NCBI RefSeq assembly: GCF_006716315.1
Contig: NZ_VFOV01000001.1
Location: forward strand, 3,054,501 to 3,118,500
Source of the DNA: Nocardioides albertanoniae
GTDB lineage: Bacteria > Actinomycetota > Actinomycetes > Propionibacteriales > Nocardioidaceae
Reading direction: 5' to 3'
Length of the DNA: 64,000 nt
This document shows positions 1-64,000 of the stretch, piece after piece (positions within the stretch are counted from its first letter, which is position 1; the number at the start of each line of letters is the position of its first letter). Position numbers and translations under genes: made by a program. The notes beneath the pieces were generated by a model. That model saw only the letters and a program-made list of their open reading frames with translations. It searched no databases and was not told where the DNA came from.

Positions 1-554
1 TTGATGATGCTGGTGCACCCGGCCGCGATGGCCGGCCCGATCTTGCGGGTGCCCATCGCCATCGGGAAGTTCCACGGCGTGATCAGCAGCGCCGGGCCGA
101 CCGGCTGCTTGGTGACCAGGAACCGTGCTCCTCCTGCCGGGGCCGTCTGGTAACCGCCGTCGATCCGCACGGCCTCCTCGGCGAAGTGGCGGAAGAACTC
201 CGCGGCGTACGCGATCTCGCCCTTCGCCTCGGCCAGCGGCTTGCCCATCTCCAGCGTCATCAGCAGCGCGAGGTCGTCGATCCGCTCGTGCAGGAGGTCG
301 TACGCGGCCATGAGCATGTCGGCGCGCACCCTCGGCGCGGTCGCGGCGAGCTCCTTCTGGGCGGCCGCCGCGGCATCCAGCGCGCGCTGCGCATCGTCGG
401 GGGTGGCGTCGGCGACGGCGCAGAGCACGTCTCCGGTCGACGGGTCGAGCACGTCGAACGTGCCGCCGTCGCTCGCGTCCATCCACCGGCCCGCGACGAA
501 GAGCCCCTTGGGCACCTCTTCGACGACCCGCGCCTCGGTCTGGTCCTTGCTCAT
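1..554 (-). CDS. gabD: NAD(P)-dependent succinate-semialdehyde dehydrogenase, N-terminal part
   Basis: This is an aldehyde dehydrogenase whose 3' end lies beyond the left edge, so only about 184 N-terminal residues are present. They begin MSKDQTEARVVEEVPKGLFV and include the family segments DVLDPSTGDVL, LLMTLEMGKPLAEAKGEI and LLITPWNFP. The catalytic Glu and Cys are outside the window. The MGKPLAEAKGE stretch is typical of succinate-semialdehyde dehydrogenases, and the divergent neighbour is a GABA aminotransferase. Together they would turn GABA into succinate in the cytoplasm. Start chosen at the ATG whose complement lies at 552-554. The substrate assignment relies on context, and another aldehyde dehydrogenase remains possible. 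Confidence 0.8.
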   Translation of the reverse strand, partial: MSKDQTEARVVEEVPKGLFVAGRWMDASDGGTFDVLDPSTGDVLCAVADATPDDAQRALDAAAAAQKELAATAPRVRADMLMAAYDLLHERIDDLALLMTLEMGKPLAEAKGEIAYAAEFFRHFAEEAVRIDGGYQTAPAGGARFLVTKQPVGPALLITPWNFPMAMGTRKIGPAIAAGCTSII

Positions 555-589
555 CCCGCACCTCCAGGGTTGGCATCTCGGCCGCTCTG

Positions 590-618
590 ATGACAGCCGC
601 CCGACGCTGCCCTACTCT
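590..618 (+). promoter_or_regulatory. Predicted gabT promoter
   Basis: A -35-like ATGACA at 590-595 is followed, after exactly 17 nt, by a -10-like TACTCT at 613-618. Transcription would start near 625, just upstream of the palindrome at 631-644. An upstream ATG at 590 is in frame with gabT but coincides with the -35 box, which supports a downstream translation start. Confidence 0.45.
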
Positions 619-630
619 AGTGTTTGGTCG

Positions 631-644
631 GATTGTCGACAATC
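631..644. promoter_or_regulatory. Palindromic operator, GntR-type
   Basis: GATTGTCGACAATC is a perfect 14-bp palindrome. Its core TTGTCGACAA fits the (T)nGTnnnACn(A)-like pattern of FadR/GntR-family operators. It lies between the predicted gabT transcription start and the ribosome-binding site AGGAG (648-652), a location suited to repression. It also lies in the only spacer between divergent gabD and gabT. The regulator is not encoded in the visible neighbourhood. Confidence 0.55.
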
Positions 645-658
645 AACAGGAGCTTCCG

Positions 659-1912
659 GTGGCCCACCTCTCCCCCGTCCTCAAGCAAGCAACCCCGGTC
701 GTCGCTGCACGTGGCGAAGGCGTCCAGCTCTTCGACGAAGACGACCGCCGATATCTCGACTTCACCGCCGGCATCGGTGTCACCAGCACCGGCCACAGCC
801 ATCCGAAGGTGGTCGAGGCCGCGCAGCGTCAGATCGCCTCGCTGGTCCACGGTCAGTACACGACGGTGAAGCACCGCCCCCTCCTCGACCTCGTCGAGCG
901 CCTCGGCCCCGTGCTCCCCCAAGGCCTCGACAGCCTCTTCTTCGCCAACTCGGGCTCCGAGGCCGCTGAGGCCGCGATCCGCCTGGCCCGCCAGGCGACC
1001 GGGCGCCCCAACATCGTCGTCTTCCACGGCGGCTTCCACGGGCGCACGGTCGCGGCCGCCTCGATGACGACCTCCGGCACGAAGTTCCGTGCCGGGTTCA
1101 GTCCGCTGATGGCCGGCGTGGTCGTCTCCCCCTTCCCTGACGCCCCACACTTCGGCTGGACGCAGGAGGAAGCGACCGACTTCGCGCTGCGTCAGCTCGA
1201 CTACACCCTGCAGACCCAGAGCGCCCCCGCCGATACCGCGGCATTCATCGTCGAACCGGTCCTCGGCGAGGGTGGCTACGTCCCCGCCGACGAGACCTTC
1301 CTCAACGGCCTGCGTGAGCGCGCTGACAAGCACGGCATCCTGCTCATCATCGACGAGGTGCAGACCGGGTTCGGTCGCACCGGCGAGTTCTGGGGCCACG
1401 ACCACTTCAACGTGCGCCCCGACATCATCATGACCGCCAAAGGCCTGGCCTCCGGGTTCCCCCTCTCCGCCATCGCCGCCGGCGAAGGGCTGATGTCGAA
1501 GGCATGGCCGGGCTCGCAGGGTGGCACCTACGGCGCCAACGCCGTCGCCTGCGCCGCGGCCCTGGCAACCCTCGAAGTCATCGAGGAGGAAGGTCTGGTC
1601 AAGAACGCCGCCGAGCGTGGCGCCCAGCTCCGCTCCTCCCTGGAACGGGTCGCCGACAAGCACGAGGCGATCACCGACGTACGCGGCTTGGGCCTCATGC
1701 TCGGCAACGAGTTCCGCACGCCGGCCGGCGACCCCGATCCAGCCGTAGCGGCCGCCGCCCAGCAGGAAGCCGCCAGACGCGGCCTCCTCCTGCTCACCTG
1801 CGGCGCCTGGAGCCAGGTCGTTCGTTTCATCCCCGCCCTGGTCGTCGACTCCGATGCCGTCGACGAGGCCGCCGGCATCTGGGCCGAGTCCGTCGCCGCG
1901 GTCCTGACGTGA
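659..1912 (+). CDS. gabT: 4-aminobutyrate aminotransferase-like class III aminotransferase
   Basis: A PLP-dependent class III aminotransferase of 417 residues that would transfer the amino group of GABA to 2-oxoglutarate. Visible features are the N-terminal YLDFTAGIGVTSTGHSHP, the glycine loop NSGSEAAEAAIRLAR, the PLP-ring Asp region LLIIDEVQTGFGRTG and the Schiff-base lysine in MTAKGLASGFPLSA. The start is the GTG at 659, preceded at 6 nt by AGGAG. The longer in-frame ATG at 590 would run through the promoter and operator. Divergent gabD makes GABA catabolism the likely role. An ornithine- or beta-alanine-type aminotransferase cannot be excluded from sequence alone. Confidence 0.85.
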   Translation: MAHLSPVLKQATPVVAARGEGVQLFDEDDRRYLDFTAGIGVTSTGHSHPKVVEAAQRQIASLVHGQYTTVKHRPLLDLVERLGPVLPQGLDSLFFANSGSEAAEAAIRLARQATGRPNIVVFHGGFHGRTVAAASMTTSGTKFRAGFSPLMAGVVVSPFPDAPHFGWTQEEATDFALRQLDYTLQTQSAPADTAAFIVEPVLGEGGYVPADETFLNGLRERADKHGILLIIDEVQTGFGRTGEFWGHDHFNVRPDIIMTAKGLASGFPLSAIAAGEGLMSKAWPGSQGGTYGANAVACAAALATLEVIEEEGLVKNAAERGAQLRSSLERVADKHEAITDVRGLGLMLGNEFRTPAGDPDPAVAAAAQQEAARRGLLLLTCGAWSQVVRFIPALVVDSDAVDEAAGIWAESVAAVLT

Positions 1913-2106
1913 CCGCTCCGATGACCGACGACCTCGAGCGTCTGCTCCGCTGGGAGGCGGCGGGCGCGACCTGGGAGGCGATCTGGCCGCGCGCCGGTGA
2001 GGTCACGGTGGTGCTGTGCACCTGCGACAGCGGCGAGGAGGTCGACCGCTACACCTCGACAGCGGCCGACCTGATCGACTACGTGCAGCACCCCGCCGAG
2101 CGCTGA
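1909..2106 (+). CDS. Small acidic conserved hypothetical protein
   Basis: A protein of about 65 residues containing TDDLERLLRWEAAGATWEAI and a CTCDSGEEVDR segment with two cysteines. No domain is recognised. Its GTG overlaps the gabT stop (GTGA), which suggests translational coupling. An ATG at 1921 would give a 61-residue form and is an equally plausible start. Codon use resembles its neighbours. Position implies cotranscription with gabT, but no function can be proposed. Confidence 0.6.
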   Translation: MTAPMTDDLERLLRWEAAGATWEAIWPRAGEVTVVLCTCDSGEEVDRYTSTAADLIDYVQHPAER

Positions 2107-2149
2107 TATCCGGTTGCCGCTCGGTCCGGGCGCCTTCGATGATGACGAG

Positions 2150-2797
2150 ATGACCTTGACCGACGTATGGCCCCTGTTCGGACTGGTGATCCGGACCCCG
2201 CGACTCGAGCTGCGCCTGCCCACCGACACCGAGATCGGGAGCCTGGCCCAGGTGGCCGCCGACGGCGTGCACGAGCCCGGCCAGCGACCGTTCCTGACGC
2301 CCTGGGCCGAACGCCCACCACAGGAGCGTGCCCGGTTCGTGGCGCAGGGCACCTGGTCGAGCCTCGGCGGCTGGGAGCCCGACGACTGGGGCCTCGGTCT
2401 GACCGTGTTCGCCGACGGCTCCCCGCTGGGCGTCGTGTGGGTCTCGGCCAGCGAGTTCGGCGTGCGACGCGAGGTGAGCACCGCGTCGTGGCTCGGGCTG
2501 CGACACCACCGCAGGGGCATCGGCACCGAGGCCCGGCTCGCCGCCCTCACCCTCGCCTTCGACCATCTCGGCGCCGCCTACGCGACCTCCGAGGCCTTCC
2601 CCGACAACGCCGCCTCGATCGGCGTCTCCACCAAGCTCGGCTACGAGCCCGACGGCATCTCCCGCGACGTACGCGACGGCGAGGTGCTCGTCTCCCACCG
2701 GCTCCGACTCGGCCGCGAACGCTGGGAGCACAACGACCGCAGCGGCATCGAGGTCGACGGCGTCGACGCCTGCCGTTCGCTGTTCGGCGTGTCTTGA
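2150..2797 (+). CDS. GNAT family N-acetyltransferase (RimJ/RimL-like)
   Basis: A 215-residue cytoplasmic acetyltransferase. It starts like RimJ/RimL-type enzymes with LVIRTPRLELRLPTDTEIGS. The acetyl-CoA binding loop is visible as RHHRRGIGTEARLAAL at about residues 119-134, followed by the AYATSEAFPDNAASIGVSTK segment in which an Asn precedes the last helix. The acceptor is unknown; this family modifies protein N-termini, amino acids or antibiotics. Start taken at the ATG at 2150; an earlier in-frame ATG at 2114 adds 12 poorly conserved residues. It lies 43 nt after the small gene and may share its transcript. Confidence 0.8.
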   Translation: MTLTDVWPLFGLVIRTPRLELRLPTDTEIGSLAQVAADGVHEPGQRPFLTPWAERPPQERARFVAQGTWSSLGGWEPDDWGLGLTVFADGSPLGVVWVSASEFGVRREVSTASWLGLRHHRRGIGTEARLAALTLAFDHLGAAYATSEAFPDNAASIGVSTKLGYEPDGISRDVRDGEVLVSHRLRLGRERWEHNDRSGIEVDGVDACRSLFGVS

Positions 2798-2816
2798 CCC
2801 GACAGGCCCTGGCTGC

Positions 2817-3938
2817 TCATCGACCCAGCAGGCCCGCGATCGCACCTACTCCGGTGATCCCGGCGTCCCGAGCCGCGAGGACCGCTCCGTTGTCGATCTG
2901 GCCCACGGTTCCGACCAGCCGCGACGCCCTCACCAGCCGCTGGGTCGCCGGCCGTCGTTCCCGGTCGTACGCCGTGAGCGCCCGCCCGATCTCCGGCTCG
3001 TCGACCAGCCGGGCGACCAGCGCGGCAGCGTCCTCGACGGCCGCGCAGGCACCCTGCCCGAGATTGGGGGTCATCGCGTGCGCGGCGTCGCCGAGCAGCG
3101 CGACGCGTCCGTGATCGAACCGCCCCAGCGGGAGGCGTAGGTCGCAGATGTCGTTGCGGAGCACGGCGTCGGCAGGTGTCGCCGCGATCAGCTGAGCGAT
3201 CGGCTCGTGCCAGTCGCCGACGAGAGCCGTCACGTCGCGGTGGTGGTCGTCGCTGCGCTCCCCCGCCGGCCGGTTGGCGGAGACGAACCAGTAGGTGCGT
3301 CCGTCCACCAGCGGTGCGTACCCGAACCTCACCCCCGCTCCCCAGGTCTCACCACCAGAGGTCGACGCCTCGCCCGGCACCGGCTTCGCGGTGACGCCGC
3401 GATAGGCGGTGTAGCCCGCATAACGTACGTCGTCTCGTGACCGCACCCCGCTACGGATCGAGCTGCGAATACCGTCGGCGGCGACCACCAGGTCTGCCTC
3501 GAGGCTGTCGCCGGCGGTGGTCTCGACGACCGCGCCACGGCCACCGTCGCACACCTGGTCGACCGTCACCCCGGTGCGTATCTCCACCTCGCCGAGCGAT
3601 CCGACCAACGCCTCGTGGAGCCGCGCACGGTGCACCATCACGGGGCCACGCGCAGTCGTCGCCGCGCCGGCCTTCGCCAGCCAGCGTCCGTCGGGCCGGC
3701 GCAGCCCCGCCTGGATCGCCGGCCGCACACCGTCGACGAGGTGCTCCGCGACCCCGAGCTCGGTGAGGATCGCCCAGGCCCGCGGCCAGATCGAGATGCC
3801 GGCCCCGACCTCACCGAGCTGCGGCGCACGCTCGAGCACCGTCACCCGCCACCCGGCACGATCCAGCGCGGCAGCCACGGTGAGCCCTCCGATCCCCGCA
3901 CCGACCACCAGAGCGCTCCGACCCGACGATTCGTCCAT
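2817..3938 (-). CDS. FAD-dependent monooxygenase (UbiH/salicylate hydroxylase type)
   Basis: A 373-residue class A flavoprotein monooxygenase that would hydroxylate an aromatic or similar substrate using NAD(P)H and O2. The Rossmann motif ALVVGAGIGGLTVAAALDRAG is at residues 10-30. The DG motif lies in VVAADGIRSSIRS, and the second FAD motif is ALLGDAAHAMTPNLGQGA near residue 290. The ATG at 3938 was chosen because a -10-like TAGATT lies 7 nt upstream, the spacing of leaderless actinobacterial mRNAs. A longer in-frame extension to 4130 is low-quality sequence. The gene converges on the acetyltransferase gene. The substrate is unknown. Confidence 0.85.
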   Translation of the reverse strand: MDESSGRSALVVGAGIGGLTVAAALDRAGWRVTVLERAPQLGEVGAGISIWPRAWAILTELGVAEHLVDGVRPAIQAGLRRPDGRWLAKAGAATTARGPVMVHRARLHEALVGSLGEVEIRTGVTVDQVCDGGRGAVVETTAGDSLEADLVVAADGIRSSIRSGVRSRDDVRYAGYTAYRGVTAKPVPGEASTSGGETWGAGVRFGYAPLVDGRTYWFVSANRPAGERSDDHHRDVTALVGDWHEPIAQLIAATPADAVLRNDICDLRLPLGRFDHGRVALLGDAAHAMTPNLGQGACAAVEDAAALVARLVDEPEIGRALTAYDRERRPATQRLVRASRLVGTVGQIDNGAVLAARDAGITGVGAIAGLLGR

Positions 3939-4167
3939 GAGAAGCAATCTAGTGGTGCGTCGCGGAAGTTCCTGATCGGTTGGCGTCGCCAGGGTGTGTG
4001 CATCGCAAGGCGGCGCCGCGTAGGCATACCGGGGTCTTTCAAGGGGCGCCAACGCGGCGAGGTGCGTGCCATGGCGGCGCGAAGCGCCCAGGAACTTCAG
4101 TGACGCGCCACTGGTGATGAGTACGCGCACTCATGCCAGCACGGGCCGGATCGGGGAGGCTGGACCC

Positions 4168-4587
4168 ATGAAGCTCCTCGTACGCCTCGCGGCAGTCCTC
4201 GGCGGCACCGCCCTCTACACCTTCGCCGCGATCAAGCTCTTCCCCGGCGAAGACGCCAACATCGGCGCCGGGTTGATCTACTTCGGGCTGCTGATCGTCG
4301 TCGCGGGGCTGTGGGGTCTGTGGGACGGCAGCCACGCGACGACCCTGCCGCGCGTGTTCGTGCGGTGGGCGGTGGTCGCCGTCGTGGTCGGCCTCGCGTT
4401 CCCGATCCGCATCTGGTCGACCGAGGGCCGTGACTTCGACGTCCTGTGGAGCGACCTGTCGATGCTCACACCGTTCGTGGCCGGGCTCGTGCTCGCACCG
4501 GCCGCGGTGGGCATCGCCCTGGGCCACGTTCTCGGCGCCAAGCCCCGGACCCGTACCCCGAGCGCGCCACCGCACCTGTCGCTCTAG
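4168..4587 (+). CDS. Hypothetical four-helix integral membrane protein
   Basis: A 139-residue protein with about four hydrophobic segments: residues 3-22, 32-52, 68-87 and 104-124. A short charged tail ends HLSL. GGGGAGG (4153-4159) is a good ribosome-binding site 8 nt before the ATG. No family is recognised. It is followed after 36 nt by an NTF2-like protein, with no functional link visible. Confidence 0.7.
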   Translation: MKLLVRLAAVLGGTALYTFAAIKLFPGEDANIGAGLIYFGLLIVVAGLWGLWDGSHATTLPRVFVRWAVVAVVVGLAFPIRIWSTEGRDFDVLWSDLSMLTPFVAGLVLAPAAVGIALGHVLGAKPRTRTPSAPPHLSL

Positions 4588-4623
4588 GCTCTGCTCTGCA
4601 ACCAACCCATGAGGAGCCGTCAG

Positions 4624-5010
4624 ATGACCACCTTCCGCGAGACGATCGAGGCCAAGGACATGGACGCCGTCGAGGCGATGCTCGCCGACGACGTCGTCTT
4701 CACCAGCCCGGTGGCGTTCAAGCCCTACCCCGGCAAGCCGATCACGGCCGCGATCCTGCGCGCGGTGGTGAAGGTGTTCGACGACTTCACCTACGTCCGA
4801 GAGATCCACGACGGCGCCCACCATGCCTACGAGTTCACCGCGAAGGTCGACGGGCTCGACCTCAACGGCTGCGACTTCCTGACCTACGACGACGAGGGCA
4901 AGATCGTCGACTTCAAGGTGATGGTGCGCCCGCTGCGCGCCGCCGAGGCCCTCGCCGCCCGGATGGGCGCGCAGTTCGAGGAGATCAAGGCGGCGGCAGC
5001 ACAGGGCTGA
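4624..5010 (+). CDS. NTF2-like / SnoaL-like protein
   Basis: A 128-residue alpha+beta-barrel protein. It starts MTTFRETIEAKDMDAVEAML, followed by DDVVFTSPVAFKPYPGK and a C-terminal strand pair DFLTYDDEGKIVDFKVMVRP, the layout of SnoaL-like/NTF2-like proteins. These bind small hydrophobic ligands or act as isomerases or hydrolases. No catalytic residue set can be assigned. The ATG at 4624 was chosen over 4609 because GAGGAG precedes it by about 9 nt. Confidence 0.75.
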   Translation: MTTFRETIEAKDMDAVEAMLADDVVFTSPVAFKPYPGKPITAAILRAVVKVFDDFTYVREIHDGAHHAYEFTAKVDGLDLNGCDFLTYDDEGKIVDFKVMVRPLRAAEALAARMGAQFEEIKAAAAQG

Positions 5011-5014
5011 CCCC

Positions 5015-6001
5015 TCAGTCGACGAGCTTCTCCTCGCGCAGCCAGTCCCAGGCCACCTCGGCCGGGTCTCGGCCATCGACGTCGACCTCCGCGTTGAGCT
5101 CGGCGATGACGTCGTTGGTGAGCTTCTCCGAGACCGGCCCGAACAGCTTCTCGATGTCAGGGCTCTCCTCGAGCACCTTCTCGGGCACCACCAGCGAGGC
5201 GTTGTACTTCGGGAAGAAGCTGCGGTCGTCGGCCAGCGGCGTCAGGTCCAGAGCCTTGATCCGGCCGTCGGTGGTGAACACCTCGCCGAACGTGCACTGT
5301 CCCTTGGCGGTCGCGTCGTAGATCGCACCGGTCTGCAACGTACGCAGGTTCTTCCTCGGCACTCCCTGGGGGCTGCCCAGCCGCAGGCCGTAGGCGTCGA
5401 GCATGCCCTTGAGGCCGTCGGGGCGGTTGGTGAACTCCGACTCGATGCAGAACGTACGTTCCTTCGCCGGCACCTTGCTCATCTCGGAGAGCTTCGTGAT
5501 GCCGTACTTCTTCTCGCTCTCCGCGGTGATCGCCATCGTGTAGGTGTCGTTCATCGGCGCCGGCGGCAGCCAGACCAGATCGTTCTCGCGCAGGTCGGCG
5601 TCGCGGGTGGCGATGTACTGCTTGCGCTCGTCGGGGATCGGCTTGGCGTTCTCCAGGTAGGTCAGCCAGGCGGTGCCGGTGTATTCCCAGGTGAGATCGA
5701 TCTGCCCGGCCAGCTGGGCCTCGCGGGCCGCGGCACTGCCGGGGATGTTGGTCAGATCCTTGACGTCGGCACCGGCCGACTTGAGCATGATCACCGTCAT
5801 CTTGCCGAGCAGGATGCTCTCGGTGAAGTTCTTCGAGCCGACCGAGAGGCTCTCGCCGCCGAGGTCGATGCCCTCGACAGGTCCGGTGAGCTCGCCGCTC
5901 TTCGAGAAGCCGCCCGCGGTGCCCAGCCCGATGCCGCACCCCGAGAGCGCGATCGCGACGACCGCGGCGGTGGCGGCAAGGCCGATTCGTTTGAGTCGCA
6001 T
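5015..6001 (-). CDS. Osmoprotectant ABC transporter, substrate-binding lipoprotein
   Basis: A 328-residue extracellular lipoprotein. The N-terminus MRLKRIGLAATAAVVAIALSG ends in a lipobox with the lipidated Cys in ALSGCG. The mature part has SVGSKNFTESILLGKM, the hallmark of OpuC/OsmF-type glycine betaine, carnitine or choline binding proteins, followed by LTWEYTGTAWLTYL. It is the last gene of a four-gene unit; its ATG overlaps the preceding permease stop (ATGA). It would capture quaternary ammonium osmoprotectants for import. The exact ligand is unknown. Confidence 0.9.
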   Translation of the reverse strand: MRLKRIGLAATAAVVAIALSGCGIGLGTAGGFSKSGELTGPVEGIDLGGESLSVGSKNFTESILLGKMTVIMLKSAGADVKDLTNIPGSAAAREAQLAGQIDLTWEYTGTAWLTYLENAKPIPDERKQYIATRDADLRENDLVWLPPAPMNDTYTMAITAESEKKYGITKLSEMSKVPAKERTFCIESEFTNRPDGLKGMLDAYGLRLGSPQGVPRKNLRTLQTGAIYDATAKGQCTFGEVFTTDGRIKALDLTPLADDRSFFPKYNASLVVPEKVLEESPDIEKLFGPVSEKLTNDVIAELNAEVDVDGRDPAEVAWDWLREEKLVD

Positions 6002-6795
6002 CAGATCCCCTTCGGTCGGAGGACGACCTCGAGCACGCGGCCAACCCATTCGATGAGCAGCGCCAGCAGCGCGATGAGCAGCGCCGCGGCGACCATGACC
6101 GGGAAGCGGAAGAGCGTGATGCCCGACGTCAGCGCGCCACCGAGCCCGCCCGCACCGATGAAGGTCACCAGCGCGGCGGTGCCGACGACGAGCACGAGCG
6201 CGGTACGGATGCCGGCCATGATCACCGGCAGCGCGAGCGGCAGCTCGACGCGCAGCAGCACGCCCGCCCCGGACATCCCGATGCCGCGACCGGCCTCGAC
6301 CAGCGTGGGGTCGACGCCCTGCAGGCCGGTGATGGTGTTGCGCAGCACCGGGAGGAGGCCGTAGATCACCAGCCCGAGCACGCCGGTCCAGAAGCTGAAG
6401 CCGAGCCAGATCGCCAGCAGCACGATCAGCCCGATCGACGGCGCCGCCTGACCGGCGTTGGCCACAGCGACCGCCGCCGGGGCGATCGCCTTGGCCTTGC
6501 CACGGGTCAGCAGGATGCCGAGCGGCACGGCGACGATCACCACGATCAGTGACGCGACGAGGGTGATCGCGACGTGGGTGACGAGCTGCTCGCGGATCGC
6601 GGCCCAGGCCAGCGTCGACTCCTCGATCGAGTCGAGGTCGGCCGTCTGCCGCCAGATCACGTAGCCGATGAACAGCACGCCGACCACGATCGGGAGCACC
6701 AGCAGCATCGCCGTGCTCTCACCGCCCGGCAGGCGCAGCCGCGAGCGGCGTACGGACTGCCCCGGATCGGTGACGGTCGGGTCGAGCGTGGTCAT
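6001..6795 (-). CDS. Osmoprotectant ABC transporter permease 2
   Basis: A 264-residue inner-membrane permease of the OpuC/ProW type with about six transmembrane segments. It carries the EAA-like cytoplasmic loop GLQGVDPTLVEAGRGIGMSG that contacts the ATPase. The tail after the loop, TLFRFPVMVAAALLIALLAL, is typical of the second permease in these importers. Start and stop overlap both neighbours by 4 nt (ATGA), indicating tight coupling. Compared with the other permease of the operon it has an extra N-terminal hydrophilic stretch of about 30 residues. Confidence 0.88.
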   Translation of the reverse strand: MTTLDPTVTDPGQSVRRSRLRLPGGESTAMLLVLPIVVGVLFIGYVIWRQTADLDSIEESTLAWAAIREQLVTHVAITLVASLIVVIVAVPLGILLTRGKAKAIAPAAVAVANAGQAAPSIGLIVLLAIWLGFSFWTGVLGLVIYGLLPVLRNTITGLQGVDPTLVEAGRGIGMSGAGVLLRVELPLALPVIMAGIRTALVLVVGTAALVTFIGAGGLGGALTSGITLFRFPVMVAAALLIALLALLIEWVGRVLEVVLRPKGI

Positions 6796-8003
6796 GACCC
6801 GACCTGACCGGTGTCGGCGGCGGCCTCCTCGGCGGCCACCTCCTGGGCAACCGCCTTCTCGACCGTACGCATGTGGCCGGTCACGCTCTCGAAGTCGGCC
6901 ACCCCGAGATACTGGTCGCGGCTGTCGTTGACGATCGCGCCGCCATAGCTGGAGGCCAGCATGACGTCGAGCGCGTCGTTGAGGGTGGCGCGCTCGTCGA
7001 GAGTGACCAGCTTCTCGCGGTCGCCGGCCAGGATCGTGTCGTTGCGCGCGACCTCGCGCAGGAACCGCCACGCCACGGGTCGTCGCCGGGAGTCGAGGAT
7101 CACCAGGCTGTTGTCGCCGGCGGCCTCGGCCCGGGAGATCGCCTCGCGGCTGGCCTCCCCCACCGTGGCCGTGCTCGGCTTGCGCAGCTCGACCTCGCTG
7201 ACGCGGGAGAGGCTGAGCTGCTTGAGCGCGGACCCGGAGCCGACGAAGTCGTCGACGAAGTCGTTGGCGGGCGCGGCGAGGATCTTCTCGGGAGTGTCGT
7301 ACTGCGCGATGCGCCCACCCTCCTGGAGGATCAGCACCCGGTCGCCGAGCTTGATCGCCTCGTCGATGTCGTGGGTGACCATGACGATCGTCTTGTGCAG
7401 CTCACGCTGGATGCCGAGCAGCTCGTCCTGGAGGCGCTGACGGGTGATCGGGTCGACGGCACCGAACGGCTCATCCATCAAGATCACCGGCGGGTCGGCG
7501 GCGAGCCCGCGGGCCACTCCGACGCGCTGCTGCTGGCCGCCGGAGAGCTCGCGCGGATAGCGGTCGCGATAGCGGTCGGGCTCGAGACCGACGAGGTCGA
7601 GCAGCTCGTCGACACGCTCGGTGATCCGCGCCTTGTCCCAGCCGAGCAGCTTCGGCACGATCGCGATGTTGGTGGCGACCGTCATGTGCGGGAAGAGCGA
7701 GCCGCCCTGGATGACGTAGCCGATGTGGCGGCGCAGCTCGTCGGACTTGCGCCCGGAGATGTCTTCGCCCCCGAGCCTGATGGTGCCTGAGGTGGGCTTG
7801 ATCAGACGGTTGATCATCTTCAGCGAAGTGGTCTTCCCGCAGCCCGAGGGGCCGACGAAGATGACCATCTCGCCGGCGGGGATGGTCAGGCTCAACGAGT
7901 TGACCGCGGCCGCCTTCTGCCCGGGATAGCGCTTCTGCACCTCCTCGAGCTCGATCTCGATGCCGCTGACCTCGCTGGCCGCATGCGCAGGTGTGGTGGT
8001 CAT
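6792..8003 (-). CDS. Osmoprotectant ABC transporter ATP-binding protein with CBS domains
   Basis: A 403-residue ATPase of the OpuCA/ProV class. It has Walker A GPSGCGKT (near residue 52), signature LSGGQQQR, Walker B VILMDEP and switch histidine VMVTHD. After residue 260 comes a CBS-pair-like regulatory region (LVILDSRRRPVAWRF, LVTLDERATLNDALDVMLAS). In this family CBS domains sense ionic strength or nucleotides and gate transport. Its stop overlaps the downstream permease start, and its start overlaps the upstream permease stop. The C-terminus is rich in Ala and Glu and may be disordered. Confidence 0.9.
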   Translation of the reverse strand: MTTTPAHAASEVSGIEIELEEVQKRYPGQKAAAVNSLSLTIPAGEMVIFVGPSGCGKTTSLKMINRLIKPTSGTIRLGGEDISGRKSDELRRHIGYVIQGGSLFPHMTVATNIAIVPKLLGWDKARITERVDELLDLVGLEPDRYRDRYPRELSGGQQQRVGVARGLAADPPVILMDEPFGAVDPITRQRLQDELLGIQRELHKTIVMVTHDIDEAIKLGDRVLILQEGGRIAQYDTPEKILAAPANDFVDDFVGSGSALKQLSLSRVSEVELRKPSTATVGEASREAISRAEAAGDNSLVILDSRRRPVAWRFLREVARNDTILAGDREKLVTLDERATLNDALDVMLASSYGGAIVNDSRDQYLGVADFESVTGHMRTVEKAVAQEVAAEEAAADTGQVGS

Positions 8004-8644
8004 CAGACTCGGATTCCCTTCGAAGTTGTCAAACGCCCGACGAGCACGAGCACCAGGTCGAGGAGCAGCGCCAGGACGACGACGCCGAGCGTGCCGACCA
8101 AGGCATAGTTGAGGGCGTTCTTGCCGCCGATCTGGGCCAGGCCGGTGAAGATGTAGCTGCCCAGACCCGGGCCGAGCACGTACGCCGCGATCGCCGCGAT
8201 GCCCATCGACATCTGCAACGAGACCCGGATGCCGGCGAGGATCACCGGCCAGGCGAGCGGGAGGCGCACGCGGGCCATCACCGCGGCCTCGCCCATGCCC
8301 ATGCCGCGCGCCGACTCGATCAGCACCGGCGAGACTCCCTGGAGGCCGACCACCGCGTTGCGCAGGATCGGCAGCACGGCGTAGAAGCACACGCAGATGA
8401 ACGCGGTGGTGGCCCCGATGCCGCTGGCCGGCATCAGCAGGCCGACCAGGGCGAAGCCCGGGATGGTCAGACCGATCGCGCTGGTGGTGTTGGCGACGCC
8501 GCTCAGGCGCGGGATCTTGGTGACGAGCATCGCCAGCAGGATCGCGACGACGGTGGCCACGGCAACGGCCAGCACGACGAGATAGACGTGTTGAAAACCG
8601 TCATAGAGGATCTGTTGGTGTCGTTCCTTGATGAAGTCCCACAC
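8003..8644 (-). CDS. Osmoprotectant ABC transporter permease 1
   Basis: A 213-residue permease that opens the importer operon. It starts MWDFIKERHQQILYDGFQHV and has five to six membrane segments. The coupling loop VGLQGVSPVLIESARGMGMG resembles that of the second permease, so the two likely form a heterodimer with the ATPase bound below. The GTG start at 8644 is preceded by a GGAGGT-containing leader. The 147-nt spacer upstream (8645-8791) is the only place for the operon promoter; no clear osmoregulation signal was seen there. Confidence 0.88.
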   Translation of the reverse strand: MWDFIKERHQQILYDGFQHVYLVVLAVAVATVVAILLAMLVTKIPRLSGVANTTSAIGLTIPGFALVGLLMPASGIGATTAFICVCFYAVLPILRNAVVGLQGVSPVLIESARGMGMGEAAVMARVRLPLAWPVILAGIRVSLQMSMGIAAIAAYVLGPGLGSYIFTGLAQIGGKNALNYALVGTLGVVVLALLLDLVLVLVGRLTTSKGIRV

Positions 8645-8768
8645 GCCCTGAGAACACCTCCGCGGCCGGTCGTCTCATATTCAATGAACCGTTGCCTAGC
8701 CAACCACACCCAGCCGCCGCGGGATCGATCTGACATCGAAACGTGACCATTTTTGCAGGTCAGGAGAG

Positions 8769-8785
8769 ATCGAGGCCGTCTCGAT
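8769..8785 (-). terminator. Possible stem-loop after the flavin reductase gene
   Basis: ATCGAG (8769-8774) pairs with CTCGAT (8780-8785) around a 5-nt loop, 7 nt after the stop codon of the gene ending at 8792. There is no run of T, so this is a weak terminator candidate. Confidence 0.3.
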
Positions 8786-8791
8786 ACCGGT

Positions 8792-9415
8792 TCACCGATA
8801 GAGCTCCTCGTCGATGCTCGCCAGGCTGGAGGGGTGGACCCGATCCCCGAGACCGTAGAAGTGCTGGAAGCTCATCATCAAGGGCCGCCAGCGGTCGGGA
8901 TCGATCCGGTGGGGATGACCGTCGAGGCGTAGCTCCGGAGCCACCCGCACCGCCGTCACCCCGACCTCGACCGCGACCAGCTTCGGCGCACCGAGATCGT
9001 GCACCGATGACACCCTGCCCTCCAGATGCACGGGACACTCGGCGACCGAGGTCGGAAGCACGGTCTCGGAGCCGTACGGCGTCAGCCCGGCACGGGCGTA
9101 CTTGTCCGCGACGAACGCGTAGCCGCGGGCAGCCTTGGCGGGCGAGAGCTGCGCACTGCCCGTGGTCAGCGCGAGCCGGTCGACCTGACCGACGAGGTCG
9201 ACGCTGGGGAGATTGATGACGATCTCGGGCCGGTCCCTCAGGTTGCGCGCGGTCTGCGACGACGCGCCGACCCCGAGCACAGCCGTACGCCCCAGCCAGA
9301 AGACCGACGACATCGGCATGAGGTTGGTGGTGCCGTCCTCGTTGAGCGTGGAGAGCAGGGCGACCGGGGTGCCGAAGTAGAGAATGGCCGGATCGATGTC
9401 GATGTGCGAGGTCAT
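8792..9415 (-). CDS. Flavin reductase family protein (FMN-binding split barrel)
   Basis: A 207-residue protein of the DIM6/NTAB flavin reductase-like family. The N-terminus ILYFGTPVALLSTLNEDGTTN and the following MSSVFWLGRTAVLGV match the FMN-binding split barrel, and NLRDRPEIVINLPS follows the pattern of its central strands. It probably binds FMN and could supply reduced flavin to a partner, but no partner gene is adjacent. The ATG at 9415 has TAGCTT 6 nt upstream and no ribosome-binding site, suggesting a leaderless message. It overlaps by 4 nt the shifted frame of the upstream macro-domain gene. Confidence 0.8.
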   Translation of the reverse strand: MTSHIDIDPAILYFGTPVALLSTLNEDGTTNLMPMSSVFWLGRTAVLGVGASSQTARNLRDRPEIVINLPSVDLVGQVDRLALTTGSAQLSPAKAARGYAFVADKYARAGLTPYGSETVLPTSVAECPVHLEGRVSSVHDLGAPKLVAVEVGVTAVRVAPELRLDGHPHRIDPDRWRPLMMSFQHFYGLGDRVHPSSLASIDEELYR

Positions 9416-9470
9416 GCCTCGAAGCTAGGGCGAGCCGGTGGCGACTTCCGGCGGATATCGGCCGCTGCAG

Positions 9471-10404
9471 TCAGCGCTCGGACTCGTGCCAGGAGCGCAG
9501 CCGGGCGATGATCGCGTCGATGGTGCCGTCCTGCACGACCTGGCCGAAGACGCCTTCGTTGAACCGCTCGCCACGGGGTGTAGACCGTCGCCAACCGGGC
9601 GGCGTCGGCCGCGGGAGCATCAGTCAGGCGAGCGATGTCGGAGCACAGCACGTTGCCGCTCATCCACTTGATCCAGTCGACGTTCGCCCCAGGAAGCGTG
9701 CGGTAGAGGCTGCTCACCCGGTCGCTGTATATCGGATACGGCCACTGGGTCACGCCGTCGGCGTTCTTCTCACCGCCGCCATAGGTGACCTCGCGATCCT
9801 GCTCCGTCATCGCATCGGCGATCTCGAAGAGCCCCTGCCACTGCTCGTGTGACACCTTCCGCAGCTCGGCCTCCACTTCCTCGTCGGACGGGTCCAGGGC
9901 CCCGCGAGCCCGGTCGAACGCGGCGTACGACTCCTCGTCGAAGAGCACGAACCTGACCTCCTCCACGGCTGTCTGCGCCCGCGCGGCCGTCCACAGCAAG
10001 ACGTACGCCGCCTCCTCGGTCGGGTAGCGATAGACACCCGTCGAGATCGCCGGGAACGCCACCGTCCGCGCTCCGACCTCGTCGGCGATCCGAAGCGACT
10101 CGCGTACGCACGACGCCAGCAGCCCGACGTTGTCCTGCCCCTCGTCGTAGACCGGGCCGACCGTATGGATCACCCACTGCGCCGGCAGATCACCCGCCGT
10201 CGTCGCGACCGCCTGCCCCGTCGGCAGCCCACCCCCGAGATGCCCCGCCCGCAACAGCCGGCACTCCTCGAGGATCGCCGGCCCACCGCGCCGGTGGATC
10301 GCCCCGTCCACCCCTCCCCCGCCCAGCAACGACGAGTTCGCGGCATTCACCACCGCATCGACCTGCTGCTCAGTGATGTCCCCGCGTACGACCGTGATCT
10401 CCAC
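9471..10404 (-). pseudogene. Macro-domain protein with unknown C-terminal domain, frameshifted
   Basis: The first 165 residues form a macro domain with EITVVRGDITEQQVDAVVNA, LLGGGGVDGAIHRRGG and AFPAISTGVYRYP, as in YmdB/MacroD-type ADP-ribosyl or O-acetyl-ADP-ribose hydrolases. A second domain of about 140 residues follows (TQWPYPIYSDRVSSLYRTLP, NVDWIKWMSG); it resembles DUF6508-type sequences, a tentative match. At the G-run 9575-9578 (CCCC on the coding strand) one base seems missing. The original frame runs into Arg-rich nonsense to 9412, while the next frame continues plausibly as GERFNEGVFGQVVQDG and ends HESER at 9471. Either a recent mutation or a sequencing error. Start is the GTG at 10404. 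Confidence 0.7.
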
Positions 10405-10500
10405 GCCCTCGACCCTATCCGCCTGATAGCGGCTGCGGCGGTCAGGAATTCTCGTCCAGCTTGGCCCGTGCTCGCGCATCCGAACGCTAACCTCGTAACC

Positions 10501-11403
10501 GTGGATCGGGCCGAGTTGGACTTAGTCGCATGGGCGTTCGCCGACGACGGAGTACCCACCGAAGCATTGCAGGAGTTGGCCGCGGAACTGGCGCCGGACG
10601 GCGTGGGCCGTATCGAGTTGCTTCGCCGAGGTTCCAACGTCGTGCTGCAAGCCCCTGAGTCCCGGTGCATCCTGCGCCTTCAGCACGCGCACCTGGCGGA
10701 TGCCGTCAAGGCCAACCTCGACCTGGTCGCACGTCTCACCGCGACAGGCGCTCCCCTCGTCGGCCCCTTGACTTCTCGCGTGGCAATGACCGACGTGGTC
10801 GTGCTCACCGCTTGGCCGGCCGGCCAACCTGCAAACGCCGAGGACACGGCGGCATTGGGAGCGGTCTTGCAAACGCTCCATGATGTACAGCCACCCAGGG
10901 AGCTTTCGCTGGTGAACGTGACAGATCGGTTCGATCGCAGATTCGCCGACCTGCCCTCCGATATCCCGAACCGGATCGCCAAAGCGCTGCGCGATCATGC
11001 CGATCTCGCGGTAGACACGTTGCGCGCTGCCTCTTCGTCCTCAGACGTTCTTCTCCACGGCGACGCCCATGTCGGCAACCTGGTGTTCCTCCACGACGAA
11101 CCCCGCCTGATCGACCTCGACGACCTCTGTCGCGGGCCGCGCGAGTTCGACCTCGCGCCCTCTCTGGCCTCCTACCAACGATTTCACCGCGACGACCGAC
11201 GTTGGCAAGCGTTCAGAGCGGCCTACGGTGAAAGTGCTGATTGGGATCTTGTGAACACATTGACGGTCGTTCGGGAGGCAACGATGAATACGTGGTTGGC
11301 CGGCCTGTGGGAACACGACCCGCATGCGCGAGACGAGTTGATCCACCGTGTTGATACCTGGGACAAGGATTGGAACTCTCACGAACCCTGGCGGGCAATG
11401 TGA
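10501..11403 (+). CDS. Aminoglycoside phosphotransferase (APH)-like kinase
   Basis: A 300-residue protein-kinase-like-fold enzyme. The Brenner motif is VLLHGDAHVGNLVF, with catalytic Asp and metal-binding Asn, followed by the metal Asp in LIDLDDLCRGPREFDLAP. The N-lobe LLRRGSNVVLQAPESRCILR holds the nucleotide-binding strands. It would phosphorylate a small molecule; APH-fold enzymes also act on choline, homoserine and others, so antibiotic resistance is only one option. The GTG at 10501 follows TAACCT by 7 nt, a leaderless pattern. Its stop overlaps the next gene's GTG (GTGA), tying it to the CorA-tailed membrane protein. Confidence 0.75.
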   Translation: MDRAELDLVAWAFADDGVPTEALQELAAELAPDGVGRIELLRRGSNVVLQAPESRCILRLQHAHLADAVKANLDLVARLTATGAPLVGPLTSRVAMTDVVVLTAWPAGQPANAEDTAALGAVLQTLHDVQPPRELSLVNVTDRFDRRFADLPSDIPNRIAKALRDHADLAVDTLRAASSSSDVLLHGDAHVGNLVFLHDEPRLIDLDDLCRGPREFDLAPSLASYQRFHRDDRRWQAFRAAYGESADWDLVNTLTVVREATMNTWLAGLWEHDPHARDELIHRVDTWDKDWNSHEPWRAM

Positions 11404-12671
11404 CAGCACGAACCCAGGACTGGGTTGCTCCGTGGAGCAGCCGTTCGACCGTGCGACTCGTTCTCATCGCCGAGATCGAACCGCTCGATCCGGCGTCCGA
11501 GACCAAGACGGCCAGACCTGTCGCTGACGTCCTGGATTTCGGTCGCCTCGCACCGCACGTCCTGCGCAATCGGGACGTCTTCGTGCATTGCCACACGGCG
11601 GCCTCGCACTCCAGGGACGAAGTCTCGTGGAAACGCGCGGCGCAAGTCGTGCACACTGATCGGGCTGTCGGATCCGTCTGGGCAACGCCTGGCGCTGGCG
11701 CAGACTTCTACGTGCAACTGGTCGATATCACGCCCTCCGACGGAATCCCCGACCTTGTCGCTGCCCTCGAGGACATGTATTACGGCGATCTGGTCTTGCC
11801 CGATCCGGGGATCCCGATGCGCCGCGTCGACGGCGGGCGTACGCATCAGATCGTCATCTTCTCCGATCCCGGCGACCGCGAGCTCACCGAGGACGAGATC
11901 CAGCGGCTGATCTATCGGGCCGACCTCGACGCGCGGCCCGAGTACAGCGACATCGTCCGGCCGACGGAGCTGAACCGTCGTGTCGGGCGCGGCGCGGCGT
12001 TGGGGCCGTTCGTCTCGGTCCTCTGGGGGCAGCAGGACTACATCGAGAACTGTGCCTTCTTGTCCGCCATCACCGGCGCCACGGCTTCAGTGGTGATGTT
12101 CGAGGCCCGAAGCGACCTGATGCAAGAGATCGCGGCAATCGGCAATCACCATGGCGACCGACTCGCCGCGGACGACACACGGGACCGACTCGACGGCGTC
12201 AACCGAACGCTCGCCAGCATCGAGAATCGGATCGCCCTGTGCATCGATGGCGTCTCGACGATCATGCCGTACGTTCCGTCCCTCCGCGTCGAGAGCTTCC
12301 ACCGGGCGCTCTTCACGGCCCTCGACACGGAGTTCAACCGCACTGCGCTACAGCGCCTGCTCGAACGGCTTCACGCCTTGGTTGATCTCGAGCAGGAGAT
12401 GTTGAGCTCACGAGTCGCCCAAGAGTCTGACGACCGCACATTGCGCTGGTCACTCTCGATCGGTCTAGCGTCGCTTGTCGCCGTCCCGTTCACCATCGTG
12501 TTTGGGTTCTTCGGGGCCAATGCGAACGAGATCGACTCGGCCAGATCGATCTTCTCGATGCAGTACTGGCCCATCTTCGCCATCGTCGGAGGCGCGACCC
12601 TCGCCATCGGCATGCTGCATCTGATGCTCTATCTGCATCACAAGCGAGAATCTCACAGACGCCGAAAATGA
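11400..12671 (+). CDS. Unknown protein with CorA-like C-terminal membrane domain
   Basis: A 423-residue protein. The N-terminal 300 residues are soluble and not recognised (segments AAQVVHTDRAVGSVW, FVSVLWGQQDYIENCAF, HHGDRLAADDTRDRLDGVNR). The C-terminus has two transmembrane helices around residues 345-370 and 385-410. They are separated by a loop containing GFFGANANEID, in the position of the GxN loop of CorA magnesium channels and preceded by a long helical segment as in CorA. It could be a CorA-derived channel or a membrane-tethered sensor. It is coupled by GTGA to the kinase gene. Its stop abuts the convergent operon's stop (TGATCA). Confidence 0.65.
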   Translation: MTARTQDWVAPWSSRSTVRLVLIAEIEPLDPASETKTARPVADVLDFGRLAPHVLRNRDVFVHCHTAASHSRDEVSWKRAAQVVHTDRAVGSVWATPGAGADFYVQLVDITPSDGIPDLVAALEDMYYGDLVLPDPGIPMRRVDGGRTHQIVIFSDPGDRELTEDEIQRLIYRADLDARPEYSDIVRPTELNRRVGRGAALGPFVSVLWGQQDYIENCAFLSAITGATASVVMFEARSDLMQEIAAIGNHHGDRLAADDTRDRLDGVNRTLASIENRIALCIDGVSTIMPYVPSLRVESFHRALFTALDTEFNRTALQRLLERLHALVDLEQEMLSSRVAQESDDRTLRWSLSIGLASLVAVPFTIVFGFFGANANEIDSARSIFSMQYWPIFAIVGGATLAIGMLHLMLYLHHKRESHRRRK

Positions 12672-13559
12672 TCAGAGATTCTCAACCCACGTTCGAATGT
12701 CGCCGACCGCGTCCTCCAGTTGACTGTTCAGCTGCTCAAGAGTTTCTTCAGCGTTCTGCACAACTATGTGGACGTCAAGCATCTCTGCACTCCCCACGAC
12801 TTGGCCGACGCGTTGCACGATGCCGTTCCATTCTTCAACTTCGCTCTTTGCGCCGACTACACGCAGACCAGCGCGCGAGACGGCCTCCGCAGCGCGAAGA
12901 GAGCTCTCCTTGACACCGTCGAGCAGTGAACTGTGCGAGCCCTCTCGCTTACCCAGCAGAGGGACGTCGACACGCGCCTTGCCCTGCTTGAGCTGGACGT
13001 ACTCTCGCGTCACTAAAGGTTGCCTACGCACATTCGCGTAAGCAGTGGCTACGCCAGCGAGAAGTCCGCCGCGATATCGATTTCGAGCTGTCCTTGAGTC
13101 CTTCCAGAACTCGATGGGTATCGCCCGCAAAGCCTCGAAAAGAGCGCCATAACCAACGTAATATCCTGGCCCGCGACCGCGGTCAGCTTCGAGTCCGTAA
13201 GCAACGTCTCGCAGACCGTCCAAAGCATCCTCAGAAAGGCCGCTCACCGGGTGGCCAATGCGGCGGACGAGAGCATCAGCTCCATCATATCCGGCTCTCC
13301 CCGCCGGGTCCGACCGCAACTGGCGAAGGCGTTCTTCCCATGCTTTCGCCTTGAGAAGGGGGCCGCCAACGAACGCGTTGAGGACGGTCAACTCGTCTGG
13401 CAACGACAATGGGCCGTCCGGCTTCGCCACCGTGACACCTAGCTTCTCGCCGTCTTTCTCAGAGAGTGCCGCCTTGACTCCAAGTTGAAGTGCCAGGCCG
13501 AGGTCATCGCGCTTCCTGCGCCGAAGCTCCCTGAGCTTGACGGCATCCGGATCCGCCAT
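12672..13559 (-). CDS. Hypothetical protein, last gene of the Hsp70-FtsK operon
   Basis: A 295-residue soluble protein, basic and helical at the N-terminus (LRELRRRKRDDLGLALQ). It has a central GPGYYVGYGALFEALRAIPI segment and a C-terminal helix ending LNSQLEDAVGDIRTWVENL. No signal peptide, membrane segment or known domain was seen. It starts 7 nt after the preceding gene and ends the operon. The DNA here looks richer in A and T, with codons such as ACT and TCA, than the core genes around it, which hints at an accessory origin. Function unknown. Confidence 0.7.
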   Translation of the reverse strand: MADPDAVKLRELRRRKRDDLGLALQLGVKAALSEKDGEKLGVTVAKPDGPLSLPDELTVLNAFVGGPLLKAKAWEERLRQLRSDPAGRAGYDGADALVRRIGHPVSGLSEDALDGLRDVAYGLEADRGRGPGYYVGYGALFEALRAIPIEFWKDSRTARNRYRGGLLAGVATAYANVRRQPLVTREYVQLKQGKARVDVPLLGKREGSHSSLLDGVKESSLRAAEAVSRAGLRVVGAKSEVEEWNGIVQRVGQVVGSAEMLDVHIVVQNAEETLEQLNSQLEDAVGDIRTWVENL

Positions 13560-13566
13560 CGGCTTT

Positions 13567-14181
13567 TCACTCCTTTACGAACAATTCGACCCTATGATGT
13601 CTAACGAGATGTTGCAGATCCCCCTGCAAGATCTGCTCAGCAAACGCCTTCTTTTCCTCTGGAACCGCCTCCGTGACGGCACGCAATATCTCGGCCAGAG
13701 AACTCGGGCTACTCCCCATTGACGACACAGCCATCAACGTCGCACCATATGCAACTCCTTGCGAATCTCCAGCCTCGAAAAGAGCCGGACCTCCCGAGGC
13801 ACTGAAAGGTTCTGGCTGCGATTTGGAGGGAACTGTCTCGGCGACCTTACGAATCTGGATATCCGCGAGCTCATCATCCGTCAACGGACGATTTCCAAAC
13901 TGCATCACGAGCCCGTTTTCGTTCAGTTCGTTGAGCTGAGTTCGCACGGCGTCGACGTTGCCTGACGACTCGACCCATTCGGCGAGTGCGAGTTCTGCGG
14001 GCGCTGTCGAAAGAATCTCGAGAAGCGCCGCGTACCCCGTCGGAAGCGGAAGCGACCCTGACCCAATTCGAAGGACCGCATGATCACTGGCGGTCTCAGA
14101 GGAAATGTCCACGGTCGAGTCCACGATCTCACTGCTGGATCTGACTCCCTCGTAGACGCCGATGGGGAGGTACCACGTCAC
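13567..14181 (-). CDS. Hypothetical protein with winged-helix-like segment
   Basis: A 204-residue protein of the Hsp70-FtsK operon. Residues 45-95 (LPTGYAALLEILSTAPAELA, then VRTQLNELNENGLVMQFGN) have the helix-helix-strand pattern of a winged helix, but this is only a visual impression. The C-terminal half holds a Ser/Gly-rich stretch MAVSSMGSSPSSLAEIL and a helix FAEQILQGDLQHLV. No catalytic motif is evident. It starts 14 nt downstream of the second small helical protein gene and is 7 nt from the next gene, so it is very likely cotranscribed. Confidence 0.65.
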   Translation of the reverse strand: MTWYLPIGVYEGVRSSSEIVDSTVDISSETASDHAVLRIGSGSLPLPTGYAALLEILSTAPAELALAEWVESSGNVDAVRTQLNELNENGLVMQFGNRPLTDDELADIQIRKVAETVPSKSQPEPFSASGGPALFEAGDSQGVAYGATLMAVSSMGSSPSSLAEILRAVTEAVPEEKKAFAEQILQGDLQHLVRHHRVELFVKE

Positions 14182-14195
14182 TTTCTTGTCCTTAC

Positions 14196-14459
14196 CTAGA
14201 GGCTATTGGCCCATGAAACGGCGGTTGCATCCGCAGCTTGAAGTTCACCGATCGTGTGCGCAAGCAACTCTGCGCAGGCGTTCAGGCTCGAGAGCGCCAG
14301 CCCCGGCGCCTCTTGACTCGTCGTGTAAGTCGTCCCTTTGAGCACTCGGATCGATTCCTCGAGATCGCCAATTGCCTCTGCCAGGAGACCACCGGCCTCC
14401 TCTGCGTGTCTGCTGCCTTCGGCGATCTCGCGGCGGACATCGTCGTACTCGTCCTGCAT
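14196..14459 (-). CDS. Small helical protein of ESX/WXG100 size (2)
   Basis: An 87-residue protein predicted by eye to form a two-helix hairpin: residues 1-40 (MQDEYDDVRREIAEGSRHAE, then LLAEAIGDLEESIRVL) and about 50-80 (GLALSSLNACAELLAHTIGE). They are joined by a KGTTYTTSQEAP turn. It lacks a WXG motif and a YxxxD/E tail signal, so it is not a standard WXG100 protein. It ends SWANSL, similar to the FADGL end of its upstream neighbour. Start at the ATG 13 nt after that neighbour's stop. Possibly a substrate or adaptor of the FtsK-type ATPase. Confidence 0.65.
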   Translation of the reverse strand: MQDEYDDVRREIAEGSRHAEEAGGLLAEAIGDLEESIRVLKGTTYTTSQEAPGLALSSLNACAELLAHTIGELQAADATAVSWANSL

Positions 14460-14472
14460 GACAATCCGACCG

Positions 14473-14733
14473 TCACAGTCCGTCGGCAAAGGTCTTCGAT
14501 GCATCAGCTGCCTTCATCAGCGTGGAGATAGCACCGTCAACAGCGTCCTTGGCCTGCTGGTAGATCTGAGCGATCTCCTGGTCCTTCCCAGTGGCGGTGT
14601 TGCCGATGGACGCAAGAACACCCTGGGTGATCGAGTCGAACGCCTCTTTGAACTCGGTCAGGGCCGAGGCTGTGCCCTCGGACTCGGTGACGACCTGGCT
14701 GAGGCCAGCCTTCGCCTCTTCGATGCTTGACAC
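14473..14733 (-). CDS. Small helical protein of ESX/WXG100 size (1)
   Basis: An 86-residue protein beginning VSSIEEAKAGLSQVVTESEG. A helix to about residue 43 and another from 53 to 80 (KDQEIAQIYQQAKDAVDGAI) are separated by an IGNTATG turn. It has neither WXG nor a canonical YxxxD/E signal. It ends KTFADGL, resembling the end of the next gene product. The GTG at 14733 is preceded by GGAAGGGGAT and was preferred over an upstream in-frame TTG. It sits 22 nt after the tail-anchored protein gene. Size, fold and pairing next to an EccC-like ATPase recall ESX pairs, but homology is not shown. Confidence 0.65.
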   Translation of the reverse strand: MSSIEEAKAGLSQVVTESEGTASALTEFKEAFDSITQGVLASIGNTATGKDQEIAQIYQQAKDAVDGAISTLMKAADASKTFADGL

Positions 14734-14755
14734 TGATCTATCCCCTTCCAAGAAG

Positions 14756-15292
14756 TCACATCACAACAATGATGATGACGATGAGCAGCAACAGGACGAT
14801 CCCTGCAGCAACAGCAATCAAACCTGCGTTCAATGTACGCGGCGGCGGCTGGTTACGAGCCGCTTCGAGAGCAGCACGGCGGGCCTCGAGGGCGTCGGCG
14901 GCGTCTCGGGCGGCTTCTGCCTGGTTGGCCGTGCGCACGCGGTGGTCTCCGATGGCACCGGCGAGGGAGACGACGGCACGGTCCTGGTCGTGCTCGGCCT
15001 CGGCGAGCGGACCGACAGCGCCCGCGATCGGCGCGACGGTGGCGGGGAGGCGGATGCCGAGGTCGGCCAGGTCTTCGGCGTCGAGGGCGCCGGCGGCTCG
15101 ACGGTAGGAACTCTTCGCGCGCGCCAGATGCTCGGCGACCCGCTCCGTGTCGGCGCGATGACGGCGGTCGATGGCTTCGGCCTGATCCCGGGCGGCGGCT
15201 TCTGCGGCACCGCGTGCTCTCGGGGCATCCGATACGGCGACCGCCAACCGATCGAGTGCTCCGAGGTAGCCCTGATACAGATTCTCAGTCAC
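14756..15292 (-). CDS. Coiled-coil protein with C-terminal membrane anchor
   Basis: A 178-residue protein. Residues 1-150 are Ala/Arg/Glu-rich and helical, with heptad-like stretches (AAEAAARDQAEAIDRRHRAD). A proline break (NQPPPRTLN) is followed by one hydrophobic helix LIAVAAGIVLLLLIVIIIVV that runs to the last residue. With no signal peptide, this is a tail-anchored topology with the coiled coil in the cytoplasm. The GTG start overlaps the FtsK gene stop by 8 nt. It could dock the soluble FtsK-type ATPase to the membrane. No family recognised. Confidence 0.7.
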   Translation of the reverse strand: MTENLYQGYLGALDRLAVAVSDAPRARGAAEAAARDQAEAIDRRHRADTERVAEHLARAKSSYRRAAGALDAEDLADLGIRLPATVAPIAGAVGPLAEAEHDQDRAVVSLAGAIGDHRVRTANQAEAARDAADALEARRAALEAARNQPPPRTLNAGLIAVAAGIVLLLLIVIIIVVM

Positions 15293-18110
15293 GGGAGACC
15301 TCCGCGACGAGGCGGTCTCGCGCATCCGCGTCGAGCGGCGCGTACGGAATCATCTTGCGCAGGCCCGCCGACGTGGCGGCGTCCTCGAAGAGGGCGCGGT
15401 GAGCGGTAGGGGTCCATTGGGTCAGTGGACCGTGGATACGTTGGGCGATGTCTTCGGTGCCCTGCAGAAGCAGGGTGCCGTCGAAGGGCGCGTTGCGAAG
15501 CAGGCCGAGGTGGGCCAGGAACGTGGCCGGGTTCGACCACCACAACAGTGGATGTACGCCGGCGACCGGTGCACTGCGGAAGAACCCCTGGATGGCTTTC
15601 TCCGGGGCCGGCGCGACGCCCTCCTTGATATCGAGGGGGCCGACGCGGTCGATGTTGAAGCCCAGCAGATACAGCGGCGGCGCCTCCGCAGATCGCTGGG
15701 GCAGCTCTTTGGCCGCCGCGCTCAACCAGCCGATGATCTCGCGCTGAGGAACGACCACGGGCTGGTGGCCCAGGCCGGTGAGCGTCTCGACCCAGCCGGG
15801 TAGGTCGCCGAGCTCGCGGTCGCGCCCCACCAGAGCGTCGAGGATGACGAACTCGGCGGTGCCAGGGGCGTGCTGGAGGGCGAGCGCGAGACCCGCCGCC
15901 TGCAGCACACCCATGGCAGCGTTTTCCGCGGCGGCGTCGAAGTCGTCACCGGTGGTGCCGGCGCCGATGATCGCGAGCGCACGGCCGGGCGATGCCTCCA
16001 GCGTGAACGCGACCGGGCTCTGGTCGACGGTCAGGGGGCGTCCGAGCGGGATCCGCGGCGCTCGCCCCGCAGCCGTCTCCTTCCGCAGCGCGCGCAGCGC
16101 CGGGATGTCTTCGAGCAGCGAGCCCGCGGCAGAGCCGTCGAAGACGTTCGGCGGCGCGATCACACCTGTGCCGTCTGATCCGTCGGCCCGAGATGCGCGC
16201 GCATGGAGCTCGTCGCGAAGCCGGGCGAGCTGGTCGTCGTCGGCGGCGGCGACCATGAGGCTCTGGTTGGCCTCGAACGCTCCGTACTCCTTGTTGAGCA
16301 CAGCCTCACCACGGAACCGGAGCCTCGCGGCCGCGTCGTTTCCCTGGCTGAAGGTGGCGACCGCTTCCTGTGGTGAGTTCTTCAGGCCGAGACGGATCGG
16401 GAACTGGGAGAAGACACCCTGGGACGAGCCGAGCAAGGTGCTGATGCCGGAGATCGACTGCGAGGCGAGGATGACGTGGACCCCGTAGGAGCGGCCACGG
16501 CGTACGACCTGCTCGAGCAGCTTCGCCGCCTGGGCGCCGACCTTGTCACCACCGTCGTCGAGCAGCAGGTGGAACTCGTCGACGATCAGCACGATCCGGG
16601 GCATCCTCGCCTCCGGGTTGGCCGCGCGGTAACGGGAGATGGAGTCGCCGAAAGGCTTGAACAGGCGAGCGCGGCGTACAAACTCCGATTCGAGGTGGGA
16701 CAGCACCGCCAGGCCGAAGTCCTGGTCGGCCTCGATGCCCAGCACGCGCGCATGCGGCAGGAACTCGGGGCTCCCGGGGGTGGGTGCCATCGGATAGAGG
16801 GTGACACCCTCCTTGAAGTCGAGCAGGAACAGCTCGACCTCGTCAGCAGCGTAGCGAGCCGCGATGGAGTAGATGATCACCTTGAGCAGGTTGGACTTGC
16901 CCTGACCGACCGCGCCGGTGATCAGCGCGTTGTGCTTCTGCTCGCGATCGTCACCGAAGGTGATCTCGACCGGCTTCGGCCCCGCCTTGCCGACGGCGAA
17001 CGTGATCCCCTCCGCCGAGGAGGTGGCCCATCCGGCATCCGGCTGGATGTCGGCGAAGGGTACGACGGGGAGCGAGATCTTCTCCGCCGCGACGGCCACT
17101 TCGCCGGCCACCTGGCGAGCCTGATCGGGGCTGATCTGCGGGATCAGGAGCTTCAGGTCGGGGCGACGTCGCCACACCAGGTCACCGGCCCCGCCGCCCG
17201 CGCTGGTGTCTTCGAGGTCGAAGGACTCCCCCAGGCCCCGGAGCCGCTCGAGGTCGAGCCAGTCAGGAAGCTCCAGGTCGGGCGCCACCTGGAAGACGAA
17301 CGAGATCCCGTGTCGCGGTGCCACGTCGGCCAACAGCATCAGCCGCTCGTGCTGCGCCTCGGCGACCGAGTGTGGGTAGTCGTGGAGGGTGACCAGGTGG
17401 AATCGCTCGACGGACATGCCCAGCCGCGCACGGTGCTCGATCAGATCGCCGGGCACGCCCTGGAGCACGTCGCCGATGCGCGCGACTGTCGTGGTGAGCT
17501 CATCGATGAGGGCGTCGAGATCACGCGGAGTCTGGGTGTTGCGTACGAGGCCCTGGTCGACGTTGTTGAGACCGACGAACGGAGCCAGCGGGTTGCCGAG
17601 GCGCGGGTCGAAGGACCACAGGGCGAGGTCACCAGGTGTCGTGCCCAGCAGCGCTTCCGCCTGGATGTTGCGGGCGAACGCGTCGGTCACCGCGGTGTCG
17701 CCGACCACGGTGACGTGGCCATAGCCGAGCAACGGAACCACCAGGGGCACGTCGAGGTCGGCGTTGACCGATGCGTCCTCCCGGTCGGGTCCGATCAGTC
17801 CGAGCTCGATGTGCTCGGCCGCAGCCAGTGCTCCGGCCCTGCTCGCCGCCCGCAGGTCGGCCGCGGCCTCTCGAGCCGCGATGTGGGCGGCCGTGATCGT
17901 GTTGGTCGCTTTCGTCGCTGCGATCGCGGCGTTACGTCGCGCCGTGGCTCGGAGGGTCTGCTGCTCGCCGTCGTAACGCTGCTGGAGCGCGTCACGATCG
18001 GCCTGCAGCACCCCGAGCACGCGGGCGTGGCTCTGCTGCAGGAACGCGGCTGCTTGAGCCACCGGGCCAACCGGCCGGCTCTGGGGAGAGTCCGTCGTCG
18101 GGTCGCTCAT
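15285..18110 (-). CDS. FtsK/SpoIIIE-type ATPase with tandem (one degenerate) motor modules
   Basis: A 941-residue ATPase with no membrane helix. Residues 20-110 are a coiled coil. The motor domain follows at about 370-640 with Walker A ITGAVGQGKSN (near 400), the FtsK segment LFLLDFKEGV, Walker B RIVLIVDEFHLLLDD (near 510) and RGRSYGVHVILASQS. A second module at about 680-930 keeps the strand pattern but has a broken P-loop (LAIIGAGTTGDDFD) and a Walker-B-like AEFVILDAL. Intact plus degenerate motors in series recall EccC/EssC of type VII secretion. The usual FtsK DNA-reading gamma domain is not evident. Its ATG abuts the J-like gene's stop with no gap. Confidence 0.85.
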   Translation of the reverse strand: MSDPTTDSPQSRPVGPVAQAAAFLQQSHARVLGVLQADRDALQQRYDGEQQTLRATARRNAAIAATKATNTITAAHIAAREAAADLRAASRAGALAAAEHIELGLIGPDREDASVNADLDVPLVVPLLGYGHVTVVGDTAVTDAFARNIQAEALLGTTPGDLALWSFDPRLGNPLAPFVGLNNVDQGLVRNTQTPRDLDALIDELTTTVARIGDVLQGVPGDLIEHRARLGMSVERFHLVTLHDYPHSVAEAQHERLMLLADVAPRHGISFVFQVAPDLELPDWLDLERLRGLGESFDLEDTSAGGGAGDLVWRRRPDLKLLIPQISPDQARQVAGEVAVAAEKISLPVVPFADIQPDAGWATSSAEGITFAVGKAGPKPVEITFGDDREQKHNALITGAVGQGKSNLLKVIIYSIAARYAADEVELFLLDFKEGVTLYPMAPTPGSPEFLPHARVLGIEADQDFGLAVLSHLESEFVRRARLFKPFGDSISRYRAANPEARMPRIVLIVDEFHLLLDDGGDKVGAQAAKLLEQVVRRGRSYGVHVILASQSISGISTLLGSSQGVFSQFPIRLGLKNSPQEAVATFSQGNDAAARLRFRGEAVLNKEYGAFEANQSLMVAAADDDQLARLRDELHARASRADGSDGTGVIAPPNVFDGSAAGSLLEDIPALRALRKETAAGRAPRIPLGRPLTVDQSPVAFTLEASPGRALAIIGAGTTGDDFDAAAENAAMGVLQAAGLALALQHAPGTAEFVILDALVGRDRELGDLPGWVETLTGLGHQPVVVPQREIIGWLSAAAKELPQRSAEAPPLYLLGFNIDRVGPLDIKEGVAPAPEKAIQGFFRSAPVAGVHPLLWWSNPATFLAHLGLLRNAPFDGTLLLQGTEDIAQRIHGPLTQWTPTAHRALFEDAATSAGLRKMIPYAPLDADARDRLVAEVSRD

Positions 18111-19268
18111 CTAGAGCCCCGTCCTTGCCCAGGCATCGCCGAGAACCTTGCGGTTCAGCTGCCACTGTTGCGGATAGACCCGCAGGAAGAGAGCCGCGGC
18201 GAGCCCGATGTTGAGCACGAACGCGGCCAGGATCCCGAGGGTGTCGCCGAAGATCAGCGAGAGGATGAGCCACGAGAGCCAGATACCGATGACGACCCAA
18301 CCGAGCACCCAGAGCACCAGGCTGCCCGTCGGCGCCATGAAACGGCGGGACCTGGCAGCGACGAGATCGGCACGCAGCCCGTCGCGGTGACGGTGGACCG
18401 AGTCGCTCAACGGAGCGAGTGCCTCGATCTCACCCAAGCGGCTCTCGATGTGGTCGACCTGCCGCTTGGAAGCGACATAGGTGGCGCCGCTCTGGTCGTT
18501 GCTCATCGCTGCCTTCGAGTCGGCGATCAGCACCCGGGCGAGGGCGTCGCGAGCAGCCTGGGCACCGGCGTGCTTGACGACCATCTGGCGAGCTTCGACG
18601 ACGGCGTCCTTCGGTCGGTTCTGGTCGATCAGGGTGTAGGCGACCTGCGCGTCCCACGTCGGGTCGTCGGAGGAGAGATCGGCTGCGGCGCGGTAAGCGT
18701 CCTCGGCCTCGCTGTGGCGCCCCTCGGCGCGGAGGACATCGCCACGGAGTCCGGGGCCGGCCGCGTCGCCGGGCATCAGCTTCATCGCCTCGGTCGCCGC
18801 GAACTCGGCGTCACGGAAGTCGTCCTGAGCCAGCGCCGCGCGAGCCCGCAGCTGCCATGCCCGCGGATCGCCGGGGTTGGCGTGGGTGGCTTCCTTGGCA
18901 GCACCAGCGGCGTTGCGCGCTTCACCGGCGTCGAGGTAGTCGGCCGCTGCCTTGAGCCAGTCCTTCTGCGCACCGCGCTGCCGACTCTGCGGCGCAGACG
19001 CCTCGCTCTCGCGGTCCGCCGGCGCCGCAGACGCCTGGTGAGCGGCCAGCTCGGCGTCGTACGCCCTTCTCGACCCGGAGCTCTCGAAAGCTGCTTCCGC
19101 CTCGGCGATCCGGGCGAGCATCTGTTCGGCCTTCGAGCGTTGCTCGAGGCTCGGTGAGCCGGCTTGCTGGCGGTAACGGCCGCGGGTCTTTCGGACCGCA
19201 GCGCGGATCGTCTGCTCGTCGGCAGACTGCTCGATCCCCAACAGCGCGTAGAAGTCGATGAACGTCAT
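18111..19268 (-). CDS. J-like domain/TPR protein with two C-terminal membrane helices
   Basis: A 385-residue protein. Residues 1-75 match a J domain (DFYALLGIEQSADEQTIRAA to FESSGSRRAYDAE), but the HPD tripeptide is absent: the loop reads RYRQQAGS at 31-38. Residues 100-245 form about four TPRs (DAGEARNAAGAAKEATHANP, ALAQDDFRDAEFAATEAM). A helical linker leads to two membrane helices at about 312-338 and 342-364. It likely sits in the membrane with J and TPR parts in the cytoplasm, next to the Hsp70 encoded upstream. Without HPD it should not stimulate Hsp70 ATPase in the classical way. J-domain identity rests on pattern and context. Confidence 0.75.
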   Translation of the reverse strand: MTFIDFYALLGIEQSADEQTIRAAVRKTRGRYRQQAGSPSLEQRSKAEQMLARIAEAEAAFESSGSRRAYDAELAAHQASAAPADRESEASAPQSRQRGAQKDWLKAAADYLDAGEARNAAGAAKEATHANPGDPRAWQLRARAALAQDDFRDAEFAATEAMKLMPGDAAGPGLRGDVLRAEGRHSEAEDAYRAAADLSSDDPTWDAQVAYTLIDQNRPKDAVVEARQMVVKHAGAQAARDALARVLIADSKAAMSNDQSGATYVASKRQVDHIESRLGEIEALAPLSDSVHRHRDGLRADLVAARSRRFMAPTGSLVLWVLGWVVIGIWLSWLILSLIFGDTLGILAAFVLNIGLAAALFLRVYPQQWQLNRKVLGDAWARTGL

Positions 19269-19311
19269 CCCGAGGTCTACCCCACCCTTCGCAACCCGGA
19301 CTCTGAGTTCG

Positions 19312-19341
19312 AACCTACTTGCCGATACGCGCCTGCGTCAC
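19312..19341 (-). promoter_or_regulatory. Possible internal promoter before the J-like gene
   Basis: On the minus strand GTGACG (complement of 19336-19341) lies 18 nt from TAGGTT (complement of 19312-19317), about 44 nt before the J-like gene start. The 109-nt gap after the Hsp70 gene is the largest in the operon, so a second promoter is plausible. The same TAGGTT hexamer occurs at 21017-21022 upstream of the Hsp70 gene. Confidence 0.3.
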
Positions 19342-19377
19342 CGAACACGATGAACTCGATCGGCGCAGGTGCCAACC

Positions 19378-20970
19378 TCAATTCACCGTGATGGCACGGA
19401 TCTTTGCCTCCGCCAGCTCGACCTGCGCCGCGGTCAGATTGGCGACCCGCTCGACCTCGAAGGTGCCCAGGGACCGGTTGGCGGTCAGGTCCTCGAGCTC
19501 CACGAAGACAGTCTGGTCGACGTCGTAGTGATAGGTGATGCGCAACGGCGCCCCCTGTGGGTATGGCGGGAGCGAGAGCATCGACCTGCCGATCTCGACC
19601 ACGAACGCCGGGTCCGTGTCGTCGCCCTGCGTGACCCGGACCTCGACCTGCGTCTGGCTGTCGTACGTCGTACGCACCTGGCGGCTCTCCTCGGCCGGGA
19701 CCTTCGTGTTGCGACCGATCACCACGAGGTTGGCCTCGCGGTCGTGCTCGGCGTCTTCGAGCACGATGACCCCGAGCGCCTGAGAGGTGACATCGCGCAC
19801 GGTCACGTCGCGTCCGCTGAACGGCGCCGGCCCGAAAGTCTGCTCGGGTGCCTGCTCGGGATGCCGCGTCTCGTCCGGGGCCGCGCCTTGCCCGGATGGC
19901 TGTGTGGACTGCTCGATCGCGGCCTGGATCGCGGCGCCGAGCGCGACCGCCTCGTCAGGGTTGATGTCGGTCGCCGGCTTCTTGCCCGAGAGGCTCGTGA
20001 CCATCTCCCGGATCATCGGCATGCGGGTCGACCCGCCGACGAGAAGCACCTCGTCGACCTGCTTCCAGCCGATCCTGCCCTGGTCGAGCACGTCCTCGAC
20101 CAGCTCACGGGTGCGGTTGAGGAGCGATCTGCACGCCTTCTCGAAGTCTGTGCGAGACACCTTCACGCGGTAGGGCTTGCCTCCGATGGTGACCGTCACG
20201 TTCGTCGACGCCACGGTCGTCAGCGTGCGCTTGGCCATCTCCGCCCGCTCGCGGAGCAGCGCCAGCGCGTCCATGTCGTCGAGCACACCGGTCGCTCCCT
20301 GCTCGGCGAGCTCGTCGGCGACGTACTGGATCAACGCGTTGTCGAAGTCGAAACCGCCGAGGTTGCGATCGCCGTCGGTCGCGACGACGTCGAAGGTCGT
20401 GTCCTGGATCCGCATCAGGGTCACGTCGAAGGTGCCGCCACCGAGGTCGTAGACGAGCACGGTGGCGTCGCGGGTCTCGTCCAGACCGTAGGCCAACGCT
20501 GCGGCCGTCGGCTCGTTGAGCACCCGCAGCACGTTGAGTCCGGCGATCTTCCCCGCCTGCCGGGTCGCGGTGCGACGGGCGTCGTCGAAGTAGGCCGGCA
20601 CGGTGATCACCGCATCGGTGACGTCGGTATCGAGAGCGAGCTCGGCATCCTGCTTGAGCCGTTTCAGGATGATCGCGGAGACCTCTTCAGCGGTGTAGGT
20701 CTCCCCCGCCGAGGAGTCGAACCGCCAGTGCGGGTCGCCCATATGACGCTTGACGAACTGCACGACGTCGAGCGGCGCCGTCGCAGCCTGGTGCTTGGCC
20801 ATCGCACCGACCAGTGGCTCGTCGCCGCTGCCGAAGTCTTGGAAGAGCACCACCGACGGGGTGGTCGCGTCACCGTCGGCGCTCGGCAGGATCACCGGCT
20901 CCCCGGTCGATTCCAGCACCGCCGTCGCCGAGAACGTCGTGCCCAGATCGATCCCGATCGCTCGCCCCAT
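19378..20970 (-). CDS. Hsp70 (DnaK-like) chaperone lacking the lid domain
   Basis: A 530-residue Hsp70. The ATPase domain is complete: GRAIGIDLGTTFSATA, VLVYDLGGGTFDVTLM and VDEVLLVGGSTRMPMIREM. After a Pro/Gln-rich linker (about 370-400) comes a beta-type substrate domain (DVTSQALGVIVLED to RITYHYDVDQTVFVELED). The protein ends at ITVN about where the alpha-helical lid of DnaK would begin; DnaK is usually 610-640 residues. The ATG at 20970 was chosen because GGGAGGAG precedes it by 6 nt. No HAIR or CIRCE element is visible upstream, so it is probably not the housekeeping heat-shock gene. It heads the operon with J-like and FtsK-type proteins. Confidence 0.88.
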   Translation of the reverse strand: MGRAIGIDLGTTFSATAVLESTGEPVILPSADGDATTPSVVLFQDFGSGDEPLVGAMAKHQAATAPLDVVQFVKRHMGDPHWRFDSSAGETYTAEEVSAIILKRLKQDAELALDTDVTDAVITVPAYFDDARRTATRQAGKIAGLNVLRVLNEPTAAALAYGLDETRDATVLVYDLGGGTFDVTLMRIQDTTFDVVATDGDRNLGGFDFDNALIQYVADELAEQGATGVLDDMDALALLRERAEMAKRTLTTVASTNVTVTIGGKPYRVKVSRTDFEKACRSLLNRTRELVEDVLDQGRIGWKQVDEVLLVGGSTRMPMIREMVTSLSGKKPATDINPDEAVALGAAIQAAIEQSTQPSGQGAAPDETRHPEQAPEQTFGPAPFSGRDVTVRDVTSQALGVIVLEDAEHDREANLVVIGRNTKVPAEESRQVRTTYDSQTQVEVRVTQGDDTDPAFVVEIGRSMLSLPPYPQGAPLRITYHYDVDQTVFVELEDLTANRSLGTFEVERVANLTAAQVELAEAKIRAITVN

Positions 20971-21092
20971 CTTGAGCTCCTCCCGAGTCACGCATCAAGC
21001 CTCGCCAGTGCCTCTCAACCTATCCTCATCGCGGAGTCACGGCTGGTGAACTCACGCCGGGCGAGCCGGCCCCACGTCGCGGCGTACGTCGG

Positions 21093-21551
21093 TCACTCGA
21101 GCTCCAGCGCGACCATCGGCAGCCCTTGGACCCGATGACCGACAGCGTCCTCGATCGCCCCGCGCAGGCGCTGCCAGGCTTTCGGGTGCGCGGCCTGATA
21201 GCGGCCGAGTGCCGCGGCCGACTCCTCCTCCGAGAGGAACCGTGCGTGAGCCGCGACGTCGGTGCGGTAGCCGCTGCTGACACGGCAGGAGGGGTTGGCG
21301 AGGAGGTTCTGATACCACTGCGCCCCGGTGCCGAAGCCGCTGACGATGACGATCTCGTTCGCGCTGGGACGCTCGACGACCTCGAGGCACACATACCGTG
21401 GCTCGCCCGAGCGACGGCCGATGTGCTCGAGCATCAGCATGCGCTCGCCGAGGAGTCTGCCGGCGCGATGGCGATAGAGCCAGATCGGTGCGCGCACGAC
21501 CGCGCGGGTGCGCAGCAACCGGGAACCGACAGAGTCGATCAAAGAGGTCAT
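21093..21551 (-). CDS. Nitroreductase-family deazaflavin-dependent oxidoreductase
   Basis: A 152-residue protein of the deazaflavin (F420)-dependent nitroreductase/quinone reductase type. It has the family pattern LIDSVGSRLLRTRAVVRAPI, MLMLEHIGRRSGEPRYVCLE and the nucleotide-binding IVSGFGTGAQWYQNLLANPS. These enzymes use reduced F420 to reduce quinones or nitro compounds. The start at 21551 gives MTSLIDSVG; a few residues of in-frame extension are possible. It is divergent from the DUF4345 gene. F420 use is inferred from the family only. Confidence 0.8.
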   Translation of the reverse strand: MTSLIDSVGSRLLRTRAVVRAPIWLYRHRAGRLLGERMLMLEHIGRRSGEPRYVCLEVVERPSANEIVIVSGFGTGAQWYQNLLANPSCRVSSGYRTDVAAHARFLSEEESAAALGRYQAAHPKAWQRLRGAIEDAVGHRVQGLPMVALELE

Positions 21552-21594
21552 CTCATGGAGACTACCCATCGAAACCGTCTGCGAAGGAGCCATC

Positions 21595-21960
21595 GTGGCC
21601 AGTGTGACCATCGCCGTGATCGGCGTGTTCTTACTCGCCATGGGCGCCTACGCCCTGGTCGCCCCGGCCGCCCTCGCGGCGCCGTTCAACCTGACCGCAC
21701 GCACGCCCGAGGCCCGCTCGGAGATCCGGGCCGTCTACGGAGGCTTCGGGGTCGCCATGGCCGCCGTGCTCGGTCTCGCGGCCCTCGACGTCGGCGACAT
21801 CCGCACGGGCGCGGTGACGACCGTCGGCCTCGCGCTCATCGGCATGGCCGCCGGCCGGCTCGTCTCACGACTCTTCGACCGGGCCGTACGCCTCTATCCC
21901 ATCTGGCTCTACTTCGGGATCGAGCTGGTGGCGGGCGCCGCGTTGCTCCTGTGTGCGTGA
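21595..21960 (+). CDS. DUF4345-like integral membrane protein
   Basis: A 121-residue protein with four hydrophobic helices: VTIAVIGVFLLAMGAYALVA, a central GFGVAMAAVLGLAAL, VTTVGLALIGMAAGRLVS and the C-terminal WLYFGIELVAGAALLLC. The IRAVYGGFG segment between helices 1 and 2 is typical of DUF4345 proteins. The GTG at 21595 is preceded by GAAGGAG, 6 nt away. No function is known. It converges on putP with only 18 nt between the stops. Confidence 0.7.
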   Translation: MASVTIAVIGVFLLAMGAYALVAPAALAAPFNLTARTPEARSEIRAVYGGFGVAMAAVLGLAALDVGDIRTGAVTTVGLALIGMAAGRLVSRLFDRAVRLYPIWLYFGIELVAGAALLLCA

Positions 21961-21978
21961 CGGCGCCCGCCGGGTTGC

Positions 21979-23487
21979 TCAGGCGCGCGCAGCGTCCTCG
22001 CGCGGGTCGTCGGCGTCGACCAGCCGGACGGCCTCGTCGAACTCGGCCTCGATCGCCGGGTTGGCCCGATAGGTCACCAGGCTGACGACGACGGCGACGA
22101 GGGTGTTGAGCGCGAAGCCCGGCACGATCTCGTACATCTGCGAGCTCAGCGCGTTGATATTGCCCCACACCACGACCGTTACCGCGCCGGTGACCAGACC
22201 GGCCAGCGCGCCGGCCGCGGTGAGCTTCCGCCACCACAGTGACAGCAGGATGATCGGGCCGAAGGAGCCGCCGAAGCCGGCCCAGGCGTAGGCGACGAGG
22301 TCGAGCACGCTCCCGGTCTTCTGCCACGCCAGCACGGCGGCGATGACCGAGACGGCCAGCACAGCCAGCCGTCCGAACAGCACCAGCTGCGACTGCGACG
22401 CGTTGGTCTTGAAGACCGCCTTGTAGAGGTCTTCGACCAGCGCCGAGGAGGTCACCAGCAGCTGGGAGGAGATCGTGCTCATGATGGCCGCGAGCACCGC
22501 CGCGAGCAGCACACCGGCCACAAGCGGGTGGAAGATGATCTGGCCGAGCGCGATGAAGACCGCCTCCGGGTCGGTGAGCTCGGCGTCGGGGTTCTGCCGG
22601 TAGTAGGCGATGCCCACAAGGGCGGTGCCGACGGCGCCGAAGAGGCTCAGCAGCATCCAGCCGATGCCGATCCGCCGAGCCGCGACCGCCTCACGTGCCG
22701 TACGCAGTGCCATGAACCGCACGATGATGTGCGGCTGCCCGAAGTAGCCCAGCCCCCAGGCGAGCGCCGAGAGCACACCGAGCGTGGTGGCCCCTTCGAG
22801 CATGCTGAGGTGGTTCGGGTCGACCTCCCGGATGCTGTCGGCGGTCGATCCGATCCCGCCGGTCACGAAGAGGCCCACCACCGGCACCGCGATCAACGCG
22901 AGCAGCATGATCGTGCCCTGCACGAAGTCGGTGTAGGAGACCGCGAGGAAGCCTCCGAAGAGCGTGTAGGCGACCACGACAGCGGCCACCACCAGCATGC
23001 CGGTGTGATAGCTCGCGTTGAAGGAGCTCTCGAAGAAGACGCCGCCGGCGACCATGCCGGAGGAGACGTAGAACGTGAAGAAGACGACGATGACCAGCCC
23101 GGAGGCGACCCGGAGCAGGCGCGAGCCGTCCTTGAGCCTGTTCTCCAGGAAGCTAGGCACGGTGATCGAGTTGCCCGAGACCTCCGTGTAGGTGCGCAGA
23201 CGCGGCGCCACGACCTTCCAGTTGAGCCAGGCGCCGACCGTCAGGCCGACCGCGATCCAGCCCTCCACCAGCCCGGTCGCATAGATGGCACCAGGCAGGC
23301 CCATCAGCAGCCACCCCGACATGTCCGAGGCGCCGGCGCTCAACGCGCTCACCATCGGACCGAGGTCACGACCACCCAGCATGTAGTCGTCGAGATTCGT
23401 GGTGCGCCGATACGCCCAGGCGCCGATGGCGAGCATCGCGAGCAGGTAGGCCACCAGCGCGATCATTTGGTAAGTCAGGTCAGACAC
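21979..23487 (-). CDS. putP: Sodium/proline symporter
   Basis: A 502-residue sodium:solute symporter of the PutP branch with about 13 membrane helices. Diagnostic segments are DDYMLGGRDLGPMVSALSAG, ASDMSGWLLMGLPGAIYATG, SFLENRLKDGSRLLR and LGYFGQPHIIVRFMAL, as in PutP. The Ser/Thr-rich IMSTISSQLLVTSSALVEDL holds sodium-binding positions. It imports proline for nutrition or osmoprotection, consistent with the osmoprotectant importer elsewhere in the window. The C-terminal 30 residues are acidic. It is monocistronic, with a 172-nt upstream region. Confidence 0.92.
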   Translation of the reverse strand: MSDLTYQMIALVAYLLAMLAIGAWAYRRTTNLDDYMLGGRDLGPMVSALSAGASDMSGWLLMGLPGAIYATGLVEGWIAVGLTVGAWLNWKVVAPRLRTYTEVSGNSITVPSFLENRLKDGSRLLRVASGLVIVVFFTFYVSSGMVAGGVFFESSFNASYHTGMLVVAAVVVAYTLFGGFLAVSYTDFVQGTIMLLALIAVPVVGLFVTGGIGSTADSIREVDPNHLSMLEGATTLGVLSALAWGLGYFGQPHIIVRFMALRTAREAVAARRIGIGWMLLSLFGAVGTALVGIAYYRQNPDAELTDPEAVFIALGQIIFHPLVAGVLLAAVLAAIMSTISSQLLVTSSALVEDLYKAVFKTNASQSQLVLFGRLAVLAVSVIAAVLAWQKTGSVLDLVAYAWAGFGGSFGPIILLSLWWRKLTAAGALAGLVTGAVTVVVWGNINALSSQMYEIVPGFALNTLVAVVVSLVTYRANPAIEAEFDEAVRLVDADDPREDAARA

Positions 23488-23617
23488 CGAGACTCCTTTG
23501 TCGGGGGACTCCGCAGAACCTAGACCTTGTGCCTGGTCGGGCGAAAGACCAGGCCGTACGCGGGCGGCGTCAGCACGCCGCGCGCGGATTCAGATCAGCC
23601 TGGCCGCCTGGGCCAGC

Positions 23618-23637
23618 CTGGGCCAGCCCGGGCCCAG
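23618..23637 (-). terminator. Stem-loop downstream of the molybdenum hydroxylase operon
   Basis: CTGGGCC (23618-23624) pairs with GGCCCAG (23631-23637) around a 6-nt loop, 22 nt past the last stop codon of the operon ending at 23660. It is embedded in a GGCCAGCCTG-rich repeat (23602-23637). There is no T-run, as is common in actinobacteria. Confidence 0.45.
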
Positions 23638-23659
23638 CATGCCTCGCCAACCGCTCCGA

Positions 23660-24880
23660 TCAGTGTCGACGCCAGACGCCAGACGCCAGCCGTCGGAGGA
23701 ACTGTCGAACCCGGTCGACGATGGTGCCGAACAGCAAGGAGATCGCACCAGGCGGACGCGTACCCGCGGTTGGCTCCTCCTCCCCCGAGGCAGCCCGGTC
23801 CACGGCACGGGCGAACTCCTCGAACATCCGGCGGCTCACGTCACCGGCGAGCGACCGACCGAAACCCGCGATACGTCCGGTCAGGAAGACGCTGGCGTCT
23901 GCCTGCAGAGCGGTCCCACCGCCGTCGACTGCAGCTGCCGTCATGATGATCCGGGCCAGCGCCCCGCCGCCCGCGTCCTTGCCCTGCGCCTTCATGACGA
24001 TGCGGTCGGCGGACTGTTCCTCGATGTGCGCGATTCCGTTGAAGGCCATCCGCATCGGGCCGAGGGCGATGCGTGCCCGGCCGCGGTACCAGTCGGCGCC
24101 GAGCTCGTCGGTCAGTTCCGCACCCGGCAGACAACGGGCCAGCAGCCGGATGTCGCCGAAGACGCGCGCCACCTCGGTCGGGTTTGAATCCAGCCGGCTG
24201 GTGACTTCGATATGGATGGTGGGGTCGCCGGCAGGAAGGTCGATCTCCTGAGGACGTTCAGCAGGCTCCTCGTCGAAGGTGCTCTCCGCCGAGATGGCGG
24301 CCGGGCCCGTCGCGGCGGCCGCGGTTCGTCCGACGAGGGCGCGCTTCCCGCAGTTTCCCGGAGCGGGAAGAGTTCCACGATGAGTCTGGGCAACATCATC
24401 GACGGCGTCGATGATGTTGCGGTATCCCGTGCACCGGCACAACACTCCGGAGAGCTCGGCGGGGAGGTCATCGCGCTGCACCCCGGGCTCATGGGTCAGC
24501 AGATCGTACGAGCTCATCAGGAAGCCCGGCGTGCAGAATCCGCACTGCAGTCCGTGGTGCCGACCGAACGACTCCTGCAGAGGATGAAGCTCATCCTGGC
24601 GACCCAGTCCCTCCACCGTGGTGATCTCGGCTCCATCCAGTTGGGCGGCGAACAGCAGACAGGCTCGCGCCGCGTCGCCGTCGACGAGCACCGTGCACAT
24701 GCCGCAGATCCCGTGCTCGCAGCCGACATGGGTGCCGGTGAGTCCGAGGTGGTCGCGCAAAGCGTCGGACAGGGTGACGCGGGCCGGCAACGAGAGGTGG
24801 ACCTCGGTGCCGTTGATGGTCAGATTCACCTCGACGGCCTGGTCGGCCTCGGTGCGGGCGTACGGCTGCGGCAGGTTCAT
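23660..24880 (-). CDS. Fused [2Fe-2S] small subunit and CoxG/SRPBCC domain protein
   Basis: A 406-residue fusion. Residues 15-175 form the iron-sulphur subunit of a molybdenum hydroxylase. The plant-type cluster is CEHGICGMC plus an upstream-helix cysteine; the second cluster uses CGFCTPGF and GVLCRCTGY. After a linker, residues 225-375 are an SRPBCC/CoxG-like domain (NPTEVARVFGDIRLLARCLP, ALGPMRMAFNGIAHIEE). CoxG helps insert or stabilise CO dehydrogenase and is normally a separate protein. A C-terminal amphipathic helix ends in Arg. The ATG at 24880 overlaps the FAD-subunit stop (ATGA). Confidence 0.82.
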   Translation of the reverse strand: MNLPQPYARTEADQAVEVNLTINGTEVHLSLPARVTLSDALRDHLGLTGTHVGCEHGICGMCTVLVDGDAARACLLFAAQLDGAEITTVEGLGRQDELHPLQESFGRHHGLQCGFCTPGFLMSSYDLLTHEPGVQRDDLPAELSGVLCRCTGYRNIIDAVDDVAQTHRGTLPAPGNCGKRALVGRTAAAATGPAAISAESTFDEEPAERPQEIDLPAGDPTIHIEVTSRLDSNPTEVARVFGDIRLLARCLPGAELTDELGADWYRGRARIALGPMRMAFNGIAHIEEQSADRIVMKAQGKDAGGGALARIIMTAAAVDGGGTALQADASVFLTGRIAGFGRSLAGDVSRRMFEEFARAVDRAASGEEEPTAGTRPPGAISLLFGTIVDRVRQFLRRLASGVWRRH

Positions 24881-25785
24881 CGGGAGCATTCCTCGGATTC
24901 GGAGAGTCTGGCTGACACGTAGGCGCGGCTCACCTCGCGTGCGGCAAGGGCGCTGATCAACTGGCGGCGGTAGGCAGGGCTCGCGTGGCTGTCGCCCACT
25001 GTGTCGACGACGTCCCCAGCGACGTCCGGCGTGTGATCGGCAAGCGCCGATAGCAGATCCGCCCGCGACGGATCCGAGCCGGTCCTCTGGAGTGCGGAGC
25101 GAAGCTGCTGCGACACATCCACGGTGACGGGTACGTCCGAAACGCCGAAACAGGTCAGCCGCGCCTCCACCGACGCTTCCGACGTGTGCACGCGAACAGC
25201 CACGCCCGCCAAGGCGAAGTCGCCGTGCCGGCGGGCGAACTCTCCGAAGCCGAACCCCTCCCCCCGCTTCGCGACCGGGAAGATCACCTCCGACAAGAGC
25301 TCGTCCGGCTCGATCGCCGTCGAGAGCGCACCAGTGAAGAAGTCGGCAGCAGGCACCTGCCGGGTGCCGTGGCCAGTCCTCAGCACCATCGTGGCCCCCA
25401 GACAGGCAGCCACCGCGGGAAGCTCTGCTGACGGGTCAGCGTGCGCGATGCTGCCGCACACGGTGCCACGGCTGCGGATCTCGCGGTGGCCGACCCATGG
25501 CAGGGCCATACGCGCGAGCGGGACCGCCGCAGCGATCTCCTCCCGCTGGAGCTGTCTCTGACGGACAGCGGCACCGACTCGAAGAGACCCGCCGTCCCGG
25601 GAGAGCTCGCCCAGCTCCGGCACCGCGTTGATGTCGATCAGCTGCGTCGGCCGCCCGAGGCGCATCGCGAGCACCGGCACCAACGACTGCCCACCGGCGA
25701 TCACCTTGGATCCGTCACGGGACAGCTCGGCCACCACATCGGCGACGGTGCCGGGTCGGACGTACGCGAACGGCGCGGCCTTCAC
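24877..25785 (-). CDS. FAD-binding middle subunit of a molybdenum hydroxylase
   Basis: A 302-residue CoxM/XdhB-type flavoprotein subunit that passes electrons from the iron-sulphur clusters to an acceptor. The FAD motif KVIAGGQSLVPVLAMRLGRP is near residue 30. A second one, REIRSRGTVCGSIAHADPSA, is near residue 100 and carries the TxGGxxxxADP-like pattern with Cys-Gly in place of Gly-Gly. Start is the GTG at 25785, 4 nt after the crotonase stop. It lies between the crotonase gene and the FeS-CoxG fusion, in one operon. Confidence 0.85.
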   Translation of the reverse strand: MKAAPFAYVRPGTVADVVAELSRDGSKVIAGGQSLVPVLAMRLGRPTQLIDINAVPELGELSRDGGSLRVGAAVRQRQLQREEIAAAVPLARMALPWVGHREIRSRGTVCGSIAHADPSAELPAVAACLGATMVLRTGHGTRQVPAADFFTGALSTAIEPDELLSEVIFPVAKRGEGFGFGEFARRHGDFALAGVAVRVHTSEASVEARLTCFGVSDVPVTVDVSQQLRSALQRTGSDPSRADLLSALADHTPDVAGDVVDTVGDSHASPAYRRQLISALAAREVSRAYVSARLSESEECSR

Positions 25786-25789
25786 GTGA

Positions 25790-26569
25790 TCACCGGCCCT
25801 CGAAGCGCGGAGGACGCTTCTCACCGAATGCGGCGACCCCTTCGGCGAAGTCGTGACTGGCCCTCAGCATCGAGTAGGCCTTCCGCTCGAGCTCGATACC
25901 GGTGTAAAGCGGGCCGTCGACACCTCGGTCGAGCACTTCCTTCGCGGTTCGCATCGCCATCGGCGAGTAGCCGAGCAGCTTGCCCACGACCTCGTCGACG
26001 GTCTTCTCCAGCTCCTCGGCGTCGGCGCAGCTGTGCGACGTCAGGCCCCAGTCGAGCGCCTGCTGTCCGGTGATCCGCTCGCCCGTCAGGACGTGGTACT
26101 TGGCGCGGGAGAGCCCGATGAGCCGGGCAAGACGCTGGGTTCCGCCGCTTCCCGGAATCATCCCGAGCTTCATCTCCGGCAGCGCGAAGCGAGAGCGGTC
26201 CGTCGCGATGCGGATGTCGGCCGACAGCGCGAGCTCGAGCCCGACGCCGAAGCAGTAGCCGTCGATCGCGACGATGACCGGCTTGGGGCTGCGGGCCGCC
26301 GCCGTGACGTCTTGCCCGAGGTCGGTGAGGTCGACGGGTTCCACCTCCATGAACCCGGCGATGTCGCCGCCCGAGGTGAAGTGCTCCCCTTCGGCGCGGA
26401 TCACCACCACTTGGACACGATCGTCCGCGTCGATCTCGGTGAACCGCTCCGCCATCACCCGACGGGTCTCCATCGTGATGATGTTGTAGCGCCCGTGGTC
26501 CAGGATCAGGTGGGCTACCCGCCCGTCGTGACTGTGCTCGAGCCGGATCTCGCCTCCGGTGAGTGGCAT
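25790..26569 (-). CDS. Enoyl-CoA hydratase/isomerase family protein
   Basis: A 259-residue crotonase. The oxyanion-hole segments are HFTSGGDIAGFMEV and YCFGVGLELALSADIRIATD. The family motif LPEMKLGMIPGSGGTQRLAR carries the first catalytic Glu. The second Glu of rat enoyl-CoA hydratase appears replaced by Lys (LSRAKYHVLTGERITG), so hydratase activity is uncertain and an isomerase, hydrolase or lyase role is possible. It is wedged between the large and FAD subunits of a molybdenum hydroxylase, which points to one CoA-thioester degradation route. Confidence 0.85.
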   Translation of the reverse strand: MPLTGGEIRLEHSHDGRVAHLILDHGRYNIITMETRRVMAERFTEIDADDRVQVVVIRAEGEHFTSGGDIAGFMEVEPVDLTDLGQDVTAAARSPKPVIVAIDGYCFGVGLELALSADIRIATDRSRFALPEMKLGMIPGSGGTQRLARLIGLSRAKYHVLTGERITGQQALDWGLTSHSCADAEELEKTVDEVVGKLLGYSPMAMRTAKEVLDRGVDGPLYTGIELERKAYSMLRASHDFAEGVAAFGEKRPPRFEGR

Positions 26570-26570
26570 G

Positions 26571-28973
26571 TCAGTTTCCCTTCGATGTGGTGAGCAGTTG
26601 GTGCAGTACGTTTCCGTGCAGCGGCAGCGAGTCGACCGTGACGCCCTCGCCGCGAAGCGCGTCGGCGACGGCGTTGGCGATCGCGACCGGGAGGCTCATC
26701 GAGCTGCCCTCACCGCAGCCCTTGGCTCCGAGCCTGGTCAGGGGCGAGGGTGTCTCCAGGTGGTCGCTGGTCAGCGGGAAGACCGACTCCGCCGAGGTCG
26801 GGCACAGATAGTCCATGAAGGTTCCCGCGGTGGGCTGTCCCGCGTCGGAGTAGGTCACCTCCTCGAAGAGTGCGCCGCCCAGTGCCTGGGTGATCGCCCC
26901 GTGCACCTGGCCCTCCAGGAGCGTCTCGTTCAAGATCGTGCCGGCGTCGTGAACGGTGGAGAGGTCCTCGATCCTCACCGTCAGCGTCTCCCGGTCGATC
27001 CGCACGACCACGACGTCGGCGACGAAGCCATAGCAGAGACTGGAGTTGATCTGGTCTGTCCGCGAGGCCGCCTTCGACTGCGGGGGTGTGTACGCCGCCT
27101 CCTCGTAGAGCCGGGCCGAGAAGCCGTCCGGCAGGGAACCAGGATCCCAGTGGATCAACCCGGCGGCGTGCCGGAAGGCGATCGACCGCTCGTGGTCGTC
27201 GATGAGCCGCACCATCCCGTCGGCGAGCTCGAGCCGCTCGGGCTCGACCTCGAGGAGCACGGAGGCGGCCACCTTGATGGACTCCGCGATGCGGTCGGTG
27301 GCCTCGAGCAGCGCGCTCGTCAGGAGCGGGGAGAACCTCGAGGAGTAGCTTCCCGAGCTGATCGTCCACGGCGTGGTGGCGGTGTCCATCTCCACGCGCG
27401 GGCGCACCTGGTCGCTCGGCAGACCGAGGTGTTCGGCGACGATGTCACGCGCGACCGTGGCGTGCCCCTGCCCCTGGGGAACCGTCCCGAGAAGCACGCT
27501 GACGATTCCTTGGGGGTCCACCGTGACGCGAACATGCTCGGTCGAGCCCGACTTGCCACGTTTGGCGGTCCGGTCCTGGACGGGCGTGGCCAGTCCGACG
27601 TAGCCGATGTTCGTCGCCGAGGGATCGACGACAGTCGCGAGGCCGACCCCCATCCACTCGCCGTTCTCCCGGGCGACCGCCTGCTCCTTGCGGAGTCGCT
27701 GGTAACCGACGTTGTCGAGAGCGAGATCGAGGGCTCGCTGGTAGTCCCCGGAGTCGTAGATTCCGCCGCTCGGGGTGGCGTACGGGAAGGCGTCAGCCGA
27801 GACCAGATTGCGCCGGCGGACCTCCGCGGGGTCGAGCCCGCGCTCGCTGGCGATGTCGTCGATGAGCCGCTCCAGACCGAAGTAGAGCTGCTGCCCACCG
27901 AATCCGCGGTTGAGCCCGGTAGGCGCCTTGTTCGTGACCACGGCGCGTGCCCGGATGCCCACGGCGTCGATCTTGTACGCACCGGTGATGTTGCCGAAAC
28001 AGCGGTAGAGCGTGCTCGGCTCCGGAGGCCTCATGTAGGCGCCGACGTTGTCGACGAGGTCGACCCGCAACGCACTGATCACTGCGTCGTCGTCGACAGC
28101 GGCCTCGAACGTCATCACGCGGTCGGAGCCGGCCGAGCTCGCGACGAGGTGCTCGAGCCGGTCCTCGGTCCACCGCACCGGCCGGCCCGCGTGCTTGCTG
28201 GCCAGGGCCATCAGTGCGATGTAGGGGTAGACCGCTGACTTGATCCCGAAGCTGCCGCCGATGTCGGCGGGAACCACCAGACGTAGCGACGAGGTCGGGA
28301 TGCCGAGGGCCCCGGCAACTACCGGCGCCATCGAGAACGGACCGTGGAAGTTGGCGTGGGCGGTGATCTCGGGGCCGCCCGGGCCGTCGCGCCAGTCGGC
28401 GACGACGACGTAGCACTCCATGGGCGTGGAGGAGTAGCGAGGGAAGGAGTATCTACGGGTGATGACATGGGGTGCGTCGGCGAAGGCAGACTCGACTCCG
28501 CCGAAGGCGAACTCGCGGTCGGTGGCGACGTTGCTGGCGGACTCGTCGTGGAGCAGCGGGGCGTCCGGCAGAAGGGCGTCCTCGGTGCGTACGACCACCG
28601 GAAGGGGCTCGTACTCGACCTCCACCAGTTCCGCGGCGTCCTCGGCCAGATAACGATCGGAGGCCACGACGACCACGACGGGCTCGCCCACGAAGCGGGT
28701 CTTGTCAGTAGCCGTCGGGTAGTAGGGGTGGGGCGTCTTCACCGACAGCGGGAACGGCTTGAGCGTCGCCAGCACCTCCTCGGGCCCGATCACCGCAGCC
28801 ACGCCGGGCATCCGCCGGACCTGGTCGAGGTTGATCGAGCGGATCCGGGCGTGCGCATGGGGGCTGCGGACCACCGCCGCCACGAGGGTTCCCGGAAGCG
28901 GGTCCAGATCATCGAGGAAGCGCCCCTGACCAGTCAGCAGCGCAGCGTCCTCGACACGAGCGAGACGGTTCAC
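26571..28973 (-). CDS. Molybdopterin-binding large subunit (xanthine dehydrogenase family)
   Basis: An 800-residue molybdenum hydroxylase large subunit with the N-terminal LARVEDAALLTGQGRFLDDL and VVRSPHAHARIRSI of this family. The molybdopterin-binding loops include ADIGGSFGIKSAVYPYIALM, GTVPQGQGHATVARDIVAEH and the C-terminal GAKGCGEGSSM with the catalytic Glu. The loop equivalent to VAYRCSFR of CO dehydrogenase reads APTGLNRGFGGQQ, so this is not a CO dehydrogenase. Start is a GTG overlapping the ligase stop (GTGA). The substrate is unknown; the ligase next to it suggests an aromatic or other acyl-CoA. Confidence 0.88.
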   Translation of the reverse strand: MNRLARVEDAALLTGQGRFLDDLDPLPGTLVAAVVRSPHAHARIRSINLDQVRRMPGVAAVIGPEEVLATLKPFPLSVKTPHPYYPTATDKTRFVGEPVVVVVASDRYLAEDAAELVEVEYEPLPVVVRTEDALLPDAPLLHDESASNVATDREFAFGGVESAFADAPHVITRRYSFPRYSSTPMECYVVVADWRDGPGGPEITAHANFHGPFSMAPVVAGALGIPTSSLRLVVPADIGGSFGIKSAVYPYIALMALASKHAGRPVRWTEDRLEHLVASSAGSDRVMTFEAAVDDDAVISALRVDLVDNVGAYMRPPEPSTLYRCFGNITGAYKIDAVGIRARAVVTNKAPTGLNRGFGGQQLYFGLERLIDDIASERGLDPAEVRRRNLVSADAFPYATPSGGIYDSGDYQRALDLALDNVGYQRLRKEQAVARENGEWMGVGLATVVDPSATNIGYVGLATPVQDRTAKRGKSGSTEHVRVTVDPQGIVSVLLGTVPQGQGHATVARDIVAEHLGLPSDQVRPRVEMDTATTPWTISSGSYSSRFSPLLTSALLEATDRIAESIKVAASVLLEVEPERLELADGMVRLIDDHERSIAFRHAAGLIHWDPGSLPDGFSARLYEEAAYTPPQSKAASRTDQINSSLCYGFVADVVVVRIDRETLTVRIEDLSTVHDAGTILNETLLEGQVHGAITQALGGALFEEVTYSDAGQPTAGTFMDYLCPTSAESVFPLTSDHLETPSPLTRLGAKGCGEGSSMSLPVAIANAVADALRGEGVTVDSLPLHGNVLHQLLTTSKGN

Positions 28974-30544
28974 GCGGGAGCACCTTCCTCGGTGTCGGCA
29001 AGAGTCTCGAACTCCCCCTCGGTGAGGCGGCGGCGCAGGATCTTGCCCACGGCGGACTTGGGGATCTGGTCGACGACGACATACCTCTTGGGTCGCTTCA
29101 GCGACGGCAGGCCCGACCCCTCCCGAGCGAACTGCTCGACCTTCGAGAGCGTTGTCTCTGCCGAGTCCTCGAGGCGTCCGACAATGAACGCGGTGACTGC
29201 CTGGCCCCACTTGTCGTGCGGGGTCGAGGCGACGATGACCTCTTCCAGGTCCGGGCAGCCCGCGAGGGCATGCTCGATCTCCTCGGGGTAGAGGTTCTCG
29301 CCCCCCGAGTTGATCATGTCGTCGACGCGGCCCGAGACCCACAGGTCACCGTCCTCGTCAGCGACGGCAAGATCATTGGTGAAGTACCAGCCGTCGCGGA
29401 TGGCCTTGGCGTCGGCGTCGGGCCGGTTCCAATAGCCGGCGAACGCCTCGGGGCTGTCCAAGGAGGCGATCACCTGACCGCGCTCCCCGTCGGCCACTAT
29501 CTGGTCCGGGCTCGCCCCGGGGTCAGGGTCGACGAGCCTGATCCTGGAGAACAGCCCGGCTCTGCCGGCACAGCCAGGCTTGCTGCTGTTCTCGGGGCCG
29601 ACCGTGAACGTGTAGATCTCGGTGCTGCCGTAATGGTTGACGAAGCGTGCGGGCTCGACCGCCTCCACGAGCCGTCGCGCGAGCGTCGGGGTCATGGAGG
29701 CGCCGGCGTAGGCCAGATTGCGGACCGACGGCGCCTCGCCGAGCCGGTCACCCTGCATCAGGGTCCAGTACATCGTCGGGACGAGGTAGAGCGCGCTGAC
29801 CTGCTCGGCGAGGATCAGCTCGAGCGCCTCATCAGCATCGAACCTGGCCTGCGGAACCCAGGTCCCGGCTGACAGCACGCTCGCAAGCAGCGTACGGAGG
29901 CCCATCGTGTGAAACAGGGGCATGACGCCAAGGGTCGCCTCCCCCGGACCGTGCCCCGTCTGGACCAGGTGTGCCAGAGCGGCGTAGTGCTCAGCGCTGT
30001 GTGTTCGTGGAACGCCCTTGGGCTTTCCGGTCGTCCCGGACGTGTACAACATGACGCTGATGTCGTCGATCCCCGGCTTGACCGGAACGACCGTGTTCGA
30101 CGCCCGCTCGGCAGCACGCGCGATGGAGGGGATGCCAGCGGGCGCGTGGTCTCGATGACCCGCCCACACGAGGGGCGGAGGCTCCGCGACCATCTCGAGG
30201 GCACCGACGACGAGGTCGTGGGTGTGCTCGTCGACCGCGATGAGTGCGGGATCGCAGTCGCCGATGCAGTATGCGAGCTCCTCGGGGCTGACGCGGGTCG
30301 AGAGCGGCAGGGACACGACCCGGGCCTTCTGGGCAGCCAGGTGCAAGGTGGCCAGCGGCTCACCGCCTTGAAGCATGAAGATGGCGCGGCTGCCCTCTGT
30401 CGCTCCGAGCTCGTGCAGGGCATGGGCATAGCGCTCGGTGCGCGCATTCCACACGGCGTACGACATCGGCGCCGAGCCGCCGACCGCGCGGCGATGCGGA
30501 TATCTCTCGGTGGTCCACCGGAGGGCCGTCGCAAGATCCATCAT
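28970..30544 (-). CDS. Acyl-CoA ligase (AMP-forming)
   Basis: A 524-residue ANL-superfamily ligase that would activate a carboxylic acid to its CoA thioester. The AMP-binding loop is VMLYTSGTTGKPKGVPRTHS; the ATP motif is NHYGSTEIYTF. The hinge and catalytic lysine regions are WYFTNDLAVADEDGDLWVSG and the C-terminal PKSAVGKILRRRL. It is the first gene of the five-gene operon. Of two adjacent ATGs, 30544 is used, with AGGAG 5 nt upstream; 30541 is equally possible. Specificity for benzoate-like acids is suggested only by the divergent regulator and the nearby BenE permease. Confidence 0.88.
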   Translation of the reverse strand: MMDLATALRWTTERYPHRRAVGGSAPMSYAVWNARTERYAHALHELGATEGSRAIFMLQGGEPLATLHLAAQKARVVSLPLSTRVSPEELAYCIGDCDPALIAVDEHTHDLVVGALEMVAEPPPLVWAGHRDHAPAGIPSIARAAERASNTVVPVKPGIDDISVMLYTSGTTGKPKGVPRTHSAEHYAALAHLVQTGHGPGEATLGVMPLFHTMGLRTLLASVLSAGTWVPQARFDADEALELILAEQVSALYLVPTMYWTLMQGDRLGEAPSVRNLAYAGASMTPTLARRLVEAVEPARFVNHYGSTEIYTFTVGPENSSKPGCAGRAGLFSRIRLVDPDPGASPDQIVADGERGQVIASLDSPEAFAGYWNRPDADAKAIRDGWYFTNDLAVADEDGDLWVSGRVDDMINSGGENLYPEEIEHALAGCPDLEEVIVASTPHDKWGQAVTAFIVGRLEDSAETTLSKVEQFAREGSGLPSLKRPKRYVVVDQIPKSAVGKILRRRLTEGEFETLADTEEGAPA

Positions 30545-30553
30545 GCCCACTCC

Positions 30554-30602
30554 TATCGTATATTTCGCATCGTCTGTTTCAGACGTTGAGGACCCTACGA
30601 TA
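30554..30602. promoter_or_regulatory. Nested inverted repeats between ligase operon and PadR gene
   Basis: An inner repeat CGTCTG-TTT-CAGACG (30571-30585) and an outer repeat TATCGTA (30554-30560)/TACGATA (30596-30602) share the same centre, base 30578. The outer arms contain TACGAT on each strand and overlap the likely -10 regions of both divergent genes. This is the arrangement of a symmetric operator for the PadR-type repressor encoded at 30614. CAGACGG/CCGTCTG recurs upstream of the BenE gene. Confidence 0.6.
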
Positions 30603-30613
30603 CGCTTCGGACC

Positions 30614-31147
30614 GTGTCAACGCCGAAACTGACCCCAACCTCCTACGTCGTGCTGGGCATGGTCTCGATGCGAGGCCCGTCGACGTCGTACGACCTCAAG
30701 CGCGCAGTCAATCGCTCCGTCGGCTACTTCTGGCCCTTTCCGCACGCGCAGCTCTATTCCGAGCCGAAACGACTGGTCGACCTGGGCCTCCTGGAGGTGC
30801 ACCAGGAGGAGGTCGGCCGGCGACGCCAGCTCTACTCATCAACCCCGGCAGGTCTCGACGCCCTCAAGTCATGGCTCAGCGAGCCCACGACCGAACAGAT
30901 GCAGGTGCGCGACGTCGCCGAGCTCAAGCTCTTCTTCGGCGAGTTCGCCAAGGCCGAGGACATCCTGCAGCTGGCGCGAGAGCAGATCGAACAGCACCGC
31001 GAGCGCGTCGAGGTCTACGCCGCGATGCAGGAGCTGTTCAAGGATCGTGAGGACGTTGCCGATCGCATGGTTCCCTTAGGGCTCGGCCTCGCCATGGAGC
31101 ACGCCGCCCTCGACTTCTGGGAGAAGCTCGAGAAGGAACGCAGCTAG
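30614..31147 (+). CDS. PadR family transcriptional regulator
   Basis: A 177-residue PadR-type repressor. The N-terminal winged helix is visible as TSYVVLGMVSMRGPSTSYDL, FPHAQLYSEPKRLVDLGLLE and RRRQLYSSTPAGLDALKSWL. The rest is a helical dimerisation domain (ILQLAREQIEQHRERVEVYA). PadR proteins commonly sense phenolic acids and repress divergent catabolic genes, which fits its place opposite the ligase operon. The GTG start at 30614 has TACGCT 7 nt upstream and no ribosome-binding site, suggesting a leaderless mRNA that starts inside the operator region. Confidence 0.88.
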   Translation: MSTPKLTPTSYVVLGMVSMRGPSTSYDLKRAVNRSVGYFWPFPHAQLYSEPKRLVDLGLLEVHQEEVGRRRQLYSSTPAGLDALKSWLSEPTTEQMQVRDVAELKLFFGEFAKAEDILQLAREQIEQHRERVEVYAAMQELFKDREDVADRMVPLGLGLAMEHAALDFWEKLEKERS

Positions 31148-31171
31148 CCAGCCGGACCGAAACAGCCACCC

Positions 31172-31200
31172 TTGACAGCACCGGGGAACAGCCCTAGGTT
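31172..31200 (+). promoter_or_regulatory. Strong sigma-70-type promoter of the BenE-like gene
   Basis: A consensus -35 TTGACA (31172-31177), a 17-nt spacer and -10 TAGGTT (31195-31200) precede the permease gene. Transcription should begin near 31207. An inverted repeat with CAGACGG (31215-31221) and CCGTCTG (31240-31246) follows immediately, in a position to block the polymerase. Confidence 0.6.
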
Positions 31201-31214
31201 GCGATAGTCCAAAT

Positions 31215-31246
31215 CAGACGGTCGCTTCCAGACCGTACACCGTCTG
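31215..31246. promoter_or_regulatory. Putative operator of the BenE-like gene
   Basis: CAGACGG (31215-31221) and CCGTCTG (31240-31246) form an inverted repeat with an inner ACGGTC (31218-31223)/GACCGT (31231-31236) pair. The CAGACG half-site is shared with the palindrome in the PadR-ligase spacer, suggesting common control. It lies just downstream of the predicted transcription start. Confidence 0.5.
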
Positions 31247-31263
31247 TCATCGAGGTGGCCCCC

Positions 31264-32565
31264 ATGACCAGCCCCACCACTGGCCCAACCAGCCAGCCCA
31301 CGTCCCCAAAGACCCGCACCAATCGTTCCCTGATCGAGCCGGGCCCCGGACTCATGTCAGGCCTTCGCGATCTCCGACACCACGTGAGTCTCGCGCCGGT
31401 GAGCGCCGGCCTGGTAGCCGCCATCTTCGGGTGCACCGGCCCCGCCCTGATCATCATCAACGGCGCCGGCGAAGCTGGGCTGTCCGAGGAGCTCATCACC
31501 TCGTGGATCTTCGGGATCTACGTCTTCGGAGGGCTCATCTCTGTGGTTCTCGGACTCCTCTACAAGATGCCCGTCACCGGCGCATGGAGCATCCCTGGCG
31601 CGGTCCTCGTCGTCGGTGCTCTCGCAGACTTCGAGTTCAGCGAGATGGTCGGCGCCTTCTTGGCCGCAGGAGTGCTCGTTCTCGCGCTGGGTCTCACTGG
31701 GCTGCTGCCTCGCCTGGCCACCTGGCTACCGGTGCCGATCGTGATGGCAATGATCGCCGGCGCACTGATCCGCTTCGCCACCGGCGTGGTGGACGCAGGT
31801 ATCAGCACACCGGCCATCGTGATCGCCGCGGCGGTGGGCTATCTCCTGCTGACCCGCTTCGTCCGGTCCGTGCCCGGGGTGGTCGGTGCATTGGTGTTCG
31901 GTGTCGTCGCCTCGCTGGCCACGGGAGCCTTCGGCTCCACGGAGGCCGACTTCACGTTGTCAGCCCCACAGTTCGTGGCGCCCACGTTCGACGTCAACGC
32001 CATCGTGGCGGTGGCCATCCCGCTCGCGGTGCTGGTGATCGGCGCCGAGAATGCCCAGGCCACCGGCGTACTGATGGCTGAGAAGTATGCGCCTCCGGTC
32101 AACGCGATGACGCTGATCAGTGGCGTCGGAGGGATCCTGGCGTCGCTCTTCGGTGGCCACAACGCCAACATCGCCGGGCCGATGACCGCCATCTGCTCCT
32201 CCGAGCAGGCCGGCGAGAACAGGGACGGCCGCTATGTGGCTACGGTGGTCAACGGGGCACTGTTCGCCCTCTTCGGTGTCTTCGCGGGGGTGGCGGTCGC
32301 CCTGGTTTCGGCCCTGCCCCCGACGCTGATCGCCGCCGTTGCCGGGCTGGCGATGATAGGAGTGCTGATCTCGGCCTTCCGCGGCGCATTCGGCGGGGCG
32401 ACGTTCCAGACCGGTGCATTCACCGCACTCGTGATCGCCATGAGCGGCGTGACCATCCTCAACATCTCCGCTCCGCTCTGGGCACTGCTCGGCGGAGTCC
32501 TGGTGTCCCTCGCCATCGAGTCCAAAGACTTCAAGGCAGGTGCTGACGACCACCCCGACCGTTGA
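31264..32565 (+). CDS. BenE family benzoate/H+ symporter-like permease
   Basis: A 433-residue inner-membrane permease with about 12 helices after a 45-residue hydrophilic N-terminus. It has the BenE-type pattern LVAAIFGCTGPALIIINGAG, TGAWSIPGAVLVVGAL, and a loop FGGHNANIAGPMTAICSSEQ that matches the conserved FGG-N-A/GPMTAIC region. It would import benzoate or a related aromatic acid by proton symport. The ATG at 31264 has GAGG 8 nt upstream; a GTG at 31255 would overlap that site. Its promoter and operator link it to the neighbouring ligase operon and PadR regulator. Confidence 0.82.
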   Translation: MTSPTTGPTSQPTSPKTRTNRSLIEPGPGLMSGLRDLRHHVSLAPVSAGLVAAIFGCTGPALIIINGAGEAGLSEELITSWIFGIYVFGGLISVVLGLLYKMPVTGAWSIPGAVLVVGALADFEFSEMVGAFLAAGVLVLALGLTGLLPRLATWLPVPIVMAMIAGALIRFATGVVDAGISTPAIVIAAAVGYLLLTRFVRSVPGVVGALVFGVVASLATGAFGSTEADFTLSAPQFVAPTFDVNAIVAVAIPLAVLVIGAENAQATGVLMAEKYAPPVNAMTLISGVGGILASLFGGHNANIAGPMTAICSSEQAGENRDGRYVATVVNGALFALFGVFAGVAVALVSALPPTLIAAVAGLAMIGVLISAFRGAFGGATFQTGAFTALVIAMSGVTILNISAPLWALLGGVLVSLAIESKDFKAGADDHPDR

Positions 32566-32574
32566 TCGGACGAA

Positions 32575-33003
32575 TCAGTCGCCGTGCACCCGCTCCCGGG
32601 CACACGCGATGAGTGCTGAGAGGTCGAGGCCATAGGTCGGGCCGCTCCCCCGGTCGTACGCCTCGAGCCGACGCGCAGCACGCTCGATGAGCCGCTCGGC
32701 GCCGACGGCGTTGCCGCGCTCGTGGTGGGTCAGGCCGACGCACACCTGAGCCAGCCCCTGCCACAGCTCGCGCTCCTCCTCCGGGCACGACTTCCACCGC
32801 ACCTCGAGAGCCTCGTGGGCGGCGAACGGGCGGCCGGCCTCGAGCAGCTCGCGGGCGTAGGCCAATGTCTCTGCCGGCGGCAGCGGCGTTTCGGAGATGG
32901 GCTCGACACCGGGCGAGCCATAGGGCAGCGGCCGGCCCAGGGCGTCGCGCGGGCGGGCCTGCTCGGCACGTCCTCGGTCGTTTCGATCGCGATCGGCAAC
33001 CAT
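32575..33003 (-). CDS. DUF309 domain-containing protein
   Basis: A 142-residue protein. The second half carries the DUF309 signature: RPFAAHEALEVRWKSCPEEE, WQGLAQVCVGLTHHERGN and GAERLIERAARRLE, a helical bundle with a conserved His-Glu pair. The function of DUF309 proteins is unknown. The N-terminal 45 residues are polar and Arg-rich. It converges on the BenE-type gene with 9 nt between stops and starts divergently from the YCII-like gene. Confidence 0.8.
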   Translation of the reverse strand: MVADRDRNDRGRAEQARPRDALGRPLPYGSPGVEPISETPLPPAETLAYARELLEAGRPFAAHEALEVRWKSCPEEERELWQGLAQVCVGLTHHERGNAVGAERLIERAARRLEAYDRGSGPTYGLDLSALIACARERVHGD

Positions 33004-33116
33004 GTCGTTCCCCTTCCGTGCCGGCCGACTCCACCCTACGGACCGTCTCGACGGACCAGCTCGACGCCCGAGATATTCACGTTGCGCGGAGCGCGCAGCC
33101 GAGCAACTCTCAGGCC

Positions 33117-33662
33117 ATGGAGTTCTTCTGCTTTCACCGCGACCGCCCGGGATCCACACCGCTGCGCACCCAGATGGCCGAAGAGCACTGGACCTACATG
33201 GACCGGTTCGCCGAGACGATGATCGCCAGAGGTCCGACCTTCACCGGCGAGGACACCCTGACCGGAAGCGTGCACATCCTCAGCCTTCCTGACGCCGCCG
33301 CAGCTCGCGCGTTCGCCTACGAGGAGCCCGGCTACCAGGCCGGCGCCAGTCGGGACGTGACGCTGCGGCGATGGCACAACACCCTCGGGCGCACGATGTG
33401 GGACTTCAGCGGCGGCAGGCCTGAGCTCAACCGCTACCTCGTGCTCGGGTTCACCGAGCCTGCGACCCACTCCCCCGACCTCCCCCGTGGCGAAGAGCTG
33501 ATCGCCTGCGGACCCCTCCTGTCCGACGACGGCGCCACCACGCTCGGGGCGGCCGTGCTCCTCCAGACCACCGACGCACAGTCGGCGCGGGCGGTGCTCT
33601 CCCCTGATCACTTCCTCGGTGTCGAGGTTCACCAGTGGGAGTTCGGCGGGCGTCCGGCGTAG
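33117..33662 (+). CDS. YCII-related domain protein
   Basis: A 181-residue protein that looks like two YCII-like (ferredoxin-fold) halves. The first half is MEFFCFHRDRPGSTPLRTQM with HWTYMDRFAETMIARGPTFT, then SVHILSLPDAAAARAFAYEE and PGY. A weaker second half follows (RYLVLGFTEPA, IACGPLLSDDGATTLGAAVL, DHFLGVEVHQWEFGG). YCII proteins include putative dehydratases and dehalogenase-like enzymes using a His-Asp pair. No operon partner is evident. Confidence 0.7.
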   Translation: MEFFCFHRDRPGSTPLRTQMAEEHWTYMDRFAETMIARGPTFTGEDTLTGSVHILSLPDAAAARAFAYEEPGYQAGASRDVTLRRWHNTLGRTMWDFSGGRPELNRYLVLGFTEPATHSPDLPRGEELIACGPLLSDDGATTLGAAVLLQTTDAQSARAVLSPDHFLGVEVHQWEFGGRPA

Positions 33663-33731
33663 GTCTAGCCCTCAGATCTGCCACGACGGTCAACGGTCGC
33701 ACCGTCGCCCGCGATCCCTATGCTATTGCGA

Positions 33732-33748
33732 ACTCTTTGCATTAGAGT
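33732..33748. promoter_or_regulatory. Inverted repeat before the methyltransferase gene
   Basis: ACTCT (33732-33736) and AGAGT (33744-33748) flank TTGCATT inside an unusually A/T-rich stretch (33721-33748) that stands out from the GC-rich surroundings. It lies 40 nt before the methyltransferase ATG and is a plausible promoter/operator for the methyltransferase and binding-protein pair. It does not match the iron-box consensus. Confidence 0.35.
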
Positions 33749-33787
33749 GGCGACCGTTTCCGACCCCACGCCAGAAGGTGCACCCTG

Positions 33788-34567
33788 ATGACCGCTGCAG
33801 CGACCTCGACTCTCACCCAGGCCCAGGCTCGGACGTGGCTCGAGCGATGGGACCGGCAGCAGGAGTACTACATCCCCGATCGCGAGCAGCGCTTCGATGT
33901 GGTGGTCGACGTGGTGGCCGATGTCGTGCATCGCGACGACCCGCTGGTGATCGACCTCGGCATCGGACCCGGCTCGTTGGCACACCGTCTCCTCGACCGG
34001 ATCCCGGGCGCGAGCATCGTCGGGGTCGACGCCGACCCGCTGCTGATGCGGCTCGGCGCCACGGCCCGCCCCGACGACCGGATCCGCACAGTGCTCGCCG
34101 ATCTGCGCTCTGCCGGGTGGTACGACGAGCTCGGCCTCGAGCGCGCACCCGATGCGTACGTGAGCTCGACCGCGCTGCACTGGATGGACCGGGGACCGCT
34201 GCGCGACCTCATCCACGTCTGCCGCCGCAACCTCACCCCTGGCGGCGTCTTCGTCGACGCCGACCACCTCTACGAGTCACCGGAGCGCACCTCGCGCCTC
34301 GACCTGCTCGGCCAGGCACTGACCCAGCAGCGCATCGAGCGGGCTGGCGTCTTGGAGAACGAGGACTGGCAAGGCTGGTGGGACGCGGTCGAGGAAGCGC
34401 CTGAGCTGGTCGGCCTGGTCACCGAGCGCGACGGCGGTCTCGACCACACCATCACCGATCGCGCCACGGCGGGCGACTATCTCGACTTCCTCGGCGAAGC
34501 CGGCTTCACCGACGTCGGGGTCGTATGGCAGTACGGCGACGACCGGGTCGTCGTCGGACTCGCCTGA
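33788..34567 (+). CDS. Class I SAM-dependent methyltransferase
   Basis: A 259-residue methyltransferase. Motif I is LVIDLGIGPGSLAHRLLDRI near residue 53, motif II acidic residue in IVGVDADPLLMRLG, motif IV DAYVSSTALHWM and post-motif LTPGGVFVDADHLY. The substrate is unknown. The ATG at 33788 has GAAGGTG 7 nt upstream. The gene for a siderophore-type binding protein follows after 35 nt, so both may belong to one metal- or siderophore-related unit. This link is inference. Confidence 0.82.
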   Translation: MTAAATSTLTQAQARTWLERWDRQQEYYIPDREQRFDVVVDVVADVVHRDDPLVIDLGIGPGSLAHRLLDRIPGASIVGVDADPLLMRLGATARPDDRIRTVLADLRSAGWYDELGLERAPDAYVSSTALHWMDRGPLRDLIHVCRRNLTPGGVFVDADHLYESPERTSRLDLLGQALTQQRIERAGVLENEDWQGWWDAVEEAPELVGLVTERDGGLDHTITDRATAGDYLDFLGEAGFTDVGVVWQYGDDRVVVGLA

Positions 34568-34602
34568 GCATCCACCCGCCGACTCCTCGACACCAGAGAT
34601 CG

Positions 34603-35583
34603 ATGCGCCCAGCCGCCTTCATCGCCATCGCCGCCCTCACCGCAGGGCTGCTCAGCGCCTGTGGCAACGAATCCGAGACCGACACCACCGGCACCGCCGA
34701 CGGCTACCCGGTCACGGTCGAGAACTGTGGCGTCGAGGTGACCTTCGACAAACCCCCGGAGCGGGTCTTCATCGCCAACAGCGCCCCGGTGCAGTATCTC
34801 GCCAGCCTGGACCTGCTCGACCGCCTGGCCTCTCGGGCAGGGCAGTTCCCGACTGCTTACTACTCCTCCGAGACCGCTGCGGCCATCGAGAAGGTGCCGT
34901 CGCTCACCGAGAAGCTCACCCCGGACGGCCACCTCAACATCTCCCAGGAGGAGATCATCGCCCAAGACCCCGACCTCGTGCTCGGGCTGCCCGAAGGCAT
35001 CACCCGGGAGTCGCTGGATGCTGCAGGCATCCCCGTGCTCGTCGAGCCGAGCTTCTGCCCAGATGGCATCGACCGTCCCGGCTACGACGTCGTCTACGAC
35101 CAGATGCAGCTCTACGGAAAGGTCTTCGACCACACGGACCAGGCCGACGAAGCCGTAGCGACGCTCCGCGAGCGGATCGAACAGGTCGAGGCAGGGCTCC
35201 CGCGTCAGGAGGAACGCACAGCCGCAGTGCTCTGGCCCTACCGAGGCCAGGGCACGGTCGGCGCGTACGGGAAGCAGAGCATGGCCGACCCACAGCTGAC
35301 CACGCTCGGCTACACCAACGTCTTCGGCGACGTCGACCAGCGGGTCTTCGAGACCACCATGGAGCAGCTCCTCGACCGCGATCCGGACATCATCGTCCTG
35401 CTGCACACCGACGGCACCGAGGCCGAGATCGAACAGGCGCTCCTCGACCTGCCCGGCGCGGACCAGCTCACAGCAGTACGCACCGGGCAGGTCATGGTCC
35501 AGCTGTTCAACTTCACCGAGCCGCCGACACCGCTCGTCCTCGATGGCCTCGAGCACATCGCCGCAAGGTTCAACGGGTCGTGA
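34603..35583 (+). CDS. Iron-siderophore-type ABC transporter substrate-binding lipoprotein
   Basis: A 326-residue FepB/BtuF-class periplasmic-binding-fold lipoprotein. The N-terminus MRPAAFIAIAALTAGLLSAC contains the lipobox LSAC. The mature part shows the class pattern VTFDKPPERVFIANSAPVQY, ISQEEIIAQDPDLVLG and AVLWPYRGQGTVGAYGKQS, with an N-terminal lobe, helical backbone and C-terminal lobe ending near LDGLEHIAARF. It should bind a ferric siderophore, haem or corrinoid. No permease or ATPase gene lies nearby, so it must use a transporter encoded elsewhere. Confidence 0.82.
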   Translation: MRPAAFIAIAALTAGLLSACGNESETDTTGTADGYPVTVENCGVEVTFDKPPERVFIANSAPVQYLASLDLLDRLASRAGQFPTAYYSSETAAAIEKVPSLTEKLTPDGHLNISQEEIIAQDPDLVLGLPEGITRESLDAAGIPVLVEPSFCPDGIDRPGYDVVYDQMQLYGKVFDHTDQADEAVATLRERIEQVEAGLPRQEERTAAVLWPYRGQGTVGAYGKQSMADPQLTTLGYTNVFGDVDQRVFETTMEQLLDRDPDIIVLLHTDGTEAEIEQALLDLPGADQLTAVRTGQVMVQLFNFTEPPTPLVLDGLEHIAARFNGS

Positions 35584-35657
35584 CCGGCGTCGCCGAGCAC
35601 TCCTGCGAGGCATCGAAGCCCCCGCCCAAGCACGCCCGTTGATGAGCGCCTCGAGTG

Positions 35658-37157
35658 CTACGAGACGAGGGAGCGAGCCTGGCGGCGGGCGACCCAGGAG
35701 GTTCGGGCCATGCCGCCGACCGCCGCCGCGACGAGCGCGAGGATGATCATCGTGACCGGTCGGCCGAGCAGATATGTCGGATCCCCGTCGGAGAAGGCCA
35801 TCGTCTGTCGGAGGGACGACTCCAAAGTCGGCTGCAGCACGACTGCCAGCACGAATGCGGCCATGCTGAAGCCGCTCGAGCGCAGCAGGAAACCGAACAC
35901 GCCGGCGGCGAGCATCACCACGACATCGAAGGTGGAGTTTCCATCTGCGTACACACCGATCGTGCACAGCCCGATGATCAAGGGCATCATCACATGGGGA
36001 GGCACCGAGAGCAGCCGCGTGAAGAGTCCGACGAGCGGCAGGTTCAGGACCAGCAGCATCAGGTTGCCGATGTACATCGCCGCGATGACGGTCCAGAACA
36101 GCTCCGGCTGGTCGTCGACGAAGGTCGGGCCGGGAACGATGCCGTTGAGCAGCAGGGCGGCGAGCACCAGTGCCATGGTCGGGGCGAACGGGATGCCCAG
36201 CACCATGAGCGGGATGAACGCGGCTCCTGCGGCTGCGTTGTTGGCGGCCTCCGGTCCGGCGACGCCCTCGACGGCCCCGTGACCGAATCGCTCCGGATGC
36301 CGGGAGACACGCTTCTCCGTCACGTAGGACGCGAAGGTCGAGAGCACGGCCGCGGGCCCCGGCACGAGGCCGAGCAGGAAGCCGATCACCGAGCCGCGCA
36401 GAGCCGCGGGCCCGGCCCGGCGAGCCTCGGCACGGCTCGGGAGGAGCTCTCGCAGTCTCGGCGCCTTCACCGCCTGGGCCGGCCGCTTGCCGCCGACGAT
36501 GGTCAGCGCCTCGGTGACACCGAACACGCCCATGACGAGCGCGGTGAAGCTGAAGCCCTGGGCCAGGGTGGTCGACCCCATGGTGAACCGCAGGTCGCCC
36601 CCGACCGGGTCGATCCCGACCGTTCCGACGGCGAGGCCGAGGCAGATCATCACCAGAGCGCGAGCGGTGGATCCGTGCGACAGTGCCGCAAGGAGCAGCA
36701 GGCCAGCCAGACACAGTGCCATGTACTCGGGCGGGCCGAGCTTGACGGCGACCGAGCTCAGCGCCGGCGCGAAGAGCATGAGACCGACGATGGAGAGCGT
36801 GCCGGCGACGAACGAGGACACCGCGGCGATGGTCAGAGCCGGTCCCGACCTGCCCTTCTTCGTCATCTGGTTGCCGTCGAGCGCGGTGACGACCGAGGAC
36901 GCCTCACCGGGAATGTTGAGGAGGATCGATGTGGTGGATCCGCCGTAGGTGGACCCGAAGTAGATGCCGGCGAACAGGATGAGCGAACCGGTGGGACCGA
37001 CCTGTGTGGTGACGCCGAGCAGTATCGACATCGCTCCGATCGGGCCGATGCCCGGCAGCACGCCGACGAGCGTGCCGAGGACAACACCTGCGAGAGCGAG
37101 CAAGAGGTAGGTGGGGTCTGAGAACGAGGCGAAACCCGCGCCAAGATCGTGAAGCAC
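35658..37157 (-). CDS. tctA: Tripartite tricarboxylate transporter, large membrane subunit
   Basis: A 499-residue TctA permease with about 11-12 helices. The conserved segments are VGVLPGIGPIGAMSILLGVT, GSTYGGSTTSILLNIPGEAS and GFLLGLVPGPAAVLSTFASY, together with PLMVLGIPFAPTMALVLAAL. It forms the channel of a secondary importer driven by an ion gradient. Start is the GTG at 37157, 10 nt after tctB. Substrates of this class range from citrate to aromatic acids; the divergent CoA-transferase genes argue for an organic acid that is degraded as a CoA ester. Confidence 0.9.
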   Translation of the reverse strand: MLHDLGAGFASFSDPTYLLLALAGVVLGTLVGVLPGIGPIGAMSILLGVTTQVGPTGSLILFAGIYFGSTYGGSTTSILLNIPGEASSVVTALDGNQMTKKGRSGPALTIAAVSSFVAGTLSIVGLMLFAPALSSVAVKLGPPEYMALCLAGLLLLAALSHGSTARALVMICLGLAVGTVGIDPVGGDLRFTMGSTTLAQGFSFTALVMGVFGVTEALTIVGGKRPAQAVKAPRLRELLPSRAEARRAGPAALRGSVIGFLLGLVPGPAAVLSTFASYVTEKRVSRHPERFGHGAVEGVAGPEAANNAAAGAAFIPLMVLGIPFAPTMALVLAALLLNGIVPGPTFVDDQPELFWTVIAAMYIGNLMLLVLNLPLVGLFTRLLSVPPHVMMPLIIGLCTIGVYADGNSTFDVVVMLAAGVFGFLLRSSGFSMAAFVLAVVLQPTLESSLRQTMAFSDGDPTYLLGRPVTMIILALVAAAVGGMARTSWVARRQARSLVS

Positions 37158-37167
37158 GTTCAGCCTC

Positions 37168-37704
37168 TCAGCCGAGTCCGAGTACGCCCGCTGGCAGCGG
37201 AACGAACAGCCAATAGACGAAGACGAGCCAAGCGACGACGCCGAACACCACGCCGAGGGCGCAAGGCCTCATCCAGCCTCGCATTCCGGCGATCTTGGCG
37301 ATCACCGCAACGGCTGCAGACAGCATGACGACGAACCCGACGACCTCGGCGAACAGCGGCACCGCGAGGGAGGCGAGCAAGACGCCGGCGACCCGGGCCC
37401 ATCTCGTCCTCGGTTCGCCCTCGGGTGCGCCGCCCTCGTCGTCCCCGGCCTGGTCGAGAGCGCTCTGGGCCTGGACGGCGGGATCGCCCCGCCAGGCGCG
37501 CCATTCCTGGACGAGCAGGAGCGCAGAGGCGATCACGAGGACGATCGCAACGATGAGCGGGAAGAATCCTGACCCGGTGTCGCTCGGGGTGCCGATGCCC
37601 TCACGCACGGCCTGGAAGCCGTAGAAGACTCCGACGACCAGCAGGATCGCGGCCGTCGTCGCTTGGGCATCCGGATGGCGCACCGCCCGCTGAGGCTGCG
37701 TCAT
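37168..37704 (-). CDS. tctB: Tripartite tricarboxylate transporter, small membrane subunit
   Basis: A 178-residue TctB protein with four hydrophobic helices: AILLVVGVFYGFQAVREGIG, FFPLIVAIVLVIASALLLVQ and two near the C-terminus. A polar insert of about 45 residues separates helices 2 and 3. The GTPSDTGSGFFPL segment after helix 1 is typical for TctB. Its ATG overlaps the tctC stop (ATGA), fixing the order tctC-tctB-tctA. Confidence 0.85.
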   Translation of the reverse strand: MTQPQRAVRHPDAQATTAAILLVVGVFYGFQAVREGIGTPSDTGSGFFPLIVAIVLVIASALLLVQEWRAWRGDPAVQAQSALDQAGDDEGGAPEGEPRTRWARVAGVLLASLAVPLFAEVVGFVVMLSAAVAVIAKIAGMRGWMRPCALGVVFGVVAWLVFVYWLFVPLPAGVLGLG

Positions 37705-38684
37705 TCGCCGCCCCCGAGGATGCCCGCCGCTGTTTTGGTCTTGTCCGTCAGGTGCTCGTCGGTCTCCTGCGGGGTCGCCCCGCTGACGATGAGGCCGAGC
37801 TTCTCGGCCGCCTCGGCGAACTCGTCGCTGGCAACGGCTTCGGCGAAGGTCTCGGTGAGCTTCTTCTCGATCGGGTCAGGGAGCTTTCCGGGGGCGACGA
37901 CGACGTTGAACGCCTGCCACACGATGTCGATGCGCTGACTCGCGAAGGTGGGTACGTCCGGTACCAGGTCGACCGGATCGGCAGAGGTGACCCCCAGCGC
38001 GCGGATCTTGCCCGACTTCAGCTGCGGCAGGGCGCTCGCCAGCTGCATCACACCGACATCCACGTTGCGTCCGAGGAGTGCGGTCGTCGTCGCCTGGTCG
38101 CCCTCGAACTCGACGTGCTTGAGGTCGACATCGGTCTGCTGCTCGAACTGATCGGCCGGCACCTTGTAGTTGAGGGGCCCCTCGGCGATCGTGACCGATC
38201 CCGGCTCGGCCTTGGCGGCCTCGACGAGGTCCTGCAGCGTCTTGAGCTTCGAGTCCCCCGGCACCACGAACAGGATCGGCGAGGTGAGGATCTCGTTGAT
38301 GTACGTCGCTGAGGTCGGGTCGTAGGCCACCTTCTCGGTCTGCGGGACCAGTGTGAGCGGCCCGTCGGGCACGACACCGATCGTGTAGCCGTCGGGCTTG
38401 GCGTTGAGGACGTCGGTGGTGCCGACTGTGCCGCCTCCGCCGTCGCGGTTGACGATCTGGAGGTCTTGCCCGAGGTCACCGCTGTCGTTGATGACATCGG
38501 CAAGCGCCCTGGTGGTGGTATCGATGCCGCTGCCCGCCGGGTAAGGCACGACCACCTGGATCGGCCGGCGCGGATAGGCGTCACCGTCCGGCGACCGAGC
38601 AGCACAGGCGCTCGCGGCAACGAGAGCGACCACCACGGCGGCAATGACACACCAGCGGCTCGTGGACTGAGAACGTGTCTTCAT
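37701..38684 (-). CDS. tctC: Tripartite tricarboxylate transporter, substrate-binding lipoprotein
   Basis: A 327-residue TctC/Bug-type binding protein, first gene of the importer operon. A basic N-terminus and hydrophobic segment lead to the lipobox ASAC. The mature part has the Bug pattern PIQVVVPYPAGSGIDTTTRA, VNRDGGGGTVGTTDVLNAKP and DGYTIGVVPDG, with PDVPTF later. Bug proteins bind carboxylates through ordered water molecules in the first loop. The gene is divergent from the crotonase gene across a 271-nt spacer with palindromes. Confidence 0.9.
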   Translation of the reverse strand: MKTRSQSTSRWCVIAAVVVALVAASACAARSPDGDAYPRRPIQVVVPYPAGSGIDTTTRALADVINDSGDLGQDLQIVNRDGGGGTVGTTDVLNAKPDGYTIGVVPDGPLTLVPQTEKVAYDPTSATYINEILTSPILFVVPGDSKLKTLQDLVEAAKAEPGSVTIAEGPLNYKVPADQFEQQTDVDLKHVEFEGDQATTTALLGRNVDVGVMQLASALPQLKSGKIRALGVTSADPVDLVPDVPTFASQRIDIVWQAFNVVVAPGKLPDPIEKKLTETFAEAVASDEFAEAAEKLGLIVSGATPQETDEHLTDKTKTAAGILGGGE

Positions 38685-38799
38685 CGGGCGACTCTCTCCT
38701 CCAGGTCGACCCGCGCAGACGATGGCTGCGCGGAGTGCTACGAGTGACGACGGCCACAGTCGACTACAGGCGACAGTTCACGTCCAAGACGGGTATCCA

Positions 38800-38812
38800 C
38801 AATGATTCATTG
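38800..38812. promoter_or_regulatory. Palindromic operator 1, tctC-crotonase spacer
   Basis: CAATGATTCATTG is a perfect 13-bp palindrome (arms CAATGA/TCATTG, one central base). It shares its CAATGA half-site with the palindrome at 38820-38836; the two centres are 22 bp apart, two helical turns. Confidence 0.6.
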
Positions 38813-38819
38813 CGGAAAC

Positions 38820-38836
38820 CAATGAGTGACTCATTG
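38820..38836. promoter_or_regulatory. Palindromic operator 2, tctC-crotonase spacer
   Basis: CAATGAGTGACTCATTG is a perfect 17-bp palindrome (arms CAATGAGT/ACTCATTG around G). A further partial site follows at about 38841-38852 (TTCATATGAGTG). The tandem phased sites lie between divergent transcription units and probably bind one regulator. The nearby LysR gene is a candidate, although the symmetry is tighter than most LysR boxes. Confidence 0.6.
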
Positions 38837-38955
38837 CGCTTTCATATGAGTGGCACTGCTTTTTGGTCTTTGACCACTGAAACGTGCGCCCCAAAGATGG
38901 TCATGCCCAGCAGATCGCCCGCCGACCCAGGCTTGGGACAGGAGCACCTCTTCGC

Positions 38956-39777
38956 ATGACCGACCCCCTAGACACCGACCCTCCACCTGCCGTCATCGTC
39001 GAGACGCACGAGCGGGTCGCGACCGTGACTCTCAACCGCCCGGAGCGCCGCAACGCCGTCTCATGGCAGCTCCTCGTCGAGCTCATCGACGCACTGGAGC
39101 GGGTACGTGCCGACCCGGCTGCGGCGGTCATGGTCATCACCGGCGCCGGCCGCGACTTCTGCGTGGGTGCGGACCTGTCGCGGGCGATGTCGCCACACGC
39201 GAGCGACCACGAGAGTCGGACCCTGCGCGGAATCTCGATCGACGACGATCTCGAACGACTCGGCCGGGCGTCGCTGGTGGCAGAGATCCTGCTGACCTTC
39301 CCGAAGCCGACGATCGCCAAGATCAACGGCGCATGCGCGGGCGCAGGTCTCAGCATCGCGTTGGCCACCGACTACACGGTCGCGGCACCCCGGGCGATGA
39401 TCAACACGGCATTCGTCGGTGCTGGCGTCTCCGGTGACCTCGGAAGTGCCTGGCTGCTCACGCGAGCCGTAGGCACGATGCGTGCCAGGGCGCTCCTGCT
39501 CGACCCGGTCAAGCTCACGGCGGCGCAGGCAGCGGAGCTCGGTCTGGTGACCGAGGTGTCCTCGGATCTCGATGCCCGGGTCGACGACCTGTCCCGCAAG
39601 TTCGCTCACCAGGCGCCGCTCGCCATGGGGTACGCGAAGCAGAATGTGCTCGATGCAGCCACTCAGAGCTTCACCGACTACCTACCCGCGGAGGTCCGGC
39701 GCATGGTGGAGACCTCGCGAAGCGACGATGCCAGGGCGGCGGCGCGCGCGTTCATCGAGAAGCGCAACCCCGCGTGA
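38956..39777 (+). CDS. Enoyl-CoA hydratase/isomerase family protein
   Basis: A 273-residue crotonase. The N-terminus carries ERVATVTLNRPERRNAVSWQ; oxyanion-hole segments are GRDFCVGADLSRAM and INGACAGAGLSIALATDYTV. The usual PExxLGxxPGxGGTQ motif is replaced by NTAFVGAGVSGDLGSAWLLT with an acidic GDLG, as in isomerase- or hydrolase-like members. The ATG at 38956 has AGGAG about 12 nt upstream. It heads a unit with a class III CoA-transferase and LysR, opposite the tctCBA importer. Probably acts on the CoA ester of the imported acid. Confidence 0.85.
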   Translation: MTDPLDTDPPPAVIVETHERVATVTLNRPERRNAVSWQLLVELIDALERVRADPAAAVMVITGAGRDFCVGADLSRAMSPHASDHESRTLRGISIDDDLERLGRASLVAEILLTFPKPTIAKINGACAGAGLSIALATDYTVAAPRAMINTAFVGAGVSGDLGSAWLLTRAVGTMRARALLLDPVKLTAAQAAELGLVTEVSSDLDARVDDLSRKFAHQAPLAMGYAKQNVLDAATQSFTDYLPAEVRRMVETSRSDDARAAARAFIEKRNPA

Positions 39778-39822
39778 GGCCGAGGGATGGTCTGGCCGGA
39801 GGAACCGAGGATGAGGAGTGAC

Positions 39823-40947
39823 ATGCAGGCACCGCTCGAGGGCATTCGCATAGTCGAGTTCGGGCACTACATCGCTGCACCGGCCGCGACTCAGATATTG
39901 GCCGACCTGGGCGCCGACGTCATCAAGGTGGAGCCGCCGGCAGGCGACCAAGCCAGGTCGATCGGAGCGTACGGCGATGGCATCGTCTGCGCCTACAACC
40001 GCGGCAAGCGGTCGGTTGCGCTCGACCTCAAGGACGACGATCAGCGTCGGATCGCTCTCGACCTGCTCGGCTCCGCCGACGTGTTGGTGCAGAACATGCG
40101 CGCCGGGGCGATGGATGGCCTCGGGCTCGGAGCCGAGGTCGTCACAGGGCTGAACCCGCGCCTGGTCTATGTGTCGGTCTCCGGTTTCAGCCGCCGCGGG
40201 CCCTCTGCCCGTCGGGCCGGGCTCGACATCGCCGCGCAGGCCGAGAGCGGCCTGATGTCGGTCACCGGTGAGCAGGACGGCGATCCGCAACGTGTCGGCA
40301 TGCCGATCGCCGATGTGGGAGCAAGCTATGCGGTCGTCCAGGCCGTCCTGGCGGCGCTGTTCAGGCGGGAGCGCACAGGTCACGGCTCGGTCGCGGACGT
40401 GTCGCTCCTCGACGTGGCGATCCACATGCAGTCGGCCCAGTGGGGCGAATGGCACACCTCCGGGCAGGAGCCCCGCCGTAAGGGCAACGGGCAGGCGACC
40501 GTGGCGCCCGCAGCCGACCTCGTCACCACCGCGGACGGACAGATCGTCCTTTCGGCCTACACCGTCGAGCACTTCACCCGGCTGTGCCACTTCCTGGGCA
40601 AGCCATGGATGCTCCAGGACCCACGGTTCGCCGACAACCCCGCCCGCGTCGCACACCGCCGAGAGCTGCTCAGCGAGATCGGCTCCGTGCTCCAGCACCT
40701 GCCCACGGAGCGGTGCGTGGCGGAGCTCGGAAGCCTCGGGCTCGTCGCAGCAGCTGTACGCCGCTTCTCGGAGGTGGCGGCCGCCCCCGACGTGCTCATG
40801 AGCGGAATATTGACCACCGGACGAGACACAGACGGCCGAAGCTTCGACGTACCGTTCCTTCCGTTCACCCTTGAAGGCGTCGAGGTCCGGCCAGACCTCC
40901 AGGTGCCCACCGTCGGCGCCGACCAAGAGTCGGTCGCGAGCCGATGA
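39823..40947 (+). CDS. CaiB/BaiF class III CoA-transferase
   Basis: A 374-residue CoA-transferase that moves CoA between carboxylates without free CoA. Family segments are LEGIRIVEFGHYIAAPAATQ, LADLGADVIKVEPPAGDQAR, YNRGKRSVALDLKDD and LVYVSVSGFSRRGPSARRAG. The catalytic Asp is likely that in GMPIADVGASYAVVQ. The ATG at 39823 is preceded by GAGGAG; the longer in-frame start at 39787 lacks one. It is 45 nt after the crotonase gene and overlaps the LysR gene by ATGA. It would load CoA on the acid imported by TctABC; the acid is unknown. Confidence 0.9.
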   Translation: MQAPLEGIRIVEFGHYIAAPAATQILADLGADVIKVEPPAGDQARSIGAYGDGIVCAYNRGKRSVALDLKDDDQRRIALDLLGSADVLVQNMRAGAMDGLGLGAEVVTGLNPRLVYVSVSGFSRRGPSARRAGLDIAAQAESGLMSVTGEQDGDPQRVGMPIADVGASYAVVQAVLAALFRRERTGHGSVADVSLLDVAIHMQSAQWGEWHTSGQEPRRKGNGQATVAPAADLVTTADGQIVLSAYTVEHFTRLCHFLGKPWMLQDPRFADNPARVAHRRELLSEIGSVLQHLPTERCVAELGSLGLVAAAVRRFSEVAAAPDVLMSGILTTGRDTDGRSFDVPFLPFTLEGVEVRPDLQVPTVGADQESVASR

Positions 40948-41990
40948 GCGAGCGCGAGAGCGGCCTGCCCGGCCGCGGCATGAACCTCCGCGAGCTCGAG
41001 TGCTTCCTGGCGGTGGTCGACCACGGCGGGATCACGCGCGCGGCCTCCGCGCTCTATCTCGCCCAGCCGTCGCTCTCCCAGATCATTCGCCGCTTGGAGG
41101 CCGATCTCGGCATTGATCTGTTCCGGAGGGTCGGGAGAGGGCTCGTGCTCTCCCCTGCAGGCGAAGCATTTGTCGGCCCGGCGCGGCAGGTGCTGCGCGA
41201 CATGGCGAACGCCCGCAGCGTGGCGGCGGGCTACCGCGGCTTGGAGGGCGGCCGGGTGGACCTCGCGATCTCGGCCTCCCTGACCTCGAGCTTCCTCGCC
41301 GCCTGGGTCGGCGACTTCCGTCGTAAGCACCCCAAGATCGCACTGCGCCTGACCCAGCACGACGGCGACACAGACGAGATCGCGACGCTGATCCGGTCGG
41401 GTGCCGCCGAGCTGGCCTACACCGTCGGCCCCATATCGCGCCAAGGCATCGAGTGCCGCCACATCGGGCAGGGCGAGATCTTGCTCGCCCTGCCGCTGGG
41501 ATGGGGCGACGACCTCCCCGACCCGGTCCCGGTCGAGATGCTCGCCGGTCTACCGTTCGTCGTCGATCGTGGCTTCGGCCAGAGATACCTCGCTACGATC
41601 CGGGACACGCACGGGATAGAGCCGGACATCGTCGTCGACATCAGCGAGTCCGGAGACCTGCTGCCGCTGCTGGCGGCCGGCGCCGGAGCGGCGCTGCTGC
41701 CCATGCGTCAAGCGATGGAGGCCCGGCGTCGCGGCGCCACGCTGCGGATGCTCGACCCTGCGCCCGCACGCGACATCTACGCCATCACCCCGACGTCGCC
41801 GCTGACCCCACAGACCCAGGCGTTCCTCGACCTGAGTATCGGCAACCTGGAGCACTGGCACCGGGCCGTCGGCGAACGAACGGCGAGAGGTATGCCGCTG
41901 CTCGACGCAGCGGTCGACGCCGACAACGTGATCGAGTCGGCCTACCAACGACTCCACGGCAACTGGCACAGCGGACGGGAGTCGGAATGA
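40944..41990 (+). CDS. LysR family transcriptional regulator
   Basis: A 348-residue LysR-type regulator. The DNA-binding domain is LRELECFLAVVDHGGITRAA, LAQPSLSQIIRRLEADLG and LFRRVGRGLVLSPAGEAF. The effector domain begins near residue 105 (GRVDLAISASLTSSFLAAWV). The C-terminal tail is about 45 residues longer than usual. The ATG overlaps the CoA-transferase stop (ATGA); an internal ATG at 40980 (MNLRELE) would match the usual LysR N-terminus. It most likely controls the tct and crotonase units through the spacer at 38685-38955. Confidence 0.88.
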   Translation: MSERESGLPGRGMNLRELECFLAVVDHGGITRAASALYLAQPSLSQIIRRLEADLGIDLFRRVGRGLVLSPAGEAFVGPARQVLRDMANARSVAAGYRGLEGGRVDLAISASLTSSFLAAWVGDFRRKHPKIALRLTQHDGDTDEIATLIRSGAAELAYTVGPISRQGIECRHIGQGEILLALPLGWGDDLPDPVPVEMLAGLPFVVDRGFGQRYLATIRDTHGIEPDIVVDISESGDLLPLLAAGAGAALLPMRQAMEARRRGATLRMLDPAPARDIYAITPTSPLTPQTQAFLDLSIGNLEHWHRAVGERTARGMPLLDAAVDADNVIESAYQRLHGNWHSGRESE

Positions 41991-42018
41991 CGCAGTCGCT
42001 GTGCCGTGGGGAGCATAG

Positions 42019-42375
42019 GTGAGCCGGCGTCGATGGCCGTCGTTCGTCTATGAGGCCGGGGACGAGCCGGACTACCGGTTCAGCTTCGCCAACGAACGGA
42101 CCTTCCTCGCCTGGGTCCGTACGGCGCTCGCGCTGCTCGCAGCCGGGGTGGCCGTCGACGCCGTGGACCTCTCCATCCACCCCGACGCACAACGCCTGCT
42201 CGCTCTGACACTCGTCCTGCTCAGCATGGCGAGCGCAGCCGCAGCCTGGATTCGCTGGAGTCGTGCCGAACGCGCAATGCGACACCGTCGGCCGCTGCCT
42301 GCGTTCGGGTACGGCGCGCTCCTCACCATTGCGCTCCTGCTGGCCGGTCTCATCGTCGCCGCCGCGGTCCAGTGA
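42019..42375 (+). CDS. DUF202/YidH family membrane protein (1)
   Basis: A 118-residue protein with three membrane helices and the DUF202 signature FANERTFLAWVRTALALLAA near residue 24. Helix 2 is LLALTLVLLSMASAAAAWI and helix 3 ends the protein. DUF202 proteins are small inner-membrane proteins of unknown role, often in pairs. Start is the GTG at 42019 with GGGGAG 6 nt upstream. It is 28 nt after the LysR gene and overlaps the second DUF202 gene by GTGA. Confidence 0.82.
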   Translation: MSRRRWPSFVYEAGDEPDYRFSFANERTFLAWVRTALALLAAGVAVDAVDLSIHPDAQRLLALTLVLLSMASAAAAWIRWSRAERAMRHRRPLPAFGYGALLTIALLLAGLIVAAAVQ

Positions 42376-42737
42376 GCGGCGACCCTCCGAGCAGGCCTGG
42401 CGGCTTCGGCCGTCCGCCGTCAGCACCGGTCGACCGTGGCGCGGCCGCCGAGCGGACCGAGCTGGCCTGGCAGCGCACGTCACTCTCGGTCGCAACCGCC
42501 GCGGCCGTGCTCGCCCGACTCTCCTTCGACCGGACCGGTGTGGCAGGCGTGGTCGTGCTCGCCGCCGCCTCCGTACTCAGCCTCTGGGTCTTTGCAGCCA
42601 GTAGGCGCCGACGGCGCCCCATCGAGTCCAGAACGACCGACGATGTCGCAGAACGACAGAGCGGCCGGGCGACCGCCTTCCTCTCCGTCGCGATCATTGC
42701 CATGACGGCCATCGAGCTGGGCGGGATGCTCCGATGA
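42372..42737 (+). CDS. DUF202 family membrane protein (2)
   Basis: A 121-residue protein with the signature AAAERTELAWQRTSLSVATA near residue 25. Two further hydrophobic helices follow: VAGVVVLAAASVLSLWVFA and the C-terminal FLSVAIIAMTAIELGG. A proline-rich N-terminus precedes the signature. Its GTG overlaps the stop of the first DUF202 gene, so the two products are likely made together and may form a complex. Confidence 0.82.
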   Translation: MSGDPPSRPGGFGRPPSAPVDRGAAAERTELAWQRTSLSVATAAAVLARLSFDRTGVAGVVVLAAASVLSLWVFAASRRRRRPIESRTTDDVAERQSGRATAFLSVAIIAMTAIELGGMLR

Positions 42738-42827
42738 ACCGTCCCGAATCTGATGGCGGCGCTCGTAGTGGATGACTCAGTGACCTGGCTGGCTGCCACA
42801 CCGAGGTGGAACCCGAGGACATGAAAG

Positions 42828-42868
42828 AACCCCGCCGAACCATAAACAACCTGGTCAGACGGGGTTTT
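42828..42868. terminator. Bidirectional terminator between DUF202 genes and tRNA-Val
   Basis: AACCCCG (42828-42834) pairs with CGGGGTT (42860-42866). On the plus strand the stem is followed by TTTTC; on the minus strand by CTTTC. It can stop transcription from the DUF202 pair and from the tRNA gene on the other strand. The 323-nt stretch 42738-43060 holds only this and the tRNA. Confidence 0.5.
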
Positions 42869-42873
42869 CGGGA

Positions 42874-42948
42874 TGGTGCGTGATACTGGGTTCGAACCAG
42901 TGACCCCCTCGGTGTGAACGAGGTGCGCTACCGCTGCGCCAATCACGC
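42874..42948 (-). tRNA. tRNA-Val (CAC anticodon)
   Basis: The minus strand folds into a complete cloverleaf. The acceptor stem is GCGTGAT/ATCACGC (42948-42942 with 42884-42878). The D arm contains GCGCAGCGGTAGCGC. The anticodon stem CCTCG/CGAGG encloses the loop TTCACAC with anticodon CAC, and the T arm contains GGTTCGAACC. The discriminator A (42877) is followed by an encoded CCA (42876-42874). Reads GUG codons, which are frequent here. Confidence 0.95.
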
Positions 42949-43060
42949 GTTGCGGGTCAAACATTAGCGCACCCGTCCGTCGGACCCACATTCGGGACTC
43001 GTCAGACCGTAGGCTCACGGCCATCAGCAGGACACATGAGGGTCGACCGAAGGAGCCAGG

Positions 43061-43864
43061 ATGCTCGCCTACGAACGCACCGGTAGCGGCGAGCCGCTGC
43101 TCCTGATCCATGGCATCGCACACCGCCGGCAGGCATGGGACCCCATCGTCGCGCGCCTGGCTGACGAGTTCGACGTGGTCACCGTCGACCTGCCGGGTCA
43201 CGGTGAGTCGCCGTCGTTCGACCTGAAGGGACGTACGGTGCGGGAGGCTGTGACCGATGAGCTGAACGCGCTCCGGGTCGAGCTGCGCATCGAGCAGCCG
43301 CACGTCGTCGGCAACAGCCTGGGCGGACTGCTCGCCCTCGAGATGGCCGACGCGGGGCACGCGCGGTCGGTGACCGCACTCTCCCCGGCGGGATTCTGGC
43401 TGGGCAAGGCCGACTATCTCTACATCCGTGGCCTGTTCGCCGGCGTCCAGGCCATGGCCAGGCCGCTGGCTCCGGTGGCGGGCACCGTGCTCCACAACGA
43501 CATCGCGCGCACGCTCGCGTTCGCCTGGGTGGCCGCCCATCCGGATCGGCTCGACCCCGACGCGGCAGCCGACGACACCGCCAACATGGTCGCTTCCCGG
43601 AAGGCGATCCGGACGTTCTTCAGCGCCGCCTACCGCTATCCCGGTGCGATCAACCCCGACGTACCCACCACCATCGCCTGGGCCACCCGCGACCTCACGC
43701 TGCTGCCCTACCAGGCGATCGAGGCGCGGCGGCGGGTGCCGCACGCGACGCACCGGTGGCTGCCCGGCTGCGGCCACATGCCGATGAGCGACGACCCCGA
43801 CCTGGTGGCCGACGTCATCCGCGAGACGACGCGCACCCCGCGGCCCGCGCCCAGCACGGTCTAG
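43061..43864 (+). CDS. Alpha/beta hydrolase
   Basis: A 267-residue alpha/beta-hydrolase. The oxyanion segment is LLLIHGIAHRRQAWDPIVAR, the strand-turn Asp region VVTVDLPGHGESPSFDL, and the nucleophile elbow VVGNSLGGLLALEMA with Ser near residue 88. The acid is probably the Asp in TTIAWATRDLTLLP, and the His is in LPGCGHMPMSDDPDLVA. An esterase, lipase or C-C hydrolase role cannot be chosen. AAGGAG lies about 7 nt before the ATG. It overlaps the convergent SnoaL-like gene by 4 nt at the stops. Confidence 0.85.
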   Translation: MLAYERTGSGEPLLLIHGIAHRRQAWDPIVARLADEFDVVTVDLPGHGESPSFDLKGRTVREAVTDELNALRVELRIEQPHVVGNSLGGLLALEMADAGHARSVTALSPAGFWLGKADYLYIRGLFAGVQAMARPLAPVAGTVLHNDIARTLAFAWVAAHPDRLDPDAAADDTANMVASRKAIRTFFSAAYRYPGAINPDVPTTIAWATRDLTLLPYQAIEARRRVPHATHRWLPGCGHMPMSDDPDLVADVIRETTRTPRPAPSTV

Positions 43865-44202
43865 GACCCGAGGATCCCGCGCGGGTCGAAGGCGACCCGG
43901 ATCTCGCTGATCACACCGCCTTCGACGCGCATCCAGTTGGCCGTGGGCGCAGGCTCGGCAACGGTCGTGTGCAAGTCGAACCAGGTGATCACGCTCGACT
44001 CCGAAGCCAGCCGCTCCCTCACCTCGATCCGGTCGAGCACCTTCGCCATGCCCTCCAGACCGGCGACGCACTCCTCAGCCCCGTCGATGACGGCGAGCGG
44101 GCCGGCGAAGGTCACGTCATCGGCGACGAGCGTGCGCAGGCGGGTGAAGTCGCGCTCCTGCCAGGCGGTGAAGTAGGCCTCGGCGAGGTCGGCTGCGTTC
44201 AT
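43861..44202 (-). CDS. SnoaL-like / NTF2-like protein
   Basis: A 113-residue NTF2-fold protein: LAEAYFTAWQERDFTRLRTL, DDVTFAGPLAVIDGAEECVA, LASESSVITWFDLHTTVAEP and WMRVEGGVISEIRVAFDPRG follow the SnoaL-like layout. It could be a ligand-binding protein or small-molecule isomerase. The divergent LysR gene starts 100 nt away, so this gene may be its target. The stop overlaps that of the hydrolase gene. Confidence 0.78.
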   Translation of the reverse strand: MNAADLAEAYFTAWQERDFTRLRTLVADDVTFAGPLAVIDGAEECVAGLEGMAKVLDRIEVRERLASESSVITWFDLHTTVAEPAPTANWMRVEGGVISEIRVAFDPRGILGS

Positions 44203-44302
44203 GGGGTCTCCTTGGATCGGTCTGGGCTCTCAACAGACAGCCTGACCTCAGAGCACCGAACACTCAAACAGATAGTTCTGATGGTTGCTAGCATCGAGAA
44301 CG

Positions 44303-45193
44303 ATGGAAATCGGTCAGCTCCGCTACTTCGTCTCGGTCGTCGACCACGGCTCGTTCACCGCCGCGGCCCAACACCTCCACGTCAGCCAGTCGGGCATCAG
44401 CGCCCAGCTGGCCAAGCTCGAGCGCGAGCTCGGCCACGAGCTGCTCGTGCGAGGCCCCCGCAACGTACGGCTCACCCACGCCGGCGAGAGGCTCCTCCCC
44501 CGCGCCCGCGAGGCGATCCGCGCCATCGAGGACGTGCGCCAGAGCGCCGACGAGCTGAGCGACCTGGTGCACGGCCACGTACGCCTCGGGGTGATCGCCG
44601 GCTGCACGATCTCCGGCTTCCTCGACGCCGTCGCGACCTTCCACACCTCCCACCCCGGCGTCACCGTCGAGCTCGCCGAGGACACCTCGGACCGGCTCCA
44701 GCGACGTACGCTGGCCGGCGAGCTCGACCTGGCCCTGATCTCCCGCTCGGGCCCGGTGCTCGAGGGCCTGGCCGGCCTCACGGTCAGCGACGAGCGGCTC
44801 GCCGTGATCACACCGCCCGGCCATCGCCTGGCAGGTGCCCGACCAGCGCTGCGCAACCTCCACGAGGAGACCGTGCTCTGCATCCCGCCCGGCACGGGCA
44901 TCCGCACCGCGTTCGAGCGATCCTGTGCGCGGGCCGGGCTCGAGGCGAGGGTCGACCTGTCGGCGTCCAACCCCGAGACGCTGCTCGGACTGACCGCACG
45001 CGGCCTGGGTGTCTGCGTGCTGGCCGAGTCGATGGCTCAGGGTTCGACCGACCTGGTCACCACGCCGATCGTCGATGCCGAGGTGCGCGCCGGACTGGCC
45101 CTGGTGACCCGGGACGGTGACCGGCAACGTGCCACCGGCCGCCTCTTCGAGCTGCTCCGCGAAGCCCTGCGCGCAGGGAGTCAGGCCGCCTGA
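44303..45193 (+). CDS. LysR family transcriptional regulator
   Basis: A 296-residue LysR regulator. The N-terminal MEIGQLRYFVSVVDHGSFTA, HVSQSGISAQLAKLERELGH and LLVRGPRNVRLTHAGERLL are the DNA-binding domain. VRLGVIAGCTISGFLDAVAT opens the effector domain. Start at the ATG at 44303; TAGCAT lies 8 nt upstream and no ribosome-binding site is seen. It is divergent from the SnoaL-like gene, the usual target arrangement. The 3' end overlaps the convergent DUF3159 gene by 13 nt. Confidence 0.9.
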   Translation: MEIGQLRYFVSVVDHGSFTAAAQHLHVSQSGISAQLAKLERELGHELLVRGPRNVRLTHAGERLLPRAREAIRAIEDVRQSADELSDLVHGHVRLGVIAGCTISGFLDAVATFHTSHPGVTVELAEDTSDRLQRRTLAGELDLALISRSGPVLEGLAGLTVSDERLAVITPPGHRLAGARPALRNLHEETVLCIPPGTGIRTAFERSCARAGLEARVDLSASNPETLLGLTARGLGVCVLAESMAQGSTDLVTTPIVDAEVRAGLALVTRDGDRQRATGRLFELLREALRAGSQAA

Positions 45194-45852
45194 GACTGGC
45201 CCTGAGGCTGGCTCTGTGGATGACGCACCCCAGGGTGCTCGGGCGGCAGCGAGCGGCGCAGCACCAGCCAGCTCACCAGCAGGCACAGCGCGACCAGCGG
45301 CCAGCTGAGGCCGACCCGCGCGACCGCAAGGGCGACCACGTCGCCCGACCACCACAGCGGTCCGAAGACGGCGACCCTCACGACGTACTGAGCGACCCAG
45401 ACCCAGCTCGCCCGCGCGTAGCCACGCGCCAGTGCGGGGTCGCGCCGCCAGGCGCCGCGCTGGCGCAGCACCAGCCCGACGACCACGCCGAGCAGCGGCC
45501 ATCGGAACGCGATGCTGACGACCCAGACCAGCGCGCTGGCCGCGTTGGCGGCGAGCTGCACCACGAAGAAGTCCTCCGCCCGCCCGGTACGCAGCGCGAT
45601 CATCGCCGCCACCGCGACCCCGGCCACGCCGAGCAGCACGGCCCGCGGCTTGCGGCCCTGGCGCCACTGCCACAGCGCGATGGCCGCGGCCAGCACCAAC
45701 GAGGCCACGGTCGCCACCCAGAGCTCACCGCTGACCAGCCAGGCGAGCACGAAGGCCACCGGCGGGACGGTCGCGTCGATCGCGCCACGGGCCCCTCCGA
45801 GAAGATCTGCGAGGGTCTCGGCGTCGTCGCTGCGTCGATCAGTGGTCGTCAC
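45181..45852 (-). CDS. DUF3159 family membrane protein
   Basis: A 223-residue actinobacterial DUF3159 protein with about six helices. The N-terminus has ADLLGGARGAIDATVPPVAF, followed by helices VATVASLVLAAAIALWQW and GRAEDFFVVQLAANAASALV. The RGYARASWVWVAQYVVRVAV segment near residue 145 is typical. Function is unknown. A perfect iron-box palindrome starts 2 nt upstream of its ATG, so expression may fall when iron is plentiful. It overlaps the LysR gene at the 3' end. Confidence 0.85.
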   Translation of the reverse strand: MTTTDRRSDDAETLADLLGGARGAIDATVPPVAFVLAWLVSGELWVATVASLVLAAAIALWQWRQGRKPRAVLLGVAGVAVAAMIALRTGRAEDFFVVQLAANAASALVWVVSIAFRWPLLGVVVGLVLRQRGAWRRDPALARGYARASWVWVAQYVVRVAVFGPLWWSGDVVALAVARVGLSWPLVALCLLVSWLVLRRSLPPEHPGVRHPQSQPQGQSQAA

Positions 45853-45853
45853 A

Positions 45854-45875
45854 CAAGTAAGGCTAGCCTTACTTG
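45854..45875. promoter_or_regulatory. Iron box (DtxR/IdeR/DmdR-type operator)
   Basis: A perfect 22-bp palindrome with arms CAAGTAAGGCT/AGCCTTACTTG. The core TAAGGCTAGCCTTA matches the actinobacterial iron-box pattern TTAGGTTAGGCTAACCTAA in its half-sites. It lies 2 nt upstream of the DUF3159 start codon and 155 nt upstream of the His-rich PHP protein gene on the other strand, so it could serve either. Confidence 0.75.
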
Positions 45876-46030
45876 CAAGCGGTCGTGACCTCTCGGCCTA
45901 CAGAAGTGACTTCTCGGCAGAATTCACCGGCAGGGCAACCCTGCGACGTACGCCGGCCATCCGGTGGCGCTTGGCTCATGGCGCCGCTGCTCGGGCACGC
46001 GGGAACCCCATCTCACACGGAGGTTACAAC

Positions 46031-47809
46031 GTGTCACACGAGCACCACACGCACTCACATGGGCCGCACGGAACCGATGGTCACGACCACGGCCACGAGC
46101 ACGGCCACGAGCACGCCCATGAGCACGGCCACACCCACTCCCACGAGGTCGACGAGATCACCCTCGCCGCCTCCTCGGACGCATCCGACAACGACCTGCG
46201 GCCCTCCGAGGTCACCCGGCGCAACCTGCTCCGCGCGGCCGGCGTCGCCGGCGCGGTGACGGCCGGGATGGCGGGCATGACCGGGGTGACCCCGGCGATG
46301 GCCGAAGGTGCGGCCACGGCGAAGAACAACGGCGGCGGAGGCAAGATCCGCCACTGGCTCGCCGGCGACCATCACATCCACACCCAGCACAGCTCCGACG
46401 GCATGTACCGGGTCATCGACCAGGCCCAGCACGGCGCGGCGTACGGCCTGGACTGGCTCGTCATCACCGACCACGGTGGCGCGACCCACGCCCGGCTCGG
46501 CGTCGACCTGGTCAACCCGGACATCGTGGCCGCTCGCAAGATCCTCAGCGACACCCTGATCTTCCAGGGCCTGGAGTGGAACATCCCGGCGGCCGAGCAC
46601 GGCACCGTGTTCGTCGCCCCCGGCGCCCACGAGGTGGAGGTGCTCAAGCAGTTCGAGAACAGCTACGACGGCTCCGTGAAGGGAGCCGGCGGCAACTCCC
46701 CGGAGAACGAGGCGCTCGCGGTCGCGGGCATCCAGTGGCTGGGCAAGCAGGTCGACAAGCGGCGTGTGCAGGACGCGCTCTTCCTCGCCAACCACCCTGC
46801 CCGCAACGGCATCGACAGCCCCCACGAGGTGCGCGCGTGGCGCGATGCCGACCCGCGGATCGCGATCGGCTGGGAGGGCGCGCCCGGGCACCAGGCCGCC
46901 GGCCTACCGACGGGCTACGGTGCCGGCAACGCCCGCGGCTACTACGGCAACGCGCCTGGCCCGAACTCGTTCCCCGGCTACCCCGCCGAGTCCTACCGCT
47001 CCTGGGGCGGCTTCGACTGGTTCACCTCGACCGTCGGCGGCCTGTGGGACTCGCTGCTCGCCGAGGGCAAGCCGTGGTCGATCAGCGCCAACTCCGACTC
47101 CCACGTCAACTGGGGTGAAACCTCACGCCGCCCGGACGGGTCGGACTCGGCCTACTTCGACAAGCACGGCCGCTATGCCGGCCCGGTCTACGGCGACGCG
47201 GTCAACAACACCGCCGGCGACTTCTGGCCCGGCTACTACAGCCGCACCCACGTCGGCGCCGCCGACCGCAGCTACCGAGCCGTCATGACGGGCATGCGCG
47301 ACGGGCGCATCTGGGTCGACCACGGCGCGCTGGTGAAGTCGGTCGACGTACGCGTGGTCGCCTCCGGCGGTCACCAGGAGAGCCTCGGCGGCACCCTGAG
47401 GGCCAAGCGCGGCAGCAGGATCTCGCTGGCCGTCACCATCACCGCCCAGGACGTCCCGAACTGGTCGCAGTTCCTGCCCAGCCTCAACCGGGTCGACGTG
47501 ATCCGGGGCGCGGTCGACCCGACGTACGTCTCCGACCGCGACACCTGGAAGGCGCCCAACACCAAGGTGATCGAGCAGACCGACACCTCGGGCCGCACCG
47601 GCACCTTCCAGCTGCGCTATGACCTCGGCAGGGTCGAGGAGGCGTTCTACGTGCGCCTGCGCGGCACCGACGCCCACCGCTCCCAGGCCGGCTATCTCGG
47701 CGCCGGCATCGACCCGGAAGGCCCAGCCATCGACGTCGTCGGTGACGCCGACCCGTGGAGCGACCTGTGGTTCTACACCAACCCGATCTGGGTCGTCCCC
47801 ACCCGCTGA
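46031..47809 (+). CDS. Tat-exported PHP-domain protein with His-rich leader
   Basis: A 592-residue protein. Residues 1-38 contain 17 histidines in HxH repeats. A twin-arginine signal follows at 61-90 (VTRRNLLRAAGVAGAVTAGM, then AMA). The exported part has a PHP phosphoesterase domain: LAGDHHIHTQHSSDGMYRVI, WLVITDHGGATHARLG and FQGLEWNIPAAEHGTVFVAP, with more metal ligands in FLANHPARNG and ISANSDSHVNWGE. The C-terminal 200 residues look beta-rich. The GTG at 46031 has GGAGG 8 nt upstream. The His-rich part sits before the Tat signal and would be removed on export. Substrate unknown. Confidence 0.82.
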   Translation: MSHEHHTHSHGPHGTDGHDHGHEHGHEHAHEHGHTHSHEVDEITLAASSDASDNDLRPSEVTRRNLLRAAGVAGAVTAGMAGMTGVTPAMAEGAATAKNNGGGGKIRHWLAGDHHIHTQHSSDGMYRVIDQAQHGAAYGLDWLVITDHGGATHARLGVDLVNPDIVAARKILSDTLIFQGLEWNIPAAEHGTVFVAPGAHEVEVLKQFENSYDGSVKGAGGNSPENEALAVAGIQWLGKQVDKRRVQDALFLANHPARNGIDSPHEVRAWRDADPRIAIGWEGAPGHQAAGLPTGYGAGNARGYYGNAPGPNSFPGYPAESYRSWGGFDWFTSTVGGLWDSLLAEGKPWSISANSDSHVNWGETSRRPDGSDSAYFDKHGRYAGPVYGDAVNNTAGDFWPGYYSRTHVGAADRSYRAVMTGMRDGRIWVDHGALVKSVDVRVVASGGHQESLGGTLRAKRGSRISLAVTITAQDVPNWSQFLPSLNRVDVIRGAVDPTYVSDRDTWKAPNTKVIEQTDTSGRTGTFQLRYDLGRVEEAFYVRLRGTDAHRSQAGYLGAGIDPEGPAIDVVGDADPWSDLWFYTNPIWVVPTR

Positions 47810-47852
47810 CCCCGCGGCGTACGCGCCTTCCACGTAAGCACCCTTGCGCGTG

Positions 47853-47867
47853 GGTCTGCCTCAGACC
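47853..47867 (-). terminator. Possible stem-loop at the PHP/TRIC gene junction
   Basis: GGTCTG (47853-47858) and CAGACC (47862-47867) form a short hairpin with a 3-nt loop. It overlaps the stop codon of the TRIC gene, 44 nt after the PHP gene. Weak, with no T-run. Confidence 0.25.
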
Positions 47868-48490
47868 GAGGCGGACCCGCGCGGCAGCGGCGCCTCCCAG
47901 TGGCGCCACATCGCCAGCAGGCGCCAACCGACGCAGATGACGAAGGCGGCCGCCATCACCGCATCCGGCGGCAGCTCGAAGTAGAGGCCGAAGGCGACGA
48001 CGGAAGCGCCGGCGAAGCCGGGAATGGCGTAGAAGACGCTGCGCCGCAGGATGACCGGCACCAGGCCGGCGAGCACGTCACGGATCACACCGCCGCCGAC
48101 ACCGGTGGCCAGGCCCATGATCGCGGCGGCCAGCGGCGAGAGCCCGTAGTCGAGCGCCTTGAGCGCGCCGGCGATGACGAAGAGCCCCAGGCCGAGCGCG
48201 TCGAAGACGTTGATCAGCGGCCCCAGACGACCCAGCGCGGGATGGAAGAAGAAGGTCAGCAGCCCGGCGCACATCGGCACCACCAGGTAGCGCCAGTCGG
48301 AGAGCGCGGCGACCGGGGTGGCCCCGATCGCCATGTCGCGCAGGAACCCGCCACCGAGCCCGGTCACGCAGGCCAGCACCACGACGCCGAAGATGTCGAG
48401 CTCCTTGCGCACGGCCACCAGACCGCCGGAGAGCGCGAAGACGAAGCACCCGGCCAGGTCGAGGGTGATGAGCGTCAGCGTCGGTTCCAC
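47861..48490 (-). CDS. Trimeric intracellular cation (TRIC) channel family protein
   Basis: A 209-residue protein of the bacterial TRIC/YicG (UPF0126) family with seven helices in an inverted repeat. The two glycine-rich signatures are VLACVTGLGGGFLRDMAIGA and MGLATGVGGGVIRDVLAG, each followed by a kinked pore helix (TPVAALSDWRYL and VPVILRRSVFYAI). It would form a trimeric potassium/cation channel. Start is the GTG at 48490, giving VEPTLTLITLDLAG; the far longer upstream frame is spurious. Divergent from sepH. Confidence 0.88.
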   Translation of the reverse strand: MEPTLTLITLDLAGCFVFALSGGLVAVRKELDIFGVVVLACVTGLGGGFLRDMAIGATPVAALSDWRYLVVPMCAGLLTFFFHPALGRLGPLINVFDALGLGLFVIAGALKALDYGLSPLAAAIMGLATGVGGGVIRDVLAGLVPVILRRSVFYAIPGFAGASVVAFGLYFELPPDAVMAAAFVICVGWRLLAMWRHWEAPLPRGSASV

Positions 48491-48611
48491 CGGGAAATGG
48501 TGGCCTCGTACGTGCCATAAATCCCAAATGGCACGGGCGCGCCGCGCACGCACCCCATACGATGCATGTCTGTGGCGTAGGGTCGTCACAACCGCTTTCA
48601 GAAAGAAGAGG

Positions 48612-49712
48612 ATGTCGGCCGAAGGACTACCGCTTGATCCGGACCAGCTCGAGGAGCAGGCACCGGACGAGGCTGGACCCGTCCTTCTTCGGCTCATCTC
48701 GGTCAGTGACGACGGCCTACGCATGCTCCTCGTGGACGACGACGAGCGTGAATACACCGCCGACATCGACGACCGTCTCCGTGCAGCACTCGAGGCTGTG
48801 TCGACCCGCCGATCGGAGCAAACCGTGAACAAGACACCGAGCAGCAGCCTGCGGCCCCGTGACATCCAGACCCGCATCCGCGCGGGCGAGAGTGCCGAGG
48901 AGGTCGCCGCTGTCGCCGGCACCACGGTCGAGAAGATCTTGGCCTTCGCCGGCCCCGTCCTCGCCGAGCGCGTGCACATGGCGCAGCGTGCCCAGCAGGC
49001 ATCCGTACGCCGCAAGCCCGGCGAGGAGGCCCCGAGCACCGCCCGCACCCTGGGGCAGGCCGTCACGGCCCACTTCCAGGGCATGTACATCGACCCCGAG
49101 ACGGTCAGCTGGGACTCCTACCGTCGCCCCGACGGGCGCTGGAAGCTCACCGGCGAGTTCGAGACCGCCGACCGCTCCGGGATCGCCGAGCTGACCTACG
49201 ACGCCCCCGGCAACTACGTCGAGCTCGACAACGACGACGCCCGCTGGCTGACCGGAGAGAGGCTCGAGGCGCCCGCCCCCGAGCCGGAGCCGGTCACCGA
49301 CGACCTGCTGGCCGCTCGTCGGCGCCGGGCGAAGGCGCCCCAGGCTCCGAGCGCGCCCGCCCCGGCTGCCCCGCCGGCGGCGTCCGCTCCCGCGACCCCG
49401 GCAGGCCCGGCCACTCCTCCCCCTGCCGCCAAGCCGGCCAGACCGGCCAAGGCACCCAAGCGAGCCTCGGCCGCCGTCGACACCCCGCTCGAGGCGTTCC
49501 TCGACGAGGAGGCTCCGAGCGGCAAGCAGCAGCCCGCCCCGGCCGAGCCCGAGGCGGGGCCCGAGACCACGGAGCCGGCCGCAGCTGCACCTGAGCAGCC
49601 CGAGCCCGCCCCGGAGGAGCCGAAGCCGGCGAAGAAGTCGTCGTCGCGCCGCAAGCGCGCCTCGGTGCCGAGCTGGGACGAGATCATGTTCGGCGGCGGC
49701 AAGCAGGAATAG
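48612..49712 (+). CDS. sepH: Cell division protein SepH
   Basis: A 366-residue SepH (DUF3071) protein, an actinobacterial FtsZ-binding factor that promotes Z-ring assembly. The conserved N-terminal domain spans residues 22-190 (VLLRLISVSDDGLRMLLVDD, SLRPRDIQTRIRAGESAEEV with a helix-turn-helix-like VAAVAGTTVEKILAFAGPVL, and WDSYRRPDGRWKLTGEFE). A long Pro/Ala-rich disordered linker leads to the conserved C-terminus VPSWDEIMFGGGK. AGAGG precedes the ATG at 48612. Monocistronic, with stem-loops downstream. Confidence 0.93.
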   Translation: MSAEGLPLDPDQLEEQAPDEAGPVLLRLISVSDDGLRMLLVDDDEREYTADIDDRLRAALEAVSTRRSEQTVNKTPSSSLRPRDIQTRIRAGESAEEVAAVAGTTVEKILAFAGPVLAERVHMAQRAQQASVRRKPGEEAPSTARTLGQAVTAHFQGMYIDPETVSWDSYRRPDGRWKLTGEFETADRSGIAELTYDAPGNYVELDNDDARWLTGERLEAPAPEPEPVTDDLLAARRRRAKAPQAPSAPAPAAPPAASAPATPAGPATPPPAAKPARPAKAPKRASAAVDTPLEAFLDEEAPSGKQQPAPAEPEAGPETTEPAAAAPEQPEPAPEEPKPAKKSSSRRKRASVPSWDEIMFGGGKQE

Positions 49713-49741
49713 CCCCGGTTCCTCAACCGAGCGCTCCCGTT

Positions 49742-49768
49742 CACGGACCGGCCATCGGCCGGTCCGTG
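49742..49768 (+). terminator. Terminator hairpin after sepH
   Basis: Twelve-bp arms CACGGACCGGCC (49742-49753) and GGCCGGTCCGTG (49757-49768) are perfectly complementary around a 3-nt loop, 29 nt after the sepH stop. No T-run. Confidence 0.7.
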
Positions 49769-49780
49769 TCGCGTCGGCGA

Positions 49781-49811
49781 CCCGACCGGCCGATGTCCGT
49801 CACCGGTCGGG
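49781..49811 (+). terminator. Second hairpin between sepH and phoD
   Basis: CCCGACCGG (49781-49789) pairs with CCGGTCGGG (49803-49811) around a 13-nt loop. It follows the sepH terminator and may be a backup terminator or part of the phoD leader. Confidence 0.45.
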
Positions 49812-49887
49812 CAAGGGTCGGGTGACGTTCACACACCGCCGATGAAGTGGTGGAAGGCAGCTCTTCCACCCTTTCTCGGAGGCCCCG

Positions 49888-51555
49888 ATGCTCCTGCCCA
49901 CCCCACTGAGCCGACGCACGTTCGTCACCGCCTCGACCGTCTCCGCAGCGGTGATGCTGGGAACCGGTTCGATCCCCGCCGACGCGGTCACCACCCGGAG
50001 GACACCCTCCGTCGCCGGCTACCCGTTCACCTTGGGCGTCGCCTCCGGCGACCCGCTCCCCAACTCCGTGGTGCTCTGGACCCGGCTCGCCCCCGAGCCG
50101 CTCGCCCCCGATGGCTCGGGCGGGATGTTCCCCGAGCCCGTGAAGGTGCGCTGGCAGGTCGCCGAGGATCCGGCCTTCCGCAAGGTCGTCAAGGCGGGCA
50201 CCGTCACCGCCACGGCCGCGCTGGCCCACTCCGTCCACCCGGAGGTCTGGGGCCTGCGGCCCGGCCGCGACTACTGGTACCGCTTCTCGGCCGCCGGCGA
50301 GGTCAGCCCCACCGGGCACACCCGGACCGCTCCGGCGTACGGCTCGAAGCTGGCCGAGATGACCTTCGCCTTCGCCTCCTGCGCAAAGTGGGACGCGGGC
50401 TTCTTCACCGCCTACCAGCACCTGGCCGAGGAGGACGTCGACGTCGTCCTCCACCTCGGCGACTACCACTACGAGTACGGCATCGACGCCACCGGCGGCG
50501 ACCGCGGGGTGCCCGTCGGGAGCGACTTCGCCGGCGAGACGACGGACCTGCCGCGCTACCGGCTGCAGTACGGGCTGTGGAAGAGCGACCCCGACCTGAT
50601 CGCCGCCCACGCGGCGCACGCCTTCGTCGTCGCCCCCGACGACCACGAGATCGAGAACAACTGGGCCGACGAGACCCCGGAGGAGTCGAGCCAGTCCCCG
50701 GGCGAGCTGTGGATGCCGCGGCGTACGGCCGGCTTCCAGGCCTACTACGAGCACCTGCCCTTCCGCGCCAGCGCGCTTCCGCAGGGGCCGGACATGCAGA
50801 TCTACCGGCAGCTGCGCTACGGCGACCTGGTCGACTTCAACGTGCTCGACACCCGGCAGTACCGCGACGACCAGGCCTACGGCGACGGCTCCCGCCCCTC
50901 CTCCCCCGAGCTCACGCCCGACATCTACGACCCCTCGCGCTCGATGATGGGGCTGCACCAGGAGAAGTGGCTGCAGCGCAGCTGGCGCCAGTCGGGTGCC
51001 CGCTGGCAGGTTCTCGCCAACCAGGCTCCGATGGCCGAGACCGACCTCGATGACACCGACGCCAAGACCCTCTACATGGACCCCTGGGACGGCTACATCG
51101 CCAACCGCAACCGGCTCCTGGAGGGCGCCCGCACCGCCGGCGTCGAGAATCTGGTCGTCGTCACCGGCGACCGGCACCAGAACTACGCCTCCAACCTGCT
51201 CGCCGACTACGACGACCCGGAGTCGGCGGTCGTCGGCAGCGAGTTCGTCGGCACGTCGGTGACCAGCGGCGGAGACGGCGCCGACATGACCACCGGCGGC
51301 GAGGCGCTGCTGCGTGCCAACGACCACCTGAAGTTCTTCAACGGCCAACGCGGCTACGTGCGCGTCACGGTGACCCGCGAGACGCTCTCCAGCGACTACC
51401 GGGTGCTCCCCTACGTCACCAGGCGCGGCGCGCCGGTCTCCACCCGGGCGACGTACGTCGTCGAGAACGGTCGCCCCGGCGTGCAGCTGGACACCGAGGG
51501 CGCCGTCGTCGGCACCAATTACGCCGCGACCGAGATGCCGTCGCTCAACGGCTGA
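49888..51555 (+). CDS. phoD: Alkaline phosphatase D (PhoD-like), Tat-exported
   Basis: A 555-residue PhoD phosphodiesterase/phosphatase that frees phosphate from organic phosphates outside the cell. The twin-arginine signal is SRRTFVTASTVSAAVML. A PhoD N-terminal Ig-like domain follows (PFTLGVASGDPLPNSVVLWT). The metallophosphatase core has FASCAKWDAGFFTAYQHLAE, DVVLHLGDYHYEYG, VVAPDDHEIENNWADE and VVVTGDRHQNYASNLL, carrying the Ca/Fe ligands. GGAGG lies 7 nt before the ATG. No PHO box was identified in the 175-nt upstream region. Confidence 0.93.
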   Translation: MLLPTPLSRRTFVTASTVSAAVMLGTGSIPADAVTTRRTPSVAGYPFTLGVASGDPLPNSVVLWTRLAPEPLAPDGSGGMFPEPVKVRWQVAEDPAFRKVVKAGTVTATAALAHSVHPEVWGLRPGRDYWYRFSAAGEVSPTGHTRTAPAYGSKLAEMTFAFASCAKWDAGFFTAYQHLAEEDVDVVLHLGDYHYEYGIDATGGDRGVPVGSDFAGETTDLPRYRLQYGLWKSDPDLIAAHAAHAFVVAPDDHEIENNWADETPEESSQSPGELWMPRRTAGFQAYYEHLPFRASALPQGPDMQIYRQLRYGDLVDFNVLDTRQYRDDQAYGDGSRPSSPELTPDIYDPSRSMMGLHQEKWLQRSWRQSGARWQVLANQAPMAETDLDDTDAKTLYMDPWDGYIANRNRLLEGARTAGVENLVVVTGDRHQNYASNLLADYDDPESAVVGSEFVGTSVTSGGDGADMTTGGEALLRANDHLKFFNGQRGYVRVTVTRETLSSDYRVLPYVTRRGAPVSTRATYVVENGRPGVQLDTEGAVVGTNYAATEMPSLNG

Positions 51556-51570
51556 CCGCGCCGGTCGAGG

Positions 51571-52227
51571 TCAGCCGAACGGCAGCGGCTCGGGCGAGAG
51601 CGAGACCGACTTCGCCCGGGCCGCGGTCAGGCCGCGGCGGTGGTGCTGACGGCACAGCACCTCGTAGGAGACGGCGCTGGGGGCTGTGTCGGAGTCACCG
51701 TCGGTGTCGCCGACGACCACCTGGTCGCCTTCGGTGACGATGACGCCGTCTTCGACGCGGGCGTTGTGGGTGGCGCGCTTGCCGCACCAGCACAGCGCCT
51801 CCACCTGGAGCACCTCGGTGCGGTCGGCGAGCTCGACGAGACGAGCCGAGCCCGGGAACAGCCGGGTGCGGAAGTCGGTGAGGATGCCGAAGCAGAAGAC
51901 GTCGATCTGCAGCTCGTCGACGATCTTGGCCAGCTCCTGGATCTGGTCGGGCGTGTAGAACTGCGCCTCGTCACAGATGAGGTAGTCGACCCGCGCGCCG
52001 TGGGTCAGCGCACCGACGACGTACCTCCAGAAGTCGAAGTCGTCCGCGACCTCGATCGCGTCGTGGGTCAGGCCGAGGCGAGAGGTGACCACGGCCTCGC
52101 CGGAGCGGTCGTGGGCGGTGAAGATCCGGCCGATGCGGCCACGCGCGGCGTGGTTGTGGTTGGTCTGCAGCGCGAGGGTCGACTTGCCCGCGTCCATCGT
52201 CCCGGTCCAGAAGGTCAGCTCAGCCAC
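51571..52227 (-). CDS. tdk: Thymidine kinase
   Basis: A 218-residue type II thymidine kinase that salvages thymidine. It has P-loop ELTFWTGTMDAGKSTLALQT, Walker-B-like DYLICDEAQFYTPDQI, lasso-region residues LFPGSARLVELADR and zinc ligands CWCGKRATHN and VLCRQHH. The C-terminus is normal in length. The start is a GTG with TAGGAT 7 nt upstream and no ribosome-binding site, suggesting a leaderless message. It converges on phoD with 15 nt between the stops. Confidence 0.92.
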   Translation of the reverse strand: MAELTFWTGTMDAGKSTLALQTNHNHAARGRIGRIFTAHDRSGEAVVTSRLGLTHDAIEVADDFDFWRYVVGALTHGARVDYLICDEAQFYTPDQIQELAKIVDELQIDVFCFGILTDFRTRLFPGSARLVELADRTEVLQVEALCWCGKRATHNARVEDGVIVTEGDQVVVGDTDGDSDTAPSAVSYEVLCRQHHRRGLTAARAKSVSLSPEPLPFG

Positions 52228-52252
52228 GCGGAGGATCCTATGGCCTGAGGGG

Positions 52253-53377
52253 TCACGAGATCAGCAGCGGGATCAGCATCTCGTCGGGTGTCAGCGACCC
52301 GTGCAGCCCCACCAGCGTCGTCTCGTAGTGGAACAGGTGCGTGGAGACGACCGCATGCTCGCCGTGGGAGGCGACGACGACGTCGCCCAGACGCGGCAGC
52401 ACCGACGGGGTGACCGGGCCGAACCAGCCACGGCGGATCGCCGACTCCCGGCTCATCACGTCGGCCTTGTCGCCGAGCACCTCCGACCAGGTCGCGACCA
52501 CGTCTTCGACCGCTCCGCGGGAGCAGTAGAGGTGGCGGAAGCGGGCCTCTCCCCCGACCAGCGCGACGCCGTCGCCGAGCTCGGGGAAGTCGTCGATGTC
52601 GGTGCGCGCCTCGTAGGGCGAGTCGACCATGCCGTGGTCGGCGAGCACCAGCAGGCGCACCGACGGGTCGAGCGCGTCGCGCAGCTGCTCGGCCTCGGCA
52701 TCGATCATCGAGAGCTGCTGCAGCCAGGGCGAGGAGGCGACGCCGTAGCGGTGGCCGGTCCAGTCGAGGTCGCCGTCGTAGAGGTAGGTCAGCGACCCCG
52801 GCACCTTCGAGAGCGCCACCGCCGACGCGATCCGCTCCCCCACCCGGTCGGCGCCGACGAACTCGGCACCCCGATGGGCCGCCACGGTGAGCCCGGAGCC
52901 ACCGAAGGCACGCTTGTTGATCACCGTGACCGGCACCCCGGCCTCCCCCAGCCGCTGGAAGACGGTCTGGTTGGGCTGCCACTCGACGGGATCGACGTCC
53001 TTGGGCCACTGCAGCGCGTTGAGCAGGTGCTCGGTGCCGGGGATCCGCGAGGTGTAGCCGACCAGCCCGTGGCCGCCCGGAGCCAGCCCGGTGCCGAAGG
53101 AGGTCAGGCTGGTCGCCGTCGTCGACGGCACACCGGCCGTGCCCGGCGCCTGCTCCTCGGCCAGCGAAGCCAGGAACGGGGCGGCGTGGGCATAGCGGCG
53201 CAGCAGGTTGGTGCCCATCCCGTCGACCAGGAACACGACGTACGCCGCCGCGGAGGGCAGCTCGAGACCGGGTCGGCCGTCGGGGGTGCCCAGGGAGACG
53301 TCCAGGGCGGCCGCCACGGCCGGCAGGACATCACCCAGCGAGCGCTCCCCGTAGGCGGGGGCGAGAAAACCGGCCAC
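52253..53377 (-). CDS. Alkaline phosphatase superfamily protein (nucleotide pyrophosphatase/phosphodiesterase type)
   Basis: A 374-residue metal-dependent phosphodiesterase. The first metal site is AYVVFLVDGMGTNLLRRYAH; the nucleophile Thr is in AGVPSTTATSLTSFGTGLAP. LTYLYDGDLDWTGHRYGVAS holds further ligands, and VLADHGMVDSPYEARTDID and VVASHGEHAVVSTHLFHYET hold the Asp/His pairs. Substrates of this family include nucleotides, phosphonoacetate and lipids. There is no signal peptide, so it appears cytoplasmic. It starts with GTG 5 nt after the DUF5998 gene and is probably cotranscribed. Confidence 0.85.
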   Translation of the reverse strand: MAGFLAPAYGERSLGDVLPAVAAALDVSLGTPDGRPGLELPSAAAYVVFLVDGMGTNLLRRYAHAAPFLASLAEEQAPGTAGVPSTTATSLTSFGTGLAPGGHGLVGYTSRIPGTEHLLNALQWPKDVDPVEWQPNQTVFQRLGEAGVPVTVINKRAFGGSGLTVAAHRGAEFVGADRVGERIASAVALSKVPGSLTYLYDGDLDWTGHRYGVASSPWLQQLSMIDAEAEQLRDALDPSVRLLVLADHGMVDSPYEARTDIDDFPELGDGVALVGGEARFRHLYCSRGAVEDVVATWSEVLGDKADVMSRESAIRRGWFGPVTPSVLPRLGDVVVASHGEHAVVSTHLFHYETTLVGLHGSLTPDEMLIPLLIS

Positions 53378-53382
53378 GGGTC

Positions 53383-53967
53383 CTACCGGCGGTGGGTGCG
53401 TGCCGAGAGCGATTCCGCGAAGGCCAGCATGCGGCCGACCGAGTCGTGGCCGTCAGCGGCGGCCGAGACACGCAGCGAGAAGTCGTCGGGGGTGAGCACG
53501 CCGGTGTAGCCGTGGTCGGCGTCGCAGTTGGGGTCGGAGCAGCCGGCCGGCTCGAGGTCGACGCGGTTGACGCCGCCCCAGCCGATCGTCATGACCGCTT
53601 CGGCGGCCTTGCTCGGGCCGCTGGTCGGGTTGGCGATCATCCGGGTCACCACCACGGAGGTCACCGAGTCGATGCGTACGGCCTCGGTCGAGGTGGAGGT
53701 GTAGGGCTCGGGCAGCAGGTCGTCACCCGCGTGCTCGTCGGTGTGGGCCAGGATCAGCCGCGACGGGGTCAGCACCAGCACGGAGAGGTGGCGACGCACC
53801 TCGTCACGGTCGAAGGTCGGCTCGTGGTGCAGGAAGAAGGCGACCACCTTCTCGCCCGCGACCGCGGAGGCGACACAGTCGGCCACCACCTCGGGGTAGT
53901 AGCCGGTGCGGTCGATCTCGGCGCGCAGGTCGTCGGCGCGGTCGAGATCATCGGTGCGGGTGCTCAT
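53383..53967 (-). CDS. DUF5998 family protein
   Basis: A 194-residue actinobacterial protein of unknown function. It has YYPEVVADCVASAVAGEKVV, FFLHHEPTFDRDEVRRHLSV and LVLTPSRLILAHTDEHAGDD, giving a PH-domain-like strand pattern. A cysteine pair follows in AGCSDPNCDADHGYTG. These features match DUF5998. GGAAGGATGGGG precedes the ATG. It lies 5 nt upstream of the phosphodiesterase gene, a pairing worth noting since both are uncharacterised. Confidence 0.8.
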   Translation of the reverse strand: MSTRTDDLDRADDLRAEIDRTGYYPEVVADCVASAVAGEKVVAFFLHHEPTFDRDEVRRHLSVLVLTPSRLILAHTDEHAGDDLLPEPYTSTSTEAVRIDSVTSVVVTRMIANPTSGPSKAAEAVMTIGWGGVNRVDLEPAGCSDPNCDADHGYTGVLTPDDFSLRVSAAADGHDSVGRMLAFAESLSARTHRR

Positions 53968-54036
53968 GCCCCCATCCTTCCACGGCCCGTCACAGGCCGC
54001 CTACCCACAGCCCGCAGGCACGCGGCCGCGGAACCC

Positions 54037-54067
54037 TTGACCTCAAGTTCACTTAAGATATTAGCGT
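54037..54067 (+). promoter_or_regulatory. Predicted leaderless promoter and operator of the MarR-like gene
   Basis: TTGACC (54037-54042) and TAGCGT (54062-54067) are separated by 19 nt, with the ATG 7 nt after the -10. Between them lies TCAAGTTCACTTAAG, an imperfect dyad (AAGT/ACTT) typical of MarR autoregulation sites. Confidence 0.4.
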
Positions 54068-54074
54068 CTCTCGC

Positions 54075-54557
54075 ATGACCACTACTGACACCGACGCAGG
54101 CACCCAGACTCCGCCGACAGGCGCATCGATGCCCGCCGGGTACGTGACAGGCGTTGCGTACGAAGCCATCATCGCCTTCATCCGGAGCCAGCAGGAGGAC
54201 CGCGGATACACGCAGCCACAGTTCTGGTTGCTCCGGAACCTGTCGCCGAACGACCTCTCACCCGATGGCCGCGGCATGTCGATCGCCGAGCTGCGGGACG
54301 CGATGAGCACCTACCTCCGGAAGGAGGACGACCTCGAGTCCGAAGCGCGGGTGCTGCTGGAGAAGGGGTGGCTGGAGCGGGACGAGAGCGATCACCTCTC
54401 GATCACACCGACCGGTGAGACTGCCCTCGCTGGGCTCAAGCAGTTCGCGCCGGCCATCCGCGCGATGCTTCACCAGGGGATCGACGACGCCGACTACGCG
54501 ACGACCGTTCGAGTGCTCACGCAGCTGATCGAGAACGCCGGTGGTCGGCTGTCCTGA
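54075..54557 (+). CDS. MarR-like winged-helix regulator
   Basis: A 160-residue protein with a MarR-like helical framework and wing: YVTGVAYEAIIAFIRSQQED, FWLLRNLSPNDLSPDGRGMS, IAELRDAMSTYLRKEDDLES and LLEKGWLERDESDHLSITPT, then ETALAGLKQFAPAIRAML. It is probably a dimeric repressor. The ATG at 54075 has a TAGCGT -10 element 7 nt upstream. The insertion in the recognition-helix region is longer than usual. It converges on the GNAT-ACS gene, so its target is likely its own promoter or a distant gene. Confidence 0.72.
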   Translation: MTTTDTDAGTQTPPTGASMPAGYVTGVAYEAIIAFIRSQQEDRGYTQPQFWLLRNLSPNDLSPDGRGMSIAELRDAMSTYLRKEDDLESEARVLLEKGWLERDESDHLSITPTGETALAGLKQFAPAIRAMLHQGIDDADYATTVRVLTQLIENAGGRLS

Positions 54558-54580
54558 TCGGCCGCTCGCCCCTCGGCCGA

Positions 54581-57283
<2,703 letters not shown>

Positions 57284-57332
57284 GAGAGAAATCTAGCCGG
57301 AGACACCAGCCCCCGCGCGCAGCAGCCGCCCG

Positions 57333-57560
57333 TCAATGGTGAACGACGTTGGCGCGGTCACGCTTGTTGAGCACCTGCCAGCCGTCGTAGTCCCAGGTGC
57401 GCGCCAGCTTCTGCGCGTGCCGGGGAGCGTCGCCCTCGTGGTTGCGGATGACGAGCTCGCGGATGGCGAAGTCGACCGCCTCCTGGGTCGTCGTGGCGCC
57501 GGAGATCCGCTGGACCTCCGCGAGCAGCTCGGCGTCGAGCTCGATCTGGGTGACAGCCAT
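57333..57560 (-). CDS. VapB-type antitoxin-like protein (orphan)
   Basis: A 75-residue protein with the VapB/DUF2191 ribbon-helix-helix pattern: MAVTQIELDAELLAEVQRIS is strand and helix 1, and TTTQEAVDFAIRELVIRNHE is helix 2. A basic tail follows (HAQKLARTWDYDGWQVLNKR). GGAGGTG precedes the ATG by 7 nt. No PIN-domain toxin gene lies on either side, so it is an orphan antitoxin or a small DNA-binding regulator. Confidence 0.75.
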   Translation of the reverse strand: MAVTQIELDAELLAEVQRISGATTTQEAVDFAIRELVIRNHEGDAPRHAQKLARTWDYDGWQVLNKRDRANVVHH

Positions 57561-57651
57561 CTTCAAGCACCTCCATGTGCGTTGAATCGGTGACTCCTGG
57601 ACGGTTTGTTCTACATCACCAATGTACGCGGATGTGCGGCCTAGGGAAGAC

Positions 57652-58887
57652 CTACGTGCCGAGCCGGACCGGGAGAGCGGCCAGGTCGTTCTGGGTGAGG
57701 ACCGGGAGATGGTGCAGGTCGGCGTCGGGCACGGCGAGACTGATGTCGGGAAACCTCGCGAATAGGGCAGGCAGCGCGATGGCGGCCTCGAGGCGGGCGA
57801 GGGCGGCGCCAGGACAGATGTGGGGGCCGTGGCCGAAGGAGATGTTGCGGGCGGCGGTCGCGCGGGCGGCGTCGAACTCGTCGGCGTCCTCGCCGTGGAC
57901 GGTGAGGTCGCGGCCGATCGCGCGGTAGGAGATCACCACGCCCTCGCCCTTCTCGATGAGCGTCTCCCCCACCGCGATGTCCTCGGTGGCGAACCGCATC
58001 AGCAGGTGGCTGACCGGGCCGTCCCAGCGCAGGGTCTCCTCGATCACCTGGCCCCAGCTGATCTCCCCGCTCAGGACGCGGGTGAGCTGGTCGGGGTGGG
58101 TCAGCAGGGCGCGTGCGGCCGAGACGATCAGGCTGACCGTGGTCTCGTGTCCCGCCGCCACCAGGGAACGCAGGTTGCCCTCGACCTCTTCCTCGCTCAG
58201 CGGCACACCGCCCTCCTCGGCGCGCATGAGTGCGCTGGTCAGGTCATCGGTGGGGTGCACGGTGCGCTGCCTGACCATCGTGGTGAAGTGGGCCTTGATC
58301 TCCTCGATGACCTCGAGCCGCTCGGTCTGAGGAGTGGTGAGGGAGAAGAACTTCCTCCACTGCGCGAGCTGCCACGGATGGTCGGCGCGGTCGACGCCCA
58401 TCAGCTCGCTGACCACCCGCATCGGCAGCGGGTAGGCGAACACCTCCTTCAGGTCCACCACCTCACCTGCCGCTCCGGCAGCGGCGAGATCGTCGAGCAG
58501 CTCGGTGGTGAACCGCTCGATCAGCGGCCGCAGCGCACCCAGCCGTCGCGGGCTGAGCGCACGGCTGGTCTTGATCCGGAGCCTCCGGTGCTCGGCGCCG
58601 TCGACGGTGAACATCGACCGTCCGGTGTCGACCATGCTGATCAGCGGCCATTCCCGGGTCACCTCGCCCGAGGTCCACCGGCTCCAGGCGTCGATGTCCT
58701 TGACCAGCCGGGGGTCGACGAGCAGTCGCCGCGCGACCTGATGATCGCTGACCGTCCAGGCCGGCACACCGAGCAGCTCGATCCGGACCACCGGCCCTTC
58801 CGTGCGCAGCCGGGCGGTCTCGCCGGCGCGGTCGGCGACCATCGGGTCGAGCGCGAAGGGACAGCCTTCTGTGGGGGATGTGCTCAC
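57652..58887 (-). CDS. Cytochrome P450
   Basis: A 411-residue bacterial class I P450. The I-helix oxygen-binding motif is LVAAGHETTVSLIV, the K-helix ExxR is in VIEETLRWDGPVSH, and the haem loop FGHGPHICPGAALARLEAAI carries the Cys ligand near residue 357. It resembles actinobacterial CYP105/CYP107-like enzymes in length and C-terminus. AGGAGG 7 nt upstream marks the GTG start at 58887. No ferredoxin or reductase gene is adjacent. It is divergent from parC; the substrate is unknown. Confidence 0.92.
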   Translation of the reverse strand: MSTSPTEGCPFALDPMVADRAGETARLRTEGPVVRIELLGVPAWTVSDHQVARRLLVDPRLVKDIDAWSRWTSGEVTREWPLISMVDTGRSMFTVDGAEHRRLRIKTSRALSPRRLGALRPLIERFTTELLDDLAAAGAAGEVVDLKEVFAYPLPMRVVSELMGVDRADHPWQLAQWRKFFSLTTPQTERLEVIEEIKAHFTTMVRQRTVHPTDDLTSALMRAEEGGVPLSEEEVEGNLRSLVAAGHETTVSLIVSAARALLTHPDQLTRVLSGEISWGQVIEETLRWDGPVSHLLMRFATEDIAVGETLIEKGEGVVISYRAIGRDLTVHGEDADEFDAARATAARNISFGHGPHICPGAALARLEAAIALPALFARFPDISLAVPDADLHHLPVLTQNDLAALPVRLGT

Positions 58888-58999
58888 CGCGTACCTCCTG
58901 TCGGGGCGCTCCAGGACTATTCCGTACGCGGCACCGACCTGTCCCGACTTCGCCCCAACCGGCGAGCCCGGTGTGAGACTCGCACAAGGATTCGAGACA

Positions 59000-61513
59000 A
59001 TGCGCCTTATGGCACGCGGAAAGACGAAGCAGGACGTCCCGGACGACTTCGAGGAGCACATCCTCGACACCGACATCGGTGACGAGATGCGATCCTCGTT
59101 CCTGGAGTACTCCTACTCCGTCATCTACTCGCGGGCGCTGCCCGACGCCCGCGACGGCCTCAAGCCCGTGCAGCGCCGGATCCTCTACACGATGAACGAC
59201 ATGGGCGTACGCCCCGACCGCGGTCACGTGAAGTGTGCGCGCATCGTCGGTGAGGTGATGGGCAAGCTGCACCCGCACGGTGACGGCGCGATCTACGACG
59301 CCCTGGTGCGGATGGCGCAGCCGTGGGCGATGCGGCTGCCGATGATCGACGGGCACGGCAACTTCGGCTCCCCCGGTGGCGACGACCCCGCTGCCGCGAT
59401 GCGTTACACCGAGGCCCGGATGGGTCTGGCCGCGCAGGCGATGACCGAGGACATCAAGGAAGACACCGTCGACTTCCGCCCCAACTACGACTCGCGGGAG
59501 ATGGAGCCGAGCGTGCTCCCCGCGGCGATCCCCAACCTGCTGGTCAACGGTGCCACCGGCATCGCGGTCGGCATGGCCACCAACATGGCCCCGCACAACC
59601 TGGTCGAGGTCGTCTCCGCCGCGCGCCACCTGATCAAGCACCCCGGCGCCGAGCTCGACACCCTGATGAAGTTCATCCCGGGGCCCGACCTGCCCACCGG
59701 CGGCACCATCGTCGGGCTCGACGGGATCAGGGATGCGTACGAGACGGGCCGGGGCTCCTTCAAGATCCGCGCCACCACGCGGATCGAGCCGTTCGGGCGC
59801 CGCAAGGGCATCGTGATCACCGAGCTGCCGTTCAACATCGGCACCGAGAAGATCATCGAGCGCGTCAAGGTGCTGGTGCAGTCGAAGAAGATCCAGGGCA
59901 TCGCCGACCTCAAGGACCTCACCGACCGTGAGCACGGCACCCGCCTGGTCATCGAGATCAAGAACGGCTTCGTGCCCGAGGCGGTGCTCGAGCAGCTCTA
60001 CAAGATGACCCCGCTGGAGGACTCCTTCGGCATCAACAACGTCGCGCTCGTCGACGGCCAGCCGCGCACTCTCGGCCTCAAGGAGCTGCTCGAGGTCTTC
60101 CTCGGCCACCGCTACGACGTCGTGCGGCGCCGCTCGCAGTTCCGCCGCGACAAGGCCGCCGACCGGCTGCACCTGGTCGACGGTCTGCTGATCGCGATCC
60201 TCGACATCGACGAGGTCATCCAGCTGATCCGCTCCTCGGAGAACGCCGGCGAGGCCAAGGAGCGGCTGATGACCGTCTTCGACCTGAGCCAGGCGCAGGC
60301 GGAGTACATCCTCGACATGGCGCTGCGCCGGCTGACGAAGTTCTCCAAGATCGAGCTGGAGAAGGAGCGCGACGACCTGCGCGCCACCATCGACTACCTC
60401 GACTCGATCCTCAACGACGACGACCTGCTCCGCAAGGTCGTCTCCGACGAGCTCGGCGAGGTCGCCAAGACGTTCGGCACCCCGCGGCGCACCGTGCTGC
60501 TCGCCTCCGCCGGCTCCCCGGCGCTGGAGTCGATGAGCCTCGAGGTCGCCGACGACCCGTGCTTCGCGCTGCTCTCCTCGACCGGGCTGCTCGCCCGCTC
60601 GAGCGACGCGGCGCCCTACGAGACCGCCTTCACGGGCCACGTGGCCTCCGGCGGCGGCCGCGCCAACCACGACGTCGTCACCTCGGTGGTGCCGGCGACC
60701 GCGCGCGGACAGATCGGCGTGCTGACCTCCCGCGGGCGCCTCGTACGCCTCGGTGTGCTCGACCTGCCCGCGATGCCTCCGACGGCCGGTGACCCCAACC
60801 TGTCCGGTGGGCTGCCGCTGTCCGCGCTGCTCTCGCTGGAGTCCGACGAGCGCGCGCTGGCGCTGACCACGCTGGCCACCGAGGGCCCCGGCATCGCGCT
60901 CGGCACCAAGCTCGGTGTCGTCAAGCGGGTCAACCCCGAGGTGCTGCTCAACAAGGACGAGTGGGAGATCATCAAGCTCGCCGACGGCGACGAGGTCGTC
61001 GGCGCCACCCAGCTGCGCACCGGCGAGGAGTCGCTGGTCTTCGTCACCTCCGACGCCCAGCTGCTCCACTTCCCCGCCGACGGCGTCCGTCCGCAGGGCC
61101 GCAGCGCCGGCGGTGTGGCGGGCGTGCGGATGGCCCACGGCTCCCGGGTCGTCTTCTTCGGTGCGATCTCCGCCGAGCATCCCGAAGGTGCCTGTGTGGT
61201 CACCGTGGCCGGGTCGTCCTCCGCCCTGCCCGGCACCGAGACCGGCTCGGTGAAGACCACGCCGTTCAGCGAGTTCCCGGCCAAGGGCCGGGCCACCGGC
61301 GGCGTACGCGCCCATCGCTACCTCAAGGGCGAGGACTCCCTGGCCTTCGCCTGGGTCGGGGCCGCGCCCGCGCTCGCCGCTGCCGCCTCCGGCGCCCCGA
61401 TCGACCTGCCCGACATCGACCCGCGCCGTGACGGCTCCGGGGTGCCGCTCGAGCAGCCGATCGACGCCGTCTCGGGCCCGGTCGCCAACCTGTTCCCGGC
61501 CTCCGCCGGCTGA
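59000..61513 (+). CDS. parC: DNA topoisomerase IV subunit A (GyrA/ParC family)
   Basis: An 837-residue type IIA topoisomerase A subunit that breaks and rejoins DNA to unlink chromosomes. The N-terminal [20 protein letters not shown] and [20 protein letters not shown] (91-110) precede the catalytic Tyr136 in [11 protein letters not shown]. The coiled-coil gate follows at about 370-490 and a six-bladed propeller fills the C-terminus. A canonical GyrA box QRRGGKG is not seen ([11 protein letters not shown] instead), favouring ParC over GyrA. AAGGA lies 9 nt before the ATG at 59000. The position equal to E. coli GyrA Ser83 is Gly96. No parE gene is in view. Confidence 0.85.
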
Positions 61514-61516
61514 GGC

Positions 61517-61551
61517 CGCGCGGGTGGGGGCGATCAGAACCCACCCGCGCG
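61517..61551 (+). terminator. Terminator hairpin after parC
   Basis: Perfect 12-bp arms CGCGCGGGTGGG (61517-61528) and CCCACCCGCGCG (61540-61551) enclose an 11-nt loop, starting 3 nt after the parC stop. No T-run follows, as is common at high GC. Confidence 0.7.
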
Positions 61552-61587
61552 ACCCCGAACCTGGTCCGACGTGACATCCTGACCCGC

Positions 61588-62307
61588 ATGCTCACGACTC
61601 TGGGGCGACACCTGCCACGCCTCGCATTCGCACTCGTCGCCCTGCTCGCCGCGCTCCTCGTGATGACCTCGTGCGGCGACGAGGACCCGACGAAGGGGCG
61701 TACGCCGAAGCAGGTGCTCGCGGCGGCGCAGAAGACCCTCGACGAGACGAGCGGGATCAACTTCTCGATCGCCTCCGACAACCTGCCCGAGGGCGTCACG
61801 ACGCTGAAGAAGGCCTCCGGCACGCTGACCCGCAAGCCTGCTTTCGAAGGCACTCTGACGGTGCCGGTGATGGGCACCGAGGCTCAGGTCGACGTCGTCT
61901 CGGTCGACAACGTGGTCTACGCGAAGCTGCCGTTCACGACCTCGTTCCAGAAGCTCGACCCGGCCGACTACGGCGTGCCCGACCCGGCCGGGCTGATCGC
62001 GCCCGACAGCGGCATCTCCTCGCTGCTCGCCTCGACGCAGGGGCTCGAGCTCGGCAAGTCGGTGCGTGGCGGCGCCGACAACAAGGAGATCCTCTCCACC
62101 TACACCGGCACGCTGCCCGACACCGCGGTCAAGAAGGTGCTGCCCGGCGCTGCCGGCGAGTTCGACGTCACCTACGTCGTCAACGACTCCGACGAGCTCA
62201 CCGAGGCCACCATCAAGGGGCACTTCAGCGGTGAGGGCGAGGCGGCCTACTCCTACACGATCGACGTGAGCGAGTACGACGTCGAGAAGGCGATCGCCAA
62301 GCCGTGA
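61588..62307 (+). CDS. lprG: LppX/LprAFG-family lipoprotein (LprG-like)
   Basis: A 239-residue lipoprotein. The hydrophobic N-terminus FALVALLAALLVMTSCG ends with the lipobox Cys near residue 29. The mature half-barrel matches the LppX/LprG family (QVLAAAQKTLDETSGINFSI, LTRKPAFEGTLTVPVMGTEA, VDVVSVDNVVYAKLPFTTSF). LprG binds triacylated lipids in its cavity and hands them across the envelope. The downstream MFS transporter starts inside its stop codon (GTGA), the same order as mycobacterial lprG and the Rv1410c/P55 pump, supporting this assignment. Confidence 0.85.
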   Translation: MLTTLGRHLPRLAFALVALLAALLVMTSCGDEDPTKGRTPKQVLAAAQKTLDETSGINFSIASDNLPEGVTTLKKASGTLTRKPAFEGTLTVPVMGTEAQVDVVSVDNVVYAKLPFTTSFQKLDPADYGVPDPAGLIAPDSGISSLLASTQGLELGKSVRGGADNKEILSTYTGTLPDTAVKKVLPGAAGEFDVTYVVNDSDELTEATIKGHFSGEGEAAYSYTIDVSEYDVEKAIAKP

Positions 62308-64000
62308 AGGCCATCTTGTGGCTGGGAGCGATCGCGGTCGCGTTCGCCGCCGCCGACACCTACGTCGTCGTGCTGGCGCTGCCCGACATGATGGCCGGCG
62401 TCGGGCTCTCGATCGAGGAGCTGCAGCGGGCCGCGCCGTTGATCTCAGGTTTCCTGCTGGGCTACGTCGCGGTGCTGCCGCTGATCGGACGCCTCGCCGA
62501 CCTGTTCGGCCACCTGCCGGTGCTCGTGGGCGGGCTGATCGTCTTCGCCTTCGGCTCGTTCCTGACCGCGCTGTCGTGGGACCTGGCCGCGATGGTCGTC
62601 GGCCGGTTCTTCCAAGGGCTGGGCGGCGGGGCGCTCGTGCCGGCGACGCTGGCGCTGGTCGCGGCGCTCTATCCGGTGGAGCGCCGTGGGGTGCCGCTCG
62701 GGCTGGTCTCGGCGGTCCAGGAGCTCGGTTCGGTGCTCGGCCCGCTCATCGGCGCCACCGTCCTCGCGCTCGCCGACTGGCGGGCGATCTTCCTCCTCAA
62801 CCTCGTCGTCGGCGTCGTGCTGGCGGTGGCGATCCGGCAGCTCGGCCGCTCGGAGCGCGCCGGCCGGCCAGACCGGGAAGGCCGGGCAGGCCGCGGGCTG
62901 CCCGACCTGGTCGCCCTGGCGCTGTTGCTGCTCGCCGGCGCCGCGTTCATGCTGCTGGCGATCGAGCCGACCGCGCTCGTGCAGGATCTGACATGGGGCG
63001 CGCTCTACGTGCCCGCGGCCGGCTCGACGCGCTGGCTGACGCCGCTCGGCCTGATCACGATCGTGGCCACCGTCGGGTTCGTGGCCACGTGGGGCCTGCG
63101 GCCCGGCGTACGCAGCGTGCTCCGGCGCATCGCGGCCGAGGTCGATCTGCTCGGGGCGCTGCTGCTCTCGATCGCCCTGGCCGGTGTGATCCTGGCGTTC
63201 GCGACCGCAGACCCCGAGGTGGCGGTCTTCTCCGAGCAGGGCGTCTGGTATCTGGTCGCCGCCGGGTTGGCGCTGCTGGGTCTCGTCGTCCACCTGCGCC
63301 GTGCACCGGACCCGATCGTGCCGCGTGGTGCGTTCACCCGCTCCCCCGCCTGGGGCTCGGTGCTGGTCTCGTTCTTCGTCGGCGCCGCGCTGGTGGCGGC
63401 GCTGATCGACGTGCCCCTCTTCGCCCGCACGACGATCTACGGCGAGAGCCAGCTGAAGGCGGCGCTGGTGCTGCTGGAGTTCCTGGTCGCTCTGCCCGTC
63501 GGTGCGATCGCGGGAGGCTTCCTCCTGCGGCGTCTGCCGGCGGGAGTGATAGCCGGCGGCGGCATGCTGCTCGCCGCCGTGGCGTTCGGGTTCATGGCGC
63601 GCTGGGACGCCGACGCGCTCCGCTCGATGTCGGCGACGGTCGTGCTGGTCGCCGGCGGCCTCGGCTTCGGGCTCGCCCTGGCCCCGATCAACGCCGCGAT
63701 CCTGGCCACCACCGAGCAGTCGATGCACGGCCTGACCACGTCCTTCACGGTCGTGGCGCGCATGGTCGGCATGCTGGTCGGCATCTCGGCCCTGACCACC
63801 ATCGGCCTGCGCAGCTACTACTCCGCCCAGGCCGACCTGCCCTCGCTCTCCGACGTCTGCACCGGTGGCGGCATGTGCGCGGAGTATCAGGACCTGCTCG
63901 TCGGCGCCGCCATCGCCCAGGAGCACACCGTCTTCGCCGGCGCAGCCGTCTGCGCCGGCATCGCCGCGCTGCTCTCCGTGGTGCTTCTGCGCGGCGCGCA
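62304..64000 (+). CDS. MFS transporter, P55 (Rv1410c)-like, 3' end beyond the window
   Basis: At least 565 codons of a 14-helix-type MFS transporter run off the right edge with no stop. It begins VKAILWLGAIAVAFAAADTY. Motif A-like LLGYVAVLPLIGRLADLFGH follows, then VVGRFFQGLGGGALVPATLA and motif C-like VSAVQELGSVLGPLIGATVL. Its GTG overlaps the LprG stop. In mycobacteria this pair moves triacylglycerides to the cell surface and affects drug tolerance. A periplasmic loop region near the C-terminus (SDVCTGGGMCAEYQD) is visible. Confidence 0.85.
   Translation, partial: MKAILWLGAIAVAFAAADTYVVVLALPDMMAGVGLSIEELQRAAPLISGFLLGYVAVLPLIGRLADLFGHLPVLVGGLIVFAFGSFLTALSWDLAAMVVGRFFQGLGGGALVPATLALVAALYPVERRGVPLGLVSAVQELGSVLGPLIGATVLALADWRAIFLLNLVVGVVLAVAIRQLGRSERAGRPDREGRAGRGLPDLVALALLLLAGAAFMLLAIEPTALVQDLTWGALYVPAAGSTRWLTPLGLITIVATVGFVATWGLRPGVRSVLRRIAAEVDLLGALLLSIALAGVILAFATADPEVAVFSEQGVWYLVAAGLALLGLVVHLRRAPDPIVPRGAFTRSPAWGSVLVSFFVGAALVAALIDVPLFARTTIYGESQLKAALVLLEFLVALPVGAIAGGFLLRRLPAGVIAGGGMLLAAVAFGFMARWDADALRSMSATVVLVAGGLGFGLALAPINAAILATTEQSMHGLTTSFTVVARMVGMLVGISALTTIGLRSYYSAQADLPSLSDVCTGGGMCAEYQDLLVGAAIAQEHTVFAGAAVCAGIAALLSVVLLRGA

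Follow-up and report, generated by a model that had tools for sequence, protein, structure and literature searches.

The window, meaning the whole 64,000-nt stretch of Nocardioides albertanoniae DNA that was analysed, carries eight ORFs on the minus strand (12672..20970), here called g8 to g1 in the direction in which they are read. An earlier note, made from the sequence alone, had joined in one unit a chaperone, a J-like/TPR protein of the membrane, a soluble motor resembling EccC and two ESX-sized proteins; its eight genes and the gaps of 109, 0, -8, 22, 13, 14 and 7 nt between them were reproduced by coordinate arithmetic with its start codons, its main domain calls proved correct, and the set is likely one functional unit. 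Judged from this spacing, all eight genes are likely carried on a single transcript. A scan of the region for a sigma-70-like promoter, of a kind that may not suit the host organism, found none. An F420-type gene neighbouring the locus is present in three other genomes among 59 of the genus (its own counted in the 59), and the window's other neighbours were not found within about 10 kb of it in those three, so that the insertion boundary of the locus could not be set. A search of phage records returned one weak partial match.

The gene read first, g8 (19378..20970, minus strand), encodes 530 aa from its ATG and consists of a DnaK NBD and SBD-beta (Pfam HSP70, 1.1e-123). The protein ends right after the SBD-beta block, which is conserved in nine relatives, and the helical lid is absent, as the earlier description of a lid-less Hsp70 had it. 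The canonical DnaK of this genome is encoded elsewhere, at 699 kb. The following gene g7 (18111..19268, minus strand) encodes a J-like domain with a weak DnaJ match (1.4e-4, below the Pfam cut-off), TPR repeats (Pfam TPR_2, 4.1e-7) and a C-terminal hydrophobic segment (344-362), matching the J-like TPR membrane protein that had been proposed, with the refinement that the HPD motif is missing from the J domain in 22/22 proteins of the family, the window's included. GrpE was not found in the window or in the related loci L038 and L107; it is present in eight of the 11 motor loci that contain Hsp70, and also on a plasmid.

The motor gene g6 (15285..18110, minus strand) encodes an EccC/EssC-like protein with an N-terminal coiled-coil helix (residues 16-91) and three ATPase-fold domains; no membrane segment was found above threshold, consistent with the soluble motor described earlier. 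Walker A and a DEF Walker B are kept by the middle domain only. Of the proposed EccC-like tandem ATPase, the EccC-like character therefore stands, and the tandem of active domains does not (three folds, one intact Walker A). A single Walker A is also found in 29 of the 30 motors of its clade (see below), the exception being one half of a split gene, and the two canonical EccC proteins of the same genome have three each. The N-terminal coil is missing in some clade motors. In a PDB profile search the top match is 4nh0, the EccC cytoplasmic region (1.1e-44), and in Foldseek EccC and EssC rank above FtsK (3.9e-30 over 960 columns). The T7SS EccCa model is matched at 2.6e-25, far below that model's cut-off, and Pfam FtsK_SpoIIIE at 3.2e-18, over cut-off, with weaker Pfam matches to TrwB/HerA. 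The last two would suit an FtsK/TraD-like pump for DNA translocation, a reading that we reject as highly implausible because EccC and EssC outrank FtsK by both sequence and fold; the hairpin partner and toxin-like neighbours described below also argue against it, as does the fact that Pfam and NCBIfam reveal no relaxase and no conjugation gene in any of the eight ORFs.

Next to the motor gene, g5 (14756..15292, minus strand) encodes a 178-aa coiled-coil protein with a hydrophobic segment at its C-terminal end (159-177), which bears out the tail anchor noted earlier; the same hydrophobic tail is found in 7/7 examined position equivalents among relatives. The product of g4 (14473..14733, minus strand), 86 aa long, is predicted by AlphaFold2 to be a WXG100-like helical hairpin, with helices at 3-43 and 49-85 (pLDDT 93). 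Its relatives are mostly 86 aa long and lie beside the motor, and the family has a turn of the GT(A/S)xGxD type and no WXG motif. All 15 best Foldseek matches of the model are EsxB chains (one protein). The modelled likeness to WXG100 hairpins is partly generic, since FadA, ESCRT and further hairpins reach VIA-align scores similar to those of EsxEF. In a sequence search of the PDB, the g4-family profile found no WXG100 protein. The second small protein, g3 (14196..14459, minus strand; 87 aa), resembles g4 in its size and its place in the locus alone, with a non-significant hhalign comparison to the g4 family (0.08). Thus, of the two ESX-sized helical proteins of the earlier note the sizes hold, and the hairpin fold is predicted for g4 only. 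HMMs for the small proteins were built from clade members, and absence of these proteins elsewhere is therefore uninformative.

The remaining genes, in what we term the cargo slot, are both orphans: g2 (13567..14181, minus strand; 204 aa, GC3 0.62) and g1 (12672..13559, minus strand; 295 aa, GC3 0.625). A weak PqqD-like match of g2 (0.011) lies below cut-off, and no match was found in plasmids; g1 belongs to no family in Pfam or NCBIfam, and searches of 80 + 81 genomes (its own counted in both) and of plasmids gave no credible relative for it. No family match in Pfam or NCBIfam gives either protein a recognisable toxin or trafficking domain. A weak match of g1 in genome G239 (4.7e-4) falls in an unrelated protein and was rescored at 0.025. 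We also considered whether g1 might be a toxin in reversed order, with its hairpin at the C-terminus, and set this aside, as hhalign does not support the apparent likeness of g1, g3 and g4 at their C-terminal ends. We infer that g1 and g2 are the window's cargo, with g1 a possible substrate of the system.

In relatives, the slot after the hairpin is filled by proteins with a common N-terminal domain and differing C-termini. By hhalign (E 4e-10 to 4e-12) the N-termini in L085, L098, L105 and L272 belong to a single family; the domain is about 95 aa long and has no match in Pfam. When three of these four are combined in a profile, it matches a second toxin group at 9e-7 and, across 78 columns, the g4 family at 8e-6, with none of nine control comparisons better than P 0.033; taken singly, only L105 matches the hairpins well (6.6e-7, compared with 0.075 for L085, 0.004 for L098 and 0.011 for L272). 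A second, related N-terminal group occurs in the f77 loci and L036. The L096 N-terminus was tried as the same trafficking domain and is unsupported by hhalign. Among the C-termini, one is calpain-like (4e-13, over cut-off), one ADP-ribosyltransferase-like (1.6e-4, below the Pfam cut-off), and, as judged by eye, L105 and L272 have a third type in common, as well as the gene that follows it; most belong to no family. The toxin C-terminus of the f77 loci, which may resemble CdiA-type nucleases, gave nothing below E 0.69 against solved structures. Candidate immunity genes lie downstream of some of the relatives' toxin-like genes. The common N-terminus with exchangeable C-termini is a polymorphic-toxin pattern. 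Whereas the earlier note had seen possible substrates in the two small helical proteins, the cargo in relatives is likely to consist of toxins.

A genome scan with the single motor found nothing; from an alignment-based scan the best 80 of 129 matches were kept. Neighbourhoods were taken from 23 of the 53 motor-bearing genomes in the order sample and 8/8 of the phylum sample (own genome counted in both). The tree comprises 110 motors, excluding L164 (same contig stretch as L098) and the truncated or odd L174, L175 and L161, and including L099 as one half of a split motor; the window motor falls in one clade of 30. Within this clade Hsp70 lies beside the motor in 11/30 loci (window counted), compared with 0/80 outside it (Fisher p 1.3e-7, a value that treats rows as independent, the clade rows being related and partly hand-chosen). 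A weak Hsp70 match (1e-20) lies 6.5 kb from the motor of L139, outside the clade; it was left uncounted, and would otherwise make the outside figure 1/80. The earlier note had named separation of the motor and small proteins from Hsp70 and J genes in other genomes as evidence against a joint set; on the contrary, Hsp70 and J both adjoin the motor in those 11 of 110 loci and in a plasmid copy, and the grouping is real. The linkage implies at least five gains or losses on the tree, and 19 of the 30 clade motors have no Hsp70 found beside them.

In one rival reading, the chaperone genes would be a portable module that travels with a type VII-like system without serving it. An Hsp70-first search found 20 of 25 lid-less Hsp70 neighbourhoods without a motor, 13 of these 20 with both J/TPR and GrpE, so that the Hsp70-J-GrpE module also occurs alone elsewhere, and the seven examined f77 motors of the clade have no adjacent Hsp70. 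We nevertheless consider passive carriage quite improbable, since the linkage is concentrated in one motor clade, the grpE and ftsK ORFs overlap in L035, L103 and L104 and lie 5-6 nt apart in L085 and L098, and the set persists in two phyla, Actinomycetota and Bacillota, with three or more different gene orders, and also on a Rhodococcus plasmid.

On balance, we lean towards export by a reduced type VII-like system that is probably mobile and brings its own Hsp70 machine; it is best read as one branch among the mobile T7-like exporters of the WXG/FtsK type, in which an Hsp70 system has been recruited for this task. Export itself, like the docking and hand-over steps that follow, is what we infer. 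Cargo would bear or bind a WXG100-like hairpin. The cargo would be kept unfolded or soluble, and then handed on, by the lid-less Hsp70, which the TPR/J-like protein would hold at the membrane and which, in relatives, a dedicated GrpE would reset. The EccC-like motor would bind the hairpin; its coiled coil would dock it at the membrane by way of the tail-anchored g5 protein, and ATP use at its one active site, in the middle of the three ATPase-fold domains, would drive export. The most likely role is the killing of competing bacteria, suggested by the polymorphic-toxin-like cargo of relatives, some of it followed by candidate immunity genes.

Several points count against this reading: the locus lacks a channel protein, the window shows no recognisable toxin, the chaperone module also stands alone, and 19 clade motors have no Hsp70 found beside them. 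An intracellular conflict or anti-phage system, in which Hsp70/J/TPR would sense or restrain toxic effectors and the soluble EccC-like ATPase would remodel or release them with nothing exported, fits a motor without a membrane segment and the patchy distribution with plasmid carriage. PMC11090510 places related EssC-like ATPases within CoCoNuT defence loci, and Hsp70/GrpE/DnaJ-TPR genes occur in the GAP1-N2 conflict systems of PMC7159879 (section 29). In PADLOC the ATPase core also matches ATPases of defence systems, most strongly mad8 (1.4e-17) and SspH (5.7e-16) and next several HerA, with further matches to DndH and mad3, and there is a weak Hsp70 match. We judge this alternative unlikely: the substantial PADLOC matches are limited to the ATPase core, the others being weak (JetC coil 1.4e-4, PDC-M61B 0.006), two components have hydrophobic anchors, and a common N-terminus with varied toxin-like C-termini usually points to polymorphic toxins that are exported. 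None of the known defence systems in PADLOC fits the whole gene set.

The export reading has partial precedents. Soluble EssC-like ATPases with N-terminal coiled coils, WXG100 partners and a middle domain that alone is active are described in PMC3482391 (footnote 6) and PMC11090510, and a Helicobacter pylori pan-genome table in PMC4978471 puts together a DnaK homolog, WXG100 and FtsK, so that the earlier statement that no such system had been described was too strong. With the mobile T7SS/YueA-like systems and the CoCoNuT EssC-like proteins, as presented there, the locus shares three HerA/FtsK domains of which the middle alone is active, an N-terminal coiled coil in place of FHA/TM, small hairpins as partners and a mobile or patchy occurrence. 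By contrast, the present motors form a clade separate from motors with WXG proteins, the hairpins lack WXG, and the locus adds a lid-less Hsp70, an HPD-less J/TPR protein, usually GrpE, a tail-anchored coiled coil and toxin-like proteins with a common N-terminus. The EccC/EssC-type ATPase, hairpins and LXG/Lap-like cargo logic are shared with the canonical T7SS (ESX/EccC; T7SSb EssC) and with T7SSc-T7SSj as outlined in PMC11217815. The present motor differs in having no N-terminal TM segments, and the hairpin in having no WXG motif. EccB/D/E, EssA/B, EsaA, FHA and kinase domains were not found in the eight ORFs (Pfam, NCBIfam), in agreement with the earlier note on EccB/D/E-like partners; the EccB of this genome lies at 4.82 Mb, near a canonical EccC. 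Nor do the eight ORFs contain a domain of the T7SSc-T7SSj partners (kinase, FHA, ubiquitin-like TsxB with WXG100 TsxA), and DnaK, Hsp70, DnaJ and GrpE have zero occurrences in the main text of PMC11217815. The H. pylori 'WXG100 secretion system' (PMC4978471), likened here from table rows, has its DnaK homolog, WXG100, FtsK and HNH nuclease in neighbouring co-occurring clusters.

The dedicated set of Hsp70, GrpE and DnaJ or TPR recalls the GAP1-N2 GTPase conflict systems, some of which, in the same section of PMC7159879, have a second Hsp70 form without the peptide-binding domain. The present locus has instead an EccC-like motor and hairpins, and no GTPase or GAP1 was found among the eight ORFs, two upstream ORFs and ten further window ORFs. 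The cargo of relatives resembles the LXG and WXG polymorphic toxins, as sketched in PMC3482391 and PMC11217815, in its conserved N-terminal trafficking domain, exchangeable C-terminal toxin and, in several loci, small following gene. It differs in the distinct N-terminal domain, which is seen in relatives and unrecognised in the window.

Tentatively, these differences may define a distinct type VII-like class, in which a lid-less Hsp70, an HPD-less membrane J/TPR scaffold and GrpE would pass polymorphic toxins tagged with a hairpin to a soluble EccC motor that has one active site and is recruited to the membrane by a tail-anchored coiled coil. If so, it would be a secretion system with an Hsp70 cycle built into its locus, and a chaperone-coupled route would join the known Gram-positive ways of delivering toxins to competitors. 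To our knowledge, the hand-over of cargo by chaperones to EccC/EssC-type motors is largely open, and a minimal system with its own Hsp70, J-like protein, single-site motor and, in relatives, GrpE would make this hand-over directly testable. Several uncharacterised families of toxin-like and candidate immunity proteins are also indicated.

The eight minus-strand ORFs stand on the sequence with the coordinates and spacings that the earlier note had claimed: an Hsp70 gene (g8, 19378-20970), a J/TPR gene (g7, 18111-19268), a motor gene (g6, 15285-18110), a coiled-coil gene (g5, 14756-15292), genes for an 86-aa protein (g4, 14473-14733) and a second small protein (g3, 14196-14459), and two ORFs in the cargo slot (g2, 13567-14181, and g1, 12672-13559). 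The flanking genes are ordinary-looking, with an F420-type reductase gene (21093-21641) and a PutP gene (21979-23487) upstream, and a convergent gene (11451-12671, weak CorA-like match below cut-off) downstream. The operon is read here, with slightly better than even confidence, as a T7-like export system with its own Hsp70 machine, in which the chaperone would hand over cargo to the motor, and the motor would dock at the membrane and drive export.

The motor model (AlphaFold2, 18-row alignment, pLDDT 84) predicts a single helix at residues 16-91, followed by three alpha/beta regions. Foldseek with this model placed Thermomonospora EccC first (3.9e-30, 960 columns), ahead of EssC and then FtsK, and the ranking in a PDB profile search was consistent with this. 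A single Walker A motif is found in 29 of 30 motors of the EccC/EssC-like clade holding g6; the remaining row is one half of a gene that is split. Since the host genome contains EccB and two canonical EccC-like genes with three Walker A motifs each (G000:C1, 4.816-4.845 Mb), a canonical ESX system probably coexists with the locus. In the related locus L099 (8154-11811), the motor gene is in two parts separated by a 371-aa ORF, perhaps an insertion element. The conjugative Rhodococcus sp. AH-ZY2 plasmid NZ_CP126457.1 (L273) carries the gene for an FtsK/SpoIIIE protein of 1322 aa, with small genes and TerD genes after it, an arrangement that recalls the Ter-linked mobile T7SS.

The motor is rare within the host's own genus: it was matched (<=1e-30) in 53 of 391 genomes of the order sample, where the window's genome was the only match from the genus, and in 8 of 396 genomes of the phylum sample, the window's included. 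Neighbourhoods were compared for 23 of the 53 and all 8 of these genomes, and for the best 80 of 129 loci from a scan of named genomes, with family HMMs run on 114 stretches, some ending at contig ends. In a quick IQ-TREE tree of 110 motors, with SH-aLRT support only and a long-branch warning that includes the window's branch, every one of the 11 motors counted with an adjacent Hsp70 falls in a single 30-row clade (support 100). Of the clade's other motors, 8 have only the J/TPR gene, and 11 have the 86-aa hairpin, with no chaperone found. No Hsp70 was counted beside the motor in the 80 rows outside the clade (a weak distant match in L139 was left uncounted), giving 11/30 versus 0/80 (Fisher p 1.3e-7, rows treated as independent), and the tree requires at least five gains or losses of the linkage. 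The grouping of the motor with Hsp70 and J that the earlier note had proposed from the window recurs in other genomes, at 11 of 30 clade loci (window included) and in a plasmid copy, and the conserved gene set is real. The order is Hsp70-J-(GrpE)-motor in the window, L035, L085, L103, L104 and L105, J-Hsp70-(GrpE or hairpin)-motor in L038, L098 and L107, and motor-small-small-Hsp70-GrpE-J in two Bacillota MAGs (L108 and L110); GrpE is present in 8 of the 11 (Pfam 2e-15 in L035, 4.3e-6 in L098). Named members are Nocardia higoensis (L105) and Microlunatus flavus (L164, the same stretch as L098), and others are Acidimicrobiales, Ruminococcaceae and Lachnospiraceae MAGs. The Rhodococcus pseudokoreensis plasmid copy (L272), annotated as Hsp70 - TPR - grpE - FtsK/SpoIIIE - 203 aa - 86 aa - 272 aa - 134 aa, is on a plasmid typed as non-mobilizable, with TniQ and recombinase genes close by.

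The window's Hsp70 has a complete nucleotide-binding domain (Pfam 1.1e-123) and, like its relatives, terminates where the beta portion of the substrate domain ends. The HPD motif is gone from the J-like domain in 22 of 22 proteins compared, the window's included (one has the letters HPD, but upstream of the J domain), so it is doubtful that the J-like protein stimulates Hsp70 by the usual mechanism, and it may instead be a scaffold. The L085 hsp70 (5308-6904), which was searched in pieces, is broken, with its middle part on the opposite strand through inversion or misassembly, and no good inverted repeats were found flanking the reversed part. L035 (1286-4069) has three more J-like proteins after the hairpin gene, where the toxin would be, one being a J domain on a ~200-aa stretch of unknown type. 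The Hsp70-GrpE-J genes of the Lachnospiraceae MAG L110 are followed by a gene (13213-14253) whose product resembles C-type lectins and seems to have a membrane segment.

A search from the chaperone side, using the SBD-beta of the lid-less Hsp70 against the samples of 396 and 391 genomes, gave two clear score groups, lid-less proteins at <=1e-30 and canonical DnaK mostly at ~1e-20. Among the matches listed, the lid-less form turns up at 26 places, spread over 18 genomes from the two samples. The motor is present in 5 of the 25 neighbourhoods looked at and absent from the other 20, mostly from one actinobacterial family (f78), and 13 of these 20 match both J/TPR and GrpE. The loci with lid-less Hsp70 and neither motor nor hairpins (L252-L271, e.g. 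L254, L266, L268 and L269) belong to four genomes of family f77, to G484, and to f78, where a single genome has as many as three copies. Because lid-less Hsp70 is so often motor-less yet accompanied by J/TPR and GrpE, the trio is a portable module, kept or acquired repeatedly by one motor clade, and this portability weighs most heavily against a joint machine that is obligatory. The stand-alone trios make it slightly likelier that the chaperone genes do not serve the T7-like system at all, an explanation that is still considered improbable, and make the preferred reading, export with a dedicated Hsp70 machine, slightly less likely.

The structure model of g4 is a helical hairpin (pLDDT 93), and its 15 best PDB matches by Foldseek are all Bacillus anthracis EsxB chains (E 0.1-0.2, probability 0.98-1.00, none reaching E 0.001); in VIA-align, EsxEF and unrelated hairpins score equally against it. 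The predicted fold resembles that of WXG100 proteins. Sequence comparison shows that the g4 family lacks the WXG motif, and WXG100 homology was not supported by a sequence search of the PDB with the g4 profile. Following coil-bearing motors, the next gene has a hydrophobic C-terminal tail in 7 of 7 relatives looked at, and several hydrophobic segments in 5 of 5 f77-type relatives. Following nine motors of 776-831 aa, the ORF lacks hydrophobic segments and is of hairpin size, sometimes extended at the front; the coil is missing in L086, L087, L089 and L090 (short motors in the alignment) and also in L104. This pattern suggests, and does not prove, that the coil docks on the membrane-anchored protein. 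A subclade (L082, L086-L090, L099 and L106) combines a shorter motor with the J/TPR gene, and no Hsp70 was found adjoining it; where resolved (L082, L086, L090, L099 and L106), four small genes of 84-96 aa lie in a row. In L087 (5419-6024), L088, L089 and L090, a ~115-aa in-frame front lacking a hydrophobic segment lies between the short motor and an 84-aa small protein, and may be a longer protein form or a separate gene.

Variable genes lie 3' of the hairpin gene in relatives, encoding calpain-like (L085, 4e-13) and ADP-ribosyltransferase-like (L098, 1.6e-4, below cut-off, NCBIfam match also weak) proteins, while L105 and L272, compared by eye, have a third C-terminal type and the gene behind it in common. 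L085, L098 and L105 share an N-terminal domain (leave-one-out hhalign E 1e-10 to 4e-12), which L272 matches at 4e-10. A joint profile of L085, L098 and L105 aligns with the 86-aa hairpins at 8e-6, colinearly along 78 columns, and with the f77 toxin group at 9e-7; nine helical-control comparisons gave P 0.033 or worse. Homology of the toxin N-terminus to the hairpin is likely rather than settled, since L105 is the one N-terminus that scores well against the hairpins by itself, and L272 gives a weak match (0.003) to the f77 group. In six f77 loci, members of a 150-160-aa family, some of them partial, follow the toxin in one to three copies, a common position for immunity genes, which makes them candidates for that role. 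In the window, g1 and g2 hold this slot as candidate cargo, and neither g1 (family databases, genome samples, plasmids) nor g2 (family databases, plasmids) gave a family above cut-off or a credible relative.

Among described systems, passages on T7SSc-j report WXG100 plus EssC (PMC11217815), and DnaK, Hsp70, DnaJ and GrpE have zero occurrences in the main text of that paper. Mobile T7SS are described in part of another as having a YueA-like ATPase of three domains, the middle one active (PMC3482391). CoCoNuT-linked EssC-like ATPases, in the relevant passages, have N-terminal coiled coils, no TM, and two WXG100s, one without the motif (PMC11090510), and GAP1-N2 systems are listed with Hsp70/GrpE/DnaJ-TPR (PMC7159879, in excerpt). 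Table rows for H. pylori give 'DnaK homolog, WxG100 family' and an FtsK with nuclease, grouped as 'WXG100 secretion system' (PMC4978471). Apart from these rows, a search of published open-access papers, covered mostly as titles and abstracts with some passages, found no T7-like system described as coupled to Hsp70. The locus is best filed with the mobile, single-active-site T7-like exporters, as a new variant whose dedicated Hsp70 set and lack of WXG in the hairpins mark it off from the others, and it probably delivers polymorphic toxins.

GC3 drops along the operon from the Hsp70 end to the g1 end (Hsp70 0.90, J/TPR 0.85, motor 0.86, g5 and g4 0.73-0.76, g1-g3 0.62-0.68), compared with 0.865 (sd 0.069) in 35 further long ORFs of the window, called by an ORF caller that favours high GC3; the cargo end may therefore have been acquired more recently than the machine end. 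A fusion of a Macro domain and DUF6508 lies near the locus, at 9412-10479.
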